A stretch of DNA of 64,000 bases from an uncultured Eubacteriales bacterium (GTDB lineage Bacteria > Bacillota > Clostridia > Oscillospirales > Oscillospiraceae): contig ONBX01000040.1 of the NCBI GenBank assembly GCA_900316205.1, forward strand, positions 1-64,000, given 5' to 3'. Under the pieces are notes generated by a model. That model saw nothing but the letters and a program-made list of their open reading frames with translations, did no database searches and was not told the origin of the DNA. Positions 1 through 64,000 of the stretch are shown here, piece after piece; position 1 is the first letter of the stretch; each line of letters opens with the position of its first letter. The position numbers and the translations under genes are program-made.

Positions 1-255
1 GCCGGCATGGCCGCGGAAGGTACGGGTCGGGGCGAACTCGCCCAGCTTGTGACCGACCATATCCTCGGTGACATACACGGGAACGTGACGGCGGCCGTCG
101 TGAACGGCGATGGTGTGTCCGACGAAGGACGGGAAAATCGTGGAGGAACGGCTCCAGGTCTTGACGACCTGCTTGTTGCCGCTCTTGTTCATTTCATCGA
201 CTCTCTTCAGCAGCTCGGGAGCGGCGAAGGGGCCCTTCTTAATGCTTCTGCTCAT
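1..255 (-). CDS. rpsS: 30S ribosomal protein S19 (3' end beyond window)
   Basis: Binds 16S rRNA in the head of the small subunit together with S13. The minus strand starts [16 protein letters not shown] and runs through the family's [20 protein letters not shown] stretch. 85 codons are visible and the family has about 93, so only the last few residues are missing at the window edge. It is the sixth gene of the S10 operon here and starts 15 nt after the rplB stop, with an AGGAGG site about 10 nt before the ATG. Confidence 0.97.
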
Positions 256-270
256 TTACCATTTCCCTCC

Positions 271-1107
271 TTACTTCGCGTTGCGGCGCTTGACGATGAA
301 CTTATCGGTCTTGTTCTTCGTCTTGCGGGTCTTGTAACCCAGCGCGGGCTTGCCCCAAGGAGTTACAGGGCCGGGACGGCCGACAGGGCTCTTGCCCTCG
401 CCGCCGCCGTGGGGGTGGTCATTGGGGTTCATAACGGAGCCGCGGACCGTGGGACGGATGCCCATGTGGCGTTTGCGGCCGGCCTTGCCGATGTGGACAT
501 TGGCGTGGTCGATGTTGCCGACCTGGCCGATGGTGGCAAAGCAGTCCATGCGGACCTTGCGCATCTCACCGGAGGGGAGACGCACGGTAGCCATGCCGTT
601 CTCCTTGGCCATCAACTGGGCGGCGACGCCGGCGCTGCGGACGAGCTGAGCACCCTTGCCGGGGTAGAGCTCAATGTTGTGGATCACGGTGCCCACGGGG
701 ATGTTGGCCATCGGCAGGGCGTTGCCGGCCTTGATGTCGGCAGAGGCGGAGGCCAGGATGGTGTCGCCAACGTTCAGGCCCACAGGAGCCAGAATGTAGC
801 GGCGCTCGCCGTCGGTGTATTCCACCAGGGCGATGAAGGCGCTGCGGTTGGGGTCGTACTCCAGGCGGAGGACCTTGCCCTCGACGTCCAGCTTGTTGCG
901 CTTGAAGTCGATGACGCGGTACTTCTGACGGTTGCCGCCGCCCTGATGACGGACGGTGATGTGGCCGTAGCTGTTGCGGCCGGCGTGCTTCTTCAGAACC
1001 TCGACCAGGGTCTTCTCGGGCTTGACATGCTTGTCAACGCCGTCGAAGCCGGAGACGGTCATGTTGCGCCGGGCAGGAGTAGTCGGTCTGTAAGTTTTAA
1101 TAGACAT
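271..1107 (-). CDS. rplB: 50S ribosomal protein L2
   Basis: Core large-subunit protein next to the peptidyl transferase centre. The 278-residue product starts [17 protein letters not shown] and has the RNA-binding OB and SH3-like halves. The C-terminal segment contains [17 protein letters not shown] with the conserved HGGG histidine loop. Length matches the family. A GGGAGG site precedes the ATG. It follows rplW by 14 nt in the S10 operon. Confidence 0.98.
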
Positions 1108-1121
1108 TCTCGTTTCCTCCC

Positions 1122-1418
1122 TTAGACCATGCCTTCGAAGAGCTCAATGTTCTTGGAGTCGGCACTGAGCTTCACGACGGCCTTTTTCCAGGAAGCGGTC
1201 TTGCCCATGGGGTAGGCGCCGGTGCGCTTGGCCTTGCTGCGCACATGCTCGGTGGTGACCTTGATCACGGTCACGCCGAAGATCTCCTCGATGGCCTTCT
1301 TGATCTCGATCTTGTTCGCGTCCTTGGCGACCTCAAAAGCGTACTTCTTGATGTCCAGGTCTTCCATGGACTGCTCGGTGATGATGGGGCGAATGATCAC
1401 ATCGTATGCGGTCTTCAT
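1122..1418 (-). CDS. rplW: 50S ribosomal protein L23
   Basis: Exit-tunnel protein that docks trigger factor and SRP. The 98-residue sequence begins [18 protein letters not shown] and carries the typical [16 protein letters not shown] segment and the basic loop [10 protein letters not shown]. Its ATG shares one base with the rplD stop codon (TGATG), which suggests translational coupling. Confidence 0.97.
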
Positions 1419-2041
1419 CAGGCGAACACCTCCTCGATCTTGGCAAGCGCAGCCTTATCGACGATCATCTTGCCGCTGGTGAGAATCATATAGGGGCTGA
1501 GGATGGTGGCGGTGGTGGTGGTCACGCCCTCGATGTTGCGGGCGGACTTGACGACCTTCTCGTCCACATTCTCGGTGACGACCAGGGCCTTGCCGTCCAC
1601 ACCCAGCTTGGTGAGGAAGCTCTGGAAGGGCTTGGTCTTGATCTCCTCGACCTTCAGGCCGTCGATGACCAGGATCTCGTTGTCCTGAGCCTTGGCGGAC
1701 AGGGCAGACTTGAGAGCCAGTCTCTTGACCTTCTTGTTGAGGCTGTAGCTGTAATCCCGGGGCTTGGGAGCGAAGGCGACGCCGCCGTGGTACCACACAG
1801 GGGATCCTGCGTAGCCGGCGCGGGCGCGGCCGGTGCCCTTCTGACGCCAGGGCTTCTTGGTGGTGTAGGAAACCTCACCCTTGGTGAGGGCGCTCTGGGT
1901 GCCCTGACGGCAGTTGGCCAGGTGATTCTTGACGGAATCATGCAGAACGCTCTTGTTCGGCTCGATGCCGAAGATGGCCTCGGAGAGCTCGATCTCGCCG
2001 ATCTTCTCGCCTGCCATATTAAACAGATTCGCAATAGGCAT
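1418..2041 (-). CDS. rplD: 50S ribosomal protein L4
   Basis: Binds 23S rRNA with an extended loop that lines the exit tunnel; in several bacteria L4 also represses its own operon. The 207-residue product has the conserved KGTGRARAG loop and the globular domain ending with the L-G-V-D-G-K-A-L strand. It follows rplC by 19 nt and overlaps rplW by one base. Whether it controls the leader upstream of rpsJ cannot be read from the sequence. Confidence 0.97.
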   Translation of the reverse strand: MPIANLFNMAGEKIGEIELSEAIFGIEPNKSVLHDSVKNHLANCRQGTQSALTKGEVSYTTKKPWRQKGTGRARAGYAGSPVWYHGGVAFAPKPRDYSYSLNKKVKRLALKSALSAKAQDNEILVIDGLKVEEIKTKPFQSFLTKLGVDGKALVVTENVDEKVVKSARNIEGVTTTTATILSPYMILTSGKMIVDKAALAKIEEVFA

Positions 2042-2060
2042 TTATGCTGCTCTCCTTTCT

Positions 2061-2789
2061 TTACTTGGTACGGGCGGAAGCCTTCTGCGGGTTGACACGC
2101 GCGGACTGCTTCTGCGGGTTGACGCTGACACCGGCGGCCTCGCCCTTCTTGACGGGCTGGGTCTTGACGGTATTCTTAATGTAGACGATGCTGCCCTTGG
2201 GGCCGGGAACGGCGCCGCGGATGGCGATCAGGTTCAGCTCAGCGTCCACCTTGACGATGTCCAGGTTCTGCACAGTGACCTGATCCACGCCCATGTGACC
2301 AGCCTGCTTCTTGCCCGGGAAAATGCGGGAAGGATCGGTGCTGGAGCCCATGGAACCGGCGTGACGGTGAACGGGGCCGCCGCCGTGGCTGGTGGGGGTG
2401 CGGCCCTGGCCGAAGCGCTTGATGACGCCGGCGTAGCCGTGGCCCTTGCTGATGCCGGTCACGTCGACCTTGTCGCCTTCGGCGAAGATGTCGGCCTTGA
2501 CGGTATCGCCCACTTCAAACTTGTCGGTCTCCTCCAGGCGGAACTCCTTGAGGTGCTTGAGATTGGCAACGCCGGCCTTCTTCAGGTGGCCTGCCTCGGG
2601 CTTGGAGAGCTTCTTCTCGGCGACTTCCTCGTAGCCGAACTGAACCGCTTCATAACCCTCTTTTTCCTTGGTCATCTTGGCGACCACCGTGCAGGGGCCA
2701 GCCTCGATGACGGTGACGGGAATGACCTTGCCCGTCTCGTCGAAGATCTGCGTCATGCCGACCTTCTTGCCAATGATGGCTTTCTTCAT
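2061..2789 (-). CDS. rplC: 50S ribosomal protein L3 with repetitive C-terminal tail
   Basis: Early assembly protein of the 50S subunit. The first 210 or so residues are ordinary L3: start [18 protein letters not shown] and the central loop [20 protein letters not shown]. Bacterial L3 is usually about 205-215 residues; this one has 242, and the extra end contains two near-identical copies of a VNPQKxSAR unit. A GGAGG site lies 7 nt before the ATG. The gene is separated from rpsJ by about 190 nt holding a REP-like palindrome, which is unusual inside this operon. Confidence 0.96.
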
Positions 2790-2918
2790 TGTATTTCCTC
2801 CTTCGGTTATTGGTTGCCTCGCTTAGCCCAGGTGGTCCGCCCGTCCAGAGGCTGGCAACTTAACCCGTCCGCATTCGCAAGTTACGGACTCATGGGTCAT
2901 TTAAAAATTTTCCTCTTA

Positions 2919-2966
2919 GGCTCCCCTGCGCAAGGGGAGCTGGCGCGCAGCGCCTGAGGGGTCGTG
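2919..2966. repeat. REP-like palindrome inside the S10 operon spacer
   Basis: The spacer between rpsJ and rplC holds GCTCCCCTGCGCAAGGGGAGC followed by GGCGCGCAGCGCC, two adjacent hairpins. Related CTCCCC...GGGGAG palindromes occur near 28237-28412 and 30478-30507, always between genes. The rest of the 2790-2982 spacer shows no ORF of note. Confidence 0.7.
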
Positions 2967-2982
2967 CCTGAGTGTGCCCAAA

Positions 2983-3300
2983 TCAGAGCTTGATCTCGAT
3001 CTCCACGCCGGCGGGGACTTCCAGGTTCATCAGAGCTTCCACGGTCTTCTGGGTGGGGCTCATGATGTCGATGAGGCGCTTGTGGGTGCGGCGCTCAAAC
3101 TGCTCGCGGCTGTCCTTATACTTGTGGACGGCGCGCAGGATGGTGACGATCTCGGTCTTGGTGGGCAGGGGGATGGGTCCGGAGACCTTGGCGTCGGTGC
3201 GCTTGGCAGCTTCCACGATGGTTTCGGCGGCCTTGTCGATGAGCTGGTGGTCGTAAGCCTTGAGGCGGATGCGGATCATGTTCTTGTTGGTGCTTGCCAT
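2983..3300 (-). CDS. rpsJ: 30S ribosomal protein S10
   Basis: Small-subunit head protein, also NusE in transcription antitermination. The 105-residue product starts [20 protein letters not shown] and ends with [11 protein letters not shown], as in the family. The frame is open for 31 more codons upstream, but the AAAGGAG site 7 nt before this ATG and family length fix the start here. First gene of the operon, about 300 nt after the promoter. Confidence 0.97.
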
Positions 3301-3411
3301 GGGTGATTTCTCCTTTTTTCGTACGTTTTTTCGGCGGCATTGGGGACCGCCTCCCTTATGCGTACGGATGAAGCTGTTTTTTTGTACACACAACCGTGCG
3401 TATCAGGCCGT

Positions 3412-3443
3412 GACCGAAAAACAAAACCGGCCAGATGGCCGGT
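3412..3443 (-). terminator. Attenuator-like hairpin in the S10 leader
   Basis: On the minus strand ACCGGCC-atct-GGCCGGT is followed by TTTTGTTTTT. That is the form of an intrinsic terminator, and it lies about 165 nt after the predicted start of transcription and 110 nt before rpsJ. A terminator in an essential operon's leader suggests conditional read-through. No competing anti-terminator pairing was worked out. Confidence 0.6.
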
Positions 3444-3615
3444 CGATCCCCGTGCACGCGATATACGCGTGTACAAAAACAGGTTTCAGCCGCCCGATTG
3501 CGTGCCGGATATTCCTCCGACACCGGACATACTCCACGGAAGTTACCTCGGAAAGACCGAGCAATCTCCCGCTTCCTCGCATAATACGCCCGTGCTCTCG
3601 CACACGCGCTCCGTT

Positions 3616-3644
3616 AGTATAGCAGCAGAATTCCTCTATGTCAA
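3616..3644 (-). promoter_or_regulatory. Sigma-A promoter of the S10 operon
   Basis: Minus strand: TTGACA (3644-3639), 17-nt spacer, TATACT (3621-3616). The match is perfect at -35 and five of six at -10. It gives a leader of about 300 nt before rpsJ. The spurious short ORFs in 3301-3650 have no ribosome-binding sites or family features. Confidence 0.85.
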
Positions 3645-3891
3645 GAAGAATTTTGTTATTTCCGGAGAAAATTTTTCTTTGTTTTTGTGCACTGCGCCAA
3701 AAATGATTTCATCCCGGTTACAGGGGCCTTTCCTGCGAGAAGCTTCCCCTTTCCTGCCTCTCCCTACCTATATAAAGAGAGTGCACGGAGCAGTTCAAAA
3801 CCGCTCCCTTTTTCATGAGTGGGCGCTGAGGGCGTCATGATTTCTCGCTTCGCGACCTGATTTGCGCTTTGCGCATGATTGGAATTGCGCC

Positions 3892-3972
3892 TTCATGCTC
3901 CGCAGAGCATTTCATGTGCGCAGCACGATTCATGCCCTCGGGCATTTCATGCGCCGCAGGTCGCAATTCATG
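3892..3972. repeat. TTCATG-spaced mini-hairpin array
   Basis: TTCATG occurs at 3892, 3911, 3929, 3946 and 3967. Each gap holds a small palindrome or near-palindrome (for example GCTCCGCAGAGC, GTGCGCAGCAC, GCCCTCGGGC). Similar units lie at 51176-51297. The last TTCATG contains the stop codon of the extended cdd frame. The rest of 3650-3890 has no gene; a weak hairpin near 3790-3815 is the only other structure seen. Confidence 0.65.
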
Positions 3973-4525
3973 GGGCGTGTTGCAAAATAGCGAAAACTCG
4001 GATTCCGACGTAGGGGCGGCTAATAGCCGCCCGGCAGCAGAGACCGTAAAGCAGGAAAAAGGTTTGGCAGAATCGTGTATGGTACGAATTCGCCAAACCT
4101 TTTTCGTCGTTTTGCTTGTTACCGCACGGGCGGCTAATAGCCGCCCCTAAGTTGAAGGTGTGGGGCATCAGCTCGGAGAGCTTATAGCTCACATAGCGGC
4201 CGCCGGCCTTGGCGCAGAGCACCTCCATCTCCGGAGAAAACTCCGAGAGGAACTGGCGGCAGGAACCGCAGGGGGTGCACCAATTCTCACTGTCGGCATA
4301 GATGGCGATGCGGCGAAACTCCTTGTGTCCCTCGCTGACGGCCTTGACGCAGGCGGTGCGCTCGGCGCAGATGGTGTCGCCCAGGGCGGCATTCTCCACG
4401 TTGCAGCCGGTGAAGACCGTGCCGTCCATGCACTCCAGGGCGGCTCCGACAGCGAAGCGGGAATAGGGGACGTAGGCGTTCAGCGAGGCCTCTTTTGCCT
4501 TCAGCATCAAATCTCTGTCAGTCAT
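3968..4525 (-). CDS. cdd: Cytidine deaminase with repeat-derived C-terminal extension
   Basis: Deaminates cytidine and deoxycytidine for pyrimidine salvage, as a zinc enzyme in the cytosol. Zinc ligands and catalytic glutamate are present: CAE (C53, E55) and PCGSC (C86, C89), with the substrate motif CNVENA at 41-46. The family is about 130 residues and homology ends at residue 126 (MPHTFNL). The frame then reads through a GTAGGGG-type element (4010-4150) and stops in the hairpin array, adding 59 residues unlike any deaminase. Its ATG overlaps the stop of the upstream lipoprotein gene by 8 nt, so the two are probably co-translated. Activity is likely kept, since the catalytic core is whole. 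Confidence 0.9.
   Translation of the reverse strand: MTDRDLMLKAKEASLNAYVPYSRFAVGAALECMDGTVFTGCNVENAALGDTICAERTACVKAVSEGHKEFRRIAIYADSENWCTPCGSCRQFLSEFSPEMEVLCAKAGGRYVSYKLSELMPHTFNLGAAISRPCGNKQNDEKGLANSYHTRFCQTFFLLYGLCCRAAISRPYVGIRVFAILQHAP
4010..4150. mobile_element. GTAGGGG-bounded hairpin element inside cdd 3' end
   Basis: Ends are GTAGGGGCGGC-taata-GCCGCCC and its mirror image ending CCCCTAA. The centre is a long hairpin, AAAAAGGTTTGGC..GCCAAACCTTTTT, with ACGAATTCG next to its loop. The flanking A and T runs mean the hairpin could also act as an intrinsic terminator. Same architecture as the elements at 12939, 13313, 13564, 40195, 40394 and 51333. Confidence 0.8.
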
Positions 4526-6188
4526 CGTTCTTCTCTCCCTTATTCGTATTTACTTGAGCCGCGGCCTTTCCGGCGGCGTTTGGTTCGTCAAAGATGATCT
4601 CCCAGTCGGCAAAGCCGAAGAGGGGGTTGCCGTAGTTGGGGTTGATGCCCTTGCACACGCCCCGGCGGGTGATGATCTGCTGCTTTTCAAAGCCGATCAC
4701 CACGAAGGAGCCGTTGTTGTTCATGACGTAATCGCAGAGCTGATAGTATTCATCGGATCTGGTTGCGTCAGGGGCGGCCAGATAGCGCTCGATCCGTTCC
4801 ACGATGGTATTGTCCTTGGAACGGGAGTAGTTCTGGTTGGTGAGCTCGTTGTCCTCGTTTCGGGGCTGGAGCAGCTCGGTCAGGTCAAAGTTGTTGCGCA
4901 GGCGGATCTCGCCGTAATACATGTCCATGGTGACCTGCTGCTTGCCCGCCTTGAAGCCGCCCTCCTCCAGAGCGCTCATGTAGCCTGCCCAGGTCAGCTC
5001 ATGGACCGTCACCTTCAGGCCGATGGAGGCCATGTCCTCCTGGAAGCGGCGGGCGATGCCGCACTTGGCGCTGCTGTCAGCGCAGACCACAAAGTTCAGA
5101 TCGATCTCCTGTGGGGACCCGGACATGAACTCCAGCTGGCCGTCCTCGTCATAGTCCTCCACGCCGGCGGCGATCAGGATGTTCTTCACGGCCTCCAGAT
5201 CGTAATTCAGCCGATCCTCCAAGGCGTCAGGGTAAGCCTCGCAGGTGGGATACATGGGCAGGGCCGCCGAGACGGCGTTGCCGTGGAGCAGCTCCACCAG
5301 ATAGGCCCGGTCGAAGGCGTGCTGCATGGCCAGGCGGAAATAGCTGTAGCGCCCCAGCATGCTCTCCTCGTTGAAGGCCACATAGTGCATGTTGGTGGTG
5401 GAGTAGGTGTGGAACTCGTTGGAGCTGGCGTAGCCAAGGTTCGTGTAGCTGGAGGGGTCGTTGATGACCACGTCGGCGTTGTTGTGCTCCAGCAGGTAGA
5501 TGGTATCCACCGGCAGGTCCTCATAGCCGGGGTAGTACTCGTTGGCGATGAGGGCGTCGCCCTCTTCATTATAACAATAGGGGCCGCTGCCGATGGGGGT
5601 GTTGCCCGCGGGACCCAGGTCGCCGTAGGTGCCGGCCTTGATCACCGGCAGGTTCAGAAGCTTGATGAACTGCCGGTCCCCGATGCCCAGGGTCACATAC
5701 ACCACGCCCTCGCCGGGGGAGGCGCCCTGGTAGCTGGCAAAGCGGCCGAAGTAGCGGTCAGAGTTGATGGCCCAGCCCATGGAGTAGCTCACGTCCCGGG
5801 GCATGACCTCGCTGCCGTCGGAGAAGTAGTGGCCCGGCTCGATGGTGAGCTCCCAGTTCTTGCCGGAGTCGTCACACTTCCACTCGCTGATGATGCCGGT
5901 GTCCCGGATCACCTCGAAGTTGTTGTCCAGCTCCACCATGTTCTCGTAGACCAGGGAGCAGATGAGCTGATTGGCGTGGTTGGTGGCCACGAAGGGGTTT
6001 TTGCTGTAGCGGCTGTTGCTGTTCAGGGAGAAGACCTGGTCCAGGGCGGGGGCGCGTTCCACGTCCCTGCCGCCGGTGGACTCCAGGATCTCATCCTCGG
6101 GATTGCTGCTGCCGCTGCCGCAGGCCGAGAGGCTCAGCAGCATCAGCAGGGCCAGCAGCAGCGCCAGGCTTCTTTTTCTCTTTGTCAT
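4518..6188 (-). CDS. Extracellular solute-binding lipoprotein, peptide ABC transporter type
   Basis: Predicted substrate-binding lipoprotein of an oligopeptide/nickel-type ABC importer (family 5). The start MTKRKRSLALLLALL gives a signal peptide ending in a lipobox, LSAC, with the lipidated cysteine near residue 23; an open frame continues upstream but has no signal. The body shows the family features: SDGSEVMPRDVSYSMGWAIN near residue 130 and a central segment with GSGPYCY. 556 residues is normal. No permease or ATPase gene is adjacent, so it may serve a transporter encoded elsewhere. It lies 4 nt after pgeF and overlaps cdd, so the three look like one operon. Confidence 0.85.
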   Translation of the reverse strand: MTKRKRSLALLLALLMLLSLSACGSGSSNPEDEILESTGGRDVERAPALDQVFSLNSNSRYSKNPFVATNHANQLICSLVYENMVELDNNFEVIRDTGIISEWKCDDSGKNWELTIEPGHYFSDGSEVMPRDVSYSMGWAINSDRYFGRFASYQGASPGEGVVYVTLGIGDRQFIKLLNLPVIKAGTYGDLGPAGNTPIGSGPYCYNEEGDALIANEYYPGYEDLPVDTIYLLEHNNADVVINDPSSYTNLGYASSNEFHTYSTTNMHYVAFNEESMLGRYSYFRLAMQHAFDRAYLVELLHGNAVSAALPMYPTCEAYPDALEDRLNYDLEAVKNILIAAGVEDYDEDGQLEFMSGSPQEIDLNFVVCADSSAKCGIARRFQEDMASIGLKVTVHELTWAGYMSALEEGGFKAGKQQVTMDMYYGEIRLRNNFDLTELLQPRNEDNELTNQNYSRSKDNTIVERIERYLAAPDATRSDEYYQLCDYVMNNNGSFVVIGFEKQQIITRRGVCKGINPNYGNPLFGFADWEIIFDEPNAAGKAAAQVNTNKGEKNDD

Positions 6189-6192
6189 AGTT

Positions 6193-6984
6193 TTACTCCA
6201 GCACGATGCAGGCAGCCTGGCTGCCCCGGTTTCCTTTGGTGTAGCGGTGGGACCAGTACTTGTCATGACTGCAGACGGTGCACTCCTCCGAGAGGTCGAT
6301 GTTCTCCTCCCGAAGACCCAGCTGCAGAAGCCTCCGCTTGTTGGCGAGGCGCAGGTCCACCAGGTATTTGCCGTTATCCTTCCGATCCCAGAGGCCCTCG
6401 GTGTCGCCGCCCAGATAGTCGCTCAGGGCAAGGGGCACGTCCTCATCGGTCTCAAAGCAGCAGCGGCCGATGGCCGGGCCCATGGCGGCGCAGATCTTCT
6501 CCCGCCGGGCGCCCAGAGCTTCCATCTGCTCCACCGCGTTCTTCAGGATATCCGCGGCGGAGCTGCGCCAGCCGCAGTGGACGGCGCCGGCCACCCCCGC
6601 TTCCCGGTCCAGCAGCAGGGCGGGCACGCAGTCCGCCGTGAAGCAGAAGAGGGGCAGGCCCTTCTCCGCCGTGACGATCCCGTCCGCCTCATAGGGGACG
6701 TGGCTCATGCAGGGGTGGCGGTCCGCCTTTGTCACGATGCGCACCACGTTGCCGTGGACCTGTCTGGTCACGGCGCAGTCGTCGATGCCTGCGCCCATGA
6801 GAGCGGCGGCCCGGCGGTAGTTTTCCCGCACGGCGGCGGGATCGTCCCCCCGGTTGGAGCCCAGGTTCAGGCTGTAGAAGGGTCCCTCACTGACCCCGCC
6901 GAAGCGGGTGAGAAAGGCGTGCCTCGCCCCGATCACCGTGGAGGACATATAGATTAAATCTTGTTGGTTCTTTTCAATAAACAT
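6193..6984 (-). CDS. pgeF: Peptidoglycan editing factor / purine nucleoside phosphorylase (YfiH/YlmD family)
   Basis: Copper/zinc 'laccase-domain' family. Members have been shown to deaminate adenosine and phosphorolyse purine nucleosides, and PgeF in E. coli prevents L-Ser entering the wall. Metal ligands H77 (QVHGNV), C119 (TADCVP) and H136 (VHCGWR) are all present. 263 residues fits the family. No clear ribosome-binding site precedes the ATG, so a start at M13 is possible. It leads the pgeF-lipoprotein-cdd cluster, which places two nucleoside-acting enzymes together. Confidence 0.88.
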   Translation of the reverse strand: MFIEKNQQDLIYMSSTVIGARHAFLTRFGGVSEGPFYSLNLGSNRGDDPAAVRENYRRAAALMGAGIDDCAVTRQVHGNVVRIVTKADRHPCMSHVPYEADGIVTAEKGLPLFCFTADCVPALLLDREAGVAGAVHCGWRSSAADILKNAVEQMEALGARREKICAAMGPAIGRCCFETDEDVPLALSDYLGGDTEGLWDRKDNGKYLVDLRLANKRRLLQLGLREENIDLSEECTVCSHDKYWSHRYTKGNRGSQAACIVLE

Positions 6985-6995
6985 AACAGATTATC

Positions 6996-7124
6996 GAGTG
7001 AAAAAGGAAGAGTGAAGAGTGAAAAGTTGTGGTATTTCCCTTCGGGAAATGGATTATGATCCGTCGCCGCAGGCGACGCCATTTCTTTTCTCTTTTCTCT
7101 TTTCTCTATTCACTTTTCACTTTA
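6996..7124. repeat. Heptad-armed hairpin element between pgeF and secA
   Basis: The right arm starts at the secA stop codon and on the minus strand reads AAGTGAA, AAGTGAA, TAGAGAA, AAGAGAA, AAGAGAA, AAGAAAT: six 7-nt units. The left arm (6996-7028) has units such as GTGAAGA and GTGAAAA and pairs loosely with it. Between the arms are two tight hairpins, TTTCCC-ttcg-GGGAAA and GTCGCC-gca-GGCGAC. The element at 11596-11718 has the same inside with different arm units. Confidence 0.75.
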
Positions 7125-9893
7125 CTCGTTTCTCCCGCAGCACTCTTTGTATTTCAGCCGTCTGCTGCCGTCGGCCTTCATCTTGCCGCAGGGGCAGGGG
7201 TCGTTGCGGCCGGGCTTGGGGGCCTTTTTCACCGGCTTTTTCTTTACCGGCTCCCCGCCCACATTGGCGGCGGCGTTCTTGGCCACGGCCTTGCGCTCGA
7301 TGGTCTGCTCCCGGCGGATCTGCACGGTGAAGAGGCGGCGCACCGTCTCCTCCCGGATGCCGGAAACCATGGCCTCAAACATGTCAAAGCCCTCCTGCTT
7401 GTAGGCGTCGATGGGCTTGACGGAGCCGTAGCCTCTCAGGCCGATGCCCCGCTTCAGCTCGGTCATGGCGTCGATGTGGTCCATCCAGTATTCGTCCACC
7501 ACTCGCAGCATGATCACCCGCTCCAGCTCCCGCATCAGGGGAATGCCCCGGGGATCCAGACCGAAGGCCGTCTCCCTGGCGGCATAGACCCGCTCGGCCT
7601 GCTCGGTGGCGGCAGCGATGAGCTTGTCGGTGCCGCTGCGGCCCTCGAAGTTCTGGGCGCGGAGCTGGCCCTTGGGCAGGAAGAGCTTCTCGAAGGGCTT
7701 GAGTACCTCGTCCAGCTGCTCCTGGTTCTCCACCCCGGCGCCGTTCAGGCCGGTAAGGACGGTACTGCTGACAAATTCCCGGATCATGCCCAGGATCTGC
7801 TCCTGCAGGTCCTCCCCGTCCAGCACCTTGCGCCGCTCGCCGTAGATGATCTCGCGCTGCTTGTTCATCACGTCGTCGTACTCCAGCACGTTTTTACGGG
7901 TCTGGAAGTTGCGGCTCTCCACGGTCTTCTGGGCCTGCTCGATGGAGTTGGAGAGGATCCTGGCGTCGATGGGCATGTCCTCATCGATCTTCAGGGTCTC
8001 CATCATGCCCTGAATCCGCTCGGAGCCGAAGAGGCGCATGATATCGTCGGTGAGAGCCAGGTAGAAGCGGCTCTCGCCCGGGTCGCCCTGACGGCCGGCG
8101 CGGCCGCGAAGCTGGTTGTCGATACGGCGGCTCTCGTGCCGCTCGGTGCCCAGGATGAAGAGGCCGCCGGCCTCACGGACCTTTTCCGCCTCCTCCCGGA
8201 TCTCGTCCTTATGCTCCTGGAGCTTCCGGGCGTAGAGCGCCCGGGCTGCCAGGATCTGCTCATCGTCGGTCTCGGCGTAGCCGGTGGCCTCGGCAATGAC
8301 CTCGTCGGGGAACTCCGCCTTGCGCAGGTCCTGCCGGGCCAGGAATTCCGCGTTGCCGCCCAGCATGATATCCGTGCCGCGGCCGGCCATGTTGGTGGCG
8401 ATGGTCACGGCCCCCAGCTTGCCCGCCTGGGCCACGATCTCTGCTTCCTTCTCATGGTACTTGGCGTTCAGCACCGTGTGGGGGACGCCCCGCATTTTCA
8501 GAAGCTTGGAGAGATATTCGCTCTTTTCGATGGACACCGTGCCCACCAGCACCGGCTGCCCCTTCTGATGGCAGGCGACGATCTGCTCGATGATGGCCCG
8601 GTTCTTGCCGGCTTCGTTCTTATATACCACATCGGGGTTGTCGATGCGGATGACGGGCTTGTTGGTGGGGATCTCGATGATGTCCAGCTTGTAGATGGTG
8701 CCGAACTCCTCCGCCTCGGTGACGGCGGTGCCGGTCATGCCGGAGAGCTTTTCGTAGAGACGGAAGTAGTTCTGGAAGGTGATGGTGGCCAGGGTCTTGT
8801 TTTCCTTCTGCACGTCCACGTGCTCCTTGGCCTCGATGGCCTGGTGAAGCCCTTCGGAGTAGCGGCGGCCCAGCATGAGACGGCCGGTGAACTCATCGAC
8901 GATGATGATCTCCCCGTCCTTCACGATGTAATCGATGTCCCGCTTCATGATGCCGTGGGCCTTCAGGGCCTGGTTGATGTGATGGGACAGCGTGGCGTTT
9001 TCGATGTCCGCCAGGTTTTCCAGGTTGAAGGCGCGCTCGGCCCGCTGGATGCCCCGGGCGGTAAGGGTGGCGGTGCGGGCCTTCTCATCCACCACATAGT
9101 CCGCGTCCAGATCCTCGCTCTCCTCCTGCTTCTCGTCCACGGAGGCGTAGACCACCTTTTTCAGGCGGGAAACGAAATCGTCCGCCTGACGGTAGAGGTC
9201 GGTGCTCTCGTCCCCCTGGCCGGAGATGATGAGGGGGGTCCTGGCCTCGTCGATGAGAATGGAGTCCACCTCGTCCACGATGGCAAAGACATGGCCCCGC
9301 TGGACCATGCTGGCCTTGTAGAGTGCCATGTTGTCCCGCAGGTAGTCGAAGCCCATCTCGTTGTTGGTGCCGTAGGTGATGTCGCAGGCGTAGGCCGCCC
9401 GGCGCTCCTCCGGCGTCAGGCCGTGGACGATCAGGCCCACGCTGACCCCCAGGAAGCGGTGCACCTTGCCCATCCATTCGCTGTCGCGGCGGGCCAGATA
9501 GTCGTTCACGGTGACGATGTGCACGCCCCGCCCGGTGAGGGCGTTGAGGTAGGCGGGGAGCACGGCCACCAGGGTCTTGCCTTCGCCGGTCTTCATTTCG
9601 GCGATGCGGCCCTGGTGCAGCACGATGCCGCCGATGAGCTGCACCCGGAAGGGCTTCATGCCCAGCACGCGCCAGGCCGCCTCTCTTGCGGTGGCAAAGG
9701 CCTCGGGCAGGATGTCGTCCAGGCTCTCCCCTTCGGCCAGTCTCTTTTTGAACTCCTCGGTCTTCTCCCGGAGCTGGGCGTCGCTCATGGCGGCGAATTT
9801 GGGCTCCAGGGCCTCAATGGCGTCCGCGATCGGATTTATCTTTTTCAGCTCCCGGTCCGAGTAGGTGCCGAAGAGCTTGGTAAACAGTCCCAT
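7122..9893 (-). CDS. secA: Preprotein translocase ATPase SecA
   Basis: Drives secretion through SecYEG. The 923-residue product starts [20 protein letters not shown]. It has Walker A MKTGEGKT at 101-107, the DEVDS motif of nucleotide-binding fold 1, the [14 protein letters not shown] motif of fold 2, the two-helix finger region, and a C-terminal zinc cluster [10 protein letters not shown]...CC that binds SecB or ribosomes in other species. A GGAAGG site lies 9 nt before the ATG. It is transcribed alone, and its stop codon is the first base triplet of a heptad repeat array. Confidence 0.98.
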
Positions 9894-9917
9894 AGCTGCG
9901 ATCCTTCCTGCAGAATC

Positions 9918-9953
9918 AATTCGGAATTCGAAATGCGGAATTCGGAATTGTCC
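9918..9953. repeat. AATTCGG heptad tract upstream of secA
   Basis: Five 7-nt units in a row: AATTCGG, AATTCGA, AATGCGG, AATTCGG, AATTGTC. It lies between the secA start and the promoter of the DUF1846 gene. The same unit recurs at 42226-42260. Confidence 0.7.
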
Positions 9954-10047
9954 GCTTCATTCTGGCGATAACAATACAGATTGAAGTATAGCACATAATT
10001 ATGAAGAAAAAAAGTATACGGACTTCATTTTTGTTTTTTCCATCCTC

Positions 10048-10076
10048 TTGCCCCTGGGGAGCAACTGTGCTAAAAT
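10048..10076 (+). promoter_or_regulatory. Sigma-A promoter of the DUF1846 gene
   Basis: TTGCCC (10048-10053), 17-nt spacer, TAAAAT (10071-10076). Four of six at -35 and five of six at -10. The predicted transcript starts about 35 nt before the ATG at 10117. Confidence 0.65.
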
Positions 10077-10116
10077 GTCGAACCGTGAGAAAAGACTTAA
10101 ACCGGGAGGGTACGAC

Positions 10117-11598
10117 ATGTTCCGCATCGGCTTTGACAATGACAAGTATGTGAAGCTCCAGTCCGAGAAGATCCGGGAGCGGATCCGGCATTTCGGCAAG
10201 CTCTATCTGGAATTCGGCGGCAAGCTTTTTGACGACTATCACGCCTCCCGGGTCCTGCCGGGTTTCGAGCCGGACAGCAAGGTGAAGATGCTGCTGGAGA
10301 TGAAGGACGAGGCGGAGATCGTCATCGCCATCTCGGCGGACGATATCGAGCGCTCCAAGCGCCGGGGCGATCTGGGCATCACCTATGATGAGGACACCCT
10401 GCGCCTCATTGACGCCTTCCGGGACATCGGCCTTTATATCGGGAGCGTGGTCCTCACCCACTACCGGGGCCAGATGCTGGCGGACAAGTTCATCAAGCGG
10501 CTGGAGGCTCTGGGCATCCGCACCTACAAGCACTACATCATCCCGGATTACCCCTCCAACGTCCCCCTCATCGTCTCCGACGAGGGCTTCGGCAAGAACG
10601 ACTATATCGAAACCGAGCGCCTCCTGGTAGTGGTCACCGCCCCCGGCCCCGGCAGCGGCAAGATGGCCACCTGCCTGAGCCAGCTCTACCACGAGCACAA
10701 GCGGGGCGTGAACGCGGGCTACGCCAAGTTCGAGACCTTCCCCATCTGGAACCTGCCCTTGAAGCACCCGGTAAACCTGGCCTACGAGGCCGCCACCGCG
10801 GACCTGGACGACGTGAATATGATCGACCCCTTCCACCTGGAGGCCTATGGGGTCACCACCGTGAATTACAACCGGGACGTGGAGATCTTCCCCGTGCTGG
10901 AGGCCATTTTCAAGAGCATTTACGGTGAGAGTCCCTACAAGAGCCCCACAGACATGGGCGTGAACATGGCCGGCCTCTGCATCTCCGATGACGAGGCCTG
11001 CCGGGAAGCCTCCAAGCAGGAGATCATCCGCCGCTGGTACGCCGCGGCCGTCTCCGTGCGCCAGGGTCTCAGCGACCCCGCCGAGGTAAGGAAGATCGAG
11101 CTCATCATGAACTCCATGGGCGCAAGCCCCGCGGACCGGCCCGTTGTGGCCGCCGCCCTCAAGCGCGCCGAGGAGACCGACGGGCCCGCCATGGCCCTGG
11201 AGCTGCCCGATGGCAGCATCGTCACCGGCAAGACCACCTCCCTGCTGGGCGCCGCCTCCGCCTGCCTGATGAACGCCATGAAGAAGCTTGCCGGCATCGA
11301 CAAGAAGCTGCTGCTCATCACTCCCAACATCGTCCAGCCCATCCAGCACCTGAAGGTGGAGCACCTGGGCAATCACAACCCCCGCATGCACACCGACGAG
11401 CTGCTGATCGCCCTGTCCGTCTGCGCGGTGACGAATCCCATGGCCGCCTACGCCATCGACCAGCTGGACAAGCTCCGGGGCTGCGAGGCTCACTCCAGCG
11501 TCATCCTCTCCCGGGTGGACGAGGAGCTTTTCAAGAAGATCGGCGTAAACATCACCTTCGAGCCCCGCTACCAGGCCAAGAAGCTGTACCATAAATAA
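10117..11598 (+). CDS. DUF1846 (UPF0371) family protein
   Basis: Conserved Firmicutes/Actinobacteria family of unknown function with a P-loop-like fold. The 493-residue product has VTAPGPGSGKMATCLSQ near residue 175-191, which looks like a nucleotide-binding loop, and the family's acidic and histidine-rich C-terminal half (NHNPRMHTDELL). The start is set by GGGAGGG 7 nt upstream; an earlier in-frame codon has no such site. It is monocistronic. The stop TAA begins a heptad array (TAAGGGA, AGAAGGA, AAAGTGA, AAAAGGA, ATAAGGA). Confidence 0.88.
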   Translation: MFRIGFDNDKYVKLQSEKIRERIRHFGKLYLEFGGKLFDDYHASRVLPGFEPDSKVKMLLEMKDEAEIVIAISADDIERSKRRGDLGITYDEDTLRLIDAFRDIGLYIGSVVLTHYRGQMLADKFIKRLEALGIRTYKHYIIPDYPSNVPLIVSDEGFGKNDYIETERLLVVVTAPGPGSGKMATCLSQLYHEHKRGVNAGYAKFETFPIWNLPLKHPVNLAYEAATADLDDVNMIDPFHLEAYGVTTVNYNRDVEIFPVLEAIFKSIYGESPYKSPTDMGVNMAGLCISDDEACREASKQEIIRRWYAAAVSVRQGLSDPAEVRKIELIMNSMGASPADRPVVAAALKRAEETDGPAMALELPDGSIVTGKTTSLLGAASACLMNAMKKLAGIDKKLLLITPNIVQPIQHLKVEHLGNHNPRMHTDELLIALSVCAVTNPMAAYAIDQLDKLRGCEAHSSVILSRVDEELFKKIGVNITFEPRYQAKKLYHK

Positions 11599-11718
11599 GG
11601 GAAGAAGGAAAAGTGAAAAAGGAATAAGGAATGTGTTTCCCTTCGGGAAACGGATTATCATCCGTCGCCGCAGGCGACACCATCCTTATTCCCTCTTCGC
11701 TATTCCCTATTCCCTCCC
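11596..11718. repeat. Heptad-armed hairpin element after DUF1846 gene
   Basis: Left arm of 7-nt units begins on the stop codon of the gene. The right arm is CTTATTC, CCTCTTC, GCTATTC, CCTATTC, CCT. The inside is TTTCCC-ttcg-GGGAAA plus GTCGCC-gca-GGCGAC, almost the same as 7029-7080. The arms differ from that copy, so the inside is better conserved than the arms. Confidence 0.75.
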
Positions 11719-11731
11719 TTCAGGGGGTCCT

Positions 11732-12880
11732 ATGCTGTCTCTCCGAACAAACGCCAAAAACCGCTCCGGCAGGGTCTTTTCCCTTCCGGAGCGCTTTGCA
11801 TGCCTTTCTTTGATTCTGGTGCTAGTCCTTCTGCTCTCTGCCTGCGGCGAAACCGCCGCCCCGGCGGCTCAAACGCCTGCCGCGGCAAGCACGGATCCCG
11901 CGCCGGTTACTGAGCCCACGCCAGTCCCCACACCGGAAAGCGACGCCGCTCCCGCCTTTGCGCCGGAGCCTGCCGAGACGCCCACCCCGGAGCCCGCGGC
12001 CACGGAGGCGCCTTCACCGGAGCCCACGCCTGAGCCGACCCCGGAGTCCACGCCAAGGCCCAGCCCGGCCCCCGCGCCGGATGAGAGCTACCTCTCCTGT
12101 GACGACGGTCTCTGGTGGAAGCTGGAGGAGGGCAGGCTCCGCATCGCGGGAACAGGAGACATGATGGATTACGGCGTATCCCACAATCGGCCGCCCTGGA
12201 AGGACGCAGGCTTTCCCATCTACACCGTCGAGGTGGCGGAGGGCGTCAGTTCCATCGGCGCCAACGCCTTTTACAACTGCCTGGATCTGTACCGGGTGCA
12301 GCTGCCGGGGAGTCTGCGCGCCATCGGGAACAGCGCCTTTACCTACTGCATCTCCCTGGGGTCTGTCGATCTGCCGGAGGGCCTGGAGACCGTCGGGGAG
12401 AGCGCCTTCGGCAACTGCGTGGCGCTGCAGGAGGTCTCCCTGCCGGAGAGTCTCCGCGCCATTGCCGACTACGGCTTTCACAACTGCTCCGATCTCTTTG
12501 AGCTGACGCTTCCCGACGGGGTGGAGGAAATCGGCGCCTATGCCTTTTTTAACTGCCGGCAGCTCTACAGCCTGGAGCTTTCGGAGGGTCTCCGCAGCAT
12601 CGGGCCCTATGCCCTCCGGGGCTGCCTCTCCCTGGGCGAGCTTCGCATCCCGGAGGGGATCGAGCAGCTCCCCGAGGGGCTGTTCTATGAGTGCGGCGCC
12701 CTGCGGCATCTCAGTCTCCCCGCCTCTCTCCGGGAGGTGGGCGACCACGCCTTTTACGGCTGCGTGGTGCTGACCGACGTCTCCTTCGCCGGCACGGAGC
12801 GGCAGTGGGCCGCCCTCTCTGTGGGCCAGCGCTGCGACGCGCTGCTGGAGGCGAATGTGGTCTTCGGAGAAACAGACTGA
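11732..12880 (+). CDS. BspA-like leucine-rich-repeat lipoprotein
   Basis: Surface lipoprotein, probably adhesive. The start MLSLRTNAKNRS is chosen because GGGGG lies 6 nt upstream; it gives a signal peptide ending in lipobox LLSAC. Next comes a Pro/Thr/Glu-rich spacer of about 90 residues (PTPVPTPES, PEPTPEPTPE). Then a short module with RIAGTGDMMDYG...PPWK, and about eight LRR_5 units of 22-23 residues with IGANAFYNC-L-V-LP spacing. The GTGDM-PW module is shared with the dockerin protein at 18477, so the two are paralogues. 382 residues. Confidence 0.88.
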   Translation: MLSLRTNAKNRSGRVFSLPERFACLSLILVLVLLLSACGETAAPAAQTPAAASTDPAPVTEPTPVPTPESDAAPAFAPEPAETPTPEPAATEAPSPEPTPEPTPESTPRPSPAPAPDESYLSCDDGLWWKLEEGRLRIAGTGDMMDYGVSHNRPPWKDAGFPIYTVEVAEGVSSIGANAFYNCLDLYRVQLPGSLRAIGNSAFTYCISLGSVDLPEGLETVGESAFGNCVALQEVSLPESLRAIADYGFHNCSDLFELTLPDGVEEIGAYAFFNCRQLYSLELSEGLRSIGPYALRGCLSLGELRIPEGIEQLPEGLFYECGALRHLSLPASLREVGDHAFYGCVVLTDVSFAGTERQWAALSVGQRCDALLEANVVFGETD

Positions 12881-12938
12881 ATTCTCCTTTCCTTCTTTTG
12901 CGGGCAAGTCTCATGGCCGCCCGCGTCAAATCTTCCTT

Positions 12939-13089
12939 GTAGGGGACGGCGTCCTCGACGTCCCCTGCGGGGCTTCCCGATCTCAGAAAGATCCTGGGCG
13001 AATTCGCATCCGGCAATTTGCGAAGTCGCCCAGGATCTTTCTCTGTCCTGCTTTCCCATGCGCGGGCTGCCGGGGGCGGCAGCCCCTAC
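12939..13089. mobile_element. GTAGGGG-bounded hairpin element
   Basis: Ends GTAGGGGACG and GCCCCTAC. The central hairpin is AAAGATCCTGGGCGAATTCG ... ending GCCCAGGATCTTT, with one or two mismatches. The outer stem sequence differs from the copy in cdd, but the GGCGAATTCG core is kept. Confidence 0.75.
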
Positions 13090-13312
13090 GGCGGGACGGG
13101 ACACCATGGCCCCTTTGCCTAAAGGGGCTGTCTCCTGCGGCGGCGTCGGTGGCTGGGGGATACGTTCCTCCCCAACGGTGGGACGGAGCAGGCGTAGGGA
13201 CGAGCATTGCTCGTCCGCACGTTTTCCAGGACCGCTCCGTGCGCGGGGAAGGCTTGGGACGGCCGACCGCAAGGGCGTAGGGCGCCCCCACGAGGAGGCC
13301 GGAGGTTTCTGC

Positions 13313-13406
13313 GTAGGGGCGGCGGCTTGTCCCCGCCCGGCGGCAAACAGGGCTGTAAACGAAAACCGTGCGGCGAATTCGTACAATGCCACGAATTCGC
13401 CGCACG
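13313..13406. mobile_element. GTAGGGG hairpin element, right end missing
   Basis: Begins GTAGGGGCGGCGGC and contains a perfect 16-bp hairpin: CGTGCGGCGAATTCGT (13367-13382) and its reverse complement (13391-13406). There is no CCCCTAC end; the next element (13415) abuts it, which suggests insertion or deletion there. Confidence 0.65.
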
Positions 13407-13414
13407 ATTCTGTT

Positions 13415-13558
13415 CTTCCCCCTGCGGGGGAGGATGCCAGCGCAGCTGACAGGTGAGGGAGAAAAGAGTGGATCCTCGGCTATCGTCTCAGATTCTCCCT
13501 CATCCGTCATCCGGCGGGCGTGACACGCCGGATGACACCTTCCCCCGCTGGGGGAAGG
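13415..13558. repeat. Stacked-hairpin intergenic element (GGTGAGGGAGAA type)
   Basis: Left half: CCCCCTGCGGGGG then GTCAGC-like palindrome CAGCGCAGCTG and GGTGAGGGAGAA. Right half: TTCTCCCTCATCC, CCGGCGTGTCACGCC-type palindrome and TTCCCCCGCTGGGGGAA. The two halves pair through the GAGGGAGAA/TTCTCCCTC arms. A second copy is at 42018-42167. Confidence 0.7.
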
Positions 13559-13563
13559 CTTTG

Positions 13564-13699
13564 GCGGGCGCTTCGTGATAGCCGCCCCTACGCAATCATA
13601 CTAATAGGGCCAGGCGAATTCGCACTTTGCACGAGTTCGCCTGGCCCTATTTGATCCTTTTTCTTTCTGCTGCGCGGGCGCATCGTGATGCGCCCCTAC
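13564..13699. mobile_element. GTAGGGG-type hairpin element at the ggt 3' end
   Basis: Central hairpin AATAGGGCCAGGCGAATTCG (13603-13622) pairs with 13632-13651. CCCCTAC ends close both sides (13591 and 13699), so both flanking palindromes point the same way, unlike the inverted ends of other copies. The last residues and the stop codon of the ggt frame lie inside it. Confidence 0.7.
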
Positions 13700-15338
13700 G
13701 CACGAATTGGCTATGCAGAACGCCTTTTCCTTGGCGCAGTTCTGTTTTGCAGCTTGACCCCTCTTCACCACAGCGCGATGTTGCTGTCGGGCCCCGGCCG
13801 AAGGAGCCGGTGTCCAGATCCACCCGCACCCGGTGGCCCATGCGCCGCAGGGCCCGGGCGATCTCGGGATCGAAGCGGCTCTCCACGGTGAGACTGCCGT
13901 CCCGCATCCACTGGAAGCGAGGGGCGTCCAGGGCCTGCTGGGGATCCATGGCAAAGTCGATGTGGTTCATCACCACCTGCACATGGCCCTGGGGCTGCAT
14001 ATAGCCGCCCATGACCCCGAAGGGCCCCACCGGCAACCCGTCCTTCATGAGAAAGCCGGGGATGATGGTGTGGTAGCTGCGCTTGCCGGGGCGGAGGACG
14101 TTGGCCGCCCCGGGATCCAGGGAGAAGTCCGCGCCACGGTTCTGCAGGGCGATGCCGGTACCCTCCACCACGATGCCGGAGCCGAAGCCCATGTAATTGG
14201 ACTGGATGTAGGACACCAGGTTCCCTTCCCCGTCGCCGCAGCAGAGATAGACCGTGCCGCTCTTCGGCGGAAGGCCGGGGCCGTAGTCCTGTGCCCGTTC
14301 CGTCATCTCCCGGGCGCGGGCGGCGCCGTATTCCGGCAGGAGGAGCCTGTGATAGTCCAGCTCCATGCATCCCGGATCCGTGACGTAGCGGAAGGCGTCG
14401 GCAAAGGCCATTTTCAGCGCCTCGATCTGCCGATGGGCGGTGAGAGCGCAGTCCCGCTCCGGAAAATCGAACTCCTTCAGGATGTTCAGGGCCATCAGGG
14501 CGGTGATGCCCTGGCCGTTGGGCGGGATCTCGCAGACCTCATAGCCCCGGTAATTCACCCGGATGGGCTCCACCCACTGCGGCGCATAGGCCGCCAGATC
14601 CTCATAGCGGAGGTAGCCGCCATATTTCCGGCTCTCGGCATCGATCTTCCGGGCCAGGGGGCCCCGGTAGAAGCTCTCCCCTTCCGTCTCGCCGATCTCC
14701 CGGAGGGTGTCGGCGTGATCCGGCAGGCAGACCAGTTCCCCTGCCTCCGGCGCACGGCCCTGGGGCGCAAAAGTGCGAAACCAGGGGGCAAAGCAGGGCT
14801 CGGTGAGCCTTTCCCGGTAGATCCGGTAAGCGCTCTGCCAGGACTGGGCCAGGTTTGCCCCACAGGGCCAGCCCTCCCGGGCATAGCGCTCCGCGGGGGC
14901 GAGGTTTTCCGCCAGGCTCCGCCGCCCGAAGCGCTTTGTGATGGCCGCCCAGGCGCCCACGGCGCCGGGCACCGTCACCGGCGTCCAGCCGTGGCGGGGC
15001 ATTTTGCCGTCCAGATCCCGGTGCTCCGAGAGGACCTTTTCCGCATCGGCCAGCATGGGCGCGGGGCCGCTGGCGTTGAGGCCAAAGAGCTTGTGCTCCT
15101 TTTCGCTCCAGATGAGGGCAAAGGCGTCGGAGCCCAGGCCGTTGGCGGTGGGCTCCACCACCGTGAGAGCCGCGGCGGCGGCCACAGCCGCGTCCATGGC
15201 GTTGCCGCCCTGCCGCAGGGCCTCCAGCCCGGCGGCGGCCGCCTGGGGCGTGGAGCAGTTCACCATCCCGCCCCGGGCATAGAGGGGAAAACGCTGGGAG
15301 GGATAGCGCTGGGCCAGTGGATCAAATTGCTTTGGCAT
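13647..15338 (-). CDS. Gamma-glutamyltransferase family protein (YwrD-like), C-terminus altered
   Basis: Ntn-hydrolase that cleaves gamma-glutamyl bonds, as in glutathione or gamma-glutamyl peptides. There is no signal peptide, so the protein should be cytosolic. The frame has the N-terminal MVNCSTPQAAAAGLEALRQG, the predicted cleavage site SGTVYLCC with the nucleophilic threonine, and QSNYMGFGSGIVVEGTG as in YwrD-type members. Family proteins end shortly after a GSFGRGQ segment with a G-T-E-R-x-D-G tail. Here the frame leaves homology after TGSFGRGP and runs through about 40 unrelated residues, the last ones encoded by the repeat at 13564-13699. AAAGGAG lies 8 nt before the ATG. The altered tail may be a frameshift or an insertion. 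Confidence 0.85.
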   Translation of the reverse strand: MPKQFDPLAQRYPSQRFPLYARGGMVNCSTPQAAAAGLEALRQGGNAMDAAVAAAAALTVVEPTANGLGSDAFALIWSEKEHKLFGLNASGPAPMLADAEKVLSEHRDLDGKMPRHGWTPVTVPGAVGAWAAITKRFGRRSLAENLAPAERYAREGWPCGANLAQSWQSAYRIYRERLTEPCFAPWFRTFAPQGRAPEAGELVCLPDHADTLREIGETEGESFYRGPLARKIDAESRKYGGYLRYEDLAAYAPQWVEPIRVNYRGYEVCEIPPNGQGITALMALNILKEFDFPERDCALTAHRQIEALKMAFADAFRYVTDPGCMELDYHRLLLPEYGAARAREMTERAQDYGPGLPPKSGTVYLCCGDGEGNLVSYIQSNYMGFGSGIVVEGTGIALQNRGADFSLDPGAANVLRPGKRSYHTIIPGFLMKDGLPVGPFGVMGGYMQPQGHVQVVMNHIDFAMDPQQALDAPRFQWMRDGSLTVESRFDPEIARALRRMGHRVRVDLDTGSFGRGPTATSRCGEEGSSCKTELRQGKGVLHSQFVRRGASRCARAAERKRIK

Positions 15339-15388
15339 GGCAGATACTCCTTTCCATGGCAGCGGAGAATAAGGCTCTTATGGCAAAT

Positions 15389-15511
15389 CTCCCCCTATCG
15401 GCCTTCGGCCACTTCCCCCTGAGGGGGGAAGCAAGAGCGCCGTCCCGATCCTCGCCTCCCCCACTGGGGGAGGTGGCTGAACCGCTTGCGGTGAGACCGA
15501 AAGGGGGTCCT
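15389..15511. repeat. Stacked-hairpin element (CCTATCGG type)
   Basis: Contains CCTATCGGCCTTCGGCC, CTTCCCCCTGAGGGGGGAAG, CCTCCCCCACTGGGGGAGG and a CCGCTTGCGG palindrome in order. The same order occurs at 44837-44951 on the same strand, and the first half on the opposite strand at 25658-25756. Confidence 0.7.
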
Positions 15512-15514
15512 TCT

Positions 15515-16795
15515 TCATTTCTCGGCGCCGGTGACGGTGACGTTTTTCAGCAGGGTCAGGGCGGGGATGCGCATGCTGTCATACTGGGCCTGCTCCGCGC
15601 TCATATGCAGGTCTTTTACAAAGTCCAGCATGGAGCCGGAGACCGAGCCGCCGGAGACGGGGGTGACGGTCTCGCCGTCGTGCCAGTAGCCCAGACGGAT
15701 CTCGCCGAAGATGTCCCCGGTCATGGCGTCCACCTGGAAGTCGGAAAACTCCACCGCTTCCAGATAGGGGCCCCGGCGCAGCTCCTCCTCGGTCTTCGTG
15801 CCGCCGCTGACCTCGATGTTGGTGGGGCTGAAGCTGTTCTCCAGGCCCATGTAGCTGGAAAACATCCGCCCGCCCAGGATCTCCTTCGGCACGCTCTGCT
15901 CCAGCAGGGCGGTGTCCCGGATGGGGGCGCCCTCGGCGTCGAAGCCCCGGTTGCGGGAGGAGTTGGGCAGCAATCTGCGGGCATAGACGTTCACCCGATC
16001 GCCCCGGATGTCCTCGGCAATGGGCTTGCCCACGTTCCAGTCGCTGAGCTGGCGGAAGATCATGGCCGCGTTGCAGCGGGAGACGAAGTACTCATAGATG
16101 CTGCAGGCGTCAGAGCCGGAGAAGAGCACGTCCGCCTTTTCCAGGTTGGGGGTGGGGCGGGTGATGAGCCGGTCCCGGCCATAGGCCATGGCCTTGCCCA
16201 GATCCCGCTTCAGGGCCTCGCTGTCGCAGCTGCCGCTGGTGAAGTTGCGGTAAAGCTCGATCTCGTGGCCGTCCCGGCGGGCGTTCACCACCACCTCGAT
16301 CATACTGTCAGGGTAGCGCTCGGTGATGTCCACGCCCTCGGAGTTGCGGAAGCGCCGGATCTTGTCGCTGACAAAGATCTCATAGCTGTTCACGTCCTCG
16401 TTCTCCGTCTCGGGGAGGGCGCGCATGGTGCGGATAAAGTCCTCCGCGATGGCCGCGGTATCAGAGGCATCCATCATGGGCTCTCCCGCCCGGGGCGGGT
16501 TCAGGGGGTAGGGCCGGTTTTTCACCAGAGTGGCCCGATAGGCCAGGTCGGAGATAAGCTTTTTCGCCTCCTCCAAAGTCGCGGTGGGCGGCAGCTCCGC
16601 CGAGGCGCTGCCCATGAATTTGCCGTCTTCGATGAGCTGATAGACCTTGATCTGGATATGCTCCACGTTCTTGGCCCGGTTCTGGTCCAGGGCGTGGCGG
16701 ATGAAATAGAACTCCCAGCCCCGGGTCTGCACGTCACTGAGCTCCCAGGCGTGCACGCCGGACTCCTTCAGCAAAGATACGATCTGTTCCAGCAT
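15515..16795 (-). CDS. TldE/PmbA-like metallopeptidase partner
   Basis: In the TldD/TldE protease pair, this partner lacks the zinc HExxxH and forms the heterodimer that degrades unstructured peptides, such as modified RiPP precursors. The 426-residue product begins MLEQIVSLLKESGVHAWELS and has the family's MFSSYMGLENSFSPTNIEVSGG segment. Its ATG shares one base with the TldD stop (TAATG), so the subunits are translationally coupled. An upstream open frame is only the out-of-frame tail of tldD. Confidence 0.85.
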   Translation of the reverse strand: MLEQIVSLLKESGVHAWELSDVQTRGWEFYFIRHALDQNRAKNVEHIQIKVYQLIEDGKFMGSASAELPPTATLEEAKKLISDLAYRATLVKNRPYPLNPPRAGEPMMDASDTAAIAEDFIRTMRALPETENEDVNSYEIFVSDKIRRFRNSEGVDITERYPDSMIEVVVNARRDGHEIELYRNFTSGSCDSEALKRDLGKAMAYGRDRLITRPTPNLEKADVLFSGSDACSIYEYFVSRCNAAMIFRQLSDWNVGKPIAEDIRGDRVNVYARRLLPNSSRNRGFDAEGAPIRDTALLEQSVPKEILGGRMFSSYMGLENSFSPTNIEVSGGTKTEEELRRGPYLEAVEFSDFQVDAMTGDIFGEIRLGYWHDGETVTPVSGGSVSGSMLDFVKDLHMSAEQAQYDSMRIPALTLLKNVTVTGAEK

Positions 16796-18228
16796 TATCC
16801 CAGCCTCGCTTTCGTCTTCAGATAGGGGCCGCCGTCGGAGACCTTGACCCATTCCTTGTAGCCCTTGCCGCAGCCGCCGCTGCCGAAAATCTCCCGAGCC
16901 GGGGAGAGCATGGAGATGTTCCCCAGCAGATCCGGCACATAGCCGGTCATGATGATGGGGGCCACGATCCGGCCGGTGAGCTTGCCGTGCTTGATCTCCC
17001 GGCCCATCTTGATGATGCACTGGATGCCCCAGTGCTTGGGATCCTCCATGCCGCTCTCCATGCCCTCCAGCAAAAAGCCGTCCTCGATGGAGGCGATCAT
17101 GTCCTCCAGAGAATCGCTGCCGGAGTCGAAGATGGTGTTGGTCATACGGGTATAGGCCTTGTGCTCAAAGTTCTCCCGCTTGCCGTTGCCGGTGGGCTGC
17201 ACGCCCAGGCGCAGGGCGCTGAGGGCGTCGCAGATGCCGGTCTTCAGAATGCCCCGGTCGATCTCGATCACGTCCCCGGCCAGGGTGCCCTCGTCGTCAA
17301 AGGCGTAGCTCGTCACATTTTCGGCGCAGAGGGCGCCCTCGTGCATGGTGACAAGGTCGCTGCCCACCCGCTTTTCGATATACTCCTTGCCCAGGGCCCG
17401 GTTCTTCACGAACATGTCCATCTCCACCCCGTGGCCGAAGGCCTCGTGGGCGATGAGGCCCGTGACCTCCGGAGAGGCGATGATCTCATACTCGCCGGGC
17501 TCGATACGCTCCGCGTCCAGCAGCTCCAGGGCCGTTTTCACGGCCTTCTCCGCCGCCGGCTCCAGGCCCGCGAAGAGCTCCGGCCCGCCGAGACCGGAAA
17601 CACTCTGATACCCGATCTGGTTGCGGCCCTCCCGCATGGCCACGGCGGCCACGCTGCCCTCGCTGTAGACATAGCTCTGGCTCATGTCCCGGTTTTTGGT
17701 GAGGAAGAGCTTGCAGATGTGGGTGGACTGGGCCGAGGCCATGCATTCGATGAGTTCCCCGGACATTTCGCCCATCTTGTCGATGAGGGCGCTGAGCTTT
17801 TCCACCAGAGGCTTTGCGTCGGTCTCCTCGGGCAGCTGCTCCGCCTCCCGCTCCACAAAGAGAGTGCAGGGTTCGTCCGGCAGAGGCGGCGTGGGGTAGC
17901 TCTCCACCCCGGTAAGGGCCAGGAGCTTCTTCTGGGCCTCGATGGCCTCCCGGATCTCCCGGGCCGCCTCCCGGGGCTTCTCGGGGTCGAAGCCGTTCAG
18001 GGCGTATTCGCTGTACTGACCATTCTTGCTCACGCGCACCACCACGCCCCTCTCGGTGGTCATGGTCTCGCTGCCCACGGACCGGGCGTGCCGGGAAATG
18101 CGGACCGTCAGGCCCTTGGAGTCCGTTGCCAGGATGCTCACATAGTCATAGTCCGGCCCCAGCAGTCCGAGCAGCTTCCGCAGGCCCGGTTTGATCCCGC
18201 TCAGATAGGCGGAAAAGGGTGCTTTCAC
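16795..18228 (-). CDS. tldD: TldD-like zinc metallopeptidase
   Basis: Catalytic subunit of the TldD/TldE pair. It has the zinc motif HEAFGH (H261, E262, H266) and the C-terminal GNISMLSPAREIFGSGGCGKG segment of the family. 477 residues is normal. Translation starts at GTG, with GGAGG 9 nt upstream. No RiPP biosynthesis cluster is present in the window, so the substrate is unknown. Its own promoter lies at 18295-18323, with a leader of about 60 nt that contains a near-perfect palindrome, TTGCGAAAC-tt-GTTTTGCAA. Confidence 0.9.
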   Translation of the reverse strand: MKAPFSAYLSGIKPGLRKLLGLLGPDYDYVSILATDSKGLTVRISRHARSVGSETMTTERGVVVRVSKNGQYSEYALNGFDPEKPREAAREIREAIEAQKKLLALTGVESYPTPPLPDEPCTLFVEREAEQLPEETDAKPLVEKLSALIDKMGEMSGELIECMASAQSTHICKLFLTKNRDMSQSYVYSEGSVAAVAMREGRNQIGYQSVSGLGGPELFAGLEPAAEKAVKTALELLDAERIEPGEYEIIASPEVTGLIAHEAFGHGVEMDMFVKNRALGKEYIEKRVGSDLVTMHEGALCAENVTSYAFDDEGTLAGDVIEIDRGILKTGICDALSALRLGVQPTGNGKRENFEHKAYTRMTNTIFDSGSDSLEDMIASIEDGFLLEGMESGMEDPKHWGIQCIIKMGREIKHGKLTGRIVAPIIMTGYVPDLLGNISMLSPAREIFGSGGCGKGYKEWVKVSDGGPYLKTKARLG

Positions 18229-18294
18229 AGGCGTATTCCTCCTTTTTTCAGCAATTGCGAAACTTGTTTTGCAATCAGCAGTTTATTCCCCTGC

Positions 18295-18323
18295 ATTATA
18301 CCAAGGCCCGGGAGCTTTGTAAA
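18295..18323 (-). promoter_or_regulatory. Sigma-A promoter of tldD-tldE
   Basis: Minus strand: TTTACA (18323-18318), 17-nt spacer, TATAAT (18300-18295). Five of six at -35 and perfect at -10. Confidence 0.8.
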
Positions 18324-18476
18324 GCCAAAGGCCCCCGGATGGGAGAAGGCCGGCTGCCGGTTCCGCGAGGCGCAGGACGGCAGCGGCGGGCGAATTATTC
18401 TTGCGGCGGGCGCGGATCTGATATACAATAGTCTTATCATACACGCGCGCAAAGCATGTGAAAGGATGGGTCTGCC

Positions 18477-20741
18477 ATGAATCAAGGAAGGAAGCTTCTG
18501 AGTCTTTTGCTCTCGCTGCTGCTCTGCCTCTCCCTCTTTCCCGTCGCCCTGGCCGAGGAGCCGGAGGGCAGCATTGCCCCCGCCGCGCCTGACGGTGAGG
18601 GTGCCATTGTCCCGGCGGGAGACGGTGGAATAGCGGAAGCCGCCTCAGGACTCTGCGGCGAGGATCTGCGCTGGACGCTGGACGAAAGCGGCGTGCTGTG
18701 CATCTCCGGAACCGGAGACATGTGGAGCCGCAGCACGGAGACTCCCCTTTGGGAAGACTTCAGGGATCGGATCTTCTCCGTGGTGATGGAACACGGCATC
18801 ACCGGCATTGGGAACTGTGCTTTTCAGGACTGCCAGAACCTGAGCAGCGTGTCGATCCCGGATGGCGTGAGAGAGATCGGTTTCTATGCCTTCGCGTCCT
18901 GCTCCTCTCTGACCGCGCTGACGATCCCGGAGGGGGTAAAGGTCCTTGGCTATTTCCCCTTCCAGGGCTGCTCCGCACTCATTGAAGTCGCGATCCCCGG
19001 CAGTGTGACGCGGATCACGCCCCACCTCAACGGGCAGGGTCTGTTCGGGGGCTGTGACAGTCTGCGGGAGATCCGCTTCGGCGGGACCATGGCTGCCTGG
19101 GAGTCCCTCGGTGCCAACGCCGACCGCTACCGGGTCACGGTACACTGCAGCGATGGGGACATTGCCGCCGCTGCTGCCGCTTCCTGCGGAGACGCTCTGA
19201 CCTGGAGTCTCAGCGAGGAGGGCGTGCTCAGCATTGCGGGCAGCGGCGATATGTGGGATTTTGAACAGGCTGCGTCCCCCTGGTATGAAAGCAGCGGCCA
19301 GATTCGATCCCTGTGTATCGCTTCCGGCGTGACCGGCATCGGTGACTATGCCTTCGCCTGGTGCTGGAATCTGAAAGAGGCGGAAGTTCCGGTCACCCTC
19401 TCCCGGATCGGAGACCATGCCTTTGAAAGCTGCTCTGCTCTGGGAAGCCTTGCCCTCCCGGAGGGGCTCCGCTCCATCGGAGCTTTTCCCTTTTCCGGCT
19501 GCACCAGTCTTGCACAGCTCCGCATTCCGGAAAGCGTGACGGACATCGATGCCGACGCCTTCTCCCTCTTCTCCGGCCTGCTCCGCGTAACGCTCCCGAG
19601 AGATCCGGGGAACGGCGCCGCGCTGGACTTTTGTGATTGCCGCGGCATGACGGACATCGAATACACCGGAACCATGGCGCAATGGCAGCAGCTCACGGTG
19701 CTGTATCCCCGGGCTCAGGTCACGATCCACTGCAGCGACGGGGAGATCCCGCCTGTGTCTCCCGACCGCTGCGGAGACGAACTGAGCTGGAGCCTCAGCA
19801 GCGATGGCGTGCTGAGCATTGCGGGCAGCGGCGACATGTGGGATTTCCCGAAAGGGACCGCCCCCTGGTATGACAACTGCGCACAGATCCGCCAGGTCCT
19901 TCTTCCCCCTGGCTTGACCGGTATCGGCGCATATGCCTTCAGCGAATGTTTTCAGCTTTCCGGGCTGACACTTCCGGAGAGTCTGAGAAGGATCGGCGCG
20001 TGCGCCTTTCGCTCCTGCACAGCTCTCACCGGGATCACGATCCCGGCTGCGGTGACAAGCCTTGCTCCCGGCGCTTTCGAGTATTGCCAGAGTCTTGCGG
20101 AGATCTGTGTCGCGCCGGATAATCCCTGCCTGTTCTCCGAGGACGGTGCACTGTACGACAGGGAAACCGGGACGCTGCTGTGCTGGCCCTGTGCAAAAAG
20201 CGGCGCCGCCTTGATCCCGGATGGGATGACCCGTATCGGTGACGGTGCCTTCGGCTTCTGCGCCGGGCTCACCGGGCTCATCCTGCCGGAGGGTCTGCTC
20301 TCCATCGGAGACTCCGCCTTTACAGAGTGCCCCGCGCTGACAGCTGTGACCCTTCCGGCCAGCGTCACACACCTGGGTTCTCTTTCCTTCTCCTTCTGCT
20401 CCGCACTCCGGGAGATCCGCTTCTGCGGTCCCGCCCCCGATGCAGGCGGTTTCGTCTTTTACCGGGTCAGCGCTACAGCCTATTACCCTGCCGGCGACCC
20501 CTCCTGGACTGCGGAGAGACGCCAAAGCTACGATGGGAATATCACCTGGGTGCCCTATCTGCCCGGGGATGCCAATGGGGACGGATCCCTTGACATTCTG
20601 GATCTGGTGCGGCTGAGCAAGCATCTGGCCGGTGCGGATGCGGCGGTGAACGGGATTTCTGCCGAACTGAACGGAGATGGCCAGCTCACAGTCCGGGATC
20701 TGGTCCGCCTGCGGAGGCTCCTGGTGGGCGAGCCCGGCTGA
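18477..20741 (+). CDS. Secreted BspA-like LRR protein with C-terminal dockerin
   Basis: Extracellular protein of 754 residues. A signal peptide (LLSLLLSLLLCLSLFPVALA) is followed by three copies of a module CG-D-LxWSLSxxGVLSIAGSGDMW...PWY, each leading into LRR_5 repeats (IGDYAFAWC-L spacing). Residues about 695-750 form a type I dockerin: two calcium loops, DANGDGSLDILD and ELNGDGQLTVRD, each before a helix with LVRL. Dockerins bind cohesins on scaffoldins; none is in this window. The start has AAAGGAT 11 nt upstream. The gene is related to the lipoprotein at 11732. Confidence 0.9.
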   Translation: MNQGRKLLSLLLSLLLCLSLFPVALAEEPEGSIAPAAPDGEGAIVPAGDGGIAEAASGLCGEDLRWTLDESGVLCISGTGDMWSRSTETPLWEDFRDRIFSVVMEHGITGIGNCAFQDCQNLSSVSIPDGVREIGFYAFASCSSLTALTIPEGVKVLGYFPFQGCSALIEVAIPGSVTRITPHLNGQGLFGGCDSLREIRFGGTMAAWESLGANADRYRVTVHCSDGDIAAAAAASCGDALTWSLSEEGVLSIAGSGDMWDFEQAASPWYESSGQIRSLCIASGVTGIGDYAFAWCWNLKEAEVPVTLSRIGDHAFESCSALGSLALPEGLRSIGAFPFSGCTSLAQLRIPESVTDIDADAFSLFSGLLRVTLPRDPGNGAALDFCDCRGMTDIEYTGTMAQWQQLTVLYPRAQVTIHCSDGEIPPVSPDRCGDELSWSLSSDGVLSIAGSGDMWDFPKGTAPWYDNCAQIRQVLLPPGLTGIGAYAFSECFQLSGLTLPESLRRIGACAFRSCTALTGITIPAAVTSLAPGAFEYCQSLAEICVAPDNPCLFSEDGALYDRETGTLLCWPCAKSGAALIPDGMTRIGDGAFGFCAGLTGLILPEGLLSIGDSAFTECPALTAVTLPASVTHLGSLSFSFCSALREIRFCGPAPDAGGFVFYRVSATAYYPAGDPSWTAERRQSYDGNITWVPYLPGDANGDGSLDILDLVRLSKHLAGADAAVNGISAELNGDGQLTVRDLVRLRRLLVGEPG

Positions 20742-20762
20742 AAAATCAAAACATACCCCCAT

Positions 20763-20808
20763 GATATTGGCGGATCCGCCCCGGGAAGGGTGCGGATCCG
20801 CCAATATC
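20763..20808. repeat. Perfect 17-bp inverted repeat after the dockerin gene
   Basis: GATATTGGCGGATCCGC (20763-20779), 12-nt loop, exact reverse complement (20792-20808). An outer CCAT/ATGG pair extends it. It lacks a T tract on either side, so it is not a standard intrinsic terminator. Confidence 0.75.
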
Positions 20809-20826
20809 ACATCTGCATGGGAGCAC

Positions 20827-20858
20827 AAAAAAGCGCCCCTTCCCGATTGGGAAGGGGC
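20827..20858 (-). terminator. Intrinsic terminator of the candidate ncRNA
   Basis: Minus strand: GCCCCTTCCC-aatc-GGGAAGGGGC, a perfect 10-bp stem, then GC and TTTTTT (20832-20827). Confidence 0.85.
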
Positions 20859-21173
20859 AAAAGAAAAGCAATCCTGATGAATCAATCAAATGTGGATCTG
20901 CCATGGGCCGGCAGACGACGCCGCGCGCGTCTTCTGCTCTTTGCCCTGATCGGTGTTCCGCCCAGCCGAAAAAAGTGAGTGGATGGCTGGCGTTGCTGCC
21001 CGGCCAGCGTCCGGCCCTTTGGCCGCCGGAGGCCCGCAAGTAAATTGTCCTTGCTTTCCGGGTTCGCGCGAGATCTTCGGGAAAGGCGCCTGGTTGATCA
21101 AGCCCGCGCTCTTCTCGCCGGAGACACGCGCCTGGTGCCGATCGCACCGATGGGATGCCGCCCATCTCCAGTG
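20827..21173 (-). ncRNA. Candidate non-coding RNA, about 345 nt, unidentified
   Basis: The stretch lies between a good minus-strand promoter (21180-21208) and a strong terminator (20827-20858). It contains no ORF with a ribosome-binding site or recognisable protein; the open frames here have random-looking composition. Several local stems can be drawn, for example GCTGGC/GCCAGC near 20985-21010 and a CCGGC/GGCC block near 21010-21030. I looked for the conserved cores of RNase P RNA, tmRNA and SRP RNA and did not find them. It may be an unrecognised housekeeping RNA, a lineage-specific sRNA, or a decayed gene. Confidence 0.5.
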
Positions 21174-21179
21174 CCGCGC

Positions 21180-21208
21180 AGTTTACCACCGAAAAGCGGA
21201 TTTGTCAA
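21180..21208 (-). promoter_or_regulatory. Sigma-A promoter of the candidate ncRNA
   Basis: Minus strand: TTGACA (21208-21203), 17-nt spacer, TAAACT (21185-21180). Perfect -35 and four of six at -10. It has no gene start near it. Confidence 0.7.
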
Positions 21209-21332
21209 TGAACAAATTGTGAATTCTGGGAAGGGCGCCCAGCCGGAGCGGCAGCGGGCCGCCGGATAAGACCATCGGAAAACAAGGGGACCGCTGACCC
21301 GATGTAAAGCGGAACAGCGGCCCGGGCCGGGC

Positions 21333-21366
21333 AAAAAAAGACCGGGGCGGCAGGCCGCCCCGGGTC
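21333..21366 (-). terminator. Intrinsic terminator after the HlyIII-like gene
   Basis: Minus strand: GACCC-GGGGCGGC-ct-GCCGCCCC-GGTC then TTTTTTT. It lies 10 nt after the gene's stop codon. Confidence 0.9.
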
Positions 21367-21375
21367 GGATGGGCT

Positions 21376-22032
21376 TTACAGAAGATAGGCGTAGACGGCC
21401 CAGAAATGGCAAAAGCTGGCCGCCAGGCAGAAAAAATGAAAAACGGAGTGCCGGTAGCGCTTTCGGCTGTCCAGGCTGTAGAGCAGGGCCCCGATAGAAT
21501 ACAGCACGCCGCCGGCGATGAGCCAGGCCAGACCGGCGGGGCCCATGGTCTGCCGCAGGCCGGAAAAGCCGATCAGGATGGACCAGCCGCTCAGCAGCTC
21601 GCAGAGCACCGCCGCCGCCTGAAAGCGCTCCAGATCCACGGCGGTGAAGACGACGCCCAGCACCGTGAAGAGGGCCACCGCGCCGAACAGGGTCCAGCCC
21701 CGGGCCCCCGGCACCCCCAGCAGGGCCACCGGGATATAGGTGCCGAAGACCAGCAGGAAAACATTGCAATGGTCCAGCACCCGCAGGACCTTTTTCCCTT
21801 CCGTCCGGGGGGACAGGGCGTGGTACAGACAGGACATGGCGTACAGCAGGATCAAGGACGCCCCGAAGAGGGCGGCAGCGGTCACGGCCAGGGCTCCCCG
21901 GGCCCGCACCAGCATCAGCACCAGCGCAGCGACCGCCAGCAAGGCGCCGATCCCGTGGGAAATGGCGTTCCACAGCTCTTCTCCCAGCGTGTAGGGAGGG
22001 ATGCTCAGCTTTCGCTTTTCTTTCTTTTCCAT
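21376..22032 (-). CDS. trhA: Hemolysin III / PAQR family membrane protein
   Basis: Seven-helix membrane protein of the PAQR family; TrhA/YqfA members affect membrane homeostasis, and hydrolase (ceramidase-like) activity is suspected. The 218-residue product starts MEKKEKRKLSIPPYTLGEELWNAISHG. It keeps the conserved H in NAISHGIGA, the SCLYHAL motif (H near 71), D87 and H88 of LDHCN and the C-terminal HSVFHFFC histidines that form the zinc site. GGAGG lies 6 nt before the ATG. It is bounded by terminators on both sides, so it is monocistronic. Confidence 0.9.
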   Translation of the reverse strand: MEKKEKRKLSIPPYTLGEELWNAISHGIGALLAVAALVLMLVRARGALAVTAAALFGASLILLYAMSCLYHALSPRTEGKKVLRVLDHCNVFLLVFGTYIPVALLGVPGARGWTLFGAVALFTVLGVVFTAVDLERFQAAAVLCELLSGWSILIGFSGLRQTMGPAGLAWLIAGGVLYSIGALLYSLDSRKRYRHSVFHFFCLAASFCHFWAVYAYLL

Positions 22033-22053
22033 GAGGATCCTCCGATGATCGAA

Positions 22054-22081
22054 TAAAAAAGGGGAGGCGCGGGGCCTCCCG
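22054..22081 (-). terminator. Intrinsic terminator after the resolvase-like gene
   Basis: Minus strand: GGGAGGC-cccgc-GCCTCCC then CTTTTTTATT. It starts a few bases after the stop codon at 22087 and precedes the trhA start. Confidence 0.85.
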
Positions 22082-22086
22082 GGTGT

Positions 22087-22830
22087 TCAGTTCTCTTCCA
22101 TCAGCTTTTTCAGCTCTTTGGTCTCGGCCTCCACGTCCTTCTTCATCTGGCGGACGGAGTCCTCGTGGGCGGCCTCCGCTTTGCGGCGGCCCCGGCGGAT
22201 CTCCCGCTCCACGTCGTGCAGATCCAGGACCTCGTCCGCGGCCTGCTTGACGCTTTCCGCCTCGGCGCGGACCTGTTTCTTCAGCGCGCTGAGATCCTGG
22301 CGGCTCTGTTTGGCGGCCTCCTTCAACTCGCTGCGGATATCCTTTTCCATCTTCTTATAGTCTTTCATTCTCAGTGCCTCCTGTTCCTTGATGCGGCGAT
22401 AGAAGGTGTTGGGCTTCAGGTCCAGCCTGGTCATGGCCTCCCGGGCGGTGATCTCCCCGGCCTTCCAGAGAGCGACCACGCTGTCAAACAGCGTTTCATC
22501 CACGGCAATGGGCCTGCGGCCCTTGTATTTGCCCTCTTCCCGGGCCCGCTCGATGCCCTCCTGCTGCTTTTCCCGCCGGCCCCTGCGCTCCAGCGCCAGC
22601 AGCGCCCGGCAAAAGCCGAAAACGGCGCCGCCGGAGCAGCGGGTGTCGATGCCGGCGGAGGGACAGACGAAGTCCACGCGCCGCTCCTCCAGCCCGGAAA
22701 GGGCGGAGAGAAGCTCCCGGACGCTTCCCGCGGCGTCCCCCAGCTCCCGGACCTCGATGCAGTCCCCGGCCTGGGCCTTCTCCGCGGCGGAAAGGAATTC
22801 CTTCCGGTCCTTCACCGTCCACAGCGTCAT
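22087..22830 (-). CDS. Resolvase-derived DNA-binding protein with long coiled coil, catalytic region missing
   Basis: Residues 5-108 match the later part of a Tn3-type serine recombinase: AQAGDCIEVREL, IDTRCSGGAVFGFCRALLAL and the long E-helix GIERAREEGKYKGRRP. Residues 105-148 form the helix-turn-helix (EITAREAMTRLDLKPNTFYRRI). The normal N-terminus with the nucleophilic serine and YxRVS strand is absent: the strong AAAGGAGGTG site lies just before this ATG, and a promoter is 30 nt upstream. Residues 150-247 are charged, heptad-like and should form a coiled coil, which resolvases lack. It is therefore unlikely to recombine DNA and more likely binds it. A palindrome just upstream of its promoter could be its site. 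Confidence 0.75.
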   Translation of the reverse strand: MTLWTVKDRKEFLSAAEKAQAGDCIEVRELGDAAGSVRELLSALSGLEERRVDFVCPSAGIDTRCSGGAVFGFCRALLALERRGRREKQQEGIERAREEGKYKGRRPIAVDETLFDSVVALWKAGEITAREAMTRLDLKPNTFYRRIKEQEALRMKDYKKMEKDIRSELKEAAKQSRQDLSALKKQVRAEAESVKQAADEVLDLHDVEREIRRGRRKAEAAHEDSVRQMKKDVEAETKELKKLMEEN

Positions 22831-22859
22831 GATCCCACCTCCTTTGTCGTTATGGGCAG

Positions 22860-22888
22860 AGTATAGCACAGGGCTCCAAGTGTGTCAA
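22860..22888 (-). promoter_or_regulatory. Sigma-A promoter of the resolvase-like gene
   Basis: Minus strand: TTGACA (22888-22883), 17-nt spacer, TATACT (22865-22860). Nearly perfect, with a leader of about 20 nt. Confidence 0.88.
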
Positions 22889-22900
22889 TAGGGTTAAATG

Positions 22901-22924
22901 ATATTATGCAATATTTCATAATAT
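22901..22924. promoter_or_regulatory. Palindromic candidate operator upstream of the resolvase-like gene
   Basis: ATATTATG (22901-22908), 8-nt spacer, CATAATAT (22917-22924). A perfect 8-bp dyad in an AT-rich patch within GC-rich DNA, 12 bp upstream of the -35 box. A dyad this size suits a dimeric helix-turn-helix protein. Confidence 0.5.
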
Positions 22925-22989
22925 GTTCACAATCTCAATGAAACAGCCCGCGGGCTGACCCGGATCGGGCCGCCCAGGGGCTGTCAGCG

Positions 22990-23418
22990 TCAATCTTCTT
23001 TTTTCGAGACGGGGGCCGTGTCGATGCTCTTGCCGAAAACGAAGAAGCGCTGATACAGAAACTCCGTCACCAGGTTGCAGAGCATGTTGAGCCCGTCGGC
23101 AAAGACGGGGCTCCAGCCCGCCGTCTCGGTGAGATACTTGACCGCCAGGGTGGAGAGAGGCGTGAACACCGCGTAAAAGGCCGCCACCTTCAGCATGGCC
23201 ACCGGGATATTGCCGGCGGACTGAAAGGTGAACTTCCGGTTCAGGGTGAAGTTCCAGAGGACGGAGAGCACCAGACCGGTGAGATAGCAGGCCCAGCTGG
23301 GCAGAGGCGTCAGGGTTTCCAGCAGGGCGATGGTGCCCGCCTCGATGAGCCCCGCGCTGGCCGAGAAGAGGGTGAATTTCACCACCCGCCAGAGTTCTTT
23401 TTTTCTGTTGTTTTCCAC
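22990..23418 (-). CDS. GtrA-like family membrane protein
   Basis: Small four-helix membrane protein of the family that flips or presents undecaprenyl-linked sugars for teichoic acid, polysaccharide or O-antigen glucosylation. The 142-residue product begins with a GTG start (read as MENNRKKELWRVVKF) with GGAGGGA 6 nt upstream. It has the family's VLSVLWNFTLNRKFTF motif near residue 60 and LCNLVTEFLYQRFFVF near the end. No glycosyltransferase partner gene is adjacent. Confidence 0.8.
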   Translation of the reverse strand: MENNRKKELWRVVKFTLFSASAGLIEAGTIALLETLTPLPSWACYLTGLVLSVLWNFTLNRKFTFQSAGNIPVAMLKVAAFYAVFTPLSTLAVKYLTETAGWSPVFADGLNMLCNLVTEFLYQRFFVFGKSIDTAPVSKKED

Positions 23419-23501
23419 GCCTGTCCCTCCTTGCTTTTCGCATGTGCATGATAACACAGACACCGCCGTGAAACAAGAAGGATCTTCAAAAAACTGAAGG
23501 A

Positions 23502-24005
23502 TCAGAGTTGGTGCTCTTTCTGCTGCCCGTTCAGTTCCCTCATCGCGCCCATAGCGGTTTCCGCGTAGGTCTTGCAGGCGGGAAGCAGCAGGAGCAGCAG
23601 CATCACCAGGACGGTGACAGCCGCCGCAAGGATGTAAGAGATCATGTGCAGACGAAGTACAGGGTCCAGATCCATGGACAACAGGCGGATCGTTCCCTGC
23701 CGGAAGACGTTTGCCAGCATCATCACGCCGCCCACCAGGGGCAAAAGGGCCAGCTTCCCGGAGCCCCGGTACAATAGCAGCGCAAACAGCAGCGAGACCG
23801 CAAAGCCCGCAATGTTCGCCGGAGCAAACTCGATAAAGCCGATGCGGCTGCAGATCAGATCCATGATCAGGAAGAACACCCGGCTCATGATCCAAAGTGC
23901 AAGCAGGATGGCCGTCAGCTTCTTCCCGTCCCGAATCGAGGGATCCCGCCGAAATTCCTCTTCCATTTTTGCCTTAAGGGCCTGGCGCAGTTCTTTTCCT
24001 TTCAT
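23502..24005 (-). CDS. Integral membrane protein of unknown function
   Basis: Not recognised. The 167-residue product has a charged N-terminal 30 residues (KELRQALKAKMEEEFRRD) followed by four hydrophobic segments at about 31-53, 62-79, 83-100 and 119-142. The end is polar. The ATG lies 17 nt after the ABC-F stop, with GGAG 9 nt upstream that overlaps the previous gene's end, so the two are probably co-transcribed. Confidence 0.7.
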   Translation of the reverse strand: MKGKELRQALKAKMEEEFRRDPSIRDGKKLTAILLALWIMSRVFFLIMDLICSRIGFIEFAPANIAGFAVSLLFALLLYRGSGKLALLPLVGGVMMLANVFRQGTIRLLSMDLDPVLRLHMISYILAAAVTVLVMLLLLLLPACKTYAETAMGAMRELNGQQKEHQL

Positions 24006-24022
24006 AACAAACTTCTCCTATC

Positions 24023-25621
24023 CTACCCCTGCTCCAGCTCCGCGATGTGCATGTACTCGTCGTAGCTGCAGCGGCGGTCGATGATGCCGTCCTCGGTGAT
24101 CTCGATGATGCGGTTGGCCACGGTCTGGGTCAGCTGATGGTCGTGGCAGGAGAAGATGATGTTGTACTTGAAGGCCTCCAGGCCGTTATTGAGGGCCGCG
24201 ATGGATTCCAGGTCCAGGTGGTTGGTGGGCTGGTCCAGCAGCAGGAAGTTTGCCCCGGAGAGCATCATCCGCGAGAGCATGCACCGCACCTTTTCGCCGC
24301 CGGAGAGGACCTTTGCGGGCTTGTACACATCGTCGCCGGAGAAGAGCATCCGCCCCAGGAAGGTGCGCAGATAGCTCTCCCGCTTGTCGGCGGAAAACTG
24401 CCGCATCCATTCGATGAGGTCCGCGTCGAAGGAGTCAAAATAGCTGTTGTGGTCCTTGGGGAAGTAGCTGGGCTGGATGGAAGCGCCCCATTTCACCGTG
24501 CCCTCGTCCGGCTCCTCCTCTCCCATAAGGATCTTGTAGAGCATGGTGACGGCAAGCTCGTTCTTGCCCACCAGGGCGATCTTGTCCTCCTTGCCCACGA
24601 TGAAGCTGACCTTGTTGAGAAGCTTCACCCCGTCCACGGTCTTGGAGACGTCGGTGACGAAGAGCCGGTCCTTGCCGGGCTCCCGCTCGGCCTTGAATCC
24701 CACCCAGGGATAGCGCCGCCCGGAGGCGGGCAGCTCCTCCACGGTGATCTTGTCCAGCAGCTTCCGGCGGGAGGTGGCCTGGCGGGACTTGGACTTGTTG
24801 GCGGAGAAGCGGGCGATGAAGGTCTGCAGCTCCTGGATCTTCTGCTCGGCCTTCTTGTTCTGGTCCCGGATCAGCTTCTGGATCAGCTGGCTGGATTCGT
24901 ACCAGAAGTCATAGTTGCCCACGTACATCTTGATCTTGCCGTAGTCGATATCCACGATGTGGGTGCAGACATTGTTGAGGAAGTAGCGGTCATGGCTCAC
25001 CACCAGCACCGTACCCTCATAGTCCATGAGGAAATCCTCCAGCCAGACCACGCTTGCCAGGTCCAGGTTGTTGGTGGGCTCGTCCAGCAGCAGCACGTCG
25101 GGCTTGCCGAAGAGGGCCTGGGCCAGCAGCACCTTCACCTTGAGCCGGGGGTCGATGTCCCCCATCAGGCTCTCGTGCAGTTCCACCGGGACGCCGAGGC
25201 CCTGGAGGATCCTTCCCGCGTCGCTCTCCGCCTCGTAGCCGCCAAGCTCCGAGAATTCCTCCTCCAGCTCCGCGGCCCGGATGCCGTCGGCGTCGGAGAA
25301 GTCCTCCTTTTCATAGATGGCGTCCTTCTCTTTGCCACAGTCATAGAGCCGCTGGTGGCCCATAATGACGGTATCCAGCACCCGGCAGTCGTCATAGAGG
25401 CTCTGGTTCTGCTTCAGAACGGACATGCGGCGCTTGGCTTCCAGCACCACCGAGCCGCTGGTGGGCTCCAGCTCGCCGGAGAGGATCTTGATGAAGGTGG
25501 ATTTGCCGGCGCCGTTTGCGCCGATGATGCCGTAGCAGTTGCCCGCCACGAACTGCAGGTCCACCTTGGAAAACAGCACGGACGAGCCGAACTGCATGGA
25601 AAGGTCATTGACGGTCAGCAT
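24023..25621 (-). CDS. ABC-F ATPase (YkpA/YbiT-like) with one degenerate ATP site
   Basis: ABC-F proteins bind the ribosomal E site and modulate translation or give antibiotic resistance. 532 residues, two ATPase domains joined by a linker with QNKKAEQKIQELQ near 265. Domain 1 has Walker A GANGAGKST and LLLDEPTNNLD, but its signature is DIDPRLKVKVLLAQ instead of LSGGQ. Domain 2 has a proper LSGGEKVRC, but its Walker A is VGKNELAVTM with no lysine and its Walker B ends LLLDQPTNHLD, with Gln for the catalytic Glu. One composite site therefore looks active and the other not. GGAGG lies 7 nt before the ATG. Confidence 0.88.
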   Translation of the reverse strand: MLTVNDLSMQFGSSVLFSKVDLQFVAGNCYGIIGANGAGKSTFIKILSGELEPTSGSVVLEAKRRMSVLKQNQSLYDDCRVLDTVIMGHQRLYDCGKEKDAIYEKEDFSDADGIRAAELEEEFSELGGYEAESDAGRILQGLGVPVELHESLMGDIDPRLKVKVLLAQALFGKPDVLLLDEPTNNLDLASVVWLEDFLMDYEGTVLVVSHDRYFLNNVCTHIVDIDYGKIKMYVGNYDFWYESSQLIQKLIRDQNKKAEQKIQELQTFIARFSANKSKSRQATSRRKLLDKITVEELPASGRRYPWVGFKAEREPGKDRLFVTDVSKTVDGVKLLNKVSFIVGKEDKIALVGKNELAVTMLYKILMGEEEPDEGTVKWGASIQPSYFPKDHNSYFDSFDADLIEWMRQFSADKRESYLRTFLGRMLFSGDDVYKPAKVLSGGEKVRCMLSRMMLSGANFLLLDQPTNHLDLESIAALNNGLEAFKYNIIFSCHDHQLTQTVANRIIEITEDGIIDRRCSYDEYMHIAELEQG

Positions 25622-25657
25622 GGGAAAACCTCCTGTTGATGTGTTGGTCTTATGGAT

Positions 25658-25756
25658 CCCCCTACCGCCCGGTGTGAGCACTGGGCACCTCCCCGAGGGG
25701 GGGAGGCAAGGTCTCGCTTCCCCCTCAGGGGGAAGTGGCCGAAGGCCGATAGGGGC
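25658..25756. repeat. Stacked-hairpin element (CCTATCGG type), partial
   Basis: CCTCCCCGAGGGGGGGAGG, CTTCCCCCTCAGGGGGAAG and GGCCGAAGGCC in order, reverse orientation relative to 15389-15511. It lies between the DUF2716-like gene and the ABC-F gene. Confidence 0.6.
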
Positions 25757-25767
25757 TGCAAAGAACT

Positions 25768-26280
25768 TTACCGCAGCTTTTTCCAGCCCAGGGCCGGGGC
25801 GATGCGCTCCAGCTCCGGCAGGAGCTTTTCTCCGAAGGCCCAGATCTCCCGGCGCCAGGGGTGGCCCAGATAGCCGAAGCGGAAATCCTCGTCCAGGAAG
25901 AAATAATAGTCCCCGTCGGGGTAATAGAAGGGAAAGGCTGCCCAGTACTCCCCATTTTCATCCTCCAGGCGGACGGACTTCTGCTCCTCGTCCTTCCCGG
26001 GGTCATAGAGGAAGGCGCTGTGCTGCCAGTCCAGGGCGTAGAGCCGCTTGCCGGGCTCTGCGGCGGCATTCCGAAGTGCCTTCTTCACGGCGGGGGCCAT
26101 CTGCTCGATCTGGTCCTCCGTCATGTCGTCCAGGGCGTAGACCGTCCAGGGCTTCGGCAGCCGGAAGGGCCGCTTCCACCAGAGGAGGGAATGCCCCCGG
26201 TATCCGGCGGCGGGGCGGAAGCGCAGCGTATCGTATACCCGGTTCCAAATCTCCCGGGTCTCCTGTTCGTTCAGCAGCAT
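25768..26280 (-). CDS. DUF2716-like protein
   Basis: Small soluble protein of unknown function. The 170-residue product starts MLLNEQETREIWNRVYDTLRF, chosen because AAAGGAG lies 8 nt upstream; the open frame upstream has no site. It is rich in aromatic residues (YALDWQHSAFLYDP, FPFYYPDGDYYFFLDEDF, FGYLGHPW), a pattern I associate with DUF2716, but that match is from memory. Alone between two repeat-rich spacers. Confidence 0.6.
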   Translation of the reverse strand: MLLNEQETREIWNRVYDTLRFRPAAGYRGHSLLWWKRPFRLPKPWTVYALDDMTEDQIEQMAPAVKKALRNAAAEPGKRLYALDWQHSAFLYDPGKDEEQKSVRLEDENGEYWAAFPFYYPDGDYYFFLDEDFRFGYLGHPWRREIWAFGEKLLPELERIAPALGWKKLR

Positions 26281-26381
26281 GGCGTGCTCCTTTCGTTGTA
26301 AATGGAGAATAAGCCCTCCGTCACCGCCGCAGGCGGCGATGACACCTCCCCTTGCAGGGGAGGCCAAGTCGTTCCCGCGCC

Positions 26382-27338
26382 TCACCCAAAATACTTCTCC
26401 ACAAAATCCACCTTCTCCACCTGGAATTCCCGGCCCCGGAGGTAGTTCAGGATCCCTGCGTCGGTGGGAAAATCAAAGCGGAGCTTGTAGGAATAGAGGG
26501 CCTGACCCTTCTCGTCATAGTCCTTATTGAAGCGCTCCCGGCCATACTTGCCGTCCCCCAGCAGGGGCCAGCCCGCATGGGCCATCTGCACCCGGATCTG
26601 GTGGGTCCGCCCGGTGAGGAGCCTGCACTCCACCAGGCTCAGGGGTCCCTTGCTGCGCAGGAGCTTATACTCCGTCACGGCGGTCTTGGCCCCGGGCTCC
26701 GGCTTTGCCTTCACAAAGACCTGGTTCTTCTGGGCGTCCTTGAAGAGATAATTCTCCAGCCTTCCCTCCGGGGGCTTGGGCCGCCCCTGAACGGCGCAGA
26801 GGTAGTATTTTTCGATCTCCCGGTCCCGGATCTTGTCGTTCAGGATGCGCAGGGCCTCGGCGTTTTTGGCGGCGATGACGATGCCGCCGGTGTTCCGGTC
26901 GATGCGGTTGCAGAGGGCGGGGGCGAAGGAATTTTCCTCCCTGGGCCGCCACTCCCCCTTCTGGGCCAGATAGGCCTGGATATGGGCGATGAGGGTGTTA
27001 TAGTCCCAGACTCCCGCGCTGTGGCAGAGGACGCCGGGCTTCTTGTCCGCCAGGAGGATGTTTTCGTCCTCATAGACGATATGGAGCTTTGGCGTGCCCA
27101 CCTTGAGATAGGAATTCTCCTCCCGGGGCTTCTCAAAAAACTCGTCGTTGATGTAAAGCTGCAGCAGATCCCCGGTCTGGAGGCGGGTGTCCCGCTTGGC
27201 GCCCTTGCCGTTTACCTTGATGCGCTTGAGGCGGATGTACTTCTGCAGCAGGCTCTCCGGCAGCAGGGGCACCGCCTTGGAGACGAAACGATCCAGACGC
27301 TGGCCGGCGTCGTTGGGATTGACACGCAATTCTTTCAT
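26382..27338 (-). CDS. RluA-family pseudouridine synthase with S4 domain
   Basis: Isomerises uridine to pseudouridine in 23S rRNA or tRNA. Residues 1-65 form the S4 RNA-binding domain (GQRLDRFVSKAVPLLPESLLQKYIRLKRIKVN, shown in part). The catalytic motif is CNRIDRNTGG with D147 as the nucleophile, and LLTGRTHQIRVQMAHAGWP follows near 240-258. The usual HRLD histidine is Asn here, as in one RluC-like subgroup. 318 residues. Its promoter (27372-27400) is back to back with that of yceD. The target site cannot be told from sequence. Confidence 0.88.
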   Translation of the reverse strand: MKELRVNPNDAGQRLDRFVSKAVPLLPESLLQKYIRLKRIKVNGKGAKRDTRLQTGDLLQLYINDEFFEKPREENSYLKVGTPKLHIVYEDENILLADKKPGVLCHSAGVWDYNTLIAHIQAYLAQKGEWRPREENSFAPALCNRIDRNTGGIVIAAKNAEALRILNDKIRDREIEKYYLCAVQGRPKPPEGRLENYLFKDAQKNQVFVKAKPEPGAKTAVTEYKLLRSKGPLSLVECRLLTGRTHQIRVQMAHAGWPLLGDGKYGRERFNKDYDEKGQALYSYKLRFDFPTDAGILNYLRGREFQVEKVDFVEKYFG

Positions 27339-27371
27339 AAAAAATGCCCTCTGAGTCTGTCATTTTTTTGT

Positions 27372-27400
27372 AGTATACAACAGAAAATAAGCCTTGACAA
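27372..27400 (-). promoter_or_regulatory. Promoter of the rluA-family gene, overlapping the yceD promoter
   Basis: Minus strand: TTGTCA (27400-27395), 17-nt spacer, TATACT (27377-27372). Its -35 box shares five bases with the -35 box of the plus-strand promoter. Confidence 0.65.
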
Positions 27401-27422
27401 GTGCAAATGCTTCAACTATAAT
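27394..27422 (+). promoter_or_regulatory. Consensus sigma-A promoter of yceD-rpmF
   Basis: TTGACA (27394-27399), 17-nt spacer, TATAAT (27417-27422): an exact consensus promoter with optimal spacing. The ATG of yceD is at 27452, giving a leader of about 22 nt. Confidence 0.9.
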
Positions 27423-27451
27423 ACTTAGGCGACTGCAGCGAGGTGTGCCAA

Positions 27452-27946
27452 ATGAAGTTGAATTTGCGTGAAATCATCGAGGTTCCCGGCGGCTCTGTCC
27501 CCTTTGCGTGCGAGCTGGAAACGGAAGGTCTGGATTTTCCCGCGGTTCTGCGGTACCATGGCAAGCCCCATGCGGAGGGCCGCGTGTATAACGAGGCCGG
27601 CGTGCTGCATCTGGAGGGCACGCTGCGTGCGGAGATGACCTGTGTCTGTGACCGCTGCGGCGAAGCCTTTGACAGTGTGAAGGAGACACAGCTGGAAGCT
27701 GTGATCGTGGAAGAGGAAAACGAGGAGTATCCCGAGTATTTCGTCCTGGACGGCAACGACCTGGACCTGGACGAGGTCCTCTCCACCTGCTTCATCCTGG
27801 ATATGGAGACCAAATTCCTCTGCAGAGAGGACTGCAAGGGTCTCTGTCCCACTTGCGGCAAAAACCTGAATCTGGGCCCCTGCGGGTGCAGGAAACAAAT
27901 TGATCCAAGATTTGCTGTGCTTGAGCAGCTTTTGGATAAAGAATAA
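27452..27946 (+). CDS. yceD: YceD/DUF177 family protein
   Basis: Found upstream of rpmF across bacteria; plant and bacterial homologues help 23S rRNA accumulation. The 164-residue product has the family's zinc-binding cysteines: CVCDRCGE near residue 64-71 and CREDCKGLCPTCGKNLN near 129-145, ending in CGCR. A GAGGTG site lies 8 nt before the ATG; a GTG three codons earlier is less likely. rpmF follows 40 nt downstream. Confidence 0.9.
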   Translation: MKLNLREIIEVPGGSVPFACELETEGLDFPAVLRYHGKPHAEGRVYNEAGVLHLEGTLRAEMTCVCDRCGEAFDSVKETQLEAVIVEEENEEYPEYFVLDGNDLDLDEVLSTCFILDMETKFLCREDCKGLCPTCGKNLNLGPCGCRKQIDPRFAVLEQLLDKE

Positions 27947-27986
27947 CTGAGCTGCTCAGAACAGCTTACAATCAGGAGGTGTCAAC

Positions 27987-28172
27987 ATGGCAGTCCCGAA
28001 AGGAAAGGTATCCAGACAGCGGCGTGACAAGCGGCGCTCTTCCCACTGGAAGCTCACCGCCCCCAGCATCGTCAAGTGCCCCAACTGCGGCGAGTTCTGC
28101 ATGCCCCATCGTGCTTGCCCCCACTGCGGACAGTACAAGGGCCGCGTGGTCTTGAACGTTGAGGAGAAGTGA
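27987..28172 (+). CDS. rpmF: 50S ribosomal protein L32, zinc-ribbon form
   Basis: 61 residues, start MAVPKGKVSRQRRDKRRS. The four cysteines of the zinc ribbon (CPNC and CPHC) are present, so this is the zinc-containing 'C+' form; no zinc-free paralogue is in the window. AGGAGGTG lies 7 nt before the ATG. Co-transcribed with yceD. Confidence 0.97.
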   Translation: MAVPKGKVSRQRRDKRRSSHWKLTAPSIVKCPNCGEFCMPHRACPHCGQYKGRVVLNVEEK

Positions 28173-28182
28173 AAAAGCTTAG

Positions 28183-28212
28183 GGAGGAGAGGCCTGGACC
28201 GCTCCTCCTTTT
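28183..28212 (+). terminator. Probable terminator of yceD-rpmF
   Basis: GGAGGAG (28183-28189), 12-nt loop, CTCCTCC (28202-28208), then TTTT. It starts 11 nt after the rpmF stop. Confidence 0.6.
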
Positions 28213-28236
28213 GCTATCTTTACCCTTCCGCACTAC

Positions 28237-28412
28237 CTCCCCTGTGCAAGGGGCCTTGGGTGTGACCCAGTGCGCACACTGGGGCGAAGGGGTTGTACAG
28301 TCATCTCTACCGAAGGCTGGCATACAACCCCTCAGTCTCGTCGCTTGCGACGCGAAGCTAGTCCTTTAGGGCGTGAGAAGCTCCGAGCCAGCTCCCCTTA
28401 CACAGGGGAGCT
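28237..28412. repeat. CTCCCC-bounded intergenic element
   Basis: Bounded by CTCCCCTGTGCAAGGGG and AGCTCCCCTTACACAGGGGAGC, which pair with each other and with themselves. Inside are CCCAGTGCGCACACTGGG and a GTCGCTTGCGAC palindrome. The right end lies 8 nt before the ribosome-binding site of the radical SAM gene. Confidence 0.7.
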
Positions 28413-28428
28413 TATAAGGAGAACGGAT

Positions 28429-29796
28429 ATGGATCATATCATCAAATCCATCGACCCCACCAGCCCCCTGCGGCATCACGCCAGGGTGGGCGACAATCTC
28501 ATCGCTATCAACGGCAAGCGGGTGCTGGACGTGCTGGACTACAAGTTCTACGCCTATGACACCCGGCTTGACGTGCTGCTGCGCCGTCCCGACGGGACGG
28601 AGTACCATGTGCCCGTGCACAAGCGGGAGGGCGGCGACCTGGGGCTGGACTTTGAGAGCTATCTGATGGACAATCCCCGCTCCTGCGCAAACAACTGCGT
28701 CTTCTGCTTCATCGACCAGCTGCCCAAGGGCATGCGGAAGACCATGTATTTCAAGGACGACGACGCCCGGCTCAGCTTTCTGCTGGGAAACTACATCACC
28801 CTCACGAATCTCTCCCCCCGGGAGATCCAGCGGATCATCGATCTGCATGTGAGCCCGGTGAACATCTCGGTCCACACAACGGACCCGGAGCTTCGCTGCC
28901 GGATGCTGAAAAACAAGCGGGCCGGCGAGACCATCGAGGTCATGCGCCGCTTTGCCGAGGCCGGCATCGTGATGAACTGCCAGATCGTCTGCTGCCCCGG
29001 CTGGAACGACGGGGATGCCCTGCAGCGCACCATGGAGGACCTGGCAGCCATGTACCCCGGCGTCCACAGCGTCTCCGTCGTGCCGGTGGGCCTGACCAAA
29101 TACCGGGAGGGCTTGGAAAAGCTCACGCCCTTCACCCCCGAGCACGCGGCTGAGACCATTGACCAGATCACCGCCTTCGGCGACAAGTGCGTGGAGCAGT
29201 ACGGCACCCGGATCTTCTGGTGCGGGGACGAGCTGTACCTGGAGGCGGGGCGAGAGCTGCCGCCGGATGAGTTCTACGAGGAGCACACCCAGCTGGAAAA
29301 CGGCGTGGGCATGCTGCGTTTGCTGGAGACGGAGTTCCGCTCGGCCCTGAAGCTCTCGGACGCGCCGGACGCCGTTCCCTTCTCCATCGCCACCGGCACG
29401 GCGGCGGCCCCCTTCTTCGAGGGACTGCTGAAGCTGGCAAAAGAACAGTGGCCGCAGCTGAACGGCAGGGTCTACGCCATCGAGAACGACTTTTTCGGCC
29501 ACAGCATCACCGTGGCGGGCCTGGTCACCGGCGGGGACCTGATCCGGCAGCTCAAGGATCAGGATCTGGGAGAGCGGCTTTTCATCTCCCAGAACATGCT
29601 GCGCCGGGAGGAAGTGGACTTTCTGGACGACGTGAAGCTGGAGGAGGCCGCGGCGGCGCTGGGCCTTCCCATCTACCCCGTGGAGTCTGACGGCTTTGCC
29701 CTCTGGGACGCCATCTCCGGCGACGTGCTGCCGGAGGTGCAGATCCCCCGGCCGCCCAAAGAAGAGACGGAATACTACCGTTACAATCAGAACTGA
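28429..29796 (+). CDS. DUF512-type radical SAM protein with PDZ-like N-terminus
   Basis: Family of Clostridia and other anaerobes commonly found next to der; reaction unknown. Residues 1-65 resemble a PDZ domain (DNLIAINGKRVLDVLDYKFY). The iron-sulfur motif is CANNCVFC near residue 84-91 (CxxxCxxC), and the C-terminal DUF512 part contains IENDFFGHSITVAGLVTGGD. 455 residues. AAGGAG lies 7 nt before the ATG. An upstream open frame is repeat DNA. The Nudix gene follows 4 nt after the stop. Confidence 0.88.
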   Translation: MDHIIKSIDPTSPLRHHARVGDNLIAINGKRVLDVLDYKFYAYDTRLDVLLRRPDGTEYHVPVHKREGGDLGLDFESYLMDNPRSCANNCVFCFIDQLPKGMRKTMYFKDDDARLSFLLGNYITLTNLSPREIQRIIDLHVSPVNISVHTTDPELRCRMLKNKRAGETIEVMRRFAEAGIVMNCQIVCCPGWNDGDALQRTMEDLAAMYPGVHSVSVVPVGLTKYREGLEKLTPFTPEHAAETIDQITAFGDKCVEQYGTRIFWCGDELYLEAGRELPPDEFYEEHTQLENGVGMLRLLETEFRSALKLSDAPDAVPFSIATGTAAAPFFEGLLKLAKEQWPQLNGRVYAIENDFFGHSITVAGLVTGGDLIRQLKDQDLGERLFISQNMLRREEVDFLDDVKLEEAAAALGLPIYPVESDGFALWDAISGDVLPEVQIPRPPKEETEYYRYNQN

Positions 29797-29800
29797 GAAT

Positions 29801-30283
29801 ATGGCACAGGATATCACGCTGCCCATCGAAGACGGCTTCGTCAATCTTCGGGTGGGCGCCATCATCGAAAAGGACGGCAGGCTCCTCATGGTGCGAAACG
29901 CCGACCTTGCCTACTGCTACTCCGTGGGCGGGCGGATCCAGTTCGGCGAGAGCGCGGAGGACGCCATACGCCGGGAAGTGCGGGAAGAGACCGGCTGGGA
30001 TCTGGAGATCGAAAGCCTGGGCTTTGTCCACGAGGACTTCTTTTGGGGAGATTCTCCCTCGAAGCTGGGTAAACTGATCTATGAGATCGGCTTTTACTAT
30101 TATATGAAAACACCGGCGGACTTCGAGCCCCGCTGCGAAAGCCTCACAGAGGACGGCACGGAGGAGCATCTGGAGTGGGTGGACCCGGAAGAGGACGCGA
30201 TCCTCTATCCGGACTTTTTCCACATCGCGCTGCGGGACAAGGTCCCCTACGTCCGCCACATTCTGAAAGACGAACGAAACTGA
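29801..30283 (+). CDS. Nudix hydrolase
   Basis: Hydrolyses a nucleoside diphosphate linked to another group; substrate unknown. The Nudix box is complete: GGRIQFGESAEDAIRREVRE followed by ETGWDL (G-x5-E-x7-REVREETGW), near residues 46-71. 160 residues. The start MAQDITLPIEDGF is close behind the radical SAM stop, which suggests coupling. The repeat element at 30342-30476 separates it from der. Confidence 0.88.
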   Translation: MAQDITLPIEDGFVNLRVGAIIEKDGRLLMVRNADLAYCYSVGGRIQFGESAEDAIRREVREETGWDLEIESLGFVHEDFFWGDSPSKLGKLIYEIGFYYYMKTPADFEPRCESLTEDGTEEHLEWVDPEEDAILYPDFFHIALRDKVPYVRHILKDERN

Positions 30284-30341
30284 ATTCCGGCTCACGAGCC
30301 ATCGGAACCGCTTCTGAAGGCGGCGAGGCCGAGGAGCCGTT

Positions 30342-30476
30342 TGAATAATGAATACTGAAAACTGAAGAATGAATAATGAAGAATTGTGGTATCCCCTTCG
30401 GGGATGAATGAAAATATCGCGAAGCGATACCATGATTATTCACTTTTCAGTTTTAAGTATTCAGTATTCATTATCC
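30342..30476. repeat. Heptad-armed hairpin element upstream of der
   Basis: Left arm units: GAATAAT, GAATACT, GAAAACT, GAAGAAT, GAATAAT, GAAGAAT. Right arm: ATTATTC, ACTTTTC, AGTTTTA, AGTATTC, AGTATTC, ATTATCC. The inside has CCCC-ttcg-GGGG and TATCGC-gaa-GCGATA hairpins. A CTCCCC...GGGGAG palindrome (30478-30507) follows directly. Confidence 0.75.
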
Positions 30477-30519
30477 TGCGCTCCCCTTGCACAGGGGAGC
30501 TTATTAGGAAGGTGATACT

Positions 30520-31845
30520 ATGTCCAGACCGCTTGTTGCCATCGTTGGACGGCCCAACGTGGGCAAATCCATGCTTTTTAACCGCCTGGTGGGGCAGCGC
30601 CTCTCCATCGTGGAGGACACCCCCGGCGTCACCCGGGACCGACTCTATGCCGCGTGCGAGTGGTGCGGGCGCAAATTTGATATGGTGGATACCGGCGGCA
30701 TCGAGCCCACCACCGACAGTGAGATCCTGCTCTTCATGCGGGAGCAGGCCCAGATCGCCATCGACGCGGCCACCGTCATCATTTTTGTGACGGATCTGCG
30801 CACCGGCGTCACCGCGGCGGACCAGGACGTGGCCAACATGCTGCTGCGCTCCCGCAAGCCCGTGGTGCTGGCGGTGAACAAGGCCGACTCCACCGGCGAC
30901 ACGGACCTGGGCGTGTACGAGTTCTACTCCCTGGGTTTGGGCGATCCCATCCCCACCTCCGCGGTCCACGGCCACGGCACCGGCGATCTGCTGGACGAGT
31001 GTCTCAAGTACTTCCCGCCCGCCGAAGAGGACGAGGAGGAAGAGGACCTCATCAAGGTGGCCATCATCGGCAAACCCAACGTGGGCAAAAGCTCCCTGGT
31101 CAACCACATTCTGGGCGAGAAGCGGGTCATCGTCAGCGACATAGCCGGCACCACCCGGGACGCGGTGGATACCGTGTATGAAAACGAGCTGGGCCGCTAC
31201 ATGTTCATCGACACCGCCGGCATCCGCCGCAAGTCCAAGGTGGACGAGCGGGTGGAGAAGTTTTCCGTCATGCGGGCGCAGCTGGCCATCGAGCGGGCGG
31301 ACGTGTGCCTCATCATGATCGACGCCCGGGACGGCGTCACCGATCAGGATACCAAGATCGCCGGCCTGGCCCACGAGGCGGGCAAGGCCAGCATCATCAT
31401 CGTGAACAAGTGGGACCTGGTGGAAAAAGAGACCGGCACCATGGAGAAGATGCGCAAGGACATCATGCGGGACCTGAGCTTCATGAGCTATGCCCCCATC
31501 CTGTTCATCTCCGCCCTCACCGGTCAGCGCACCAACCGCATTTTTGAGCTCATCAACTACGTCAACGACCAGAGCAACATGCGCATCTCCACCGGTATGC
31601 TCAATAACGTCCTGGCGGACGCCCAGGCTCGGGTCCAGCCCCCCACGGACAAGGGCCGCCGCCTGAAGATCTACTACATGACCCAGACGGGCATCAAGCC
31701 CCCCAACTTTGTGATCTTCTGCAACAGCAGAGAGCTCTTCCACTTCTCCTACCAGCGGTATCTGGAAAACCAGATCCGCTCGGTCTTCGGCCTGGAGGGC
31801 ACGCCGGTGCGCATCGTAATCCGGCAGAAGGGAGACAGCGAATGA
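30520..31845 (+). CDS. der: Ribosome biogenesis GTPase Der (EngA)
   Basis: Essential 50S assembly GTPase. Two tandem G domains: G1 GRPNVGKS near residue 10 with DTPGVTRD and DTGG, and the second G1 GKPNVGKSSLVN near 184 with DTAGI and NKWDLVEKE. A C-terminal KH-like domain follows. 441 residues is the usual length. AGGAAGG lies 7 nt before the ATG. The last four bases overlap the plsY start (ATGA). Confidence 0.97.
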   Translation: MSRPLVAIVGRPNVGKSMLFNRLVGQRLSIVEDTPGVTRDRLYAACEWCGRKFDMVDTGGIEPTTDSEILLFMREQAQIAIDAATVIIFVTDLRTGVTAADQDVANMLLRSRKPVVLAVNKADSTGDTDLGVYEFYSLGLGDPIPTSAVHGHGTGDLLDECLKYFPPAEEDEEEEDLIKVAIIGKPNVGKSSLVNHILGEKRVIVSDIAGTTRDAVDTVYENELGRYMFIDTAGIRRKSKVDERVEKFSVMRAQLAIERADVCLIMIDARDGVTDQDTKIAGLAHEAGKASIIIVNKWDLVEKETGTMEKMRKDIMRDLSFMSYAPILFISALTGQRTNRIFELINYVNDQSNMRISTGMLNNVLADAQARVQPPTDKGRRLKIYYMTQTGIKPPNFVIFCNSRELFHFSYQRYLENQIRSVFGLEGTPVRIVIRQKGDSE

Positions 31846-32489
31846 TCCTCAACTGGTTTTTGCTGCTGCTGACGGCCTTTATTGCCTACGTCAGCGGCAG
31901 CGTCAGCACCCGGCGGGTGGCTTCCCGCTATGTGTTCAAGCGGGATCTGCTGAAGCTGGGCCGGGGCAACACCTGGCTTTCCAACTTCCGCCGCCTTTTC
32001 GGCTACCTGGGCTTTGCAAAGCTGGGCCTGGTGGAGATCGTGAAGGACCTGCTGCCCCTGCTCCTCGGGGCGCTGCTCATCGGCTTCCGCGGCCGGCCCG
32101 ACATCGGCCGCATCTTCGCGGGCTACTGTCTGATGCTGGGCCGTCTCTGGCCGGTGTTCAACCGCTTCAAGGGCGGCCACGGCTGCATGGCCCTGATCCT
32201 CATCGGCCTGCTCATTGAGCCCTCGGTGGGCATCACCGCGGCTCTTGGTGTGGTGGCCGGCATCTGGTTTGGCAAGAGCTTCACCGTGGGCGCCATGGCC
32301 GGCACCCTGGTGATGGCCATCGTTGCCGTCATGGTGGTGGAGGAGCAGCTGATCCTGATCATCACGGCGCTGATCTGCCTGCAGATGCTGGTACGCCACA
32401 TCCCCTCCATCCGCCGCATCCTCCGCGGCCAGGAGGAAAAGCTGAGCCTGGCGGAGGATCTCAGCTACAAATTTGATGAGAAGTTTTGA
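31842..32489 (+). CDS. plsY: PlsY-like glycerol-3-phosphate acyltransferase, divergent motifs
   Basis: PlsY moves acyl groups from acyl-phosphate to glycerol-3-phosphate, the first step of phospholipid synthesis. Position after der and the membrane topology support this family. The three catalytic motifs are altered: GSVSTRR where the family has GSxPTG, GRGNTWLSN for GSGNxGATN, and FKGGHGCMA for FKGGKGVAT. It may be a specialised or inactive paralogue. 215 residues. The stop codon is part of a run of 7-nt units (TTTTGAG, CTTTGAG, TTTTCAG, TTTTGAG). Confidence 0.78.
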   Translation: MILNWFLLLLTAFIAYVSGSVSTRRVASRYVFKRDLLKLGRGNTWLSNFRRLFGYLGFAKLGLVEIVKDLLPLLLGALLIGFRGRPDIGRIFAGYCLMLGRLWPVFNRFKGGHGCMALILIGLLIEPSVGITAALGVVAGIWFGKSFTVGAMAGTLVMAIVAVMVVEEQLILIITALICLQMLVRHIPSIRRILRGQEEKLSLAEDLSYKFDEKF

Positions 32490-32511
32490 GCTTTGAGTTT
32501 TCAGTTTTGAG
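32484..32511. repeat. TTTTGAG heptads at the plsY stop codon
   Basis: Four 7-nt units, TTTTGAG, CTTTGAG, TTTTCAG and TTTTGAG, run through the last codon and the TGA stop of plsY. Confidence 0.7.
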
Positions 32512-32560
32512 AAGAAAAAACCTGTGAAGACAAGGGACGTCCCTTTTGTCTTGCATGACC

Positions 32561-32591
32561 CTGGACAATTGAATCCACAACGCAGCACCCC
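32561..32591. repeat. Left direct repeat flanking the AT-rich gene
   Basis: Core ACAATTGAATCCA followed by a GC-rich tail ending CACCCC. A matching copy lies 1030 bp to the right at 33591-33621. Both copies follow a GGGAC/GTCCC palindromic stretch. Confidence 0.65.
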
Positions 32592-32629
32592 GAGGACTTC
32601 ACAAGAGTGAAAGTCCTCGGGGTGTTTTT
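32586..32629 (+). terminator. Strong intrinsic terminator after der-plsY
   Basis: CACCCCGAGGACTT (32586-32599), 11-nt loop, AAGTCCTCGGGGTG (32611-32624), then TTTTTG. A perfect 14-bp stem. Confidence 0.92.
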
Positions 32630-32851
32630 GACGCTGCATCCTATTGAAAAGCACCTGGTTTTCGATTATACTCAAAATGACCATACATCGAGGTCCGAGC
32701 GCTGTGCAGGCGATGAAACGCGAACAAGGGACCGCCCATGTTCCAGTTTTTTCGGGAAGCGTGAAACTTTTTCGTGCTGCCAGACGTTATTGTATTGGAC
32801 ACCGATCGGTCGAAACGATTATCGGGTTTGATTGAAGAGAGGTGAAACACT

Positions 32852-33547
32852 ATGAAAAAGGGGAAAAACCGACTCTGGATGGCATATATTTGTGGCACGC
32901 TCATTCTCGCTTTAGCAATAGTATTCGGCATTCTTCATTTTCATAAAAGAGATTTGAACGATCAATATTATCAAGATGAACGGCAGATTGAGAACACGAA
33001 TATTACTAGTTCTCCCATGAGCGATGAGGGGCTTAGCGAATTCTTAGATCAATACGGAAAACTCAATGGTGGACCAATCCCGGATTGGGCTATAATCCCA
33101 ACGAATGAGGAAAAGAAAGCTGCACAAAAGAATGAGATGATTGCCTTTTTCCAACAGCATCAAGAAGAGATGGAACAATTTTCCTTTCATATGAAGGCTA
33201 TGGAGGACCAAGACCCTGAGCATACATACCTTTTTGCAGTCAAAGAAAGCGCATTATATCGTTTTGATGGCGTTCATATCAAGGCACAGAAGAAGATTAC
33301 GGAACACCCAATTCTTTCCGAGGCTGCTTTTTTCGGACATGATGAGAGTTTTGATTGGGTTGCCTGGAGTTCAAACTGGTTTGAACGTGAGGCATGCACC
33401 TTCGTTGGTGAGGTATATGATGAGCATGGCAGACTGTATGCAGAACTGTTTCTGTTCTATAGTGAAGAAAAGCCTGTCACGAATGAATACCAGCCGGTAG
33501 AATCTCTTGGTGGAAACTGGTATTTTTATGTTGAATACAGGGAGTAG
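32852..33547 (+). CDS. AT-rich gene for a membrane-anchored protein of unknown function
   Basis: Not recognised. The 231-residue product has a positively charged start (MKKGKNRLWM), one hydrophobic helix at about 9-27, then a hydrophilic, glutamate-rich outside part (EEKKAAQKNEMIAFFQQHQE near 85-105) with many aromatic residues at the end. It is likely anchored facing outward. Its base composition and codon choice (AT-ending codons) are clearly unlike the neighbours, and it lies between direct repeats, so it was probably acquired by transfer. Confidence 0.75.
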   Translation: MKKGKNRLWMAYICGTLILALAIVFGILHFHKRDLNDQYYQDERQIENTNITSSPMSDEGLSEFLDQYGKLNGGPIPDWAIIPTNEEKKAAQKNEMIAFFQQHQEEMEQFSFHMKAMEDQDPEHTYLFAVKESALYRFDGVHIKAQKKITEHPILSEAAFFGHDESFDWVAWSSNWFEREACTFVGEVYDEHGRLYAELFLFYSEEKPVTNEYQPVESLGGNWYFYVEYRE

Positions 33548-33590
33548 TGGACAGGACGGGACAGAAGCCGGTCCCCTGTCCCATCTGACC

Positions 33591-33621
33591 CGGCACAATT
33601 GAATCCATAGCGCGACACCCC
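33591..33621. repeat. Right direct repeat flanking the AT-rich gene
   Basis: ACAATTGAATCCA core with the same flank type as 32561-32591 (CGGCACAATTGAATCC against TGGACAATTGAATCC). Confidence 0.65.
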
Positions 33622-34239
33622 CTTCCGGTTCCGTGCTGCGTACAGCCCGGAACCACCCCCCCAAAGGGGGAGGCAAGCACAAGTGGCCCCCTTCCCCCTG
33701 TGCTCAGGGAAAGCTTTATGCGGCACCCCGAGGGAGGAAAACGGCATCCCCGGGGAAATCCAAAAGGGGCTCGCAAGCCCCGTTTGGTCGTTTGAATGAG
33801 GGAGGGTCCAGGGAGGGGGAGAAAACGAAATCTTCCCCTCCCTGGTGTGGAGCAAAAGAAAGGGACACCCTCGTCGCGGGGCAAGATCCTTCGTCGGCTT
33901 CGCCTCCTCAGGATGACAGCGCTGCGCGCTGTTCGGGTCGTCGAGGACGCCGACCCCTACAAAAAGGCCTGCGTTTATGCGCATAGGCGGGGCGGCAACG
34001 ACGTTCCCGGACGAGCGCGTATCCCCCCGGCCCTCGCATGCTCGGGCCACCCCCCTTTAGGCAAGGGGGGCTTTGTTGCGGGCGGCCAATGGCCGTCCGT
34101 GCGGCAGAAAGATCGGCGCAAGAAAGACCTCATCCACCGCAAGCGGTCCCCCTTCCCGTGCGCGGGGAAGGCTTTGCGCCCCCCGCTCCACAAGTACCGC
34201 TCACTGCTTTCCGTTCCGGAACCTAAAAACTAAAAACTG
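33622..34239. other. Gene-free mosaic of palindromic repeats
   Basis: Contains CCCCCCCAAAGGGGGAGG, CCTTCCCCCTGTGCTCAGGG, CCCCTCCCTGG/CCAGGGAGGGG, a GAGGACGCCGACCCCTAC end and GGCGGCCAATGGCCGTCC. No open frame has a ribosome-binding site or family likeness. The right end merges with CTAAAAA heptads at 34222-34245. Confidence 0.65.
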
Positions 34240-34291
34240 AATAAACCGAAAGCCTGTGAAAACGCTCGTTTTCACAGGCTTTCGGTTTATT
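34240..34291 (-). terminator. 24-bp perfect hairpin over the ricT stop codon
   Basis: AATAAACCGAAAGCC... (34240-34263) pairs perfectly with 34268-34291, with a 4-nt loop. The TAA of ricT (34289-34287) lies inside the stem. On the minus strand the stem is followed by TTCAGTTTTTAGTTTTTAGG, a U-rich heptad tract, so it could act as the terminator of holB-ricT. Confidence 0.75.
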
Positions 34292-35645
34292 CTGCCTTCT
34301 CCCCGGGGGCCTTGGGTTTGCGGGGTCTGCGGCGGCGGCTGCCGCTGCGGTGCTGACCTTCGGCCTTGGGGCTCTGCTCCGGCTTCTCCCGCTTTTCGGT
34401 TTCCGGCTTTTCCTGGGGGGCCTTGTTCTCGGCCTTCACCGCCTTCACATGGCTGTGACGGCGGCCGGAATTGCTCTTGCGGTTTTCCTGGGGTTTGGCC
34501 TCTTTTTCCGCCTCGGCGGGCTTTTCCTGCTTCGGCTTCGGCTGCTTCTGGGGCTTTTTGCTCTGCTCGCTCTTTTTAAGCTCAGGCTTCTTCTCCGGCT
34601 GGGCGTCCCTGGGCTGCTCGGGCTGCTCGCCCCGGCTCCTCCGTCCGCCTCTGCGGCGGCTGCGCCGGCCCTCCTCCGGGATCTGGGCAGCCTCGGCGGG
34701 CGTTTCCGTCTCCTGGGGCTCCGCCGCCACCATGGCGGGGATGTTCCACTCATCCTCAGCCGGCTCCTGGGCTTCCGGTTCCTCGGGCACGTAGTTCAGC
34801 ACATGGGGCGGCTCCTCCCCGTCCCGGGGTCTGCCGCCGGGCACGGCGGCCAGCTCGTTGGCCTTGTAGACATGCAGGGTGTCGTCCTTATCCTGGTCCA
34901 GCTTCACCTTCACGGTCTGGCGGAGGAGATTCACCTGGGCGGCGGTGCCGTAGCCGTCGATGGTCTCCACAAAGGCGCCCTGCTTGGGCACCTTCTTGAT
35001 GAGATCCTCATAGGCGTCCTGCTCATAGCGCAGACAGCACATCAGGCGGCCGCAGCTGCCGGAGATCTTGGTGGGGTTGAGAGACAGGGACTGGACCTTG
35101 GCCATCTTGGTGGACACGGGCTGGAAATCATCCAGAAACTGACTGCAGCAGAAGGGGCGGCCGCAGATGCCGATGCCGCCGATCATCTTGGCTTCGTCCC
35201 TTACGCCGATCTGGCGCAGCTCGATGCGGTTGCGGAAGATGCCGGCCAGGTCCTTCACCAGCTCCCGGAAGTCCACCCGCCCGTCGGCGGTGAAAAAGAA
35301 CATGGTCTTGTTCCCCTCGAAGTTGCACTCCACGTCCACCAGCTTCATCTCCAGGCCGTGCTCGGCGATCTTCTGCTGGCAGATCTGGAAGGCCTCCTTC
35401 TCCCGCTTCTTGTTCAGCTCCTCGATCCGGAGATCATCGGCGGTGGCGATGCGGGCCACGGGGCGCAGGGGCTGCACCACGGCGGTCTCCTCCACCCAAT
35501 GGTTGCCCCGGCTGCACTCGGCGATCTCCAGGCCCTTGGCCGTCTCCACGATGACCTTGACGCCGGTGGCGATCTCCATGCCGTTGGGGGCGAAGGAATA
35601 GCTCTTGCCCCGGTTCTTAAAACGAATACTGACGATTTCGATCAA
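34287..35645 (-). CDS. ricT: PSP1-domain protein RicT (YaaT) with long disordered tail
   Basis: RicT binds RicA and RicF with iron-sulfur clusters; in Bacillus the complex controls RNA processing by RNase Y and affects sporulation and competence. The PSP1 domain is clear (GGIGICGRPFCCSQFLDDFQ with the C-x4-CC cysteines, then SGSCGRLMCCLRYE). Translation starts at TTG, judged by GAGGAG 7 nt upstream and its position 2 nt after the holB stop. The family is about 270-300 residues; this one has 452 because of a Pro/Glu/Lys/Arg-rich tail from about residue 285 with RRSRRRGGRRSR and many KPEQ-like units. Confidence 0.9.
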   Translation of the reverse strand: MIEIVSIRFKNRGKSYSFAPNGMEIATGVKVIVETAKGLEIAECSRGNHWVEETAVVQPLRPVARIATADDLRIEELNKKREKEAFQICQQKIAEHGLEMKLVDVECNFEGNKTMFFFTADGRVDFRELVKDLAGIFRNRIELRQIGVRDEAKMIGGIGICGRPFCCSQFLDDFQPVSTKMAKVQSLSLNPTKISGSCGRLMCCLRYEQDAYEDLIKKVPKQGAFVETIDGYGTAAQVNLLRQTVKVKLDQDKDDTLHVYKANELAAVPGGRPRDGEEPPHVLNYVPEEPEAQEPAEDEWNIPAMVAAEPQETETPAEAAQIPEEGRRSRRRGGRRSRGEQPEQPRDAQPEKKPELKKSEQSKKPQKQPKPKQEKPAEAEKEAKPQENRKSNSGRRHSHVKAVKAENKAPQEKPETEKREKPEQSPKAEGQHRSGSRRRRPRKPKAPGEKAE

Positions 35646-35647
35646 TG

Positions 35648-36451
35648 TTATACTCCTCTTTCGGCGATGGCGTCCACCGCCAGCAATCCAAATAATTGTT
35701 TCACGCCTGTGTTGACCCGCAGCATCTTCCGGCAGCGCTCCAGCAGGGCGTGCAGCGCGAGAAGCTGAGCCGGGCTCATGCCCTCGCCGCCGGTGCGGCC
35801 GGTAAGCCGGTCCACCGTGCAGGCACAGGCGCAGTCCAGAAAGCTTGCCATGCTCCGGGTGTCCATGTCCTCGTTTCGGGCGCACCAGCGCAGCAGCTCC
35901 GCCCGGTCGCCCCGGGCGACCTGCCGGAGGAATTCCTCCGCCAGGGCCTTGCTCTCCGGGTCAAGGGCCGTTTCGCCGCCGAAGCGGCTCCACACGGCGC
36001 AGCGGGAGCGCACCGTGGGCAGCAGCAGGGCCGGGTTCTGGGCGCAGAGGATGAAGTACACGCCTCTCGGCGGCTCCTCCAGCAGCTTCAGCGCCGCGTT
36101 CTGGGCGGCGATGTTCATGGTGTCCGCATCCTCGATGAGGTAGACCTTCCGTTCGCTCTCGTTGGGCAGCACCGGCGCGTCCGCCGCCATGCGGCGCACC
36201 GTGTCCACGGGGATCTCCTTCTTGGGCCGTCCCTTGTCGTCCTCGGGCCGTTTCACACGGATGACGTCCGGGTGGATGCCCTCCCGCGCCTTCCGGCAGG
36301 CCCGGCAGACGCCGCAGGGCACCGGGCCGGAGGCCTGGCACACCAGGGCCGCGGCCATGTCCAGCGCCAGGGCCAGGCATTCTTCCCGGTCGGGAGCGGT
36401 GACGATGGTGGCGTGGGCGATCCGGTCCACGGAATCGAACTGCTGCGCCAT
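35648..36451 (-). CDS. holB: DNA polymerase III delta-prime subunit
   Basis: Part of the clamp loader at the replication fork. The 267-residue product has the zinc cluster CGVCRACRKAREGIHPD near 55-72 and the conserved LLEEPPRGVYFILCA and PTVRSRC (SRC motif) segments. The N-terminus is short and lacks a Walker A lysine, as delta-prime does. GGAGG lies 8 nt before the ATG. The holB-ricT pair is typical of Firmicutes. Confidence 0.92.
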   Translation of the reverse strand: MAQQFDSVDRIAHATIVTAPDREECLALALDMAAALVCQASGPVPCGVCRACRKAREGIHPDVIRVKRPEDDKGRPKKEIPVDTVRRMAADAPVLPNESERKVYLIEDADTMNIAAQNAALKLLEEPPRGVYFILCAQNPALLLPTVRSRCAVWSRFGGETALDPESKALAEEFLRQVARGDRAELLRWCARNEDMDTRSMASFLDCACACTVDRLTGRTGGEGMSPAQLLALHALLERCRKMLRVNTGVKQLFGLLAVDAIAERGV

Positions 36452-36557
36452 CGTTATCCCCTCCTTTCCTAACCGTATTATTTTACAATTTAATTTTCCC
36501 CGCGTCAATCAAAAAAACTTTCCTTTTCCGATTTCCTTCCCTTTTCTCTCTTTCTTC

Positions 36558-36586
36558 TTGTGTTTTTCGCCGCTTCCTGATACAAT
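36558..36586 (+). promoter_or_regulatory. Sigma-A promoter of the CotH-like gene
   Basis: TTGTGT (36558-36563), 17-nt spacer, TACAAT (36581-36586). It lies in an AT-rich patch between the divergent holB and cotH-like genes. Confidence 0.6.
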
Positions 36587-36660
36587 AATTAAATTAGAAA
36601 GAAACGCTTTGCCCGTGCTTTCGCCGGGTTTCCCATTTTTCCTTTTACTTGGAGAATGCC

Positions 36661-39165
36661 ATGAAAAAGCTGCTGCTGATCGTATGTATCATCGTCCTCG
36701 CCCTGTTCGGCTTTGTGGCCAACAACGTGGTGGACCTTCCTGCCGATACGCCCGCTGCCGCCGATACGCCCGCTGCCGCTGGGACGCAGGAAGAGGCAGC
36801 CTCCACCCAGACCTCCGATCGTGAGAAGCAAAGCTCCTGGCTGTCGTGGCTGACGGATGCGCCCGCGGAGAAGGAGGAGCAGGACTCCGCCGGGCCCGAG
36901 CAGCCCTCCGCCGAGTATGCCGATCTCCTGCAGATCTCGGAGCTCATGGCAAAGAACAAGGCCGCCGTGGCCGATGCCTCCGGGCGCTTCTTTGACTGGG
37001 CAGAGCTGGAGAACATCTCCGACAAGACCGTCTCCCTCTCCGGCTGGTCCCTGACGGACCGGGAAAATCAGGCTCGCTGGAGCTTTTCCGAAGGGGAGCT
37101 TGCCCCCGGCGAGCGCACCGTGGTCTTTTTCGACGGGGCCACCGGCCCCTCCTTCTCCCTCTCCCGGGACGAGACGCTCTATCTTCTCTCCCCCGAGGGC
37201 GCCCTGCGGGATCTGGCGCTCTGCTCCTCGGATCGGGCGGACTGCAGCCTGATCCGGAGCCCCGACGGCAGCTTTACCGAGACGCCCTGGATCAGCCCGG
37301 GGCTGGAAAACGGCAGCGCGGGCTACGAGAAATGGTGCCTCAGCCAAAGCGCCGGGCAGAGTCTGGTGATCAACGAGGCCTGCGTCTATAACCGCCGCTT
37401 CGTGGCTCAGGGCAACTGGGACGCCTGCGACTGGGTGGAGATCAAAAACATCTCCGTGAACACTCTCGCGCTGGGCGGCTGCAGCCTCTCCGACAAGGCG
37501 GACGAGAGTCGCTGGACCTTCCCCGAGGGCATGACCCTGGCTCCGGGGGAACTGCTCATCCTCTGCTGCCACAACGACGAGGAGGAGGGCAGCATCGGTA
37601 CCGCCCTGAACACGGGCTTCGACCTCAGCGCCGCCGGGGAGCAGCTCTATCTGCGCAATGCCTCCGGTGAGCTGCTGGACTACGTTGCCCTGCACGACAT
37701 TCCCTTAGGCTGCAGCATGGGCAGGCTGGAGGGGCAGCCCGGCTTCTTCTACTTTGCCCAGCGTACCCCCGGCACCGAAAACGGCGAGGGCTGCCGCCGG
37801 GTCACCGATGCGCCGCTCACCGCGGAGCCCGATGGGGTCTACAACGACGTGGGCTCCGTCACGGTGACGCTGCTTTCTCCCGGCGAGATCCACTACACTC
37901 TGGACGGCAGCGTACCCACCCTGGACTCCCCGGTCTACACCGAGCCGCTGACGCTGCGCAGCACCGGCGTTGTACGCACCCTGGCCAGGGAGGAGAGCGC
38001 GCTGCCCAGCCCCGTCGCCACCTACAGCTATGTGATCAACGAAAATCACACCCTGCCGGTGATGAGCCTGGTGGTGGACAGCATGGAGGATTTCAACAAC
38101 ATCTGGTACAACAAGGTCAAGCACCAGGATGTCTCCGCGAACCTGGCCCTCTATGACGGGGAGCACAGCTTTAACCGCGCCTGCGCCCTGAGCATGAAGG
38201 GCTATACCAGTCTGGACCTGCCCAAGAAGAGCATGGGCGTCAGCTTCAAGGGACGCTACGGCGGCAACCTGGAGGCCAACGTCTTCGATAACGGCGTGAC
38301 CGAATTCTCCTCCCTGGCCATCCGCGGCGGGCAGGACTACACCTTCTCCATCTTCCGCAACGAGCTCTTCCAGCGCCTGTGTGAGGAGGCGGGAGACGCC
38401 TGCCTGACCCAGGCCAGCAAATACTGCATCCTCTATGTGAACGGCCGCTACTTCGGCATCTACTGCCTGAAGGAGGACTTCTCCGATCAGTATTACGCCT
38501 CCCACGCCGGCGTCAGTGCAGGCAGCGTAGTGGGCAACAAGTGCCCTGTCAGCCTGGATTCGGAATTTCACAACGAGGTGCTGTCCTTCATCTACAAAAA
38601 CGACCTGAGCGTGGAGGAGAATTACCAGTACGTCAGCGAGCATGTGGATCTGGACAGCCTCATCGACTGGTTCCTGCTGGAGAGCTACTGCGCCAACACG
38701 GACATCCAGGGCAACACCCGCATGTACCGCTCCCCCGAAAACGGCAACAAATGGCAGTTCTGCTTCTACGATCTGGACTGGGGCTTCTGGTACGCCAAGA
38801 GCGACTTTACCATCATCATGAACGAGATCGGCAACGCCGGCAACCAGATGCCGCCGCTGATCAAGAACCTGCTGAAAAACCACAGCTTCCGTGAGCGGGT
38901 GCTGAAACGCTTCGCGGAGCTGAACAGGACCGTCCTCTCCAATGAGCATGTCCTCGCCCTTATCGACGAGTACCAGGCCCTTCTGGAGCCGGAGGTCCCC
39001 CGGGAGCGGGAGCGCTGGTATCTGAAGGCCGACCAGTGGTATGTCCGGGTGGACGAGCTGCGCCACTTTATCACGGACAACAACTGGGAGATGCACAACA
39101 TCGGCAACATCTGCTATTTCCTGAACGTGGGCGACATGGAGCGCCAGCAGATCTTCGGGCGCTGA
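36661..39165 (+). CDS. Secreted CotH-kinase family protein with two lamin-tail domains
   Basis: Extracellular, anchored by an N-terminal helix (LLLIVCIIVLALFGFVANNV); there is no lipobox. After a low-complexity linker come lamin-tail-like domains at about 85-200 (DWAELENISDKTVSLSGWSL) and 245-355 (DWVEIKNISVNTLALGGCSL). A chitobiase-like module (EIHYTLDGSVPT, about 400-450) follows. The CotH kinase fold occupies about 460-800, with CFYDLDWGFW carrying the catalytic aspartates. CotH-type kinases phosphorylate spore-coat or surface proteins; the target here is unknown. The start at 36661 has TTGGAG 6 nt before it. 834 residues. Confidence 0.88.
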   Translation: MKKLLLIVCIIVLALFGFVANNVVDLPADTPAAADTPAAAGTQEEAASTQTSDREKQSSWLSWLTDAPAEKEEQDSAGPEQPSAEYADLLQISELMAKNKAAVADASGRFFDWAELENISDKTVSLSGWSLTDRENQARWSFSEGELAPGERTVVFFDGATGPSFSLSRDETLYLLSPEGALRDLALCSSDRADCSLIRSPDGSFTETPWISPGLENGSAGYEKWCLSQSAGQSLVINEACVYNRRFVAQGNWDACDWVEIKNISVNTLALGGCSLSDKADESRWTFPEGMTLAPGELLILCCHNDEEEGSIGTALNTGFDLSAAGEQLYLRNASGELLDYVALHDIPLGCSMGRLEGQPGFFYFAQRTPGTENGEGCRRVTDAPLTAEPDGVYNDVGSVTVTLLSPGEIHYTLDGSVPTLDSPVYTEPLTLRSTGVVRTLAREESALPSPVATYSYVINENHTLPVMSLVVDSMEDFNNIWYNKVKHQDVSANLALYDGEHSFNRACALSMKGYTSLDLPKKSMGVSFKGRYGGNLEANVFDNGVTEFSSLAIRGGQDYTFSIFRNELFQRLCEEAGDACLTQASKYCILYVNGRYFGIYCLKEDFSDQYYASHAGVSAGSVVGNKCPVSLDSEFHNEVLSFIYKNDLSVEENYQYVSEHVDLDSLIDWFLLESYCANTDIQGNTRMYRSPENGNKWQFCFYDLDWGFWYAKSDFTIIMNEIGNAGNQMPPLIKNLLKNHSFRERVLKRFAELNRTVLSNEHVLALIDEYQALLEPEVPRERERWYLKADQWYVRVDELRHFITDNNWEMHNIGNICYFLNVGDMERQQIFGR

Positions 39166-39223
39166 GCATTTTCATCCTTTCCCCCTGTTTAATACGTTTT
39201 GAATAAAAAAGGAGGTTATTGTC

Positions 39224-39937
39224 ATGAAGAAAGTCGGAGGCGCGATCCTTCGTGCCATCATCGCCATTCTGCTGGTTGGCGGCATCGGGTTTCTGGTCAC
39301 CAACGGGACGCGCCTGATCAATGAGAACAACTCCATGCAGAAGGAGGCCAAGATCACCCTGGAGGACTATCTCAGCTCCGGTCAGGATCTCCCCGTGGGA
39401 GAATTCGTGAGCTATGAGGCCCGCTGGGTGCTGGGACCCTTCGCCACAGAGACGAAAACCAGCACCACCAACGGCATCTCCGCCACTGCCAGCGAACTGT
39501 CCTATTACTATCTGATCCTGGAAGAGGGCGATGGGCTCTCCCTGATGGCCTTGGAGGTGGAAAACGCCCAGGATAACCAGACCTTGGAGCGGATGAGCGA
39601 CTGGCTGGCAGGCGTGGACGGCTTCCCCTACGGCGGCGAGACTCTGAAAGTCCAGGGAAAGCTGGAGGAGATGAAGGACGCCGAGCTGCGCCGCTACTTC
39701 AGCGAAGACCTGCAGGAGATTTTCGGCCTCTCCCCCAATGACCCTGCTGTGCGCTATCTGGTCCTGGACACCACCGAGGGACGGGACGGGATCTTCCTGA
39801 TCATAGCCGCTGTGGCGGTGGCTGCGCTGCTGGTCGTTGTGATCGTCAAGAAGGCAAAGAAAAAGGCCCCGGCCCCTGTGGCCGCAGCCCCCGCGGCGCA
39901 GGACGCGCCGCGGCCCTACGATCCCGAGATCCGCTGA
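39224..39937 (+). CDS. Membrane protein of unknown function
   Basis: Not recognised. 237 residues with a helix at about 5-26 (AILRAIIAILLVGGIGFLV), an outer domain of about 160 residues (YEARWVLGPF, SYYYLILEEGDG) and a second helix at about 192-211 (IFLIIAAVAVAALLVVVIV), then a Lys- and Ala/Pro-rich tail. The ends should be inside the cell and the middle outside. AAAAAAGGAGG lies 8 nt before the ATG, 58 nt after the cotH-like gene, so the two may form one unit. Confidence 0.72.
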   Translation: MKKVGGAILRAIIAILLVGGIGFLVTNGTRLINENNSMQKEAKITLEDYLSSGQDLPVGEFVSYEARWVLGPFATETKTSTTNGISATASELSYYYLILEEGDGLSLMALEVENAQDNQTLERMSDWLAGVDGFPYGGETLKVQGKLEEMKDAELRRYFSEDLQEIFGLSPNDPAVRYLVLDTTEGRDGIFLIIAAVAVAALLVVVIVKKAKKKAPAPVAAAPAAQDAPRPYDPEIR

Positions 39938-40017
39938 CAGCTTGGCCCGGCATGGGCCCTTGCAGGGGCCGAGGCTCTCGGCGGCCCGATGCCTTCCCCG
40001 CGCACGGGGGAAAGAAG

Positions 40018-40120
40018 CCCTCGCGCTGCCTGTGGCAGAAAAAGCGAGGGCTCCTTTTCCGCAGCGGTCAAAAACTGCAAGGATCAGCGTAAGCCCGCAG
40101 TCGTTTTCGGGCACCGCAAG
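40018..40120. repeat. Composite hairpin element (GCGTAAGCCCG type)
   Basis: CCCTCGCGCTGCC-tg-GGCAG...GCGAGGG is followed by CCGCAGCGGTC, GGATCAGCGTAAGCCCG and TTCGGGCACCGCAAGG. The same order is found at 61609-61737, and the second half again near 61930-61990. Confidence 0.65.
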
Positions 40121-40194
40121 GTGGACAGGTGGCGCGAAGCGCCGGATGAGGTCCCTGCGAAGCAGCATGTTTCCTTTCCCTGCAAGAAAACCGA

Positions 40195-40288
40195 TGGGCG
40201 AATCCGCATCATTGCCATGGCGCGGATTCGCCCAACATTTCTGTTGCTCAGGGCTCGTTTTGCCGGGCGCATCGTGATGCGCCCCTAC
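40195..40288. mobile_element. GTAGGGG-type hairpin element
   Basis: Hairpin TGGGCGAATCCGC (40195-40207) with GCGGATTCGCCCA (40222-40234), then GGGCGCATCGTGATGCGCCC and CTAC at 40288. The core GGCGAATCCGC resembles that of the other copies. Confidence 0.65.
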
Positions 40289-40350
40289 AGCGGGACGGGA
40301 AACGCGCAGGGCCTACCTCCTCCGCTTTTACCGCGCCTCCCTCAAACAAC

Positions 40351-40575
40351 AAAAAAAGAAGGTGCTGTCTCAAAATGCGGTAAGGCGGAAAAAGTAGGGG
40401 CGGCTATCAGCCGCCCGGCAGCGCTGGTTTGAAGTAGCACAAAAATGTGAGGCGCATTTGTACTTTCCTGCGAATGCGCCTCACATTTCTATCTTTTTGA
40501 CATATTACCGCGCGGGCGGCTGGTAGCCGCCCCTACGTTCATTTATGGACTTTTGAGACAGCCCCTTCTTTTTTG
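40351..40575. mobile_element. Composite MITE-like element, copy 1
   Basis: Outer inverted ends GAAGGTGCTGTCTCAAAA (40358-40375) and TTTTGAGACAGCCCCTTC (40551-40568), flanked by A and T runs. Inside is a GTAGGGG element (40394-40536) with the hairpin AAATGTGAGGCGCATTTG... closing GCGCCTCACATTT. The copy at 51298-51530 is the reverse complement, with a few substitutions and a longer hairpin flank. GCTGTCTCAAAA-type ends are typical of insertion-sequence termini; no transposase is inside. Confidence 0.8.
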
Positions 40576-40589
40576 CACTTACCTGGCGA

Positions 40590-41120
40590 TCACTCGTCCT
40601 CGGGTCCCTCGTCCTCATCGCCCAGGTCGAACTCCAGCTCTTCGCCGCAGTTGGGGCAGCGGATGGAGCCCTTGGCCAGGGTCTCCTCGTCGAAGGTGAT
40701 GACCTCTCCGCAGGAGGGGCAGGTGGCGTCATAGAGGACGCCGTCGATCTCCAGCTCCTCGTCCTCGTCGCTCTCTTCGGCCACGTCGTCCAGATCCTCG
40801 TCCTTGGCGAAGTTCAGGTCATAGATCTTGTCCGGATTCTCTTCCTCGTCCTCGTCAAAGAACTCGTCCTCATCGTCCCAGCTGTGGTCGGGCACGTTGT
40901 AGGCGTCCACCATCTCTTCCAGATAGCTCAGATCCTCGCACATCTCGTCCAGGGTGTCTGCAAAGTCCAGACTGCCGGACTGGAGGTCCTCGATCTCATG
41001 AGCCATGTCGGACAGCAAGTCGGTCAGCGCCCCCCAGAGCTTTCCCTCCCGGGAATCGGGCTCCACGCCCAGTCCTGCGGTCAGTCCCTTCAGATAAGCA
41101 GCTTTTTCCACGATCGTCAT
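40590..41120 (-). CDS. CD1247-like acidic protein with zinc ribbon
   Basis: Family described by a CD1247 N-terminal domain in Clostridia; function unknown. Residues 1-70 are helical (MTIVEKAAYLKGLTAGLGVE, LWGALTDLLSDMAHEIEDLQ). The middle is very acidic (DDEDEFFDEDEEENPD) and the end has a zinc ribbon, CPSCGEVITF and CPNCGEELEF, near 134-165. 176 residues. It lies downstream of efp and pepP on the same strand, an arrangement I recall from related Clostridia. Confidence 0.8.
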   Translation of the reverse strand: MTIVEKAAYLKGLTAGLGVEPDSREGKLWGALTDLLSDMAHEIEDLQSGSLDFADTLDEMCEDLSYLEEMVDAYNVPDHSWDDEDEFFDEDEEENPDKIYDLNFAKDEDLDDVAEESDEDEELEIDGVLYDATCPSCGEVITFDEETLAKGSIRCPNCGEELEFDLGDEDEGPEDE

Positions 41121-41199
41121 GATGAAAACCTCCCATCAATAATTTGAAAAAAGGGGGTAAGCTTTATGACTTCCCCCCTGATTCTTCCTGATTTTATGC

Positions 41200-41757
41200 T
41201 CAGGCTCTGGACAGATACTCGCCGGTGCGGGTATCGATCTTGATCTTCTCGCCGCGCTCGATGAAGAGAGGCACCTTGATCTCGGCGCCGGTCTCCACGG
41301 TGGCGGGCTTGGTGGCGTTGGTGGCGGTGTTGCCGGCAAAGCCCGGGTCGGTGTCGGTGACCTCCAGCTCCACAAAGAAGGGAGGCTCCACATTGAAGAC
41401 CTTGCCCTTGTAGGAGTAGATGGTGCACTCCATGTTCTCCTTGACGAACTTGAAGTTGTCGCCCAGGACGCTGCCGTCCACCGGCTCCTGCTCATAGGTC
41501 TCGGGGTTCATGAAATAGTAGAGATTGTCGTCGTTGTACAGATACTCCATGGTCTGACGGTCGACGGTGGCGTTCTCGAACTTGGCGGTGGGGTTGAAGG
41601 AAGTCTCGGTGACGGCGCCGGTGATGACGTTCTTCATCTTGGTGCGCACGAAAGCAGCGCCCTTGCCGGGCTTGACGTGCTGGAATTCCACAACCTGCAT
41701 GACGTTTCCGTCCATCTCGAAGGTCACGCCGTTTCTGAATTCGCCTGCAGTAATCAT
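41200..41757 (-). CDS. efp: Translation elongation factor P
   Basis: Relieves ribosome stalling at polyproline. 185 residues: KOW domain, then two OB domains, with the end [16 protein letters not shown]. The loop [10 protein letters not shown] carries the conserved K32, the residue modified in other bacteria (5-aminopentanol in Bacillus); no modifying gene is in the window. GGGAGG lies 9 nt before the ATG. The 41812-41840 promoter serves it. Confidence 0.97.
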
Positions 41758-41811
41758 GTATGGGTCCTCCCGTAATCAAAATTCTGTCTGAACTACAGTA
41801 TTAGCTGGTTT

Positions 41812-41840
41812 ATTTTACTGTATATCTCTCCGTTTTGCAA
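41812..41840 (-). promoter_or_regulatory. Sigma-A promoter of efp
   Basis: Minus strand: TTGCAA (41840-41835), 17-nt spacer, TAAAAT (41817-41812). Leader of about 50 nt. Confidence 0.75.
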
Positions 41841-42017
41841 GCATTTTCTTTCAAGGGACTCCGGAAGCTCTGTTCCGCCCTCGGACAGGCGGAGGTGCGA
41901 TGCCCGTTCCGCTGCGGCGGAAAAGAGGCGGCACGATGCGGGCATTGTGCCCTACGCGGAGACCTCATCCGTCATCCGCCTCGCGGGGGATGCGGTGCGG
42001 ACGATTCAAGGTCTGTT

Positions 42018-42167
42018 CCTCCCCCAGCGGGGGAGGATGTCAGCGCAGCTGACAGGTGAGGGAGAAACTTGCCGGATGCTTCTGTTTTATCCGCTTGCTC
42101 TATTCCGGCGTTCTCCCTCATCCGCCCCAGTGTGCGCACTGGGGCACCTTCCCCCGCTGGGGGAAGG
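42018..42167. repeat. Stacked-hairpin element (GGTGAGGGAGAA type), copy 2
   Basis: Same order as 13415-13558: CCTCCCCCAGCGGGGGAGG, CAGCGCAGCTG, GGTGAGGGAGAA, a variable middle, TTCTCCCTCATCC, CCCCAGTGTGCGCACTGGGG and TTCCCCCGCTGGGGGAA. Confidence 0.7.
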
Positions 42168-42225
42168 CCATTGGGAACGGCGGACGAGCGATGCTCGTCC
42201 CTACGGTCGACGCCCGGTCTGCGCC

Positions 42226-42287
42226 AATTCCGAACTCCGAATTCCGAATTCCGAATTATTCCCCGTCCTCTAAAAACTAAAAACTTA
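42226..42287. repeat. Heptad tract starting at the pepP stop codon
   Basis: Minus strand from the stop: TAAGTTT, TTAGTTT, TTAGAGG, ACGGGGA, ATAATTC, GGAATTC, GGAATTC, GGAGTTC, GGAATTG. Nine units without a break in the 7-nt frame, although the unit sequence changes along the tract. Confidence 0.75.
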
Positions 42288-43364
42288 ATTGTGCAGGACG
42301 ATGAGCTCCATCTTGGGGGCCTTGGTGATGACCTCGGCGCCCTCGGGGCGGATGATCATCACGTCCTCGATGCGCACGCCGAACTTGCCGGGGATGTAGA
42401 TGCCGGGCTCGGCGGAGCAGAGGTCGTTGACCTCCATGAGGGCATCGCCCCGGGGACCGGCCATGGGCGGCTCGTGGATATCCAGACCCAGGCTGTGGCC
42501 GAAGCCGTGGCCGAAGTAGGCGCCGTAGCCGGCCTTTTCGATAACGTCACGGGCGGCCTGGTCGATGAGCTTGCCGGGGATGCCGGAGCGGGCGGCGGCG
42601 ATGCCGGCCAGCTGGGCCTCCAGCACGGTGTAGTAGATCTTCTCCATCTCCTCGGTGGCATGGCCCACGGCAACGGTGCGGGTCATGTCGGAGCAGTAGC
42701 CGTTTTTCAGGCTGCCGAAGTCCATGGTGATAAAGTCCCCGTCCTGAATGACGGTGTCTCCGGGCACGCCGTGGGGCATGGAGGTGTTCTTGCCGGTAAC
42801 CACGATGGGGTCAAAGGAATTGCCCTCGCTGCCGTTACGCAGCATGTGATACACCAGCTCCGCCATGACCTCCTTCTCGGTCATGCCGGGCTTGATGATA
42901 TGCAGCACTTCCTCCAGGGCCTTTTCGCTGATGCGCTGGGCCCGGATCATGCTGTCGATCTCCTCCTGGTTCTTGCTGGCGCGCAGCGACATCATGAAGT
43001 CTCCGGCGGGCAGGAACTCCCGACCCAGGGCCTTCTCCAGGGCGGCCCAGCGGGCGTGGCTCAGCTGCTGGTCCTCGGCGGCGAGACGCTCCGCCTTGGC
43101 TTCGGTAAGAGCGGCGCGGATCAGATCCATCTGGCTGTGCTGCCGGTCAAACATCTGCACGGTGCAGCAGTCCCCGGCGATGTTCTCGGCGGCCTCGATG
43201 TAGCGGGAATCGGTGAGCAGCCAGGCCTTCTCCCGGCCCACCACCACGGCGCCGTCGGTGAAGGCAAAGCCGGTGGCGTAGCGCTGGTTCTTTTCATCGG
43301 TGATGAGGATGGCGTCCAAATCCTTCCGGATAAGCGCTTCCTGAATGCGGGCAATGTTGTTCAT
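42285..43364 (-). CDS. pepP: Xaa-Pro aminopeptidase-like M24 metallopeptidase
   Basis: Removes N-terminal residues before proline. Pita-bread fold with all five metal ligands: D in FITMDFGSL, D in CSDMTRT, H in GHGFGHSLGLDIHE, E in CSAEPGIYIPG and E in VRIEDVM. 359 residues, with the creatinase-like N-terminal domain (1-125). The first four bases overlap the sensor-kinase stop (ATGA). Located upstream of efp, as in many Firmicutes; which of these peptidases is meant biologically is not known. Confidence 0.92.
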   Translation of the reverse strand: MNNIARIQEALIRKDLDAILITDEKNQRYATGFAFTDGAVVVGREKAWLLTDSRYIEAAENIAGDCCTVQMFDRQHSQMDLIRAALTEAKAERLAAEDQQLSHARWAALEKALGREFLPAGDFMMSLRASKNQEEIDSMIRAQRISEKALEEVLHIIKPGMTEKEVMAELVYHMLRNGSEGNSFDPIVVTGKNTSMPHGVPGDTVIQDGDFITMDFGSLKNGYCSDMTRTVAVGHATEEMEKIYYTVLEAQLAGIAAARSGIPGKLIDQAARDVIEKAGYGAYFGHGFGHSLGLDIHEPPMAGPRGDALMEVNDLCSAEPGIYIPGKFGVRIEDVMIIRPEGAEVITKAPKMELIVLHN

Positions 43365-44752
43365 GTTTCCTCCTTAGAACTTGGCCGGGGGAACGACACG
43401 GTGAAGACCGATCCCTGCGGCGTATTTTGACCGACTTCGATACTGCCTCCCAGAGCCAGCACCGTGTCGTGTACAATACTGAGTCCCAGGCCGCTGCCCC
43501 CGGCCTCCCGGGAGCGGGCCTTGTCCACCCGATAGAAGCGGGAGAAGATGTTCGCCCGGTCCTCCTCGGGGATGCCGATCCCCGTGTCGGAGACAGCGAG
43601 GGTCACCTGCTTTTCGTCGCCCCGCAGGGCGATGCGCACCGCCCCGCCGGGGACATTGTATTTCACGGCGTTTTCCACCAGATTGAAGACGATGTGGAAC
43701 AGGTCGTCCTCCGTGGCCCGGATGCGGCAGCCGTCCTCCAGCGCCGTCTCCAGGCTCACCTGCTTTTCCTGGGCCAGGGGGCGCAGGGGCGTCAGCGTGT
43801 CCAGCACCACCTGCTTTACATCCACGCTCACCAGCTCCCTCTCCACGCTGTCATCCAGGCGGGACAGGGTCAGGAGCTTGTCGGTGGTGCGCTGGAGGCG
43901 CTTGGCCTCGTTGCCGATATCGGTGACAAATTCCCGCATGGTGGCGGCGTCCACATTCTCGTTCTGCACGATGCTGTCCGCCAGCAGACGGATGGAGGCC
44001 AGTGGCGTTTTCAGTTCATGGGAGGCGTCGGACACAAAGCGCCGCCGCTGCTCCTCCGTGGTCTCCAGCCTTTCGGTGAGCTGGTTGAACTCCTCCCCCA
44101 GCTCGGAGATCTCATCCCGGCCCCGGTTCACATGGCGGTAGCTGTAGTCTCCCCCGGCCACCACCCGCATGGAGCGCACAATGGCCCGGATGCGGTTTAC
44201 CAGCAGGAATACATAGACCAGGGCCAGCACCAGGGCCAGGGCCCCGATGGCGAGAGAGGCCGCCCGGATCCGGTTCTGGAAGCCCAGCAGCATCTCGGCC
44301 CGCTCCTCATCCCGCTCGGCAAGATAGAGGGCGCCGGTCAGCTCCCCCTGGGCGCTGAGGGGGATGGCGATGCTGCTGAGGAAGGCCGCCTCCCGGAAGG
44401 AGGAGCGGAACACCGTCTTCCCGGTGAGGCAGGTCAGCAGATCCGCCGGGATCTGGCCGCCTGCCTGGCCGGCGGAGTCATAGAGACTGCCGCCGGAGCG
44501 GTCCGCCACCAGCACCCGGGTATAGCCGCTGAGATCCAGGTAGCGCAGCACCTCGGTGATGTTCTCCGGATTCAGCCGTTCCAGGCCGGAGAGGGAGGAG
44601 GCCAGGGTGGAGGCCTGGGCCGTCATGGAGCTGCGCTTCTCCTCAAACACCGCGTCCCGGGAAGAGGTCAGCGGATAGATGTTCAGCAGCAGCAGCAAAA
44701 CCAGCAGCAGCGCCGTGATGAAGGAGATAAATTGTATGCGGATACTGTGCAT
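43361..44752 (-). CDS. Two-component sensor histidine kinase (PhoR/WalK-like)
   Basis: Membrane sensor: helix at about 8-27, an outer domain to about 160, helix at about 165-187, then HAMP (VVAGGDYSYRHVNRGRDEIS). The phosphoacceptor is in FVSDASHELKTPLASIR, and the ATPase domain has NLVENAVKYN, DTGIGIP and GGSGLGLSIV. 463 residues from an ATG with GGAG 9 nt upstream; a TTG two codons earlier is less likely. It pairs with the response regulator upstream, but 227 bp of repeat DNA separates the two. Confidence 0.92.
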   Translation of the reverse strand: MHSIRIQFISFITALLLVLLLLLNIYPLTSSRDAVFEEKRSSMTAQASTLASSLSGLERLNPENITEVLRYLDLSGYTRVLVADRSGGSLYDSAGQAGGQIPADLLTCLTGKTVFRSSFREAAFLSSIAIPLSAQGELTGALYLAERDEERAEMLLGFQNRIRAASLAIGALALVLALVYVFLLVNRIRAIVRSMRVVAGGDYSYRHVNRGRDEISELGEEFNQLTERLETTEEQRRRFVSDASHELKTPLASIRLLADSIVQNENVDAATMREFVTDIGNEAKRLQRTTDKLLTLSRLDDSVERELVSVDVKQVVLDTLTPLRPLAQEKQVSLETALEDGCRIRATEDDLFHIVFNLVENAVKYNVPGGAVRIALRGDEKQVTLAVSDTGIGIPEEDRANIFSRFYRVDKARSREAGGSGLGLSIVHDTVLALGGSIEVGQNTPQGSVFTVSFPRPSSKEET

Positions 44753-44771
44753 AGGCAAATACTCCGTATTT

Positions 44772-44982
44772 GAAGGGAAAAGAGAAGAGTGAAGAGTGAA
44801 GAGTTATGGTATCGGCTTCGCCGATGATTGAAATATCCCCTATCCCCCAGTGTTCGCACTGGGGACTTCCCCCTGAGGGGGAAGCAAGCAGGTATCTTGC
44901 CTCCCCCCTGGGGAGGCGGCCGAGCCGCTTGCGGCAAGGTCGGAAGGGGTTCATTTCTTCATTCTTCTCTCTTCACTATTCA
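44772..44982. repeat. Heptad-armed element split by a second repeat
   Basis: Left arm 44772-44808 (units like GAAGAGT and GAGTGAA) and right arm 44951-44982, which on the minus strand reads TGAATAG, TGAAGAG, AGAAGAA, TGAAGAA from the regulator's stop. Between them the inner hairpin CGGC-ttcg-CCG is followed by a second element (44837-44951). Confidence 0.75.
44837..44951. repeat. Stacked-hairpin element (CCTATCGG type) nested in the heptad element
   Basis: CCCCCAGTGTTCGCACTGGGG, CTTCCCCCTGAGGGGGAAG, CCTCCCCCCTGGGGAGG and CCGCTTGCGG in the same order as 15389-15511. Its place between two heptad arms shows it inserted after the heptad element formed. Confidence 0.7.
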
Positions 44983-45669
44983 CTTTTCACTAAAATAGTA
45001 CCCCACGCCCCATTTGGTGGCGATGTAGTCGGGATGGGCGGGGTCCAGCTCCAGCTTTTCCCGGAGCCGGCGGATGTGCACGTCCACGGTACGGGTATCG
45101 CCCTGGTATTCATAGCCCCAGACCAGATCCAGCAGGGCCTCCCGGCTGTAGACCCGGCCGGGATTTTTCATCAGGAAGAGGATCAGGTCGAACTCCTTCA
45201 TGGTCAGTTCCACCGGAACCCCGTCCTTCCAGGCGGTGCGCCGCTCCTCGTCCACTGCAATGTGCCCCCGCTGCAGCGCGGTGGCGGAGCCCTGGGTCCC
45301 CGGGGCGGAGAGGCCGGCCCGGCGCAGCAGGGCCCGGACCCGGGCCTTCAGCACCATGATGTCGAAGGGCTTGGTCACGTAATCGTCGGCCCCGGACTCA
45401 AAGCCCATGAGCATGTCCGCCTTTTCGCTGCGGGCGGTGAGCATGATGATGGGCACGGTGGAAAAGCCGCGGATCTCCTGGCAGGCCTCCAGCCCGTCCT
45501 TCTTGGGCATCATCAGGTCCAGGATGATCAGGTCATAGCTGCCGGTCCTGGCCATGGAAACGGCCATTTCCCCGTCATAGCCCACATCCACGGTGTAGCC
45601 CTCATTCTCCAGATTGAATTTGATGCCCTTCACCAGGAGCTTTTCGTCGTCAACGACCAGAATTTTCAT
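44980..45669 (-). CDS. OmpR/PhoP-family response regulator
   Basis: Receiver domain 1-120 with the acidic pair D7-D8, phosphoacceptor D51 (LIILDLMMP) and K in YVTKPFD. A winged-helix DNA-binding domain follows at about 130-229, with LTMKEFDLILFLMKNPGRV and TRTVDVHIRRLREKL. 229 residues. Its kinase is the next gene. The final codons SEK and the TGA fall in a 7-nt repeat (AGTGAAA, AGTGAAT, AGTGAAG), so the end of the protein may have been shaped by the repeat. Confidence 0.94.
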   Translation of the reverse strand: MKILVVDDEKLLVKGIKFNLENEGYTVDVGYDGEMAVSMARTGSYDLIILDLMMPKKDGLEACQEIRGFSTVPIIMLTARSEKADMLMGFESGADDYVTKPFDIMVLKARVRALLRRAGLSAPGTQGSATALQRGHIAVDEERRTAWKDGVPVELTMKEFDLILFLMKNPGRVYSREALLDLVWGYEYQGDTRTVDVHIRRLREKLELDPAHPDYIATKWGVGYYFSEK

Positions 45670-45692
45670 ATTTCGCCGCCCTCATTTTTAAG

Positions 45693-45721
45693 TTGCAATT
45701 CCTCTGCCCAATCTTTATAAT
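45693..45721 (+). promoter_or_regulatory. Sigma-A promoter of the tandem carboxypeptidase genes
   Basis: TTGCAA (45693-45698), 17-nt spacer, TATAAT (45716-45721). It overlaps the minus-strand promoter of the response regulator. Confidence 0.8.
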
Positions 45722-45740
45722 AGGTAGGTGTAACTGTCAA
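45712..45740 (-). promoter_or_regulatory. Promoter of the response regulator operon
   Basis: Minus strand: TTGACA (45740-45735) and, after 17 nt, TAAAGA (45717-45712); TATAAA at 15 nt is an alternative -10. The -10 boxes of this and the plus-strand promoter overlap, so the two should exclude each other. Confidence 0.6.
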
Positions 45741-45809
45741 GACCCCAGGCAGGGTCCCGATGTCCTGATAGTACATCATACCACATTCCCTGCAAAACGG
45801 GAGAACAAA

Positions 45810-47024
45810 ATGAAAATTTTCAGAATTATTCCCGTCCTGCTGGTCCTGTGCCTCCTGTTTGCGCTCTTTGCCCCCTGCGCCCTGGCGCTGGACGGGCCCC
45901 AGCTCACGGCCCAGGCGGTACTGCTGGCGGATCTGGACAGCGGCGCCATCCTCTATGAGGTGAACGCCGACGCCCGGCGCTCCCCCGCCAGCATCACCAA
46001 GATCATGACCCTGATGCTGACGCTGGAAGCTGTGGAGCGGGGCGAGATCAGCATGGACGATATGGTGACCGCCGGGGCCGATTGCCGCCGGGGCATGCGG
46101 GATGACAGCAGCAGCGCCGGCATCGTCGCGGGTGAACAGCTGACTCTGCGGGATCTGCTCTACTGCGCGGCGGTGGCCTCCGGCAACGACGCCTGCAACG
46201 TGCTGGCCGCCTATGTGGCGGGGGACATTCCCTCCTTTGTGGCCCTGATGAACCGGCGGGCCGAAGGTCTCGGCTGTTCCCAGACCCATTTTGTGGACCC
46301 CCACGGGCTTTCCTATGACAACCTGACCTCCGCAAGGGATCTGTACCGCATCACCCTGGAGGCCATGCGTCTGCCCTCCTTCATGACCTTCTGCGACTGT
46401 CATGCCGTCACCATCCCGGAGACCAACGTGTTTCCGCCCCGGGATCTCAAAAGCTCCAACGCCCTCATCTCCGACCAGGGGATCTACGGCGACCGCTATC
46501 TCTATGAGGGTGCCCACGGCGTGAAGACCGGCTATACCCGGGCTGCTGGCTACTGCCTCATCTCCACGGCGGAGCGAAACGGCCTGCGTCTTCTGGCCAT
46601 CGTCCTGGGCTGCGACGGGCCCTATCTCTCCGACACCGATACCCGCTACAGCTTTGTGGACAGCGCCAAGCTCTATGACTGGGCTTTCGAGAGCTTCCGC
46701 ACCCGGGAGCTCTGCACCCCGGGGCAGACCCTTGCCCGCTGCAGGGCCGCCTCCGCCTGGGGCGATGACGAGCTCTCCCTGCTGGCAGGGGGCGCGCTCT
46801 CCGCGCTGCTGCCCGCCGGGGCAGAGCCGGAGCTCCGGCTGGAGGTGGCGGACGATGCGCTCCAGGCTCCCATTGCCGCCGGGCAGCCTCTGGGCGAGGC
46901 CATCTTCCTCCTGGAAGAGCGAGAGCTGGGCCGGGTGCCTCTTGTGGCCGGGCGCAGCGTGGACCGAAGCCTCTGGGCCTATGTGGCCCGTACCGTGAAA
47001 GAAACTATAGAAACGGGAGTTTAG
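45810..47024 (+). CDS. Serine D-Ala-D-Ala carboxypeptidase (S11), copy 1
   Basis: Trims the stem peptide of peptidoglycan outside the membrane. Signal peptide MKIFRIIPVLLVLCLLFALFAPCALA is cleaved after about residue 27. The S61-I-T-K64 active-site tetrad, SGND and VKTGYT are present. 404 residues; the C-terminal domain is shorter than copy 2 and there is no anchoring helix, so it may be released or held by its amphipathic end. A GGGAG site precedes the ATG. One base separates its stop from copy 2. Confidence 0.9.
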   Translation: MKIFRIIPVLLVLCLLFALFAPCALALDGPQLTAQAVLLADLDSGAILYEVNADARRSPASITKIMTLMLTLEAVERGEISMDDMVTAGADCRRGMRDDSSSAGIVAGEQLTLRDLLYCAAVASGNDACNVLAAYVAGDIPSFVALMNRRAEGLGCSQTHFVDPHGLSYDNLTSARDLYRITLEAMRLPSFMTFCDCHAVTIPETNVFPPRDLKSSNALISDQGIYGDRYLYEGAHGVKTGYTRAAGYCLISTAERNGLRLLAIVLGCDGPYLSDTDTRYSFVDSAKLYDWAFESFRTRELCTPGQTLARCRAASAWGDDELSLLAGGALSALLPAGAEPELRLEVADDALQAPIAAGQPLGEAIFLLEERELGRVPLVAGRSVDRSLWAYVARTVKETIETGV

Positions 47025-47025
47025 C

Positions 47026-48519
47026 ATGAAAAGAACACGATTCCTTTCCCTTTTTCTGATCCTTTGTCTCCTTGCCGCGATGTTTGCACCTTTTGCTCTG
47101 GCCGAGGAGCCGGAGGAGACCACCGAGTACCCGGAGGACCCGGGTCCCTCCGTCACCCCCACCCCGGAAGGGGTCCGGCTGGAGGGTCCGGAGCTCAGCG
47201 CCCAGGCCGTCCTGCTGGTGGACCTGGAGAGCGGCACCATCCTCTATCAGCTCAACAGCTCCTACCCCCGCTCCCCCGCCAGCCTCACCAAGGTCATGAC
47301 CGTGCTGCTGGCCCTGGAGGCTGTGGATCGGGGCGAGGTGAGTCTGGACGACGTGATCACCGCGGGGCTGGACTGCCAGAACGGTATGAGCGATGACAGC
47401 AGCAGCGTGTACATCGTGGCCGGGGAACAGCTGACCCTCCGGGATCTGCTCTACTGCGCGGCAGTCTCTTCCGGCAATGACGCCTGCAATGTCATTGCCT
47501 CGTATCTCGGCAACGGCATCCCCAATTTCGTGGACCGGATGAACCAGCGGGCAGCGGAGCTGGGCTGCACCATGACCCGCTTTGTGGACCCCAACGGCCT
47601 TTCCAACGACAATCTCACCAGTCCCTACGATCTCTATCTGATCACCCGGGCCGCCATGGGCTACCCGTCCTTCATGGAGATCTGCGACTCCACCTCCTAC
47701 AACGTGCCCGCCACCAACGTGAACCCCGCCCGGGAGCTGAAAAACTCCAACGCCCTCATCTCTCCCGACGGCATCTACGGCCCAGGCTACCTCTACGAGG
47801 GGGCCCACGGCATCAAGACCGGCTACACCCGGGCCGCAGGCTACTGCCTCATCTCCACAGCCCAGCGGGACGACATGCATCTGCTCGGCATCGTGATGGG
47901 CTCTGACGGGCCCTACCTCTCCGACACCGAAGAGCGCAAGAACTTCTCCGACTCCGCCAAGCTCTATGACTGGGCCTTCGCCAACTTCACCATGCGCACC
48001 GTCATCACCGAGGACGAGGTGCTGGACTTTGCGGATGTGGCTCTGGCCGAGGGAGACGCCCGGGTGGGTCTCAAACCCCAGCGCAGCGTCCGCTTCCCCC
48101 TGCCCAACAACGTGGAGCCGGGCGAGGAGGACATCCGCATCGAGCTATTCGACCAGAACCTGACCGCGCCGGTAGAGGCCGGCACGGTGCTGGGTGTGGC
48201 CCACGTGCTCTATGACGGGCGGGAATTTGCCTCCGCCCGGCTGGTGGCCTCCGGCAGCGTGGATCTGAACCGCTGGGAGTATTTCAAGCAGCACATCCGG
48301 GAATCCCTGGCCCGTCCCGCGGTGCTCATCGTGATCCTGGTGATCCTGGTGCTGGTGTCGGCCTATCTGGCCCTGGTCACCCGCTACCGGCTGCTGCGCC
48401 GCAAGCATCTGAAGCAGCGGCGTCTGGCCGAGCAGCGCCGGCGGGAGCTGGCCCGCCAGCGGGCGGAGGAAGCCGCCCGGGCGGAAAACGGCACCCCCTT
48501 TGATAAAGATTTGTTTTAA
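47026..48519 (+). CDS. Serine D-Ala-D-Ala carboxypeptidase (S11), copy 2, membrane-anchored
   Basis: Same enzyme family as the gene before it, and clearly its duplicate: SLTK (S86-K89), SGND and IKTGYT are conserved and most of the catalytic domain matches. Differences are an added Glu/Pro/Thr-rich linker after the signal peptide, a C-terminal helix at about 427-449 (AVLIVILVILVLVSAYLALV) and a basic tail rich in Arg (RRLAEQRRRELARQRAEE). The tail should lie in the cytosol. 497 residues. The two copies are co-transcribed. Confidence 0.92.
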   Translation: MKRTRFLSLFLILCLLAAMFAPFALAEEPEETTEYPEDPGPSVTPTPEGVRLEGPELSAQAVLLVDLESGTILYQLNSSYPRSPASLTKVMTVLLALEAVDRGEVSLDDVITAGLDCQNGMSDDSSSVYIVAGEQLTLRDLLYCAAVSSGNDACNVIASYLGNGIPNFVDRMNQRAAELGCTMTRFVDPNGLSNDNLTSPYDLYLITRAAMGYPSFMEICDSTSYNVPATNVNPARELKNSNALISPDGIYGPGYLYEGAHGIKTGYTRAAGYCLISTAQRDDMHLLGIVMGSDGPYLSDTEERKNFSDSAKLYDWAFANFTMRTVITEDEVLDFADVALAEGDARVGLKPQRSVRFPLPNNVEPGEEDIRIELFDQNLTAPVEAGTVLGVAHVLYDGREFASARLVASGSVDLNRWEYFKQHIRESLARPAVLIVILVILVLVSAYLALVTRYRLLRRKHLKQRRLAEQRRRELARQRAEEAARAENGTPFDKDLF

Positions 48520-48534
48520 CGGCAAAGGAACCTT

Positions 48535-49833
48535 ATGGAAGAACAGCTGAAAAAGAAAGAACGGGCCGTGCTGGCCGGACTCTCCGCCGCCAGCATGGAC
48601 GAGCATGAGCGCTCCACGGATATCTCCATGGAGGAGCTGGCCGCCCTGGTGGAGACCGCCGGCGGCGAGGCCGTGGCCATGCTGATCCAGAGCCGGCCCA
48701 GCCCCGAGCCCCGCAGCTTCATCGGCGAGGGCAAGGTACAGGAGATGAAGCAGCTCATTGAGGACAATGACTGCGACCTGGCCGTGTTTGACAACGAGCT
48801 CTCCCCCTCCCAGATGCGGGTCCTCTCCGAGGATCTGGGCGTGAAGGTGCTGGATCGCTCGGGCCTGATCCTGGACATCTTCGCCCAGAGGGCCCAGACA
48901 AAAGAAGGCCAGCTCCAGGTAGAGCTGGCCCAGTATAAGTATCTGCTCCCCCGACTCACCGGCATGTGGACTCACCTGGTGCGGCAGACCGCTTCCGGCG
49001 GCTCCTCCCCCATCGGCACCCGCGGCCCCGGCGAGACCCAGCTGGAGACCGACCGGCGCCACATCCGCCGGAAGATCCAGAAGCTGGAGGAGGAACTGGC
49101 CGCCGTGCGCAAGGTGCGTTCCACCCAGCGCCGCCGCCGGGAAAAGAACGCCATGCCTGTGGTGGCCCTGGTGGGCTACACCAACGCGGGCAAATCCACC
49201 CTGCTGAATTGCCTCACCGGTTCGGATATCCCCGCAAACGACCGGCTTTTCGACACGCTGGACACCACCACAAGACGCCTGCGCATCGACGAGAGCACCG
49301 AGGTGCTTTTATCCGATACCGTGGGCTTCATCCGCAAGCTCCCCACCCACCTGATCGAGGCCTTCAAAGCTACTTTGGAGGAATTGGCCTTTGCGGACGT
49401 GCTGCTGCACGTCATCGACATTTCCAATCCCGAGTGGGAGGAGCAGGCAAGGGTGGTAAACGAGCTGATCCGGCAGCTTGGCGCCGAGGGGACCCCCTGC
49501 CTGCGGATCTTCAACAAGTGCGACCGCTATATCGGCATCCTGCCCCACGGGGAGGATGTGGTCTGCATCTCCGCTAAAAGCGGCGAGGGCTCCGACCGCC
49601 TGGTACAGAAGCTCTCGGAGCTGCTGGATCGGGGCAAGAAGCAGGTGACGCTGCTGCTGCCCTATGCCGCGGCGGGGCTGCTGGACAGTCTCAACCGGGA
49701 GGCCAAGGTCCTGCGCACGGAATATACCGATGCCGGCATCGAGGTGGAGGCCGTGGTCCAGCCGGATCTCTTCGGTCGGGTGAAGCAGTACATTCCCGGC
49801 TACGAGGAGCCGAAGGAAGACTGGGAAGATTAG
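48535..49833 (+). CDS. hflX: GTPase HflX
   Basis: Ribosome-splitting GTPase that rescues stalled ribosomes. N-terminal HflX domain has IGEGKVQEMKQLIEDND and the ribosome-contacting GPGETQLETDRR. The G domain starts with GYTNAGKSTLLN near residue 212 and has DTVGFIRKLP and NKCD. 432 residues is normal. It starts 15 nt after the carboxypeptidase. The TAG stop starts the 7-nt tract TAGTTTT, AGTTTTT, AGGAGAC. Confidence 0.95.
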   Translation: MEEQLKKKERAVLAGLSAASMDEHERSTDISMEELAALVETAGGEAVAMLIQSRPSPEPRSFIGEGKVQEMKQLIEDNDCDLAVFDNELSPSQMRVLSEDLGVKVLDRSGLILDIFAQRAQTKEGQLQVELAQYKYLLPRLTGMWTHLVRQTASGGSSPIGTRGPGETQLETDRRHIRRKIQKLEEELAAVRKVRSTQRRRREKNAMPVVALVGYTNAGKSTLLNCLTGSDIPANDRLFDTLDTTTRRLRIDESTEVLLSDTVGFIRKLPTHLIEAFKATLEELAFADVLLHVIDISNPEWEEQARVVNELIRQLGAEGTPCLRIFNKCDRYIGILPHGEDVVCISAKSGEGSDRLVQKLSELLDRGKKQVTLLLPYAAAGLLDSLNREAKVLRTEYTDAGIEVEAVVQPDLFGRVKQYIPGYEEPKEDWED

Positions 49834-49872
49834 TTTTAGTTTTTAGGAGACGTAGGAGAGGGAGACGAGGTC
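49831..49872. repeat. Heptad tract at the hflX stop codon
   Basis: TAGTTTT, AGTTTTT, AGGAGAC, GTAGGAG, AGGGAGA. The stop TAG is the first unit's start. Confidence 0.6.
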
Positions 49873-49906
49873 GCCCGCCGTTTTCCGTTTTGAGGAAGGG
49901 ACGATC

Positions 49907-50443
49907 ATGGATATCATCGAAACCGAACGGCTGATCCTGCGTCCCTGGCGGGAAGAGGACGCGGCAGACCTTTACCGCTATGCCTCTGACCCCGCGGTCG
50001 GCCCCGCGGCCGGCTGGGCGCCCCACAAAGATGTGGGAGACAGCCTCCATATCCTGCGCACGATTCTGATGAAGCCGGATACCTGGGCTGTCACGCTGAA
50101 GGGCGGTGATGTGCCGGTAGGCAGTGTGGGCATTTTCCCCAGTTCCTGCAGCCTGGCAAACGGGCAGCCGGAAATCGGCTACTGGCTGGCTCGTCCCCTC
50201 TGGGGGAACGGCTGTATCCCCGAGGCCGTCCGGGCGCTGATCGCCCTGTGCTTTGACCGGGGCGCGGAGGAAGTCTGGTGTGCTCACGCGGATTTTAACG
50301 TCAGATCCCACCGGGTCATTGAGAAGTGCGGCTTCACCTACCGCTGCACGGAGGACTGGACCTCTGCTCTGGGAGACGTCCGCAAGTCTTTGTACTACTC
50401 CATCCGTCGGAAGGAGTGGGACGGTTCGATCAAGGCAGATTGA
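49907..50443 (+). CDS. GNAT acetyltransferase, RimJ/RimL-like
   Basis: Transfers acetyl from acetyl-CoA to an amine; substrate unknown. The 178-residue product opens with IETERLILRPWREEDAADLY, typical of the RimJ/RimL branch, and has the CoA-binding stretch YWLARPLWGNGCIPEAVRAL and NVRSHRVIEKCGF. GGAAGGGACG precedes the ATG. Between hflX and yigZ, with no functional link evident. Confidence 0.88.
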   Translation: MDIIETERLILRPWREEDAADLYRYASDPAVGPAAGWAPHKDVGDSLHILRTILMKPDTWAVTLKGGDVPVGSVGIFPSSCSLANGQPEIGYWLARPLWGNGCIPEAVRALIALCFDRGAEEVWCAHADFNVRSHRVIEKCGFTYRCTEDWTSALGDVRKSLYYSIRRKEWDGSIKAD

Positions 50444-50456
50444 TAAAGAAAACACC

Positions 50457-50522
50457 GTAGGGGCGGCGATCAGCCGCCCGCACTCTGCCAGCGTCCAACG
50501 GGCGGCTGATTGCCGCCCCTAC
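50457..50522. mobile_element. Short GTAGGGG palindrome pair without central hairpin
   Basis: GTAGGGGCGGC-gatca-GCCGCCC, a 20-nt middle, then the mirrored CGGGCGGC-tgatt-GCCGCCCCTAC. It is the minimal form of the element family; 56261-56329 is alike. Confidence 0.7.
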
Positions 50523-50546
50523 GAACGATGTATAGGAGCGACTCTG

Positions 50547-51173
50547 ATGACCGAATACTATGTCCCAACAGGGGCCGGAGAAAGCGAGTACGTGGAGAAG
50601 CGCAGCCGCTTTCTGGGCCATGTGCGCCCTGTGGAATCGGAGGACGAGGCCCGGGCCTTTGTGGCCGAGATGAAAAAGAAATACTACGACGCCCGGCACA
50701 ACTGCTGGTGCTATCTGCTCAAGGACGGACCGGAGCGCTATTCCGACGACGGCGAGCCCCAGGGTACGGCAGGCATCCCCATGCTGGAGGTCTTCCGCCG
50801 GGAGGGCGTCACCAACCTGGTCTGCGTGGTGACCCGCTACTTCGGCGGGGTGCTCCTGGGCGCGGGGGGCCTCTTCCGGGCCTATACCAAGAGTGCCAAG
50901 GACGCGCTGGACGCCGCGGGCCGCTCGGTGGTGCGCCGTTGGGTGCGGCTGGAGATCCCCTGCTCCTACGCGGCTCTCGAGCGCTACAAGCAGGAGATCG
51001 CCGCCTTTGACGGGGCGGTGGAGGGCATGGACTACGACGCCGCCGTCACCATCCGGGCCCTGCTCCCGGAGGAGCGCAGCGAAGCCTTCTGCGCCAGGAT
51101 CCTGGACCTGAGCGGCGGCGCGGTGGAGCCTGCCGCCGCCGGCGAGAGCCTCCAGGCCGTGCCGGTGGGATAA
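50547..51173 (+). CDS. yigZ: YigZ/IMPACT family protein
   Basis: Conserved family with N-terminal UPF0029 fold and C-terminal DUF1949; eukaryotic IMPACT limits Gcn2 signalling, and the bacterial role is unclear. Landmarks are SRFLGHVRPVESEDEA, RHNCWCYLL, YSDDGEPQGTAGIPML and TRYFGGVLLGAGGL. 208 residues. The start has TAGGAG 8 nt upstream; the frame continues upstream but lacks a site. Confidence 0.92.
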   Translation: MTEYYVPTGAGESEYVEKRSRFLGHVRPVESEDEARAFVAEMKKKYYDARHNCWCYLLKDGPERYSDDGEPQGTAGIPMLEVFRREGVTNLVCVVTRYFGGVLLGAGGLFRAYTKSAKDALDAAGRSVVRRWVRLEIPCSYAALERYKQEIAAFDGAVEGMDYDAAVTIRALLPEERSEAFCARILDLSGGAVEPAAAGESLQAVPVG

Positions 51174-51175
51174 AG

Positions 51176-51297
51176 GAAGCGCGCTTCGCGCATGAAGGAA
51201 TTGTGGGTTCAGCTGCGCCGATGCATTCAAATCCGTCCCGCAATGCGGGACACCGCCATTCCTTCAGGGCCGATGGCCCTTCATTTCCTCATTCCGC
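51176..51297. repeat. Mini-hairpin array related to 3892-3972
   Basis: Short palindromes GCGCGCttcGCGC, GTCCCGCaatGCGGGAC and AGGGCCgatGGCCCT alternate with ATGAAGG, CATTC and TTCATTTCC spacers. The same kind of units as at 3892-3972, on the other orientation. Confidence 0.55.
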
Positions 51298-51530
51298 AAA
51301 AAAGGGACTGTCTCAAAAGTCCCAAAATGAACGTAGGGGCGGCTACCAGCCGCCCGCGCGGTAATATGTCAAAAAGTAAGAAATGTGAGGCGCATTCGCA
51401 GGTAAGTACGAATGCGCCTCACATTTCTCACATTTTTGTGCTACTTCAAACCAGCGCTGCCGGGCGGCTGATAGCCGCCCCTACGGCACTTTTTCCGCCT
51501 TACCGCATTTTGAGACAGCACCTTTTTTTG
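51298..51530. mobile_element. Composite MITE-like element, copy 2 (inverted)
   Basis: Outer ends AAAAAAGGGACTGTCTCAAAA and TTTTGAGACAGCACCTTTTTTT. Inner GTAGGGG element 51333-51484, hairpin AAATGTGAGGCGCATTCG / CGAATGCGCCTCACATTT. Relative to 40351-40575 it is reversed, and the region TTTTTCCGCCTTACCGCATTTTG is shared in part. It ends 14 bp before the methyltransferase stop codon. Confidence 0.8.
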
Positions 51531-51544
51531 TGCTTTTTTCTCTT

Positions 51545-52240
51545 TCAGGAACAGCGCCCCTCCTCACGGGACTTCAAAGCCGGATCATAGTCCCAGATGG
51601 AATAGGATTGCGGCGTTCTTGATATTTTCAGGCCCCAGACGGTCTTCAGGGTCTCTCTGAACTGTCTTCTCCAGCCGGGGCGATCTTTCAGCAAATATCC
51701 GCTTTGCTGATCGACCCAGTAGACCAGACGAATGGGGTGCGTCAAATTGGTCTCGAGGGTCTCCAGGAATTGCAAAAAGGTCTTCGGCAAAAAGGGGCGG
51801 CCCATAAACAGCACGGTATAGGCATTATAATCCAGCCGGAATGCGTCTCCCTGGATCACTTTCACCTGTTTGTATTTCTGTGTCCAATCCAGCGCAACCT
51901 GCGCGGCTGCTTCATTGATCTCGATCCCGCTGAGTTTACAGGGGGCATGCTTTTTCAGCAGGAAGGCCAGTACACGCCCTTTCCCACAGCCCACATCCAG
52001 AAAAGAATCTCTCTCGCTCAGCGTCACATGAGAGAAAATGCGGTTCAGAACCAGATAGTGTGTGGATTGTGACCCTGTCATCCCCACGCCCTTGGCATCG
52101 TCCCGGTAGACGCTGGGGACATATTCTACCAGACTCTGTCCGCAGATGATGGAATCCATGCAGGTATTGATCGCGTGCAGGAGAAGTCTGCTGATTTTAC
52201 CGTGAATACGAGAGAAGAGTTTCTTCATACCGCGCTCCAT
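51545..52240 (-). CDS. Class I SAM-dependent methyltransferase
   Basis: SAM motif I is SFLDVGCGKGRVLAFLL near residue 80-96, followed by IEINEAAAQVALD and IQGDAF. 231 residues. The N-terminal 60 residues are basic and hydrophobic (KLFSRIHGKISRLLLHAI) and could associate with membranes. Target unknown. Its base composition is more balanced than the neighbours, so it may be acquired. The start has GGGAGG 6 nt upstream; a second Met is at residue 5. The C-terminus runs into the edge of the mobile element. Confidence 0.78.
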   Translation of the reverse strand: MERGMKKLFSRIHGKISRLLLHAINTCMDSIICGQSLVEYVPSVYRDDAKGVGMTGSQSTHYLVLNRIFSHVTLSERDSFLDVGCGKGRVLAFLLKKHAPCKLSGIEINEAAAQVALDWTQKYKQVKVIQGDAFRLDYNAYTVLFMGRPFLPKTFLQFLETLETNLTHPIRLVYWVDQQSGYLLKDRPGWRRQFRETLKTVWGLKISRTPQSYSIWDYDPALKSREEGRCS

Positions 52241-52402
52241 TCCGCGCCTCCCAGGCGGCGCATTTTTGCCCTCCCTCCTCCTGGAAAGGTCATTCGGGCT
52301 TCGTGCCGCGCAGGGATCCTCCTGCGCGAGATCCGGGATCGCTCCCGGACAGCAGGAAATGGCGCAATTGATAATGCGCCATTTCCTTATGTTTCTTTCT
52401 AT

Positions 52403-54958
52403 TTACTGCTGTGCCTTTTTCCGCCACAGCACCACGCCGGTGCCGGCCAGGGCCAGGGCGCTCAGCCCCAGCAGCCCAATGTAAAGGCCCATGTTGGTGT
52501 CGCCGGTCTTGGGGGCCACGGTACCGCCGCCGCCTCCGGTGCGCAGCCACGCAGCGTAGAGGGTCACGTTGCCGCCGGTGATCTGCACTTCATTGCCGGC
52601 AAAGTAGGCCGCGGCGCCGCGGCGGCTTTCAGACCAGCCCTGGAAGGTGTAGCCCTCCCGGGTGGGAACGCCGGTGGTGATGCGCACTTTACCTCTGTAA
52701 GTGGTATTACCCTTACTATCTGTGATTTTTTCTTGCTTCGGCACCACAGAGGGCGCGGGGGCATTCTCGCCGCCGTTGGCGTCATAGTTGATGCGGTAGT
52801 TCAGCTGCCAGACGGCATAGAGGGTGGTGTCCCGCGTCAGGGGGATATCCCGGCGGCTGGCCTTTTCGGCATCGAACTTGTAGAGATTGCCGTCGTCGGT
52901 GGCATCCGGGGTCTTGCCCCAGCCCAGGAAGGTGTAGTAGTCCCGGGTGGGCTCCTGCTTAGGGATGTTCACACCCAGCTCGCCGCCTTCGGTGGAGCCC
53001 ACCACATGGATGATGGGATCGGGCACGTTCTCCGCATCGGGGGCGTTGCCGTAGAAGGTCAGAACGGCAAGCTTCTGGTCCACATCGGGGATGCCGTCGC
53101 TGTTGATATCCTCGCTGTAGGCAGCGTAGACCGTCACACGGCCCAGGGTGGGAATGGCCACGGTCTCGATCAGCGCGGGCTTTTCATCGCCGCTGGCATA
53201 GATCCGGTCGGTGGACTCCGCGGTCCAGCCCAGGAACACCACATCATAGCCGTCCACGGGGTCGTGGGTGGGCTTGGGCTCGGTCTTCAGCTTGTAGCTC
53301 TTCTGGGCGGAGATCCGCTCCCTGTTGGGGCCGCTGCCCAGGTCGCCGCCGTTCACGTCATAGACCAGCTCGGAAAAATCCAGTCCCAGCATCTTGGTGT
53401 TGGCGGTCTTCTCGCTGCTGTCCAGGGTGCTGACCTTCTCCTCATCGGCCAGGGTGTAGCGCAGGGTCAGGCTGACCTTGCCGGTGCTGGAGAGATACTT
53501 GTCCTCGGTGTCGGTGCTGGCTTCGAACTTTTCGATGGGCAGATAGCCCTTGCAGGTGAAGGTCATGGGATCGCCCAGGGTGCTGAGCTGCTCCTGCCAG
53601 CCCTCCTTCAGCTTGAACTTGGCGCTTACGGTATGGGTGGCGGCGTCATAGGTGGTGTCGCCGTCCAGTTCAAAGATGGCGCTGTCCAGCTTGGGCTCGG
53701 TCTTGAAGAGGATCGCGTCGCCCTCCATGCGGGAATCCAGCTGGATGGTGATGAGGCCGGCGGCCTCGTGGATGTTGTCCTTCTGGGACTCCACCAGCTT
53801 CTGCACCGTTTCGCTCATGGTGAAGCTCAGCTCGTAGGGGATCTCGTAGTGCACCAGGATGGCCTCGTCCCGGGTCAGGGTCTCGGGGGCGGTGAAGCTC
53901 AGGCTGCTGAAGCTCAGCTCCCCGGCGCCGGGCAGCAGATCGCCCAGATCGGTGGTCTCGTCGGCGGGCTGGAGGGCACGCTCCAGGAGCTTGGAGCCTT
54001 CCAGCAGCTCCACCACGGAGCTCTCGGCGGTGAGCAGGGCAGGCCGCTCATTGGCCACATTCTCGGTATCCCGGATGGCGCTGCTCTCCTCCATGGTCAG
54101 CTGGCTCTTCTCGCCCAGATGCACGGCAGAGAGGCCGCCGAAGTTGCGCAGCTCCGCGCCGCGGCCCAGGGTCAGGCTCCCCTCATCCCCCACGGAGACG
54201 ATGGCGTCCTGCACCTGCTCGGGCTTCTTCTCTTCCTTGTCCGCAGTCTGCTCCGCAGAGGCGGTCTGGGCAGAGGGCTCCTCGTCCTCCGTCTCCGGCT
54301 CGGTCTCCTGGGGCTGCTCAAAGAGGCTGCCCTCGTGGCGGCCGGCGTCGTCCAGGATCACGTTCATCAGCAGCAGGCTGCCCGCCTTCCGCTCCGAGCC
54401 TTCGGGGGCGCGCAGCTCGATCATGGCGGGGTTATAGTCCTTGCCCTTGAGATCCTTGGCGGTCTTGAAATCCTCGGCGCGTTTCAGGGTGACGGCCTTG
54501 TCCGCCGCCAGGATGGAAATGTTCTGCCCGATAAAGCGGGCGGATTCCTTCATCTCCAGATCCGTCATCACCAGGATGTAAACCGCCCGGTCGGGGGTCT
54601 CGTTGGCAGCCCTGGCCGCCCGGGCCAGGCTCTGGAAGGGCGCCTGCTCCGAGCCGTCGCCGGTCTCGTCGTTTCCGTCCTTGGAGACGTAGAGAGTCAC
54701 CTCGCCCAAAATCTCGGGAACGGGCTCCTCCGTCGGCTGCGGCTGCTCTTCGCCAGGCTGCGTCGGCTCTTCACCCGGCTGCGTCGGCTCTTCACCCGGC
54801 TCCGTTTCGCTTTCCTGCGGATTCTCCGGAGCGGTGGTCTCGCTCTCCTGCTGGCCGGGATCCTCCGTCGGCTCCTCGGCAAAGGCCGAGACCGTCAGCG
54901 TCATCAGCAGGGCCAGGGCAAACAGCAGCGCCAGGGCACGCTTGCACAGTTTCTTCAT
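52403..54958 (-). CDS. Cell-wall-anchored surface protein with InlB B-repeats
   Basis: Secreted protein of 851 residues. Signal peptide MKKLCKRALALLFALALLMT is followed by a Pro/Glu/Thr/Gln repeat (GEEPTQP three times) at about 50-85. A pectate-lyase-like beta-helix (LYVSKDGNDETGDGSEQAPF) spans about 95-330. Two or three InlB B-repeats follow (YYTFLGWG and YTFQGWSE type, about 570-800). The end is a sorting signal: APKTGD, a hydrophobic helix and RRKAQQ-like WRKKAQQ. The LPxTG motif is replaced by APKTG, so a class of sortase that accepts it is implied; none is encoded here. GGAGG lies 10 nt before the ATG. Confidence 0.9.
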   Translation of the reverse strand: MKKLCKRALALLFALALLMTLTVSAFAEEPTEDPGQQESETTAPENPQESETEPGEEPTQPGEEPTQPGEEQPQPTEEPVPEILGEVTLYVSKDGNDETGDGSEQAPFQSLARAARAANETPDRAVYILVMTDLEMKESARFIGQNISILAADKAVTLKRAEDFKTAKDLKGKDYNPAMIELRAPEGSERKAGSLLLMNVILDDAGRHEGSLFEQPQETEPETEDEEPSAQTASAEQTADKEEKKPEQVQDAIVSVGDEGSLTLGRGAELRNFGGLSAVHLGEKSQLTMEESSAIRDTENVANERPALLTAESSVVELLEGSKLLERALQPADETTDLGDLLPGAGELSFSSLSFTAPETLTRDEAILVHYEIPYELSFTMSETVQKLVESQKDNIHEAAGLITIQLDSRMEGDAILFKTEPKLDSAIFELDGDTTYDAATHTVSAKFKLKEGWQEQLSTLGDPMTFTCKGYLPIEKFEASTDTEDKYLSSTGKVSLTLRYTLADEEKVSTLDSSEKTANTKMLGLDFSELVYDVNGGDLGSGPNRERISAQKSYKLKTEPKPTHDPVDGYDVVFLGWTAESTDRIYASGDEKPALIETVAIPTLGRVTVYAAYSEDINSDGIPDVDQKLAVLTFYGNAPDAENVPDPIIHVVGSTEGGELGVNIPKQEPTRDYYTFLGWGKTPDATDDGNLYKFDAEKASRRDIPLTRDTTLYAVWQLNYRINYDANGGENAPAPSVVPKQEKITDSKGNTTYRGKVRITTGVPTREGYTFQGWSESRRGAAAYFAGNEVQITGGNVTLYAAWLRTGGGGGTVAPKTGDTNMGLYIGLLGLSALALAGTGVVLWRKKAQQ

Positions 54959-55038
54959 GGCAGCTATCCTCCTGTGGGGTCAATGGTCTGTCTTTTCTCT
55001 TCTTCGAGGCGCTCAGGCCTCTCTCAATCTGTTTTAAT

Positions 55039-55068
55039 AGTATATCACAGTTTCCTCTCAAATGCCAC
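55039..55068 (-). promoter_or_regulatory. Possible promoter of the InlB-repeat protein gene
   Basis: Minus strand: GTGGCA (55068-55063), 18-nt spacer, TATACT (55044-55039). The -35 is only four of six. Confidence 0.4.
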
Positions 55069-55245
55069 GAAAATTTTCATGCTTTTGATCCGGCACTTTT
55101 TGTCATATCGACAGGGGCGCGGCGGCATTCCTGCCGCGCCCCTTCGCCCGGGCGGAAAAATTTTTTGGGGAAAGAAAAAGGGAAAACAAAAGTTTCGTCG
55201 TATAGGATAAGTGGACGAAATTGAAGAGGATCGGAGGGATCCGGC

Positions 55246-56250
55246 ATGTCTTGTCCCCGTTTGGAACGCGAACAGCTGGAGCATCTGCTCATCGGGCCCT
55301 ACGGCGTGCTCTCGGAAGCGAGCCGGGGCCGTCTGCACCCGGAGGCGGAGTGTGACATCCGCCCCTGCTTTCAGCGGGATATCGACCGCATCACCCACTC
55401 CAAGGCCTTCCGCCGTCTCAAGCACAAGACCCAGGTCTTTCTCCAGCCGGAGGGAGACCACTACCGTACCCGCCTGACCCACACGCTGGAGGTCACCCGC
55501 CTGGCACGCACCGTGGCCCGGGCCCTGCGGCTGAACGAGGATCTGGCGGAGGCCATCGCCCTGGGCCACGACCTGGGCCACACGCCCTTCGGTCACGCCG
55601 GGGAGCGGGCCCTCAACAAGATCTACGAGGGGGGCTTCAAGCACTATGAGCAAAGTCTCCGGGTGGTGGATCTGCTGGAGCGGGACGGCCGGGGCCTGAA
55701 TCTCTGCTATGAGACCCGCATGGGCATCCTGAACCACACCCACGGTGCCCCCGACGACACCCGGGAGGCCACCACCGTCCGCCTCTGCGACCGGATCGCC
55801 TACATCAACCACGATCTGGACGACGCCATCCGTGCGGGGCTTCTGACGGCAGACCAGGTGCCGGAGCGCATCCGGCTCACCTGCGGGGAGCGCAACAGCG
55901 AGCGCATCAACACCTTCCTGCGGGACCTGATCGCAAACTCGCAGGAGGGGGAGCTGAAAATGTCCCCGGAGATCTGGGAGACCTTTCTCTTCTTCCACAG
56001 CTTCATGTATTCCGACGTGTACACCAACCCCATTGCCAAAAGCGAGGAGAGCAAGGTGGAGGGCATCCTCTCCCGGCTCTATGACCACTACACCGCCCAT
56101 CCCGAGGCGCTGCCCGCGGACTTTCTGCCCATCGTGGAGCGGGAGGGGCGGGGAAGAGCCGCCTGCGACTACATCTCCGGCATGACCGACGGCTATGCCA
56201 TGGAGAAGTACGGGGAGCTGTTTATTCCCTTTGCGTGGTCGGTAAAGTGA
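55246..56250 (+). CDS. dgt: dGTPase-like HD phosphohydrolase
   Basis: Hydrolyses deoxynucleoside triphosphates to nucleosides and triphosphate. HD ligands: RLTHTLEV (H near 82), GHDLGHTPFGH (H-D near 107-114) and D in LCDRIAYINHDLDD. 334 residues, the shorter form common in Firmicutes. It leads the dnaG-sigA cluster, the typical place in Clostridia. The GTAGGGG repeat at 56261-56329 lies between it and dnaG. GGAGGGAT precedes the ATG. Confidence 0.9.
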   Translation: MSCPRLEREQLEHLLIGPYGVLSEASRGRLHPEAECDIRPCFQRDIDRITHSKAFRRLKHKTQVFLQPEGDHYRTRLTHTLEVTRLARTVARALRLNEDLAEAIALGHDLGHTPFGHAGERALNKIYEGGFKHYEQSLRVVDLLERDGRGLNLCYETRMGILNHTHGAPDDTREATTVRLCDRIAYINHDLDDAIRAGLLTADQVPERIRLTCGERNSERINTFLRDLIANSQEGELKMSPEIWETFLFFHSFMYSDVYTNPIAKSEESKVEGILSRLYDHYTAHPEALPADFLPIVEREGRGRAACDYISGMTDGYAMEKYGELFIPFAWSVK

Positions 56251-56260
56251 GTCTTTAATC

Positions 56261-56329
56261 GTAGGGGCGGCTATCAGCCGCCCGCCGTCGATCTCCCTGT
56301 GAAAACGGGCGGCTGATAGCCGCCCCTAC
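56261..56329. mobile_element. Short GTAGGGG palindrome pair between dgt and dnaG
   Basis: GTAGGGGCGGC-tatca-GCCGCCC, a 22-nt middle and the mirrored copy ending CGCCCCTAC. No central hairpin. Confidence 0.7.
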
Positions 56330-56355
56330 GAGGAGACGGAAAGGGAGGTGATCCT

Positions 56356-58108
56356 ATGCCATTTCCCGAAAAGTTCATAGACGAGCTGGTGGACCGCAAC
56401 GACATTGTGGACGTGGTCTCCGGCTATGTGCGGCTCTCGAAGCGCAGCGGGGCAAACCAGTTTGGCCTCTGCCCCTTCCACAGCGAGAAGACGCCCTCCT
56501 TCTCCGTGAACCAGGAGAAGCAGATCTACCACTGCTTCGGCTGCGGCAAGGGCGGCAGCGTCATCAACTTCATCATGGAGATCGAGAACCTGGGCTATCG
56601 GGACGCGGTGGCCTTCCTGGCCCGGCGGGCGGGCATGGCCATGCCCCAGGAGCAGGAGGACGCCGAAAGCCGCAAGCGCGCCAGGATGCTGGCTCTCAAC
56701 AAGGACGCCGCCCGCTTTTTCTACGAGCAGCTGTCCACCCCCGGGGGCAGCCGGGCCCGGGACTACATGGCCCGGCGCCGCATCTCCCCCGCCACCGCCA
56801 AAAACTTCGGTCTGGGCTTCGCCCCGGATACCTGGGACAGTCTGGAAAAGGCCATGCGCCAGAAGGGCTATTCGGACTTTGAGCTGGCGGACGCGGGTCT
56901 GGTGCGCCGTGGCAAAAACGGCGGCTTCTACGACACCTTCCGGGACCGGCTGATGTTCCCGGTGATCGATGTGCGGGGCAGCGTCATCGGCTTTTCCGGC
57001 CGCATCCTGGGGGACGGGGAGCCCAAGTACATGAACAGCCCCGAGACCCTGGTTTTCAACAAAAGCAGGAACCTTTTCGCCCTGAATCTGGCGAAAAAAT
57101 CAAAAAGCGGATATATTCTCCTGTCCGAGGGCAACATAGACGTGGTGTCCCTCCACCAGGCGGGATTTGACTCGGCGGTGGCCTCTCTGGGCACCTCGCT
57201 GACGCCGGAGCAGGCAAGGCTCCTCTCCCGCTACACCGACCAGGTGATCATCGCCTACGACAACGACGGAGCCGGTATCAAGGCCTCCCAGCGGGCCATC
57301 GGCATTCTGGAAAAGCTGGACGTGAAGGTGAAGGTCCTGCGCCTGGAGGGCGCCAAGGACCCGGACGAATTCATCAAGGCCCGGGGGCCGGAAGCCTTCC
57401 GCAAGCTGCTGGAGGGCTCGGAGAGCCAGGCGGATTACCGCCTCCGAAATGTGACGGGGAAATACGACCTGACGCAGGACGAGCAGAAGGTGGAATTTCT
57501 CAAGGAGGCCTCGGATCTGGTGGCCCGTCTCCCCGGCGCGGTGGAGCGGCAGGTCTATGCCATGCGGGTGGCCGCCATGGCGGGGGTCCCCAACGATGTG
57601 GTGGCAGACGAGGTGGAGCGCCGCCGCAAGCGCCTGGTGCGCAGCGCCGTCCGGGCCGAGGCCCGGGAGCAGGAGCGGCCCGAGCGCCAGTCCCAGCCCA
57701 ACGAGCGGGAGCTGCGCTACGACGACCCGGTGTCCGCCCGGGCGGAGGAGGGCGTCATCCGTCTCCTCTCCCTGGACCCGGAGCTGGGCAAACAGCCGGG
57801 CATGCCCCCGCCGGAGGACTTCTCCTCAGAAGCTTTGGGCCACATTTACGCGGTACTGCTGGAGCGGATCCGCCGGCATTTGAGCGTCAGCAGCGCCAAT
57901 CTGGGCGAGGAGCTGAGCGCTCCGGAGATGAGCCTTCTGGTGCGCATCCAGCAGGCGCCGGTGAGCCTGCAGCAGGGCCGGCGCGCCCTGGAAGATTACA
58001 TAAACTGCATTCGGGAGCACAAGGAACAACGAGATCAGAAAAACGCGCCGCTGGATCTGCTGGCGCTGGCCGAAAGGCAAAGAGAAAAAGGAAAGAGGTA
58101 TACCGAAA

Positions 58109-58116
<8 letters not shown>
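56356..58116 (+). CDS. dnaG: DNA primase
   Basis: Makes RNA primers for replication. The zinc-binding domain is [18 protein letters not shown]...CFGC (C-H-C-C). The Toprim domain has [19 protein letters not shown] and [14 protein letters not shown] with the catalytic acidic residues. The C-terminal DnaB-interacting helical domain completes the 586 residues. AAGGGAGGTG lies 5 nt before the ATG. Its last eight bases overlap sigA. Confidence 0.97.
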
Positions 58117-59377
<1,261 letters not shown>

Positions 59378-59401
59378 GCGTCGGGAAGAAGAAGCAAAGC
59401 C

Positions 59402-60595
59402 ATGACATACGATTTCACCACCGTGCTGGACCGGGCGGGGCATGACATCATCGCCGCCGACCTGATCCCCTTTCCCGGTGTGAAGGTGGAGGAGGGCTTT
59501 TCCACCATCCCCATGTGGGTAGCGGACATGAGCTTCCCCACCGCCCCCTGCATCCTGGAGGCTCTGGCCGAGCGGATCCGCTTCCCCAATTTCGGTTATT
59601 TCCGGGAGCCGGAGGCCTACTATCAGGCCATTCTGGACTGGCACCGGGACCGCAAGGGCGTGGCGGATCTCAAAAAAGAGCACATCGGATATGAAAACGG
59701 CGTGCTGGGCGGGGTAAGCACCGCCATCCGCATGCTCACCGCTCCCTGCGAGGAGATCCTGCTCCACGCCCCCACCTATGTGGGCTTCACCCACGTGCTG
59801 GAAAACCTTGGCCGGAAGGCCATCCACAGCGATCTGATCCGGGATGAGTCGGGCGTCTGGCGCATGGACTTCGAGGACATGGACCGGAAGCTCAAGGAGC
59901 ACAGGATCCATCTGGCCGTCTTCTGCTCTCCCCACAATCCCACCGGACGGGTCTGGGAGCGCTGGGAGATCGAGCGCGCCATGGAGGTCTACGCAGCCAA
60001 CGACTGCGTCGTCCTCTCCGACGAGATCTGGTCCGATATCATCATGCCGGGCTGCACTCACGTCTGCACTCAGTCCGTCTCCGAGGATGCGAAAAACCGC
60101 ACCATCGCCTTTTACGCGCCCAGCAAGACCTTTTCTCTGGCGGGGCTCATCGGCTCCTACCATGTGGTGTACAACGAGCGGCTGCGCCACCGGCTGCAGC
60201 GGGAGAGCGACCAGACCCACTACAACAGCCAGAACGTGCTGTCCATGGCCGCCCTGCTGGGAGCTTACACCAAGGGCGGAGCCTGGGTGGACGAGATGTG
60301 CGCCGTCATTGACGAAAACCACCGCTACGCCTGCGACTTCATCGGAAAAAACTTCCCCTGCGTGAAGGTCATGCGGCCCCAGGGCACCTACATGCTGTTT
60401 CTGGACTGCGGAGACTGGTGCCGGGAGCATGGCGTTCCCATTCAGGAGCTGCTGGCCCGGGGCGTGCGCGCCGGGGTCATCTGGCAGAACGGAGAGAGCT
60501 TCTTCTGGCCGGACTCCATCCGTATGAACCTGGCCCTGCCCTTTTCCCTGCTGCAGGAGGCCCTGGACCGGCTGAAGGAGCATGCCTTTGTGTAA
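59402..60595 (+). CDS. MalY/PatB-type aminotransferase, cystathionine beta-lyase-like
   Basis: PLP enzyme of fold type I; family members cleave C-S bonds in cystathionine and cysteine conjugates, and MalY also acts on regulators. The PLP lysine is K242 in YAPSKTFSLAGLIGSY, with CSPHNPTGR and SDEIWSDII as expected. 397 residues. It starts 24 nt after the sigA stop and may be co-transcribed. The substrate is not fixed by sequence. Confidence 0.88.
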   Translation: MTYDFTTVLDRAGHDIIAADLIPFPGVKVEEGFSTIPMWVADMSFPTAPCILEALAERIRFPNFGYFREPEAYYQAILDWHRDRKGVADLKKEHIGYENGVLGGVSTAIRMLTAPCEEILLHAPTYVGFTHVLENLGRKAIHSDLIRDESGVWRMDFEDMDRKLKEHRIHLAVFCSPHNPTGRVWERWEIERAMEVYAANDCVVLSDEIWSDIIMPGCTHVCTQSVSEDAKNRTIAFYAPSKTFSLAGLIGSYHVVYNERLRHRLQRESDQTHYNSQNVLSMAALLGAYTKGGAWVDEMCAVIDENHRYACDFIGKNFPCVKVMRPQGTYMLFLDCGDWCREHGVPIQELLARGVRAGVIWQNGESFFWPDSIRMNLALPFSLLQEALDRLKEHAFV

Positions 60596-60636
60596 CTGAG
60601 TTTTGAGAGCATGGCGTTCGGAAGCCTTCTCAAAGC

Positions 60637-60794
60637 AAAAAAGCGCGCTGCAAAATGCGCTGTCATTCGAGACCAGTTCGAAAACTGGTCGTGGCAATCC
60701 GTTTTTCTGTCTTGAAAGGACGGATTCCCACACCAGTGACAACGGTCACTGGTTCGGAATGACAGGATCACGCATTTTGCAGCGCGCCTTTTTT
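60637..60794. mobile_element. Palindromic element serving as a bidirectional terminator
   Basis: Outer arms AAAAAAGCGCGCTGCAAAATGCG and CGCATTTTGCAGCGCGCCTTTTTT. Inner arms start TGTCATTCGAGACCAG and end CTGGTTCGGAATGACA, with GACCAG, GGTCAC and other stems within. It lies between convergent genes, malY-like (plus) and an M15 peptidase (minus), and its A and T runs would give terminators both ways. Confidence 0.75.
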
Positions 60795-61494
60795 ATTTAT
60801 CCAGCACGATCTCCGCTTCCTGGGTGAAGAACATGCCCATGTATTCCTCCAGCGAGATATCCAGACTGTAGATCTGCTCGGCCACCGTCAGGCCCACGTA
60901 GCGGTAGTGGGAGCTGTCGGCGCTGCGGCCTGTGACAGACTCGCTGCCCTCCGGGTAGCGGAGGATGAAGCCGTAACGCCAGGCGTTTTCCCGCATCCAT
61001 TCCTGGGCCGAGGTGCCCTGCACGTCCACCGCCAGGCCCAGCTGGTGTTCGCTGGTCCCCGGGGTCCCGACCCGCTGCTCGGCCAGACGGTAGGCCGTGT
61101 CCGCGTCCCGGCCGGCGGCCCGCTGCCGGCTCACCTCGTTTTCAAAGAGCGACAGCTGTTCCTCCGGGCTGCGGTAGCCCGCCGTCAGGGTAATGGGCGT
61201 GCCGGTGGCCCGGCAGGCCGCCAGCATTTCGGTCAGGTCCTCCACGCAGCTTTTGTCCACCTGGACGCCCTCTACCGTCTTGAGCTTGGGATTAAAGCCG
61301 CTGTTATCCATATCGTTCCAGGGATTGACCAGCACGATCACCCGGGTATCGCCCCGCTGGGCGATCCAGTGGTGCAGCCGCACCCCCATCCATCCAAGCA
61401 GCAGCACCGCCAGCACCGCGATGGCGATCTTGATGGAGGGTCTCAGCCCCCGCTTCGGCGCCGCGTGTTCCCCCGTCGTATTCTTTACAGGCAT
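60793..61494 (-). CDS. M15B D-alanyl-D-alanine carboxypeptidase (VanY-like), copy 1
   Basis: Cleaves terminal D-Ala from peptidoglycan stem peptides. One N-terminal membrane helix (about 21-38) holds the domain outside. Zinc ligands H150 and D157 (SEHQLGLAVDV) and H196 (SSHYRYVG) are present. The residue before the last histidine is Ser where the family has Trp (WHxRYVG). 233 residues. A longer frame upstream exists, but AGAGG lies just before this ATG. The stop overlaps the edge of the repeat element. Confidence 0.85.
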   Translation of the reverse strand: MPVKNTTGEHAAPKRGLRPSIKIAIAVLAVLLLGWMGVRLHHWIAQRGDTRVIVLVNPWNDMDNSGFNPKLKTVEGVQVDKSCVEDLTEMLAACRATGTPITLTAGYRSPEEQLSLFENEVSRQRAAGRDADTAYRLAEQRVGTPGTSEHQLGLAVDVQGTSAQEWMRENAWRYGFILRYPEGSESVTGRSADSSHYRYVGLTVAEQIYSLDISLEEYMGMFFTQEAEIVLDK

Positions 61495-62204
61495 CTTCTC
61501 GCCTCTTTTCTGTTCCTGTCTTTCGATGGGCCCACTATACCATATTCTGCCTTCAAAATACAGTCGCTCCCGCCCGAATTTAGAATTATTAAGAATTGCG
61601 GCCTCGCGCTGCCTGCGGCAGAAGAAGCGAGGCCGCAATTTCCCCTAAAGGGACTAGGGCCTTCGGCCCGTCGCCGCAGCGGTCGAAAAACCGGAGGATC
61701 AGCGTAAGCCCGAACGGTTTTTCGGGCACCGCAAGGCGTTTTGCAGGGCTCCCGCCGCCAGCGGCGGATGAAGGGAGCCCTCAATTTCCCCTAAAGGGAC
61801 TAGGGCCTTCGGCCCGTCGCCGCAGCGGTCGGAAAACGCGAGGAATTGCGGCCTGCCGCTGCCAGTGGCAGATGCAGGCGGGCCGCAATTTCCGCAGCCG
61901 CGCCATTGGCGGGCCGTCGCGGAGCAGGCCCGGGAATGGCAATGCGGCAAGGCGGGCAAGCGTAAGCCCGCAGCGTTTTCCGGGCACCGCCCGTAGGAAG
62001 TCGTACTCCCTCAGTCACGGCGGCTAGCCGCCGTGACAGCTCCCTCAAGGAGGGAGCCAATGTGCCTCCCTCTCAGAGGGAGGTGTCATCCGGCGTGTCG
62101 CGCCCGCCGGATGACGGTGGGAGTTTTCCCGCGCAGGGAGCGATCCCGCAAAAAAAGATCCGCCTTTTTCAGACGGATCTTTCCCGATTTTGTTCCCTGG
62201 ACTT
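61495..62204. other. Gene-free mosaic between two M15 peptidase genes
   Basis: Direct repeat of 50 nt at 61636-61685 and 61782-61831, starting CAATTTCCCCTAAAGGGACT; the copies are 146 bp apart and identical. Other parts are an element shared with 40018-40120, heptad-like GAATTTA/GAATTAT units at 61570-61600, and GTGACAGCT / CCCTCAAGGAGGGAG palindromes near 62015-62060. No ORF is convincing. Confidence 0.7.
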
Positions 62205-63050
62205 TTATCTTCCTTCCCGGCGCTGGAGATATTCCTCCAGGGTGACGCCCATGCGGAAGATCTCCCGGGCGTATTCCTTGCCCACATAGCGGTAGTGCCA
62301 GGGCTCGTAGATGATGCCCGTCTGCTCCGTGGTGCCGTTGGGATAGCGCAGGATGAAGCCATAGCGCCAGCTGTTGGCCATGAGCCACTTTTGCGTGGGG
62401 GTCTGCTCCTGGAGCTCGTCCAGATAGGGGTAGCTCTCGTCGATGAGATCCGCCGCAAGGCCCGACTCATGCTCGCTGGTGCCGGGGACGGCCACGGTCT
62501 TGGCCGCCTCCTCCGGCGCGAGGGCCGGGTCCGTCCCTTCCTTGATGAGGCGCTTGATCTTGTCCTGATAAAGCTCCTCCTGGTCCCTGCGCAGCCGGAA
62601 GCCCGAACAGATATAGGGCTCGCCCCCCGCCGCGGCACAGTCGGCCATCATGTCCCAGAAGGCCTGGGCGCAGCACACATCCAGCTGGTAGGTCCGCCCG
62701 TCCTTGTCCTCCACCTGCACAAGCTCCGGGCCATAGTCCTCCGGCAGCGGGTGGGAGGCGTTCACCAGCATCAGCAGAGACAGGTCCTCCCCTTCCCGGG
62801 CGGCCAGTCGCTCCTCCGGCAGACGGGTGAGCCGCGGGGCGGCCTCCTGCCAGAGGGCGCCGCGGCGCTGGGTCTCGTTCTCGGCGGCGGTCTGGGCGCT
62901 GAGGCTCAGCTCCTCCAGCAGCTCCTTGCTCCGCGTTTCTCCCAGGGTGAGACGCTGGTATCCCAGCCCGACCTGGATCCCCAGGCCGATGAGCAGGAAC
63001 AGCAGCACCAGCAGCCCGTAATGGTTTTTCTTTTTCTCTTTCGTCTTCAT
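62205..63050 (-). CDS. M15B D-alanyl-D-alanine carboxypeptidase (VanY-like), copy 2
   Basis: Same family as copy 1 but with a complete motif set: H194 and D201 in SEHESGLAADL, H252 in EPWHYRYVG. One N-terminal helix at about 11-29, then a glutamine- and glutamate-rich stalk with a helical look (30-90). 281 residues. One base separates its ATG from the mntP stop, so it is co-transcribed with it. Confidence 0.9.
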   Translation of the reverse strand: MKTKEKKKNHYGLLVLLFLLIGLGIQVGLGYQRLTLGETRSKELLEELSLSAQTAAENETQRRGALWQEAAPRLTRLPEERLAAREGEDLSLLMLVNASHPLPEDYGPELVQVEDKDGRTYQLDVCCAQAFWDMMADCAAAGGEPYICSGFRLRRDQEELYQDKIKRLIKEGTDPALAPEEAAKTVAVPGTSEHESGLAADLIDESYPYLDELQEQTPTQKWLMANSWRYGFILRYPNGTTEQTGIIYEPWHYRYVGKEYAREIFRMGVTLEEYLQRREGR

Positions 63051-63051
63051 A

Positions 63052-63615
63052 TCAGAAAGTCAGGATCCCCAAATGCTCCACCAAAATCTTCAATCCGATC
63101 AGGATCAGGATGACGCCGCCGGCCCGCTCCGCGCCGTTCTTCCAACGGGCGCCGAAGGCCCGGCCGATCACGATACCCGCGCAGGAGAGCAGGAAGGTGG
63201 TGAGGCCGATGGTCCCCGCCGCAGGGAGGATCTTCACCGAGAGGAAGGCAAAGGTGATGCCCACCGCCAGGGCGTCGATACTGGTGGCCACAGCCAGCAG
63301 CAGCATGGTCTTCACGCCGAAATCGTCGTTCAGCTCCTCGTCCTCGGAGAAGGACTCCCGGATCATGTTGCCGCCGATGAGGGCGAGCAGCACGAAGGCG
63401 ATCCAGTGGTCGATCTCGGTGATGAGGCTCTCGAAGCGATAGCCCAGCAGCCAGCCGATCACCGGCATCAGCGCCTGAAAGCCGCCGAAATAGAGCCCCG
63501 CCAGCAGCACGTGCCGGCCCTTCAGCTCCTTGACGCTGAGCCCTTTGCACACCGAAACCGCGAAAGCGTCCATGCTCAGGCCCACCGCGATCAGCAGCAG
63601 CTCCGCAAAATCCAT
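63052..63615 (-). CDS. mntP: Manganese efflux pump MntP
   Basis: Six-helix exporter that protects from excess manganese. Two repeats each carry an acidic motif in a helix: GLSMDAFAVSVCKGL near residue 14-28 and ATSIDALAVGITFAF near 110-124. 187 residues is the family length. The start is set by GGAGGGAG just upstream; the frame is open further but not translated by signals. No yybP-ykoY manganese riboswitch was seen in the 115 nt before it. Confidence 0.92.
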   Translation of the reverse strand: MDFAELLLIAVGLSMDAFAVSVCKGLSVKELKGRHVLLAGLYFGGFQALMPVIGWLLGYRFESLITEIDHWIAFVLLALIGGNMIRESFSEDEELNDDFGVKTMLLLAVATSIDALAVGITFAFLSVKILPAAGTIGLTTFLLSCAGIVIGRAFGARWKNGAERAGGVILILIGLKILVEHLGILTF

Positions 63616-63633
63616 TTCTCTCCCTCCAAACAA

Positions 63634-63661
63634 CAGAAAAGCGCCCCCGGAAGGGGCGCTT
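63634..63661 (-). terminator. Terminator of the gene at the window end
   Basis: Minus strand: AAGCGCCCC-ttccg-GGGGCGCTT then TTCTGTTG. It stands between the end gene (stop at 63731) and mntP. Confidence 0.75.
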
Positions 63662-63730
63662 CCATCCTGTATAAAAGTAGTACAATCCCGGGAAAAAGTC
63701 AATGGGCTCCTGCTTCCTCTTTCTTCCGGC

Positions 63731-64000
63731 TCAGCCGACGCCCACGCCCAGGTAATAAAAGTTGCTTCCCGCGGGAGGCTCGGCAATCTCCTCCAGTGTG
63801 CGGACCTCCAGCTCCCTGGCTATGTGCTCCAGGGTCTCAAAATCCGCTCTGCCGCCGATGGAGACATACCAGCCCTCCCCGCTGTTGAAAAGCAGCAGCA
63901 TCCGCTGCGTGACGGGGCTGCCGTCCGGCGCCTTGAAGAAGGTCTGCTGCTCGATCTCGGTGATGTGCAGATCGTCCCAATCCTCCTCCTTGACCACATG
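63731..64000 (-). CDS. C-terminal part of a DUF4367-like protein (5' end beyond window)
   Basis: 90 codons are visible and the frame is still open at the window edge. The sequence HITEIEQQTFFKAPDGSPVT...VSIGGRADFETLEHIARELE resembles the C-terminal DUF4367-like fold of anti-sigma or secreted proteins, which is a pattern match from memory. The gene ends with YLGVGVG. A terminator follows about 70 nt downstream. Confidence 0.55.
   Translation of the reverse strand, partial: HVVKEEDWDDLHITEIEQQTFFKAPDGSPVTQRMLLLFNSGEGWYVSIGGRADFETLEHIARELEVRTLEEIAEPPAGSNFYYLGVGVG

Follow-up and report, generated by a model that had tools for sequence, protein, structure and literature searches.

Small repeats ending in rows of heptamers adjoin the stop codons of many genes in a genus of Oscillospiraceae

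Introduction

Why do rows of 7-nt units begin at the stop codons of several genes in one stretch of DNA? The original prediction, made on a window of 64,000 nucleotides (contig ONBX01000040.1 of assembly GCA_900316205.1, from an uncultured Eubacteriales bacterium), placed such rows at the stops of secA, a DUF1846 gene, plsY, pepP, a response regulator gene and hflX, and proposed either templated or slippage-driven addition or an element that targets stop codons. The question bears on why bacterial tandem repeats prefer seven bases, and the genus provides sister species in which the same stops carry different repeat families, inverted copies or none; such contrasts make growth, arrival and arm copying separable by comparison. 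The bacteria of the genus live in the gut.

Results

Period-7 arrays lie behind stop codons

A period-7 array begins 0–3 nt past the stop in 102 of 1,769 genes sampled from seven genomes (G000, to which the window belongs, and six relatives of the same genus), against 0.4 in shuffled spacers; periods 5, 6, 8 and 9 gave 1–4 each. In G000 alone the count was 45 of 944 genes (shuffles: mean 0.3, maximum 2); here periods 5, 6, 8 and 9 gave 1, 2, 1 and 1. The predicted excess of 7-nt periodicity at stops thus extends over the genome. Array frequencies are inflated, since stretches of G000 came in part from contigs known for arrays of family F1 (see below), L181–L203 were taken as orthologous to the window, and L204–L220 and L226–L245 because of matches; offsets and register should be unaffected. 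Gene calls came from a home-made hexamer model in part of the sets and from longest frames in others (named relatives, Trichormus, other genera); among the named relatives, 8 of 395 open reading frames around secA carry an array. When only post-stop sequence was scored, 3 of 51 window genes passed (secA, the DUF1846 gene and the response regulator), and none did in any of 20 dinucleotide shuffles. Across the initial 776 kb of G000, strict lag-7 arrays numbered 54, of which 51 were noncoding, and other lags from 2 to 30, excluding multiples of 3 or 7, gave 0–3 arrays each (the all-N contig L051 was left out). By lag counts and shuffles, 7-nt units are therefore in excess over other lengths and mostly intergenic, as heptanucleotide SSRs are.

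The tracts are not equally common away from gene ends. Array edges reach a density of 10.6 per kb at 0–9 nt behind stops versus 0.4–0.7 at 10–49 nt, a 14- to 25-fold ratio, and climb again at 50–99 nt, the position of second arms. Of 123 noncoding arrays in G000, 52 reach a stop with one edge (−15 to +9) and none reaches a start; arrays were found at 7 of 1,105 start codons, and one F2 array of the window, lying where secA and the DUF1846 gene diverge, is a counter-example to the preference for stops. Dispersed palindromes of other kinds in these genomes do not cluster at stops to any comparable degree, and a general compression of intergenic insertions against the stop was rejected on this ground. 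Elsewhere in the family, genera show a weak bias, with 2.97 per kb at 0–9 nt against 1.25, 2.63 and 2.90 in the three bins that follow. A cyanobacterial comparator, a 250-kb portion of plasmid A of Trichormus variabilis, holds 8 period-7 arrays versus 0–3 for periods 2–6 and 8–13. Three of these arrays begin no more than 10 nt behind a stop and two lie within 10 nt of a start, numbers too small for a judgement on position.

The heptamer units keep in step with the stop codon, as had been claimed. Using one gene from each of 58 homologous groups, which corrects for orthologs, stop bases were identical to the base 7 nt further on in 56% of cases at phase 0 and in 26–34% at phases 1–6. Exchanged stop codons gave 41 ± 3%, the highest of 200 controls reaching 49%.

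Four unit families and inverted arms

The unit sequence is not free, contrary to the original prediction: four families (F1–F4) account for 66 of 71 stop arrays, a set that includes orthologs. The units observed are GTGAARA, AATTCGG, GTTTTKA, GTKCGTA and close variants; TGA or TAG is present in F1, F3 and F4 units, and F2 units hold no stop triplet. Unrelated genes share these families, so units are not created separately for each gene, and growth from a local seed alone was judged less likely. Many arrays form one of a pair. An inverted partner was found for 31 of 70 stop arrays, compared to four with a direct copy and none for shuffled arms; a strong inverted partner is missing for the other 39. 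An arm fits its own partner more closely than it fits the partners of other arms (17.0 versus 11.6; 30 of 36 above the median).

F1 is the family resolved best. Its element is dispersed, 105–135 nt long, and consists of heptamer arms closing a core with two hairpins of variable stem. We kept 28 copies of the core, three of 31 having been dropped by eye, and these contain 18 and 20 different versions of the two stems; the stems were selected as perfectly paired, and only their diversity counts as evidence. A covariance model recovered just one of the hairpins in the sequence alignment, and a pattern search was used in its place. The core pattern gave up to 37 matches per genome and none in 20 of 61 genomes, with 0–1 for the reversed pattern; low counts include chance matches without a hairpin. 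The two arms can pair as a long stem around the two hairpins and a mini-hairpin, forming a cloverleaf. At gathering score, Rfam gave nothing in the window but an S10-Clostridia leader at 3502–3585, and only sub-threshold matches in the stretch 30320–30490; a known structured RNA family was thus rejected for these elements.

Table 1. Heptamer elements and arrays of the window.
Feature	Position	Strand	Parts and remarks
F1 element, secA stop	6996..7134	-	Stop codon 7122-7124; stop-side arm 7084-7134 (over stop), core about 7028-7083, far arm 6996-7027
F2 array (AATTCGG), divergent spacer	9918..9949		24 nt from a start
F1 element, DUF1846-type gene stop (ends 11598)	11594..11715	+	Arms 11594-11632 (imperfect) and 11683-11715, two-hairpin core between
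F1-like element, not stop-abutting	30342..30474	+	Arms 30342-30384 and 30439-30474, 82% complementary; 58 nt behind a stop
F3 array (GTTTTGA units) over plsY stop (ends 32489)	32482..32511	+
Short F3 array (CTAAAAA on +)	34220..34241	-	Beyond terminator-like hairpin; 45 nt from stop of gene 34287-35645
Composite at pepP stop (42285)	42226..42285	-	F3 units, then F2 array: 2.3 perfect F3 units 42270-42285, F2 array (AATTCCG on +) 42226-42257
F1 element between response regulator (stop 44980) and kinase gene	44773..44991	-	Arms 44955-44991 (over stop) and 44773-44804; core broken up by other palindromic repeats
Two irregular F3-like units, hflX stop (49833)	49831..49846	+	Spacing 6, then 7

Among the six named stops (Table 1), arrays are borne out at secA, plsY, the response regulator and, in imperfect form, the DUF1846 gene. 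The F3 part at pepP is short, and its ortholog in G036 has four units. Taken by itself hflX does not qualify as a 7-nt row (TAG TTTTAG TTTTTAG), though its ortholog in G021 has period 7.

Array genes end at native stops

Arrays hold stops, and any frame entering one would end there; indeed, F1 arrays stop every frame within about 21 nt, so that the placement could be an artefact of annotation. When each of 44 array genes was set against its nearest ortholog truly lacking an array, 27 had the same C-terminal length and 41 came within one residue, the other three ending 2, 3 or 6 residues away. A looser count gave 72 of 80, with sub-threshold arrays in some of the orthologs scored there as arrayless; in both counts the pairs share genes and are not independent. 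Stop-free F2 arrays, moreover, abut stops too (8 listed). The stops of array genes thus lie at their native place; an artefact is rejected for most cases and is highly improbable as a general explanation.

Orthologous stops differ between relatives

At orthologous stops, relatives carry different unit families or no array. None of the five relatives with a fetched ortholog (G006, G030, G033, G036 and G040) has the plsY array, and the spacer between regulator and kinase genes measures 10–25 nt in 20 of 29 relatives. G000 and G021 have most stop arrays in common, and therefore no gain was caught: 8 of 12 are present in both at threshold, and for the remaining four the matching site has a shortened or displaced array or an F1 core. 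Of 12 G000–G021 pairs the core is inverted in two, among them the DUF1846 gene, in the same orientation in eight, including secA, and unclear in two. An indel scan and the G000–G021 comparison revealed no target-site duplication or exact empty-versus-filled junction; the junctions of the scan were mostly other repeats, none of them an exact heptamer-element junction.

Could replication slippage alone produce the rows, through a polymerase-favoured 7-nt step that expands the sequence at the stop, with hairpin template switching inverting the arms and nothing mobile? The dominance of period 7, as Mrazek proposed (cited in PMC4679880), agrees with this, as do the secA element, whose arms each have one 7-nt unit fewer in G021, and a 78-nt array without core at the G030 regulator stop. 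Units do run back into the last codons of plsY and the regulator, as originally noted, but the arrayless orthologs already end in near-identical, unit-like codons (AAGTTCTGA in G036 for plsY; GAGAAGTGA in G033 for the regulator), a further point in favour of slippage. On the other hand, the same few families at unrelated genes and the core common to F1 copies argue against it, and the bases past the arrayless secA and DUF1846 stops are, by eye, unlike the units found there. Pure slippage is unlikely; the predicted templated or slippage-driven addition has some backing in the change of unit number at secA.

The arrays may instead be selected 3'-end elements, in which a hairpin or multi-frame stop array would aid mRNA stability, termination or readthrough capture: because 7 is 1 mod 3, units that each hold one stop triplet put stops in all three frames. 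Their location behind native stops, with none at starts in G000, their palindromic folding, the TGA or TAG of three families, and the G036 DUF1846 locus, where two convergent genes each have a heptamer array flanking a terminator-like hairpin, are consistent with such a role. Relatives without arrays at the same stops (plsY and others), stop-free F2 units, and the occurrence of the F1 array pattern in just 21 of 120 family genomes point the other way, and we give selection tentative credence only.

Search for a mobiliser

Sixteen genomes were searched with PF01797 and PF00078. In a REP/RAYT-like system, with palindromes moved by a Y1 transposase, a Y1_Tnp gene would be expected beside the palindromes. 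Matches, mostly weak, occur in G000, G021, G030, G040, G006 and G045, but G036 (83% complete) and G044 (95%), which are rich in core matches, gave none, and G001 and G060 have strong matches and no core match. The F1 core was found at none of 25 fetched Y1_Tnp or reverse-transcriptase loci, four of which carry heptamer arrays of some family. These searches showed no association of either enzyme with the elements; G044 in particular points against a requirement for Y1_Tnp, and such a system is very unlikely.

Discussion

Our preferred reading, held with moderate confidence, is that the heptamer rows are arms, or probable arm remnants, of small dispersed palindromic elements directly behind native stops. 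On this reading copies would spread through the genome and enter beside a stop, probably aided by microhomology of the stop triplet with a stop-like triplet in the unit (TGA, TAG or GGA). Once in place, an element would gain or lose units by 7-nt replication slippage, while its paired arms would stay complementary by copying from or recombining with each other, which would sometimes flip the element. Stops may be favoured as entry sites because the gene is spared and a matching triplet is on offer; if the stop triplet does guide entry, the elements would be mobile DNA with an unusual choice of target that spares host genes. Within the genus, edges at native stops, differing families and the unclustered other palindromes fit the predicted stop-targeting element well, a fit that concerns the pattern and not the act of targeting. 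A bolder version, which we find doubtful, posits a class of small, mobile DNAs of cloverleaf shape that would use their heptamer arms to recognise stop codons and land there: the stop triplet would pair in phase with a stop-like triplet of the unit, unrelated families would thereby converge on the same stops in sister species, and arms and core would be kept symmetrical and inverted via the hairpin.

As for known systems, F1 shares with MITEs dispersed, short, geneless noncoding copies with terminal inverted repeats, but tandem heptamers with a variable unit make up its arms, no target duplication was found, and the searches with PF01797 and PF00078 revealed no parent transposon. The original statement that no standard element combines fixed unit length with free sequence was mistaken. 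In most genomes, long simple repeats are reported to be most often heptanucleotide ones (Mrazek 2007, cited in PMC4679880 and PMC4692102); the excess of unit length 7 is alike, whereas the arrays here are imperfect, of few families per genome, with inverted arms and stop anchoring. The Beggiatoaceae TAACTGA repeats, in the account given in PMC4679880, are likewise dispersed heptamers with stop triplets and patchy across lineages, but lie mainly just upstream of starts, with one inverted case, rather than behind stops. Geobacter heptanucleotide elements (PMC2700814) are also tandem heptamers, some classes being paired on opposite strands; they are taken there to be predicted sites of regulator binding or RNA elements, in passages that make no mention of stop codons. 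Closest are the GGGAATC heptamers of Xanthomonas, reported near or over stop codons and often as inverted pairs (Rehm et al. 2015, PMC4692102); here 31 of 70 stop arrays have an inverted partner. The passages of that report concerned with them describe one G-rich family, whose GGGNATC unit is able to form G-quadruplexes, whereas our four families are not G-rich and their units do not follow that pattern; the F1 cloverleaf core, the tested stop-codon register and sister species with differing families at one stop are features of the present system. The stop-seated heptamers are a kind of repeat already reported in other bacteria, here in a sharper and more varied form.

Period-7 arrays adjoin stop codons

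The source genome (G000) is a draft of 2.78 Mb in 88 contigs that includes the window, and its nearest named relatives by secA are uncultured Oscillospiraceae, Eubacteriales and Bacillota genomes. Arrays of tandem 7-nt units had been proposed to follow six stop codons of the window; direct reading of the sequence showed clear arrays for secA, the DUF1846 gene, plsY and the response regulator, while that of pepP is short and that of hflX irregular. Strict arrays with a score of at least 12 numbered seven at lag 7 in the whole window, and 0–2 at lags up to 30 that are not multiples of 7. When 776 kb of G000 were analyzed, excluding an all-N contig, 54 strict lag-7 arrays were counted (51 noncoding), and each lag from 2 to 30 not divisible by 3 or 7 gave 0–3.

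In seven genomes, 91 of 1,135 genes carried a period-7 array beginning 0–3 nt past the stop (score at least 10); control periods of 3–6 and 8–13 gave 0–3 arrays, and 7 of 1,105 start codons were adjoined by an array. A larger sample from seven genomes yielded stop-abutting arrays in 102 of 1,769 genes (0.4 in dinucleotide-shuffled spacers), and G000 alone in 45 of 944 (0.3 in shuffled spacers). Left edges of arrays reached 10.6 per kb at 0–9 nt behind stops, versus 0.4–0.7 per kb at 10–49 nt, and their density climbed again at 50–99 nt (0.5–3.1 per kb), where second arms of elements fall. Thus, the excess at stops is genome-wide and arrays are not equally common elsewhere, in line with the original prediction. 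The family's other genera showed only a small excess of edges directly after stops (2.97 per kb at 0–9 nt; 1.25, 2.63 and 2.90 per kb in the next three bins; 0–1.8 beyond), which argues against stop anchoring as a general rule.

Unit families and register

The suggestion that unit sequence is free did not hold, since 66 of 71 arrays sort by simple patterns into four families, named here F1 (GTGAARA, GGGAAKA), F2 (AATTCGG), F3 (GTTTTKA) and F4 (GTKCGTA; found in the same-genus relatives G006, G036, G040 and G030); by eye, the remaining five resemble F1 or F3 variants. If units start with the stop codon, its bases should recur 7 nt downstream. Using 58 homologous groups, with one gene each and 200 repeats, the match was 56% at phase 0 and 26–34% at the six other phases, compared to 41 ± 3% when stop codons were swapped among genes, which supports the proposed register. 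Matches for stop positions 1, 2 and 3 were 0.32, 0.63 and 0.80; as the first base matches least, the phase is real, but the stop's T frequently lies outside the unit.

Anatomy and spread of the elements

An inverted copy of the array lay within 320 nt for 31 of 70 stop arrays (one of the 71 was dropped for too little downstream sequence), versus 4 for a direct and 0 for a shuffled copy, and arms matched their own partners better than those of other elements. Pairing purine and pyrimidine arms 25–85 nt apart gave 31 candidate elements, of which 28, measuring 105–135 nt, were retained by eye. Most cores share the frame GGTRTC-hairpin-GAYGRATT-nn-AATCCGTC-hairpin-GACACC. Stems vary between the 28 copies, with 18 and 20 distinct 5' arms for the two hairpins; having been chosen as paired, stems are informative only in their diversity, and those selected include a few short, spurious ones. 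Folding of whole elements gave a mean z of -6.8 (range -12.0 to -2.3; 40 mononucleotide shuffles per element). No Rfam match was found for elements in the window, where a ribosomal protein leader is the sole match at gathering score.

Of 61 genomes belonging to the genus, 20 lack the core pattern, which is frequent in certain species and has up to 37 matches (G030); where there are one to few matches, these are often chance hits lacking the hairpin. Among 120 genomes from the family, 21 contain the F1 array pattern. In a different genus of this family (stretch L245), heptamers of the GAGTGGA type stand at a stop and are followed by an F1-like core, and a goat-gut Oscillospiraceae MAG (stretch L077; secA identity 75%) carries three palindromes built of AGGAATT-type heptamer arms.

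Coordinates of repeats and other features
Feature	Location	Remarks
~200-nt palindromic repeat, two copies	40361-40565, 51298-51539	ends TGTCTCAAAA/TTTTGAGACA
Dispersed GTAGGGGCGGCTATCAGCCGCCC hairpin family	4008-4152, 40394-40538, 51332-51486, 56259-56331	frequently inverted pairs
~200-nt repeat starting GTAAACGATGATTCAATCGGC, two copies in G021	L204:8282-8508, L182:14786-15065	
L077 palindromes	220-333, 3204-3278, 4107-4184	two of three adjoin stops
F1-like core	L245 near 14041 (-)	GTTGTGGTGTCGCCTTCGGCGACGATGAT
S10-Clostridia ribosomal protein leader	3502-3585 (-)	
Adjacent gene pair	45887-47928	

Comparison of orthologous stops

The spacer between the regulator and kinase genes measures 10–25 nt in 20 of 29 relatives. 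It spans 207–290 nt in G000, G021, G036 and G040, with heptamer arms from the regulator stop onward, and is a bare 78-nt array in G030; two further relatives have 43 nt, and three have 153–280 nt with palindromic repeats of other kinds. Behind DUF1846, F1 occurs in G000 and G021 and F4 in G036, G006 and G040, with no array in G033, G030 and four named outgroups; behind secA, F1 occurs in G000 and G021, F3 in G036 and F4 in G006, with none in G033, G040 and G030.

Compared to the closest truly arrayless ortholog, the C-terminus was of equal length in 27 of 44 array genes and at most one residue off in 41; over all array versus arrayless comparisons, it was within one residue in 60 of 68, indicating that the stops the arrays follow are native ones. 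Of 165 G000–G021 ortholog pairs, 161 were usable; at the threshold used, eight of these had an array in both genomes, three in G021 only and one in G000 only. Orientation in these 12 was kept in eight, inverted in two and ambiguous in two, and each arm of the secA element differs by exactly one unit.

Other repeats

The two copies of the ~200-nt palindromic repeat, likely a MITE, share a 129-nt stretch that is 94% complementary from one copy to the other; in place of the first copy, G021 has a short terminator-like hairpin. Marked clustering at stop codons was not found for the GTAGGGGCGGCTATCAGCCGCCC family. The G021 repeat, missing from both matching places in G000, is a further putative mobile repeat. 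The adjacent gene pair, with two 300-nt stretches 76–78% identical, probably represents a tandem duplication.

Mechanism and relation to known heptamers

The data show the position, phase and anatomy of the elements, their recurrence at the same stops and their inversion. We infer that the elements move and that microhomology at the stop takes part, along with slippage of the units and copying between the two arms. An indel scan found no target duplication for the heptamer elements, and searches for Y1_Tnp (PF01797) and reverse transcriptase (PF00078) in 16 genomes (25 loci) found no mobiliser.

STRR heptamers occur in cyanobacteria. Among the open-access literature matches listed, none describes F1–F4 in Oscillospiraceae. 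The stop-anchored pattern is real, strong and partly explained, and is a variant of a kind already reported elsewhere. TAACTGA heptamers are reported to lie chiefly upstream of starts (PMC4679880, which cites Mrazek 2007 for a general heptamer excess and a polymerase idea), and PMC2700814 describes both heptamers in Geobacter and pairs on opposite strands. Calothrix is mentioned in PMC4692102. The closest report, also PMC4692102, is that of the Xanthomonas GGGAATC heptamers, which resemble the present elements in their inverted pairs and strong stop-codon bias.
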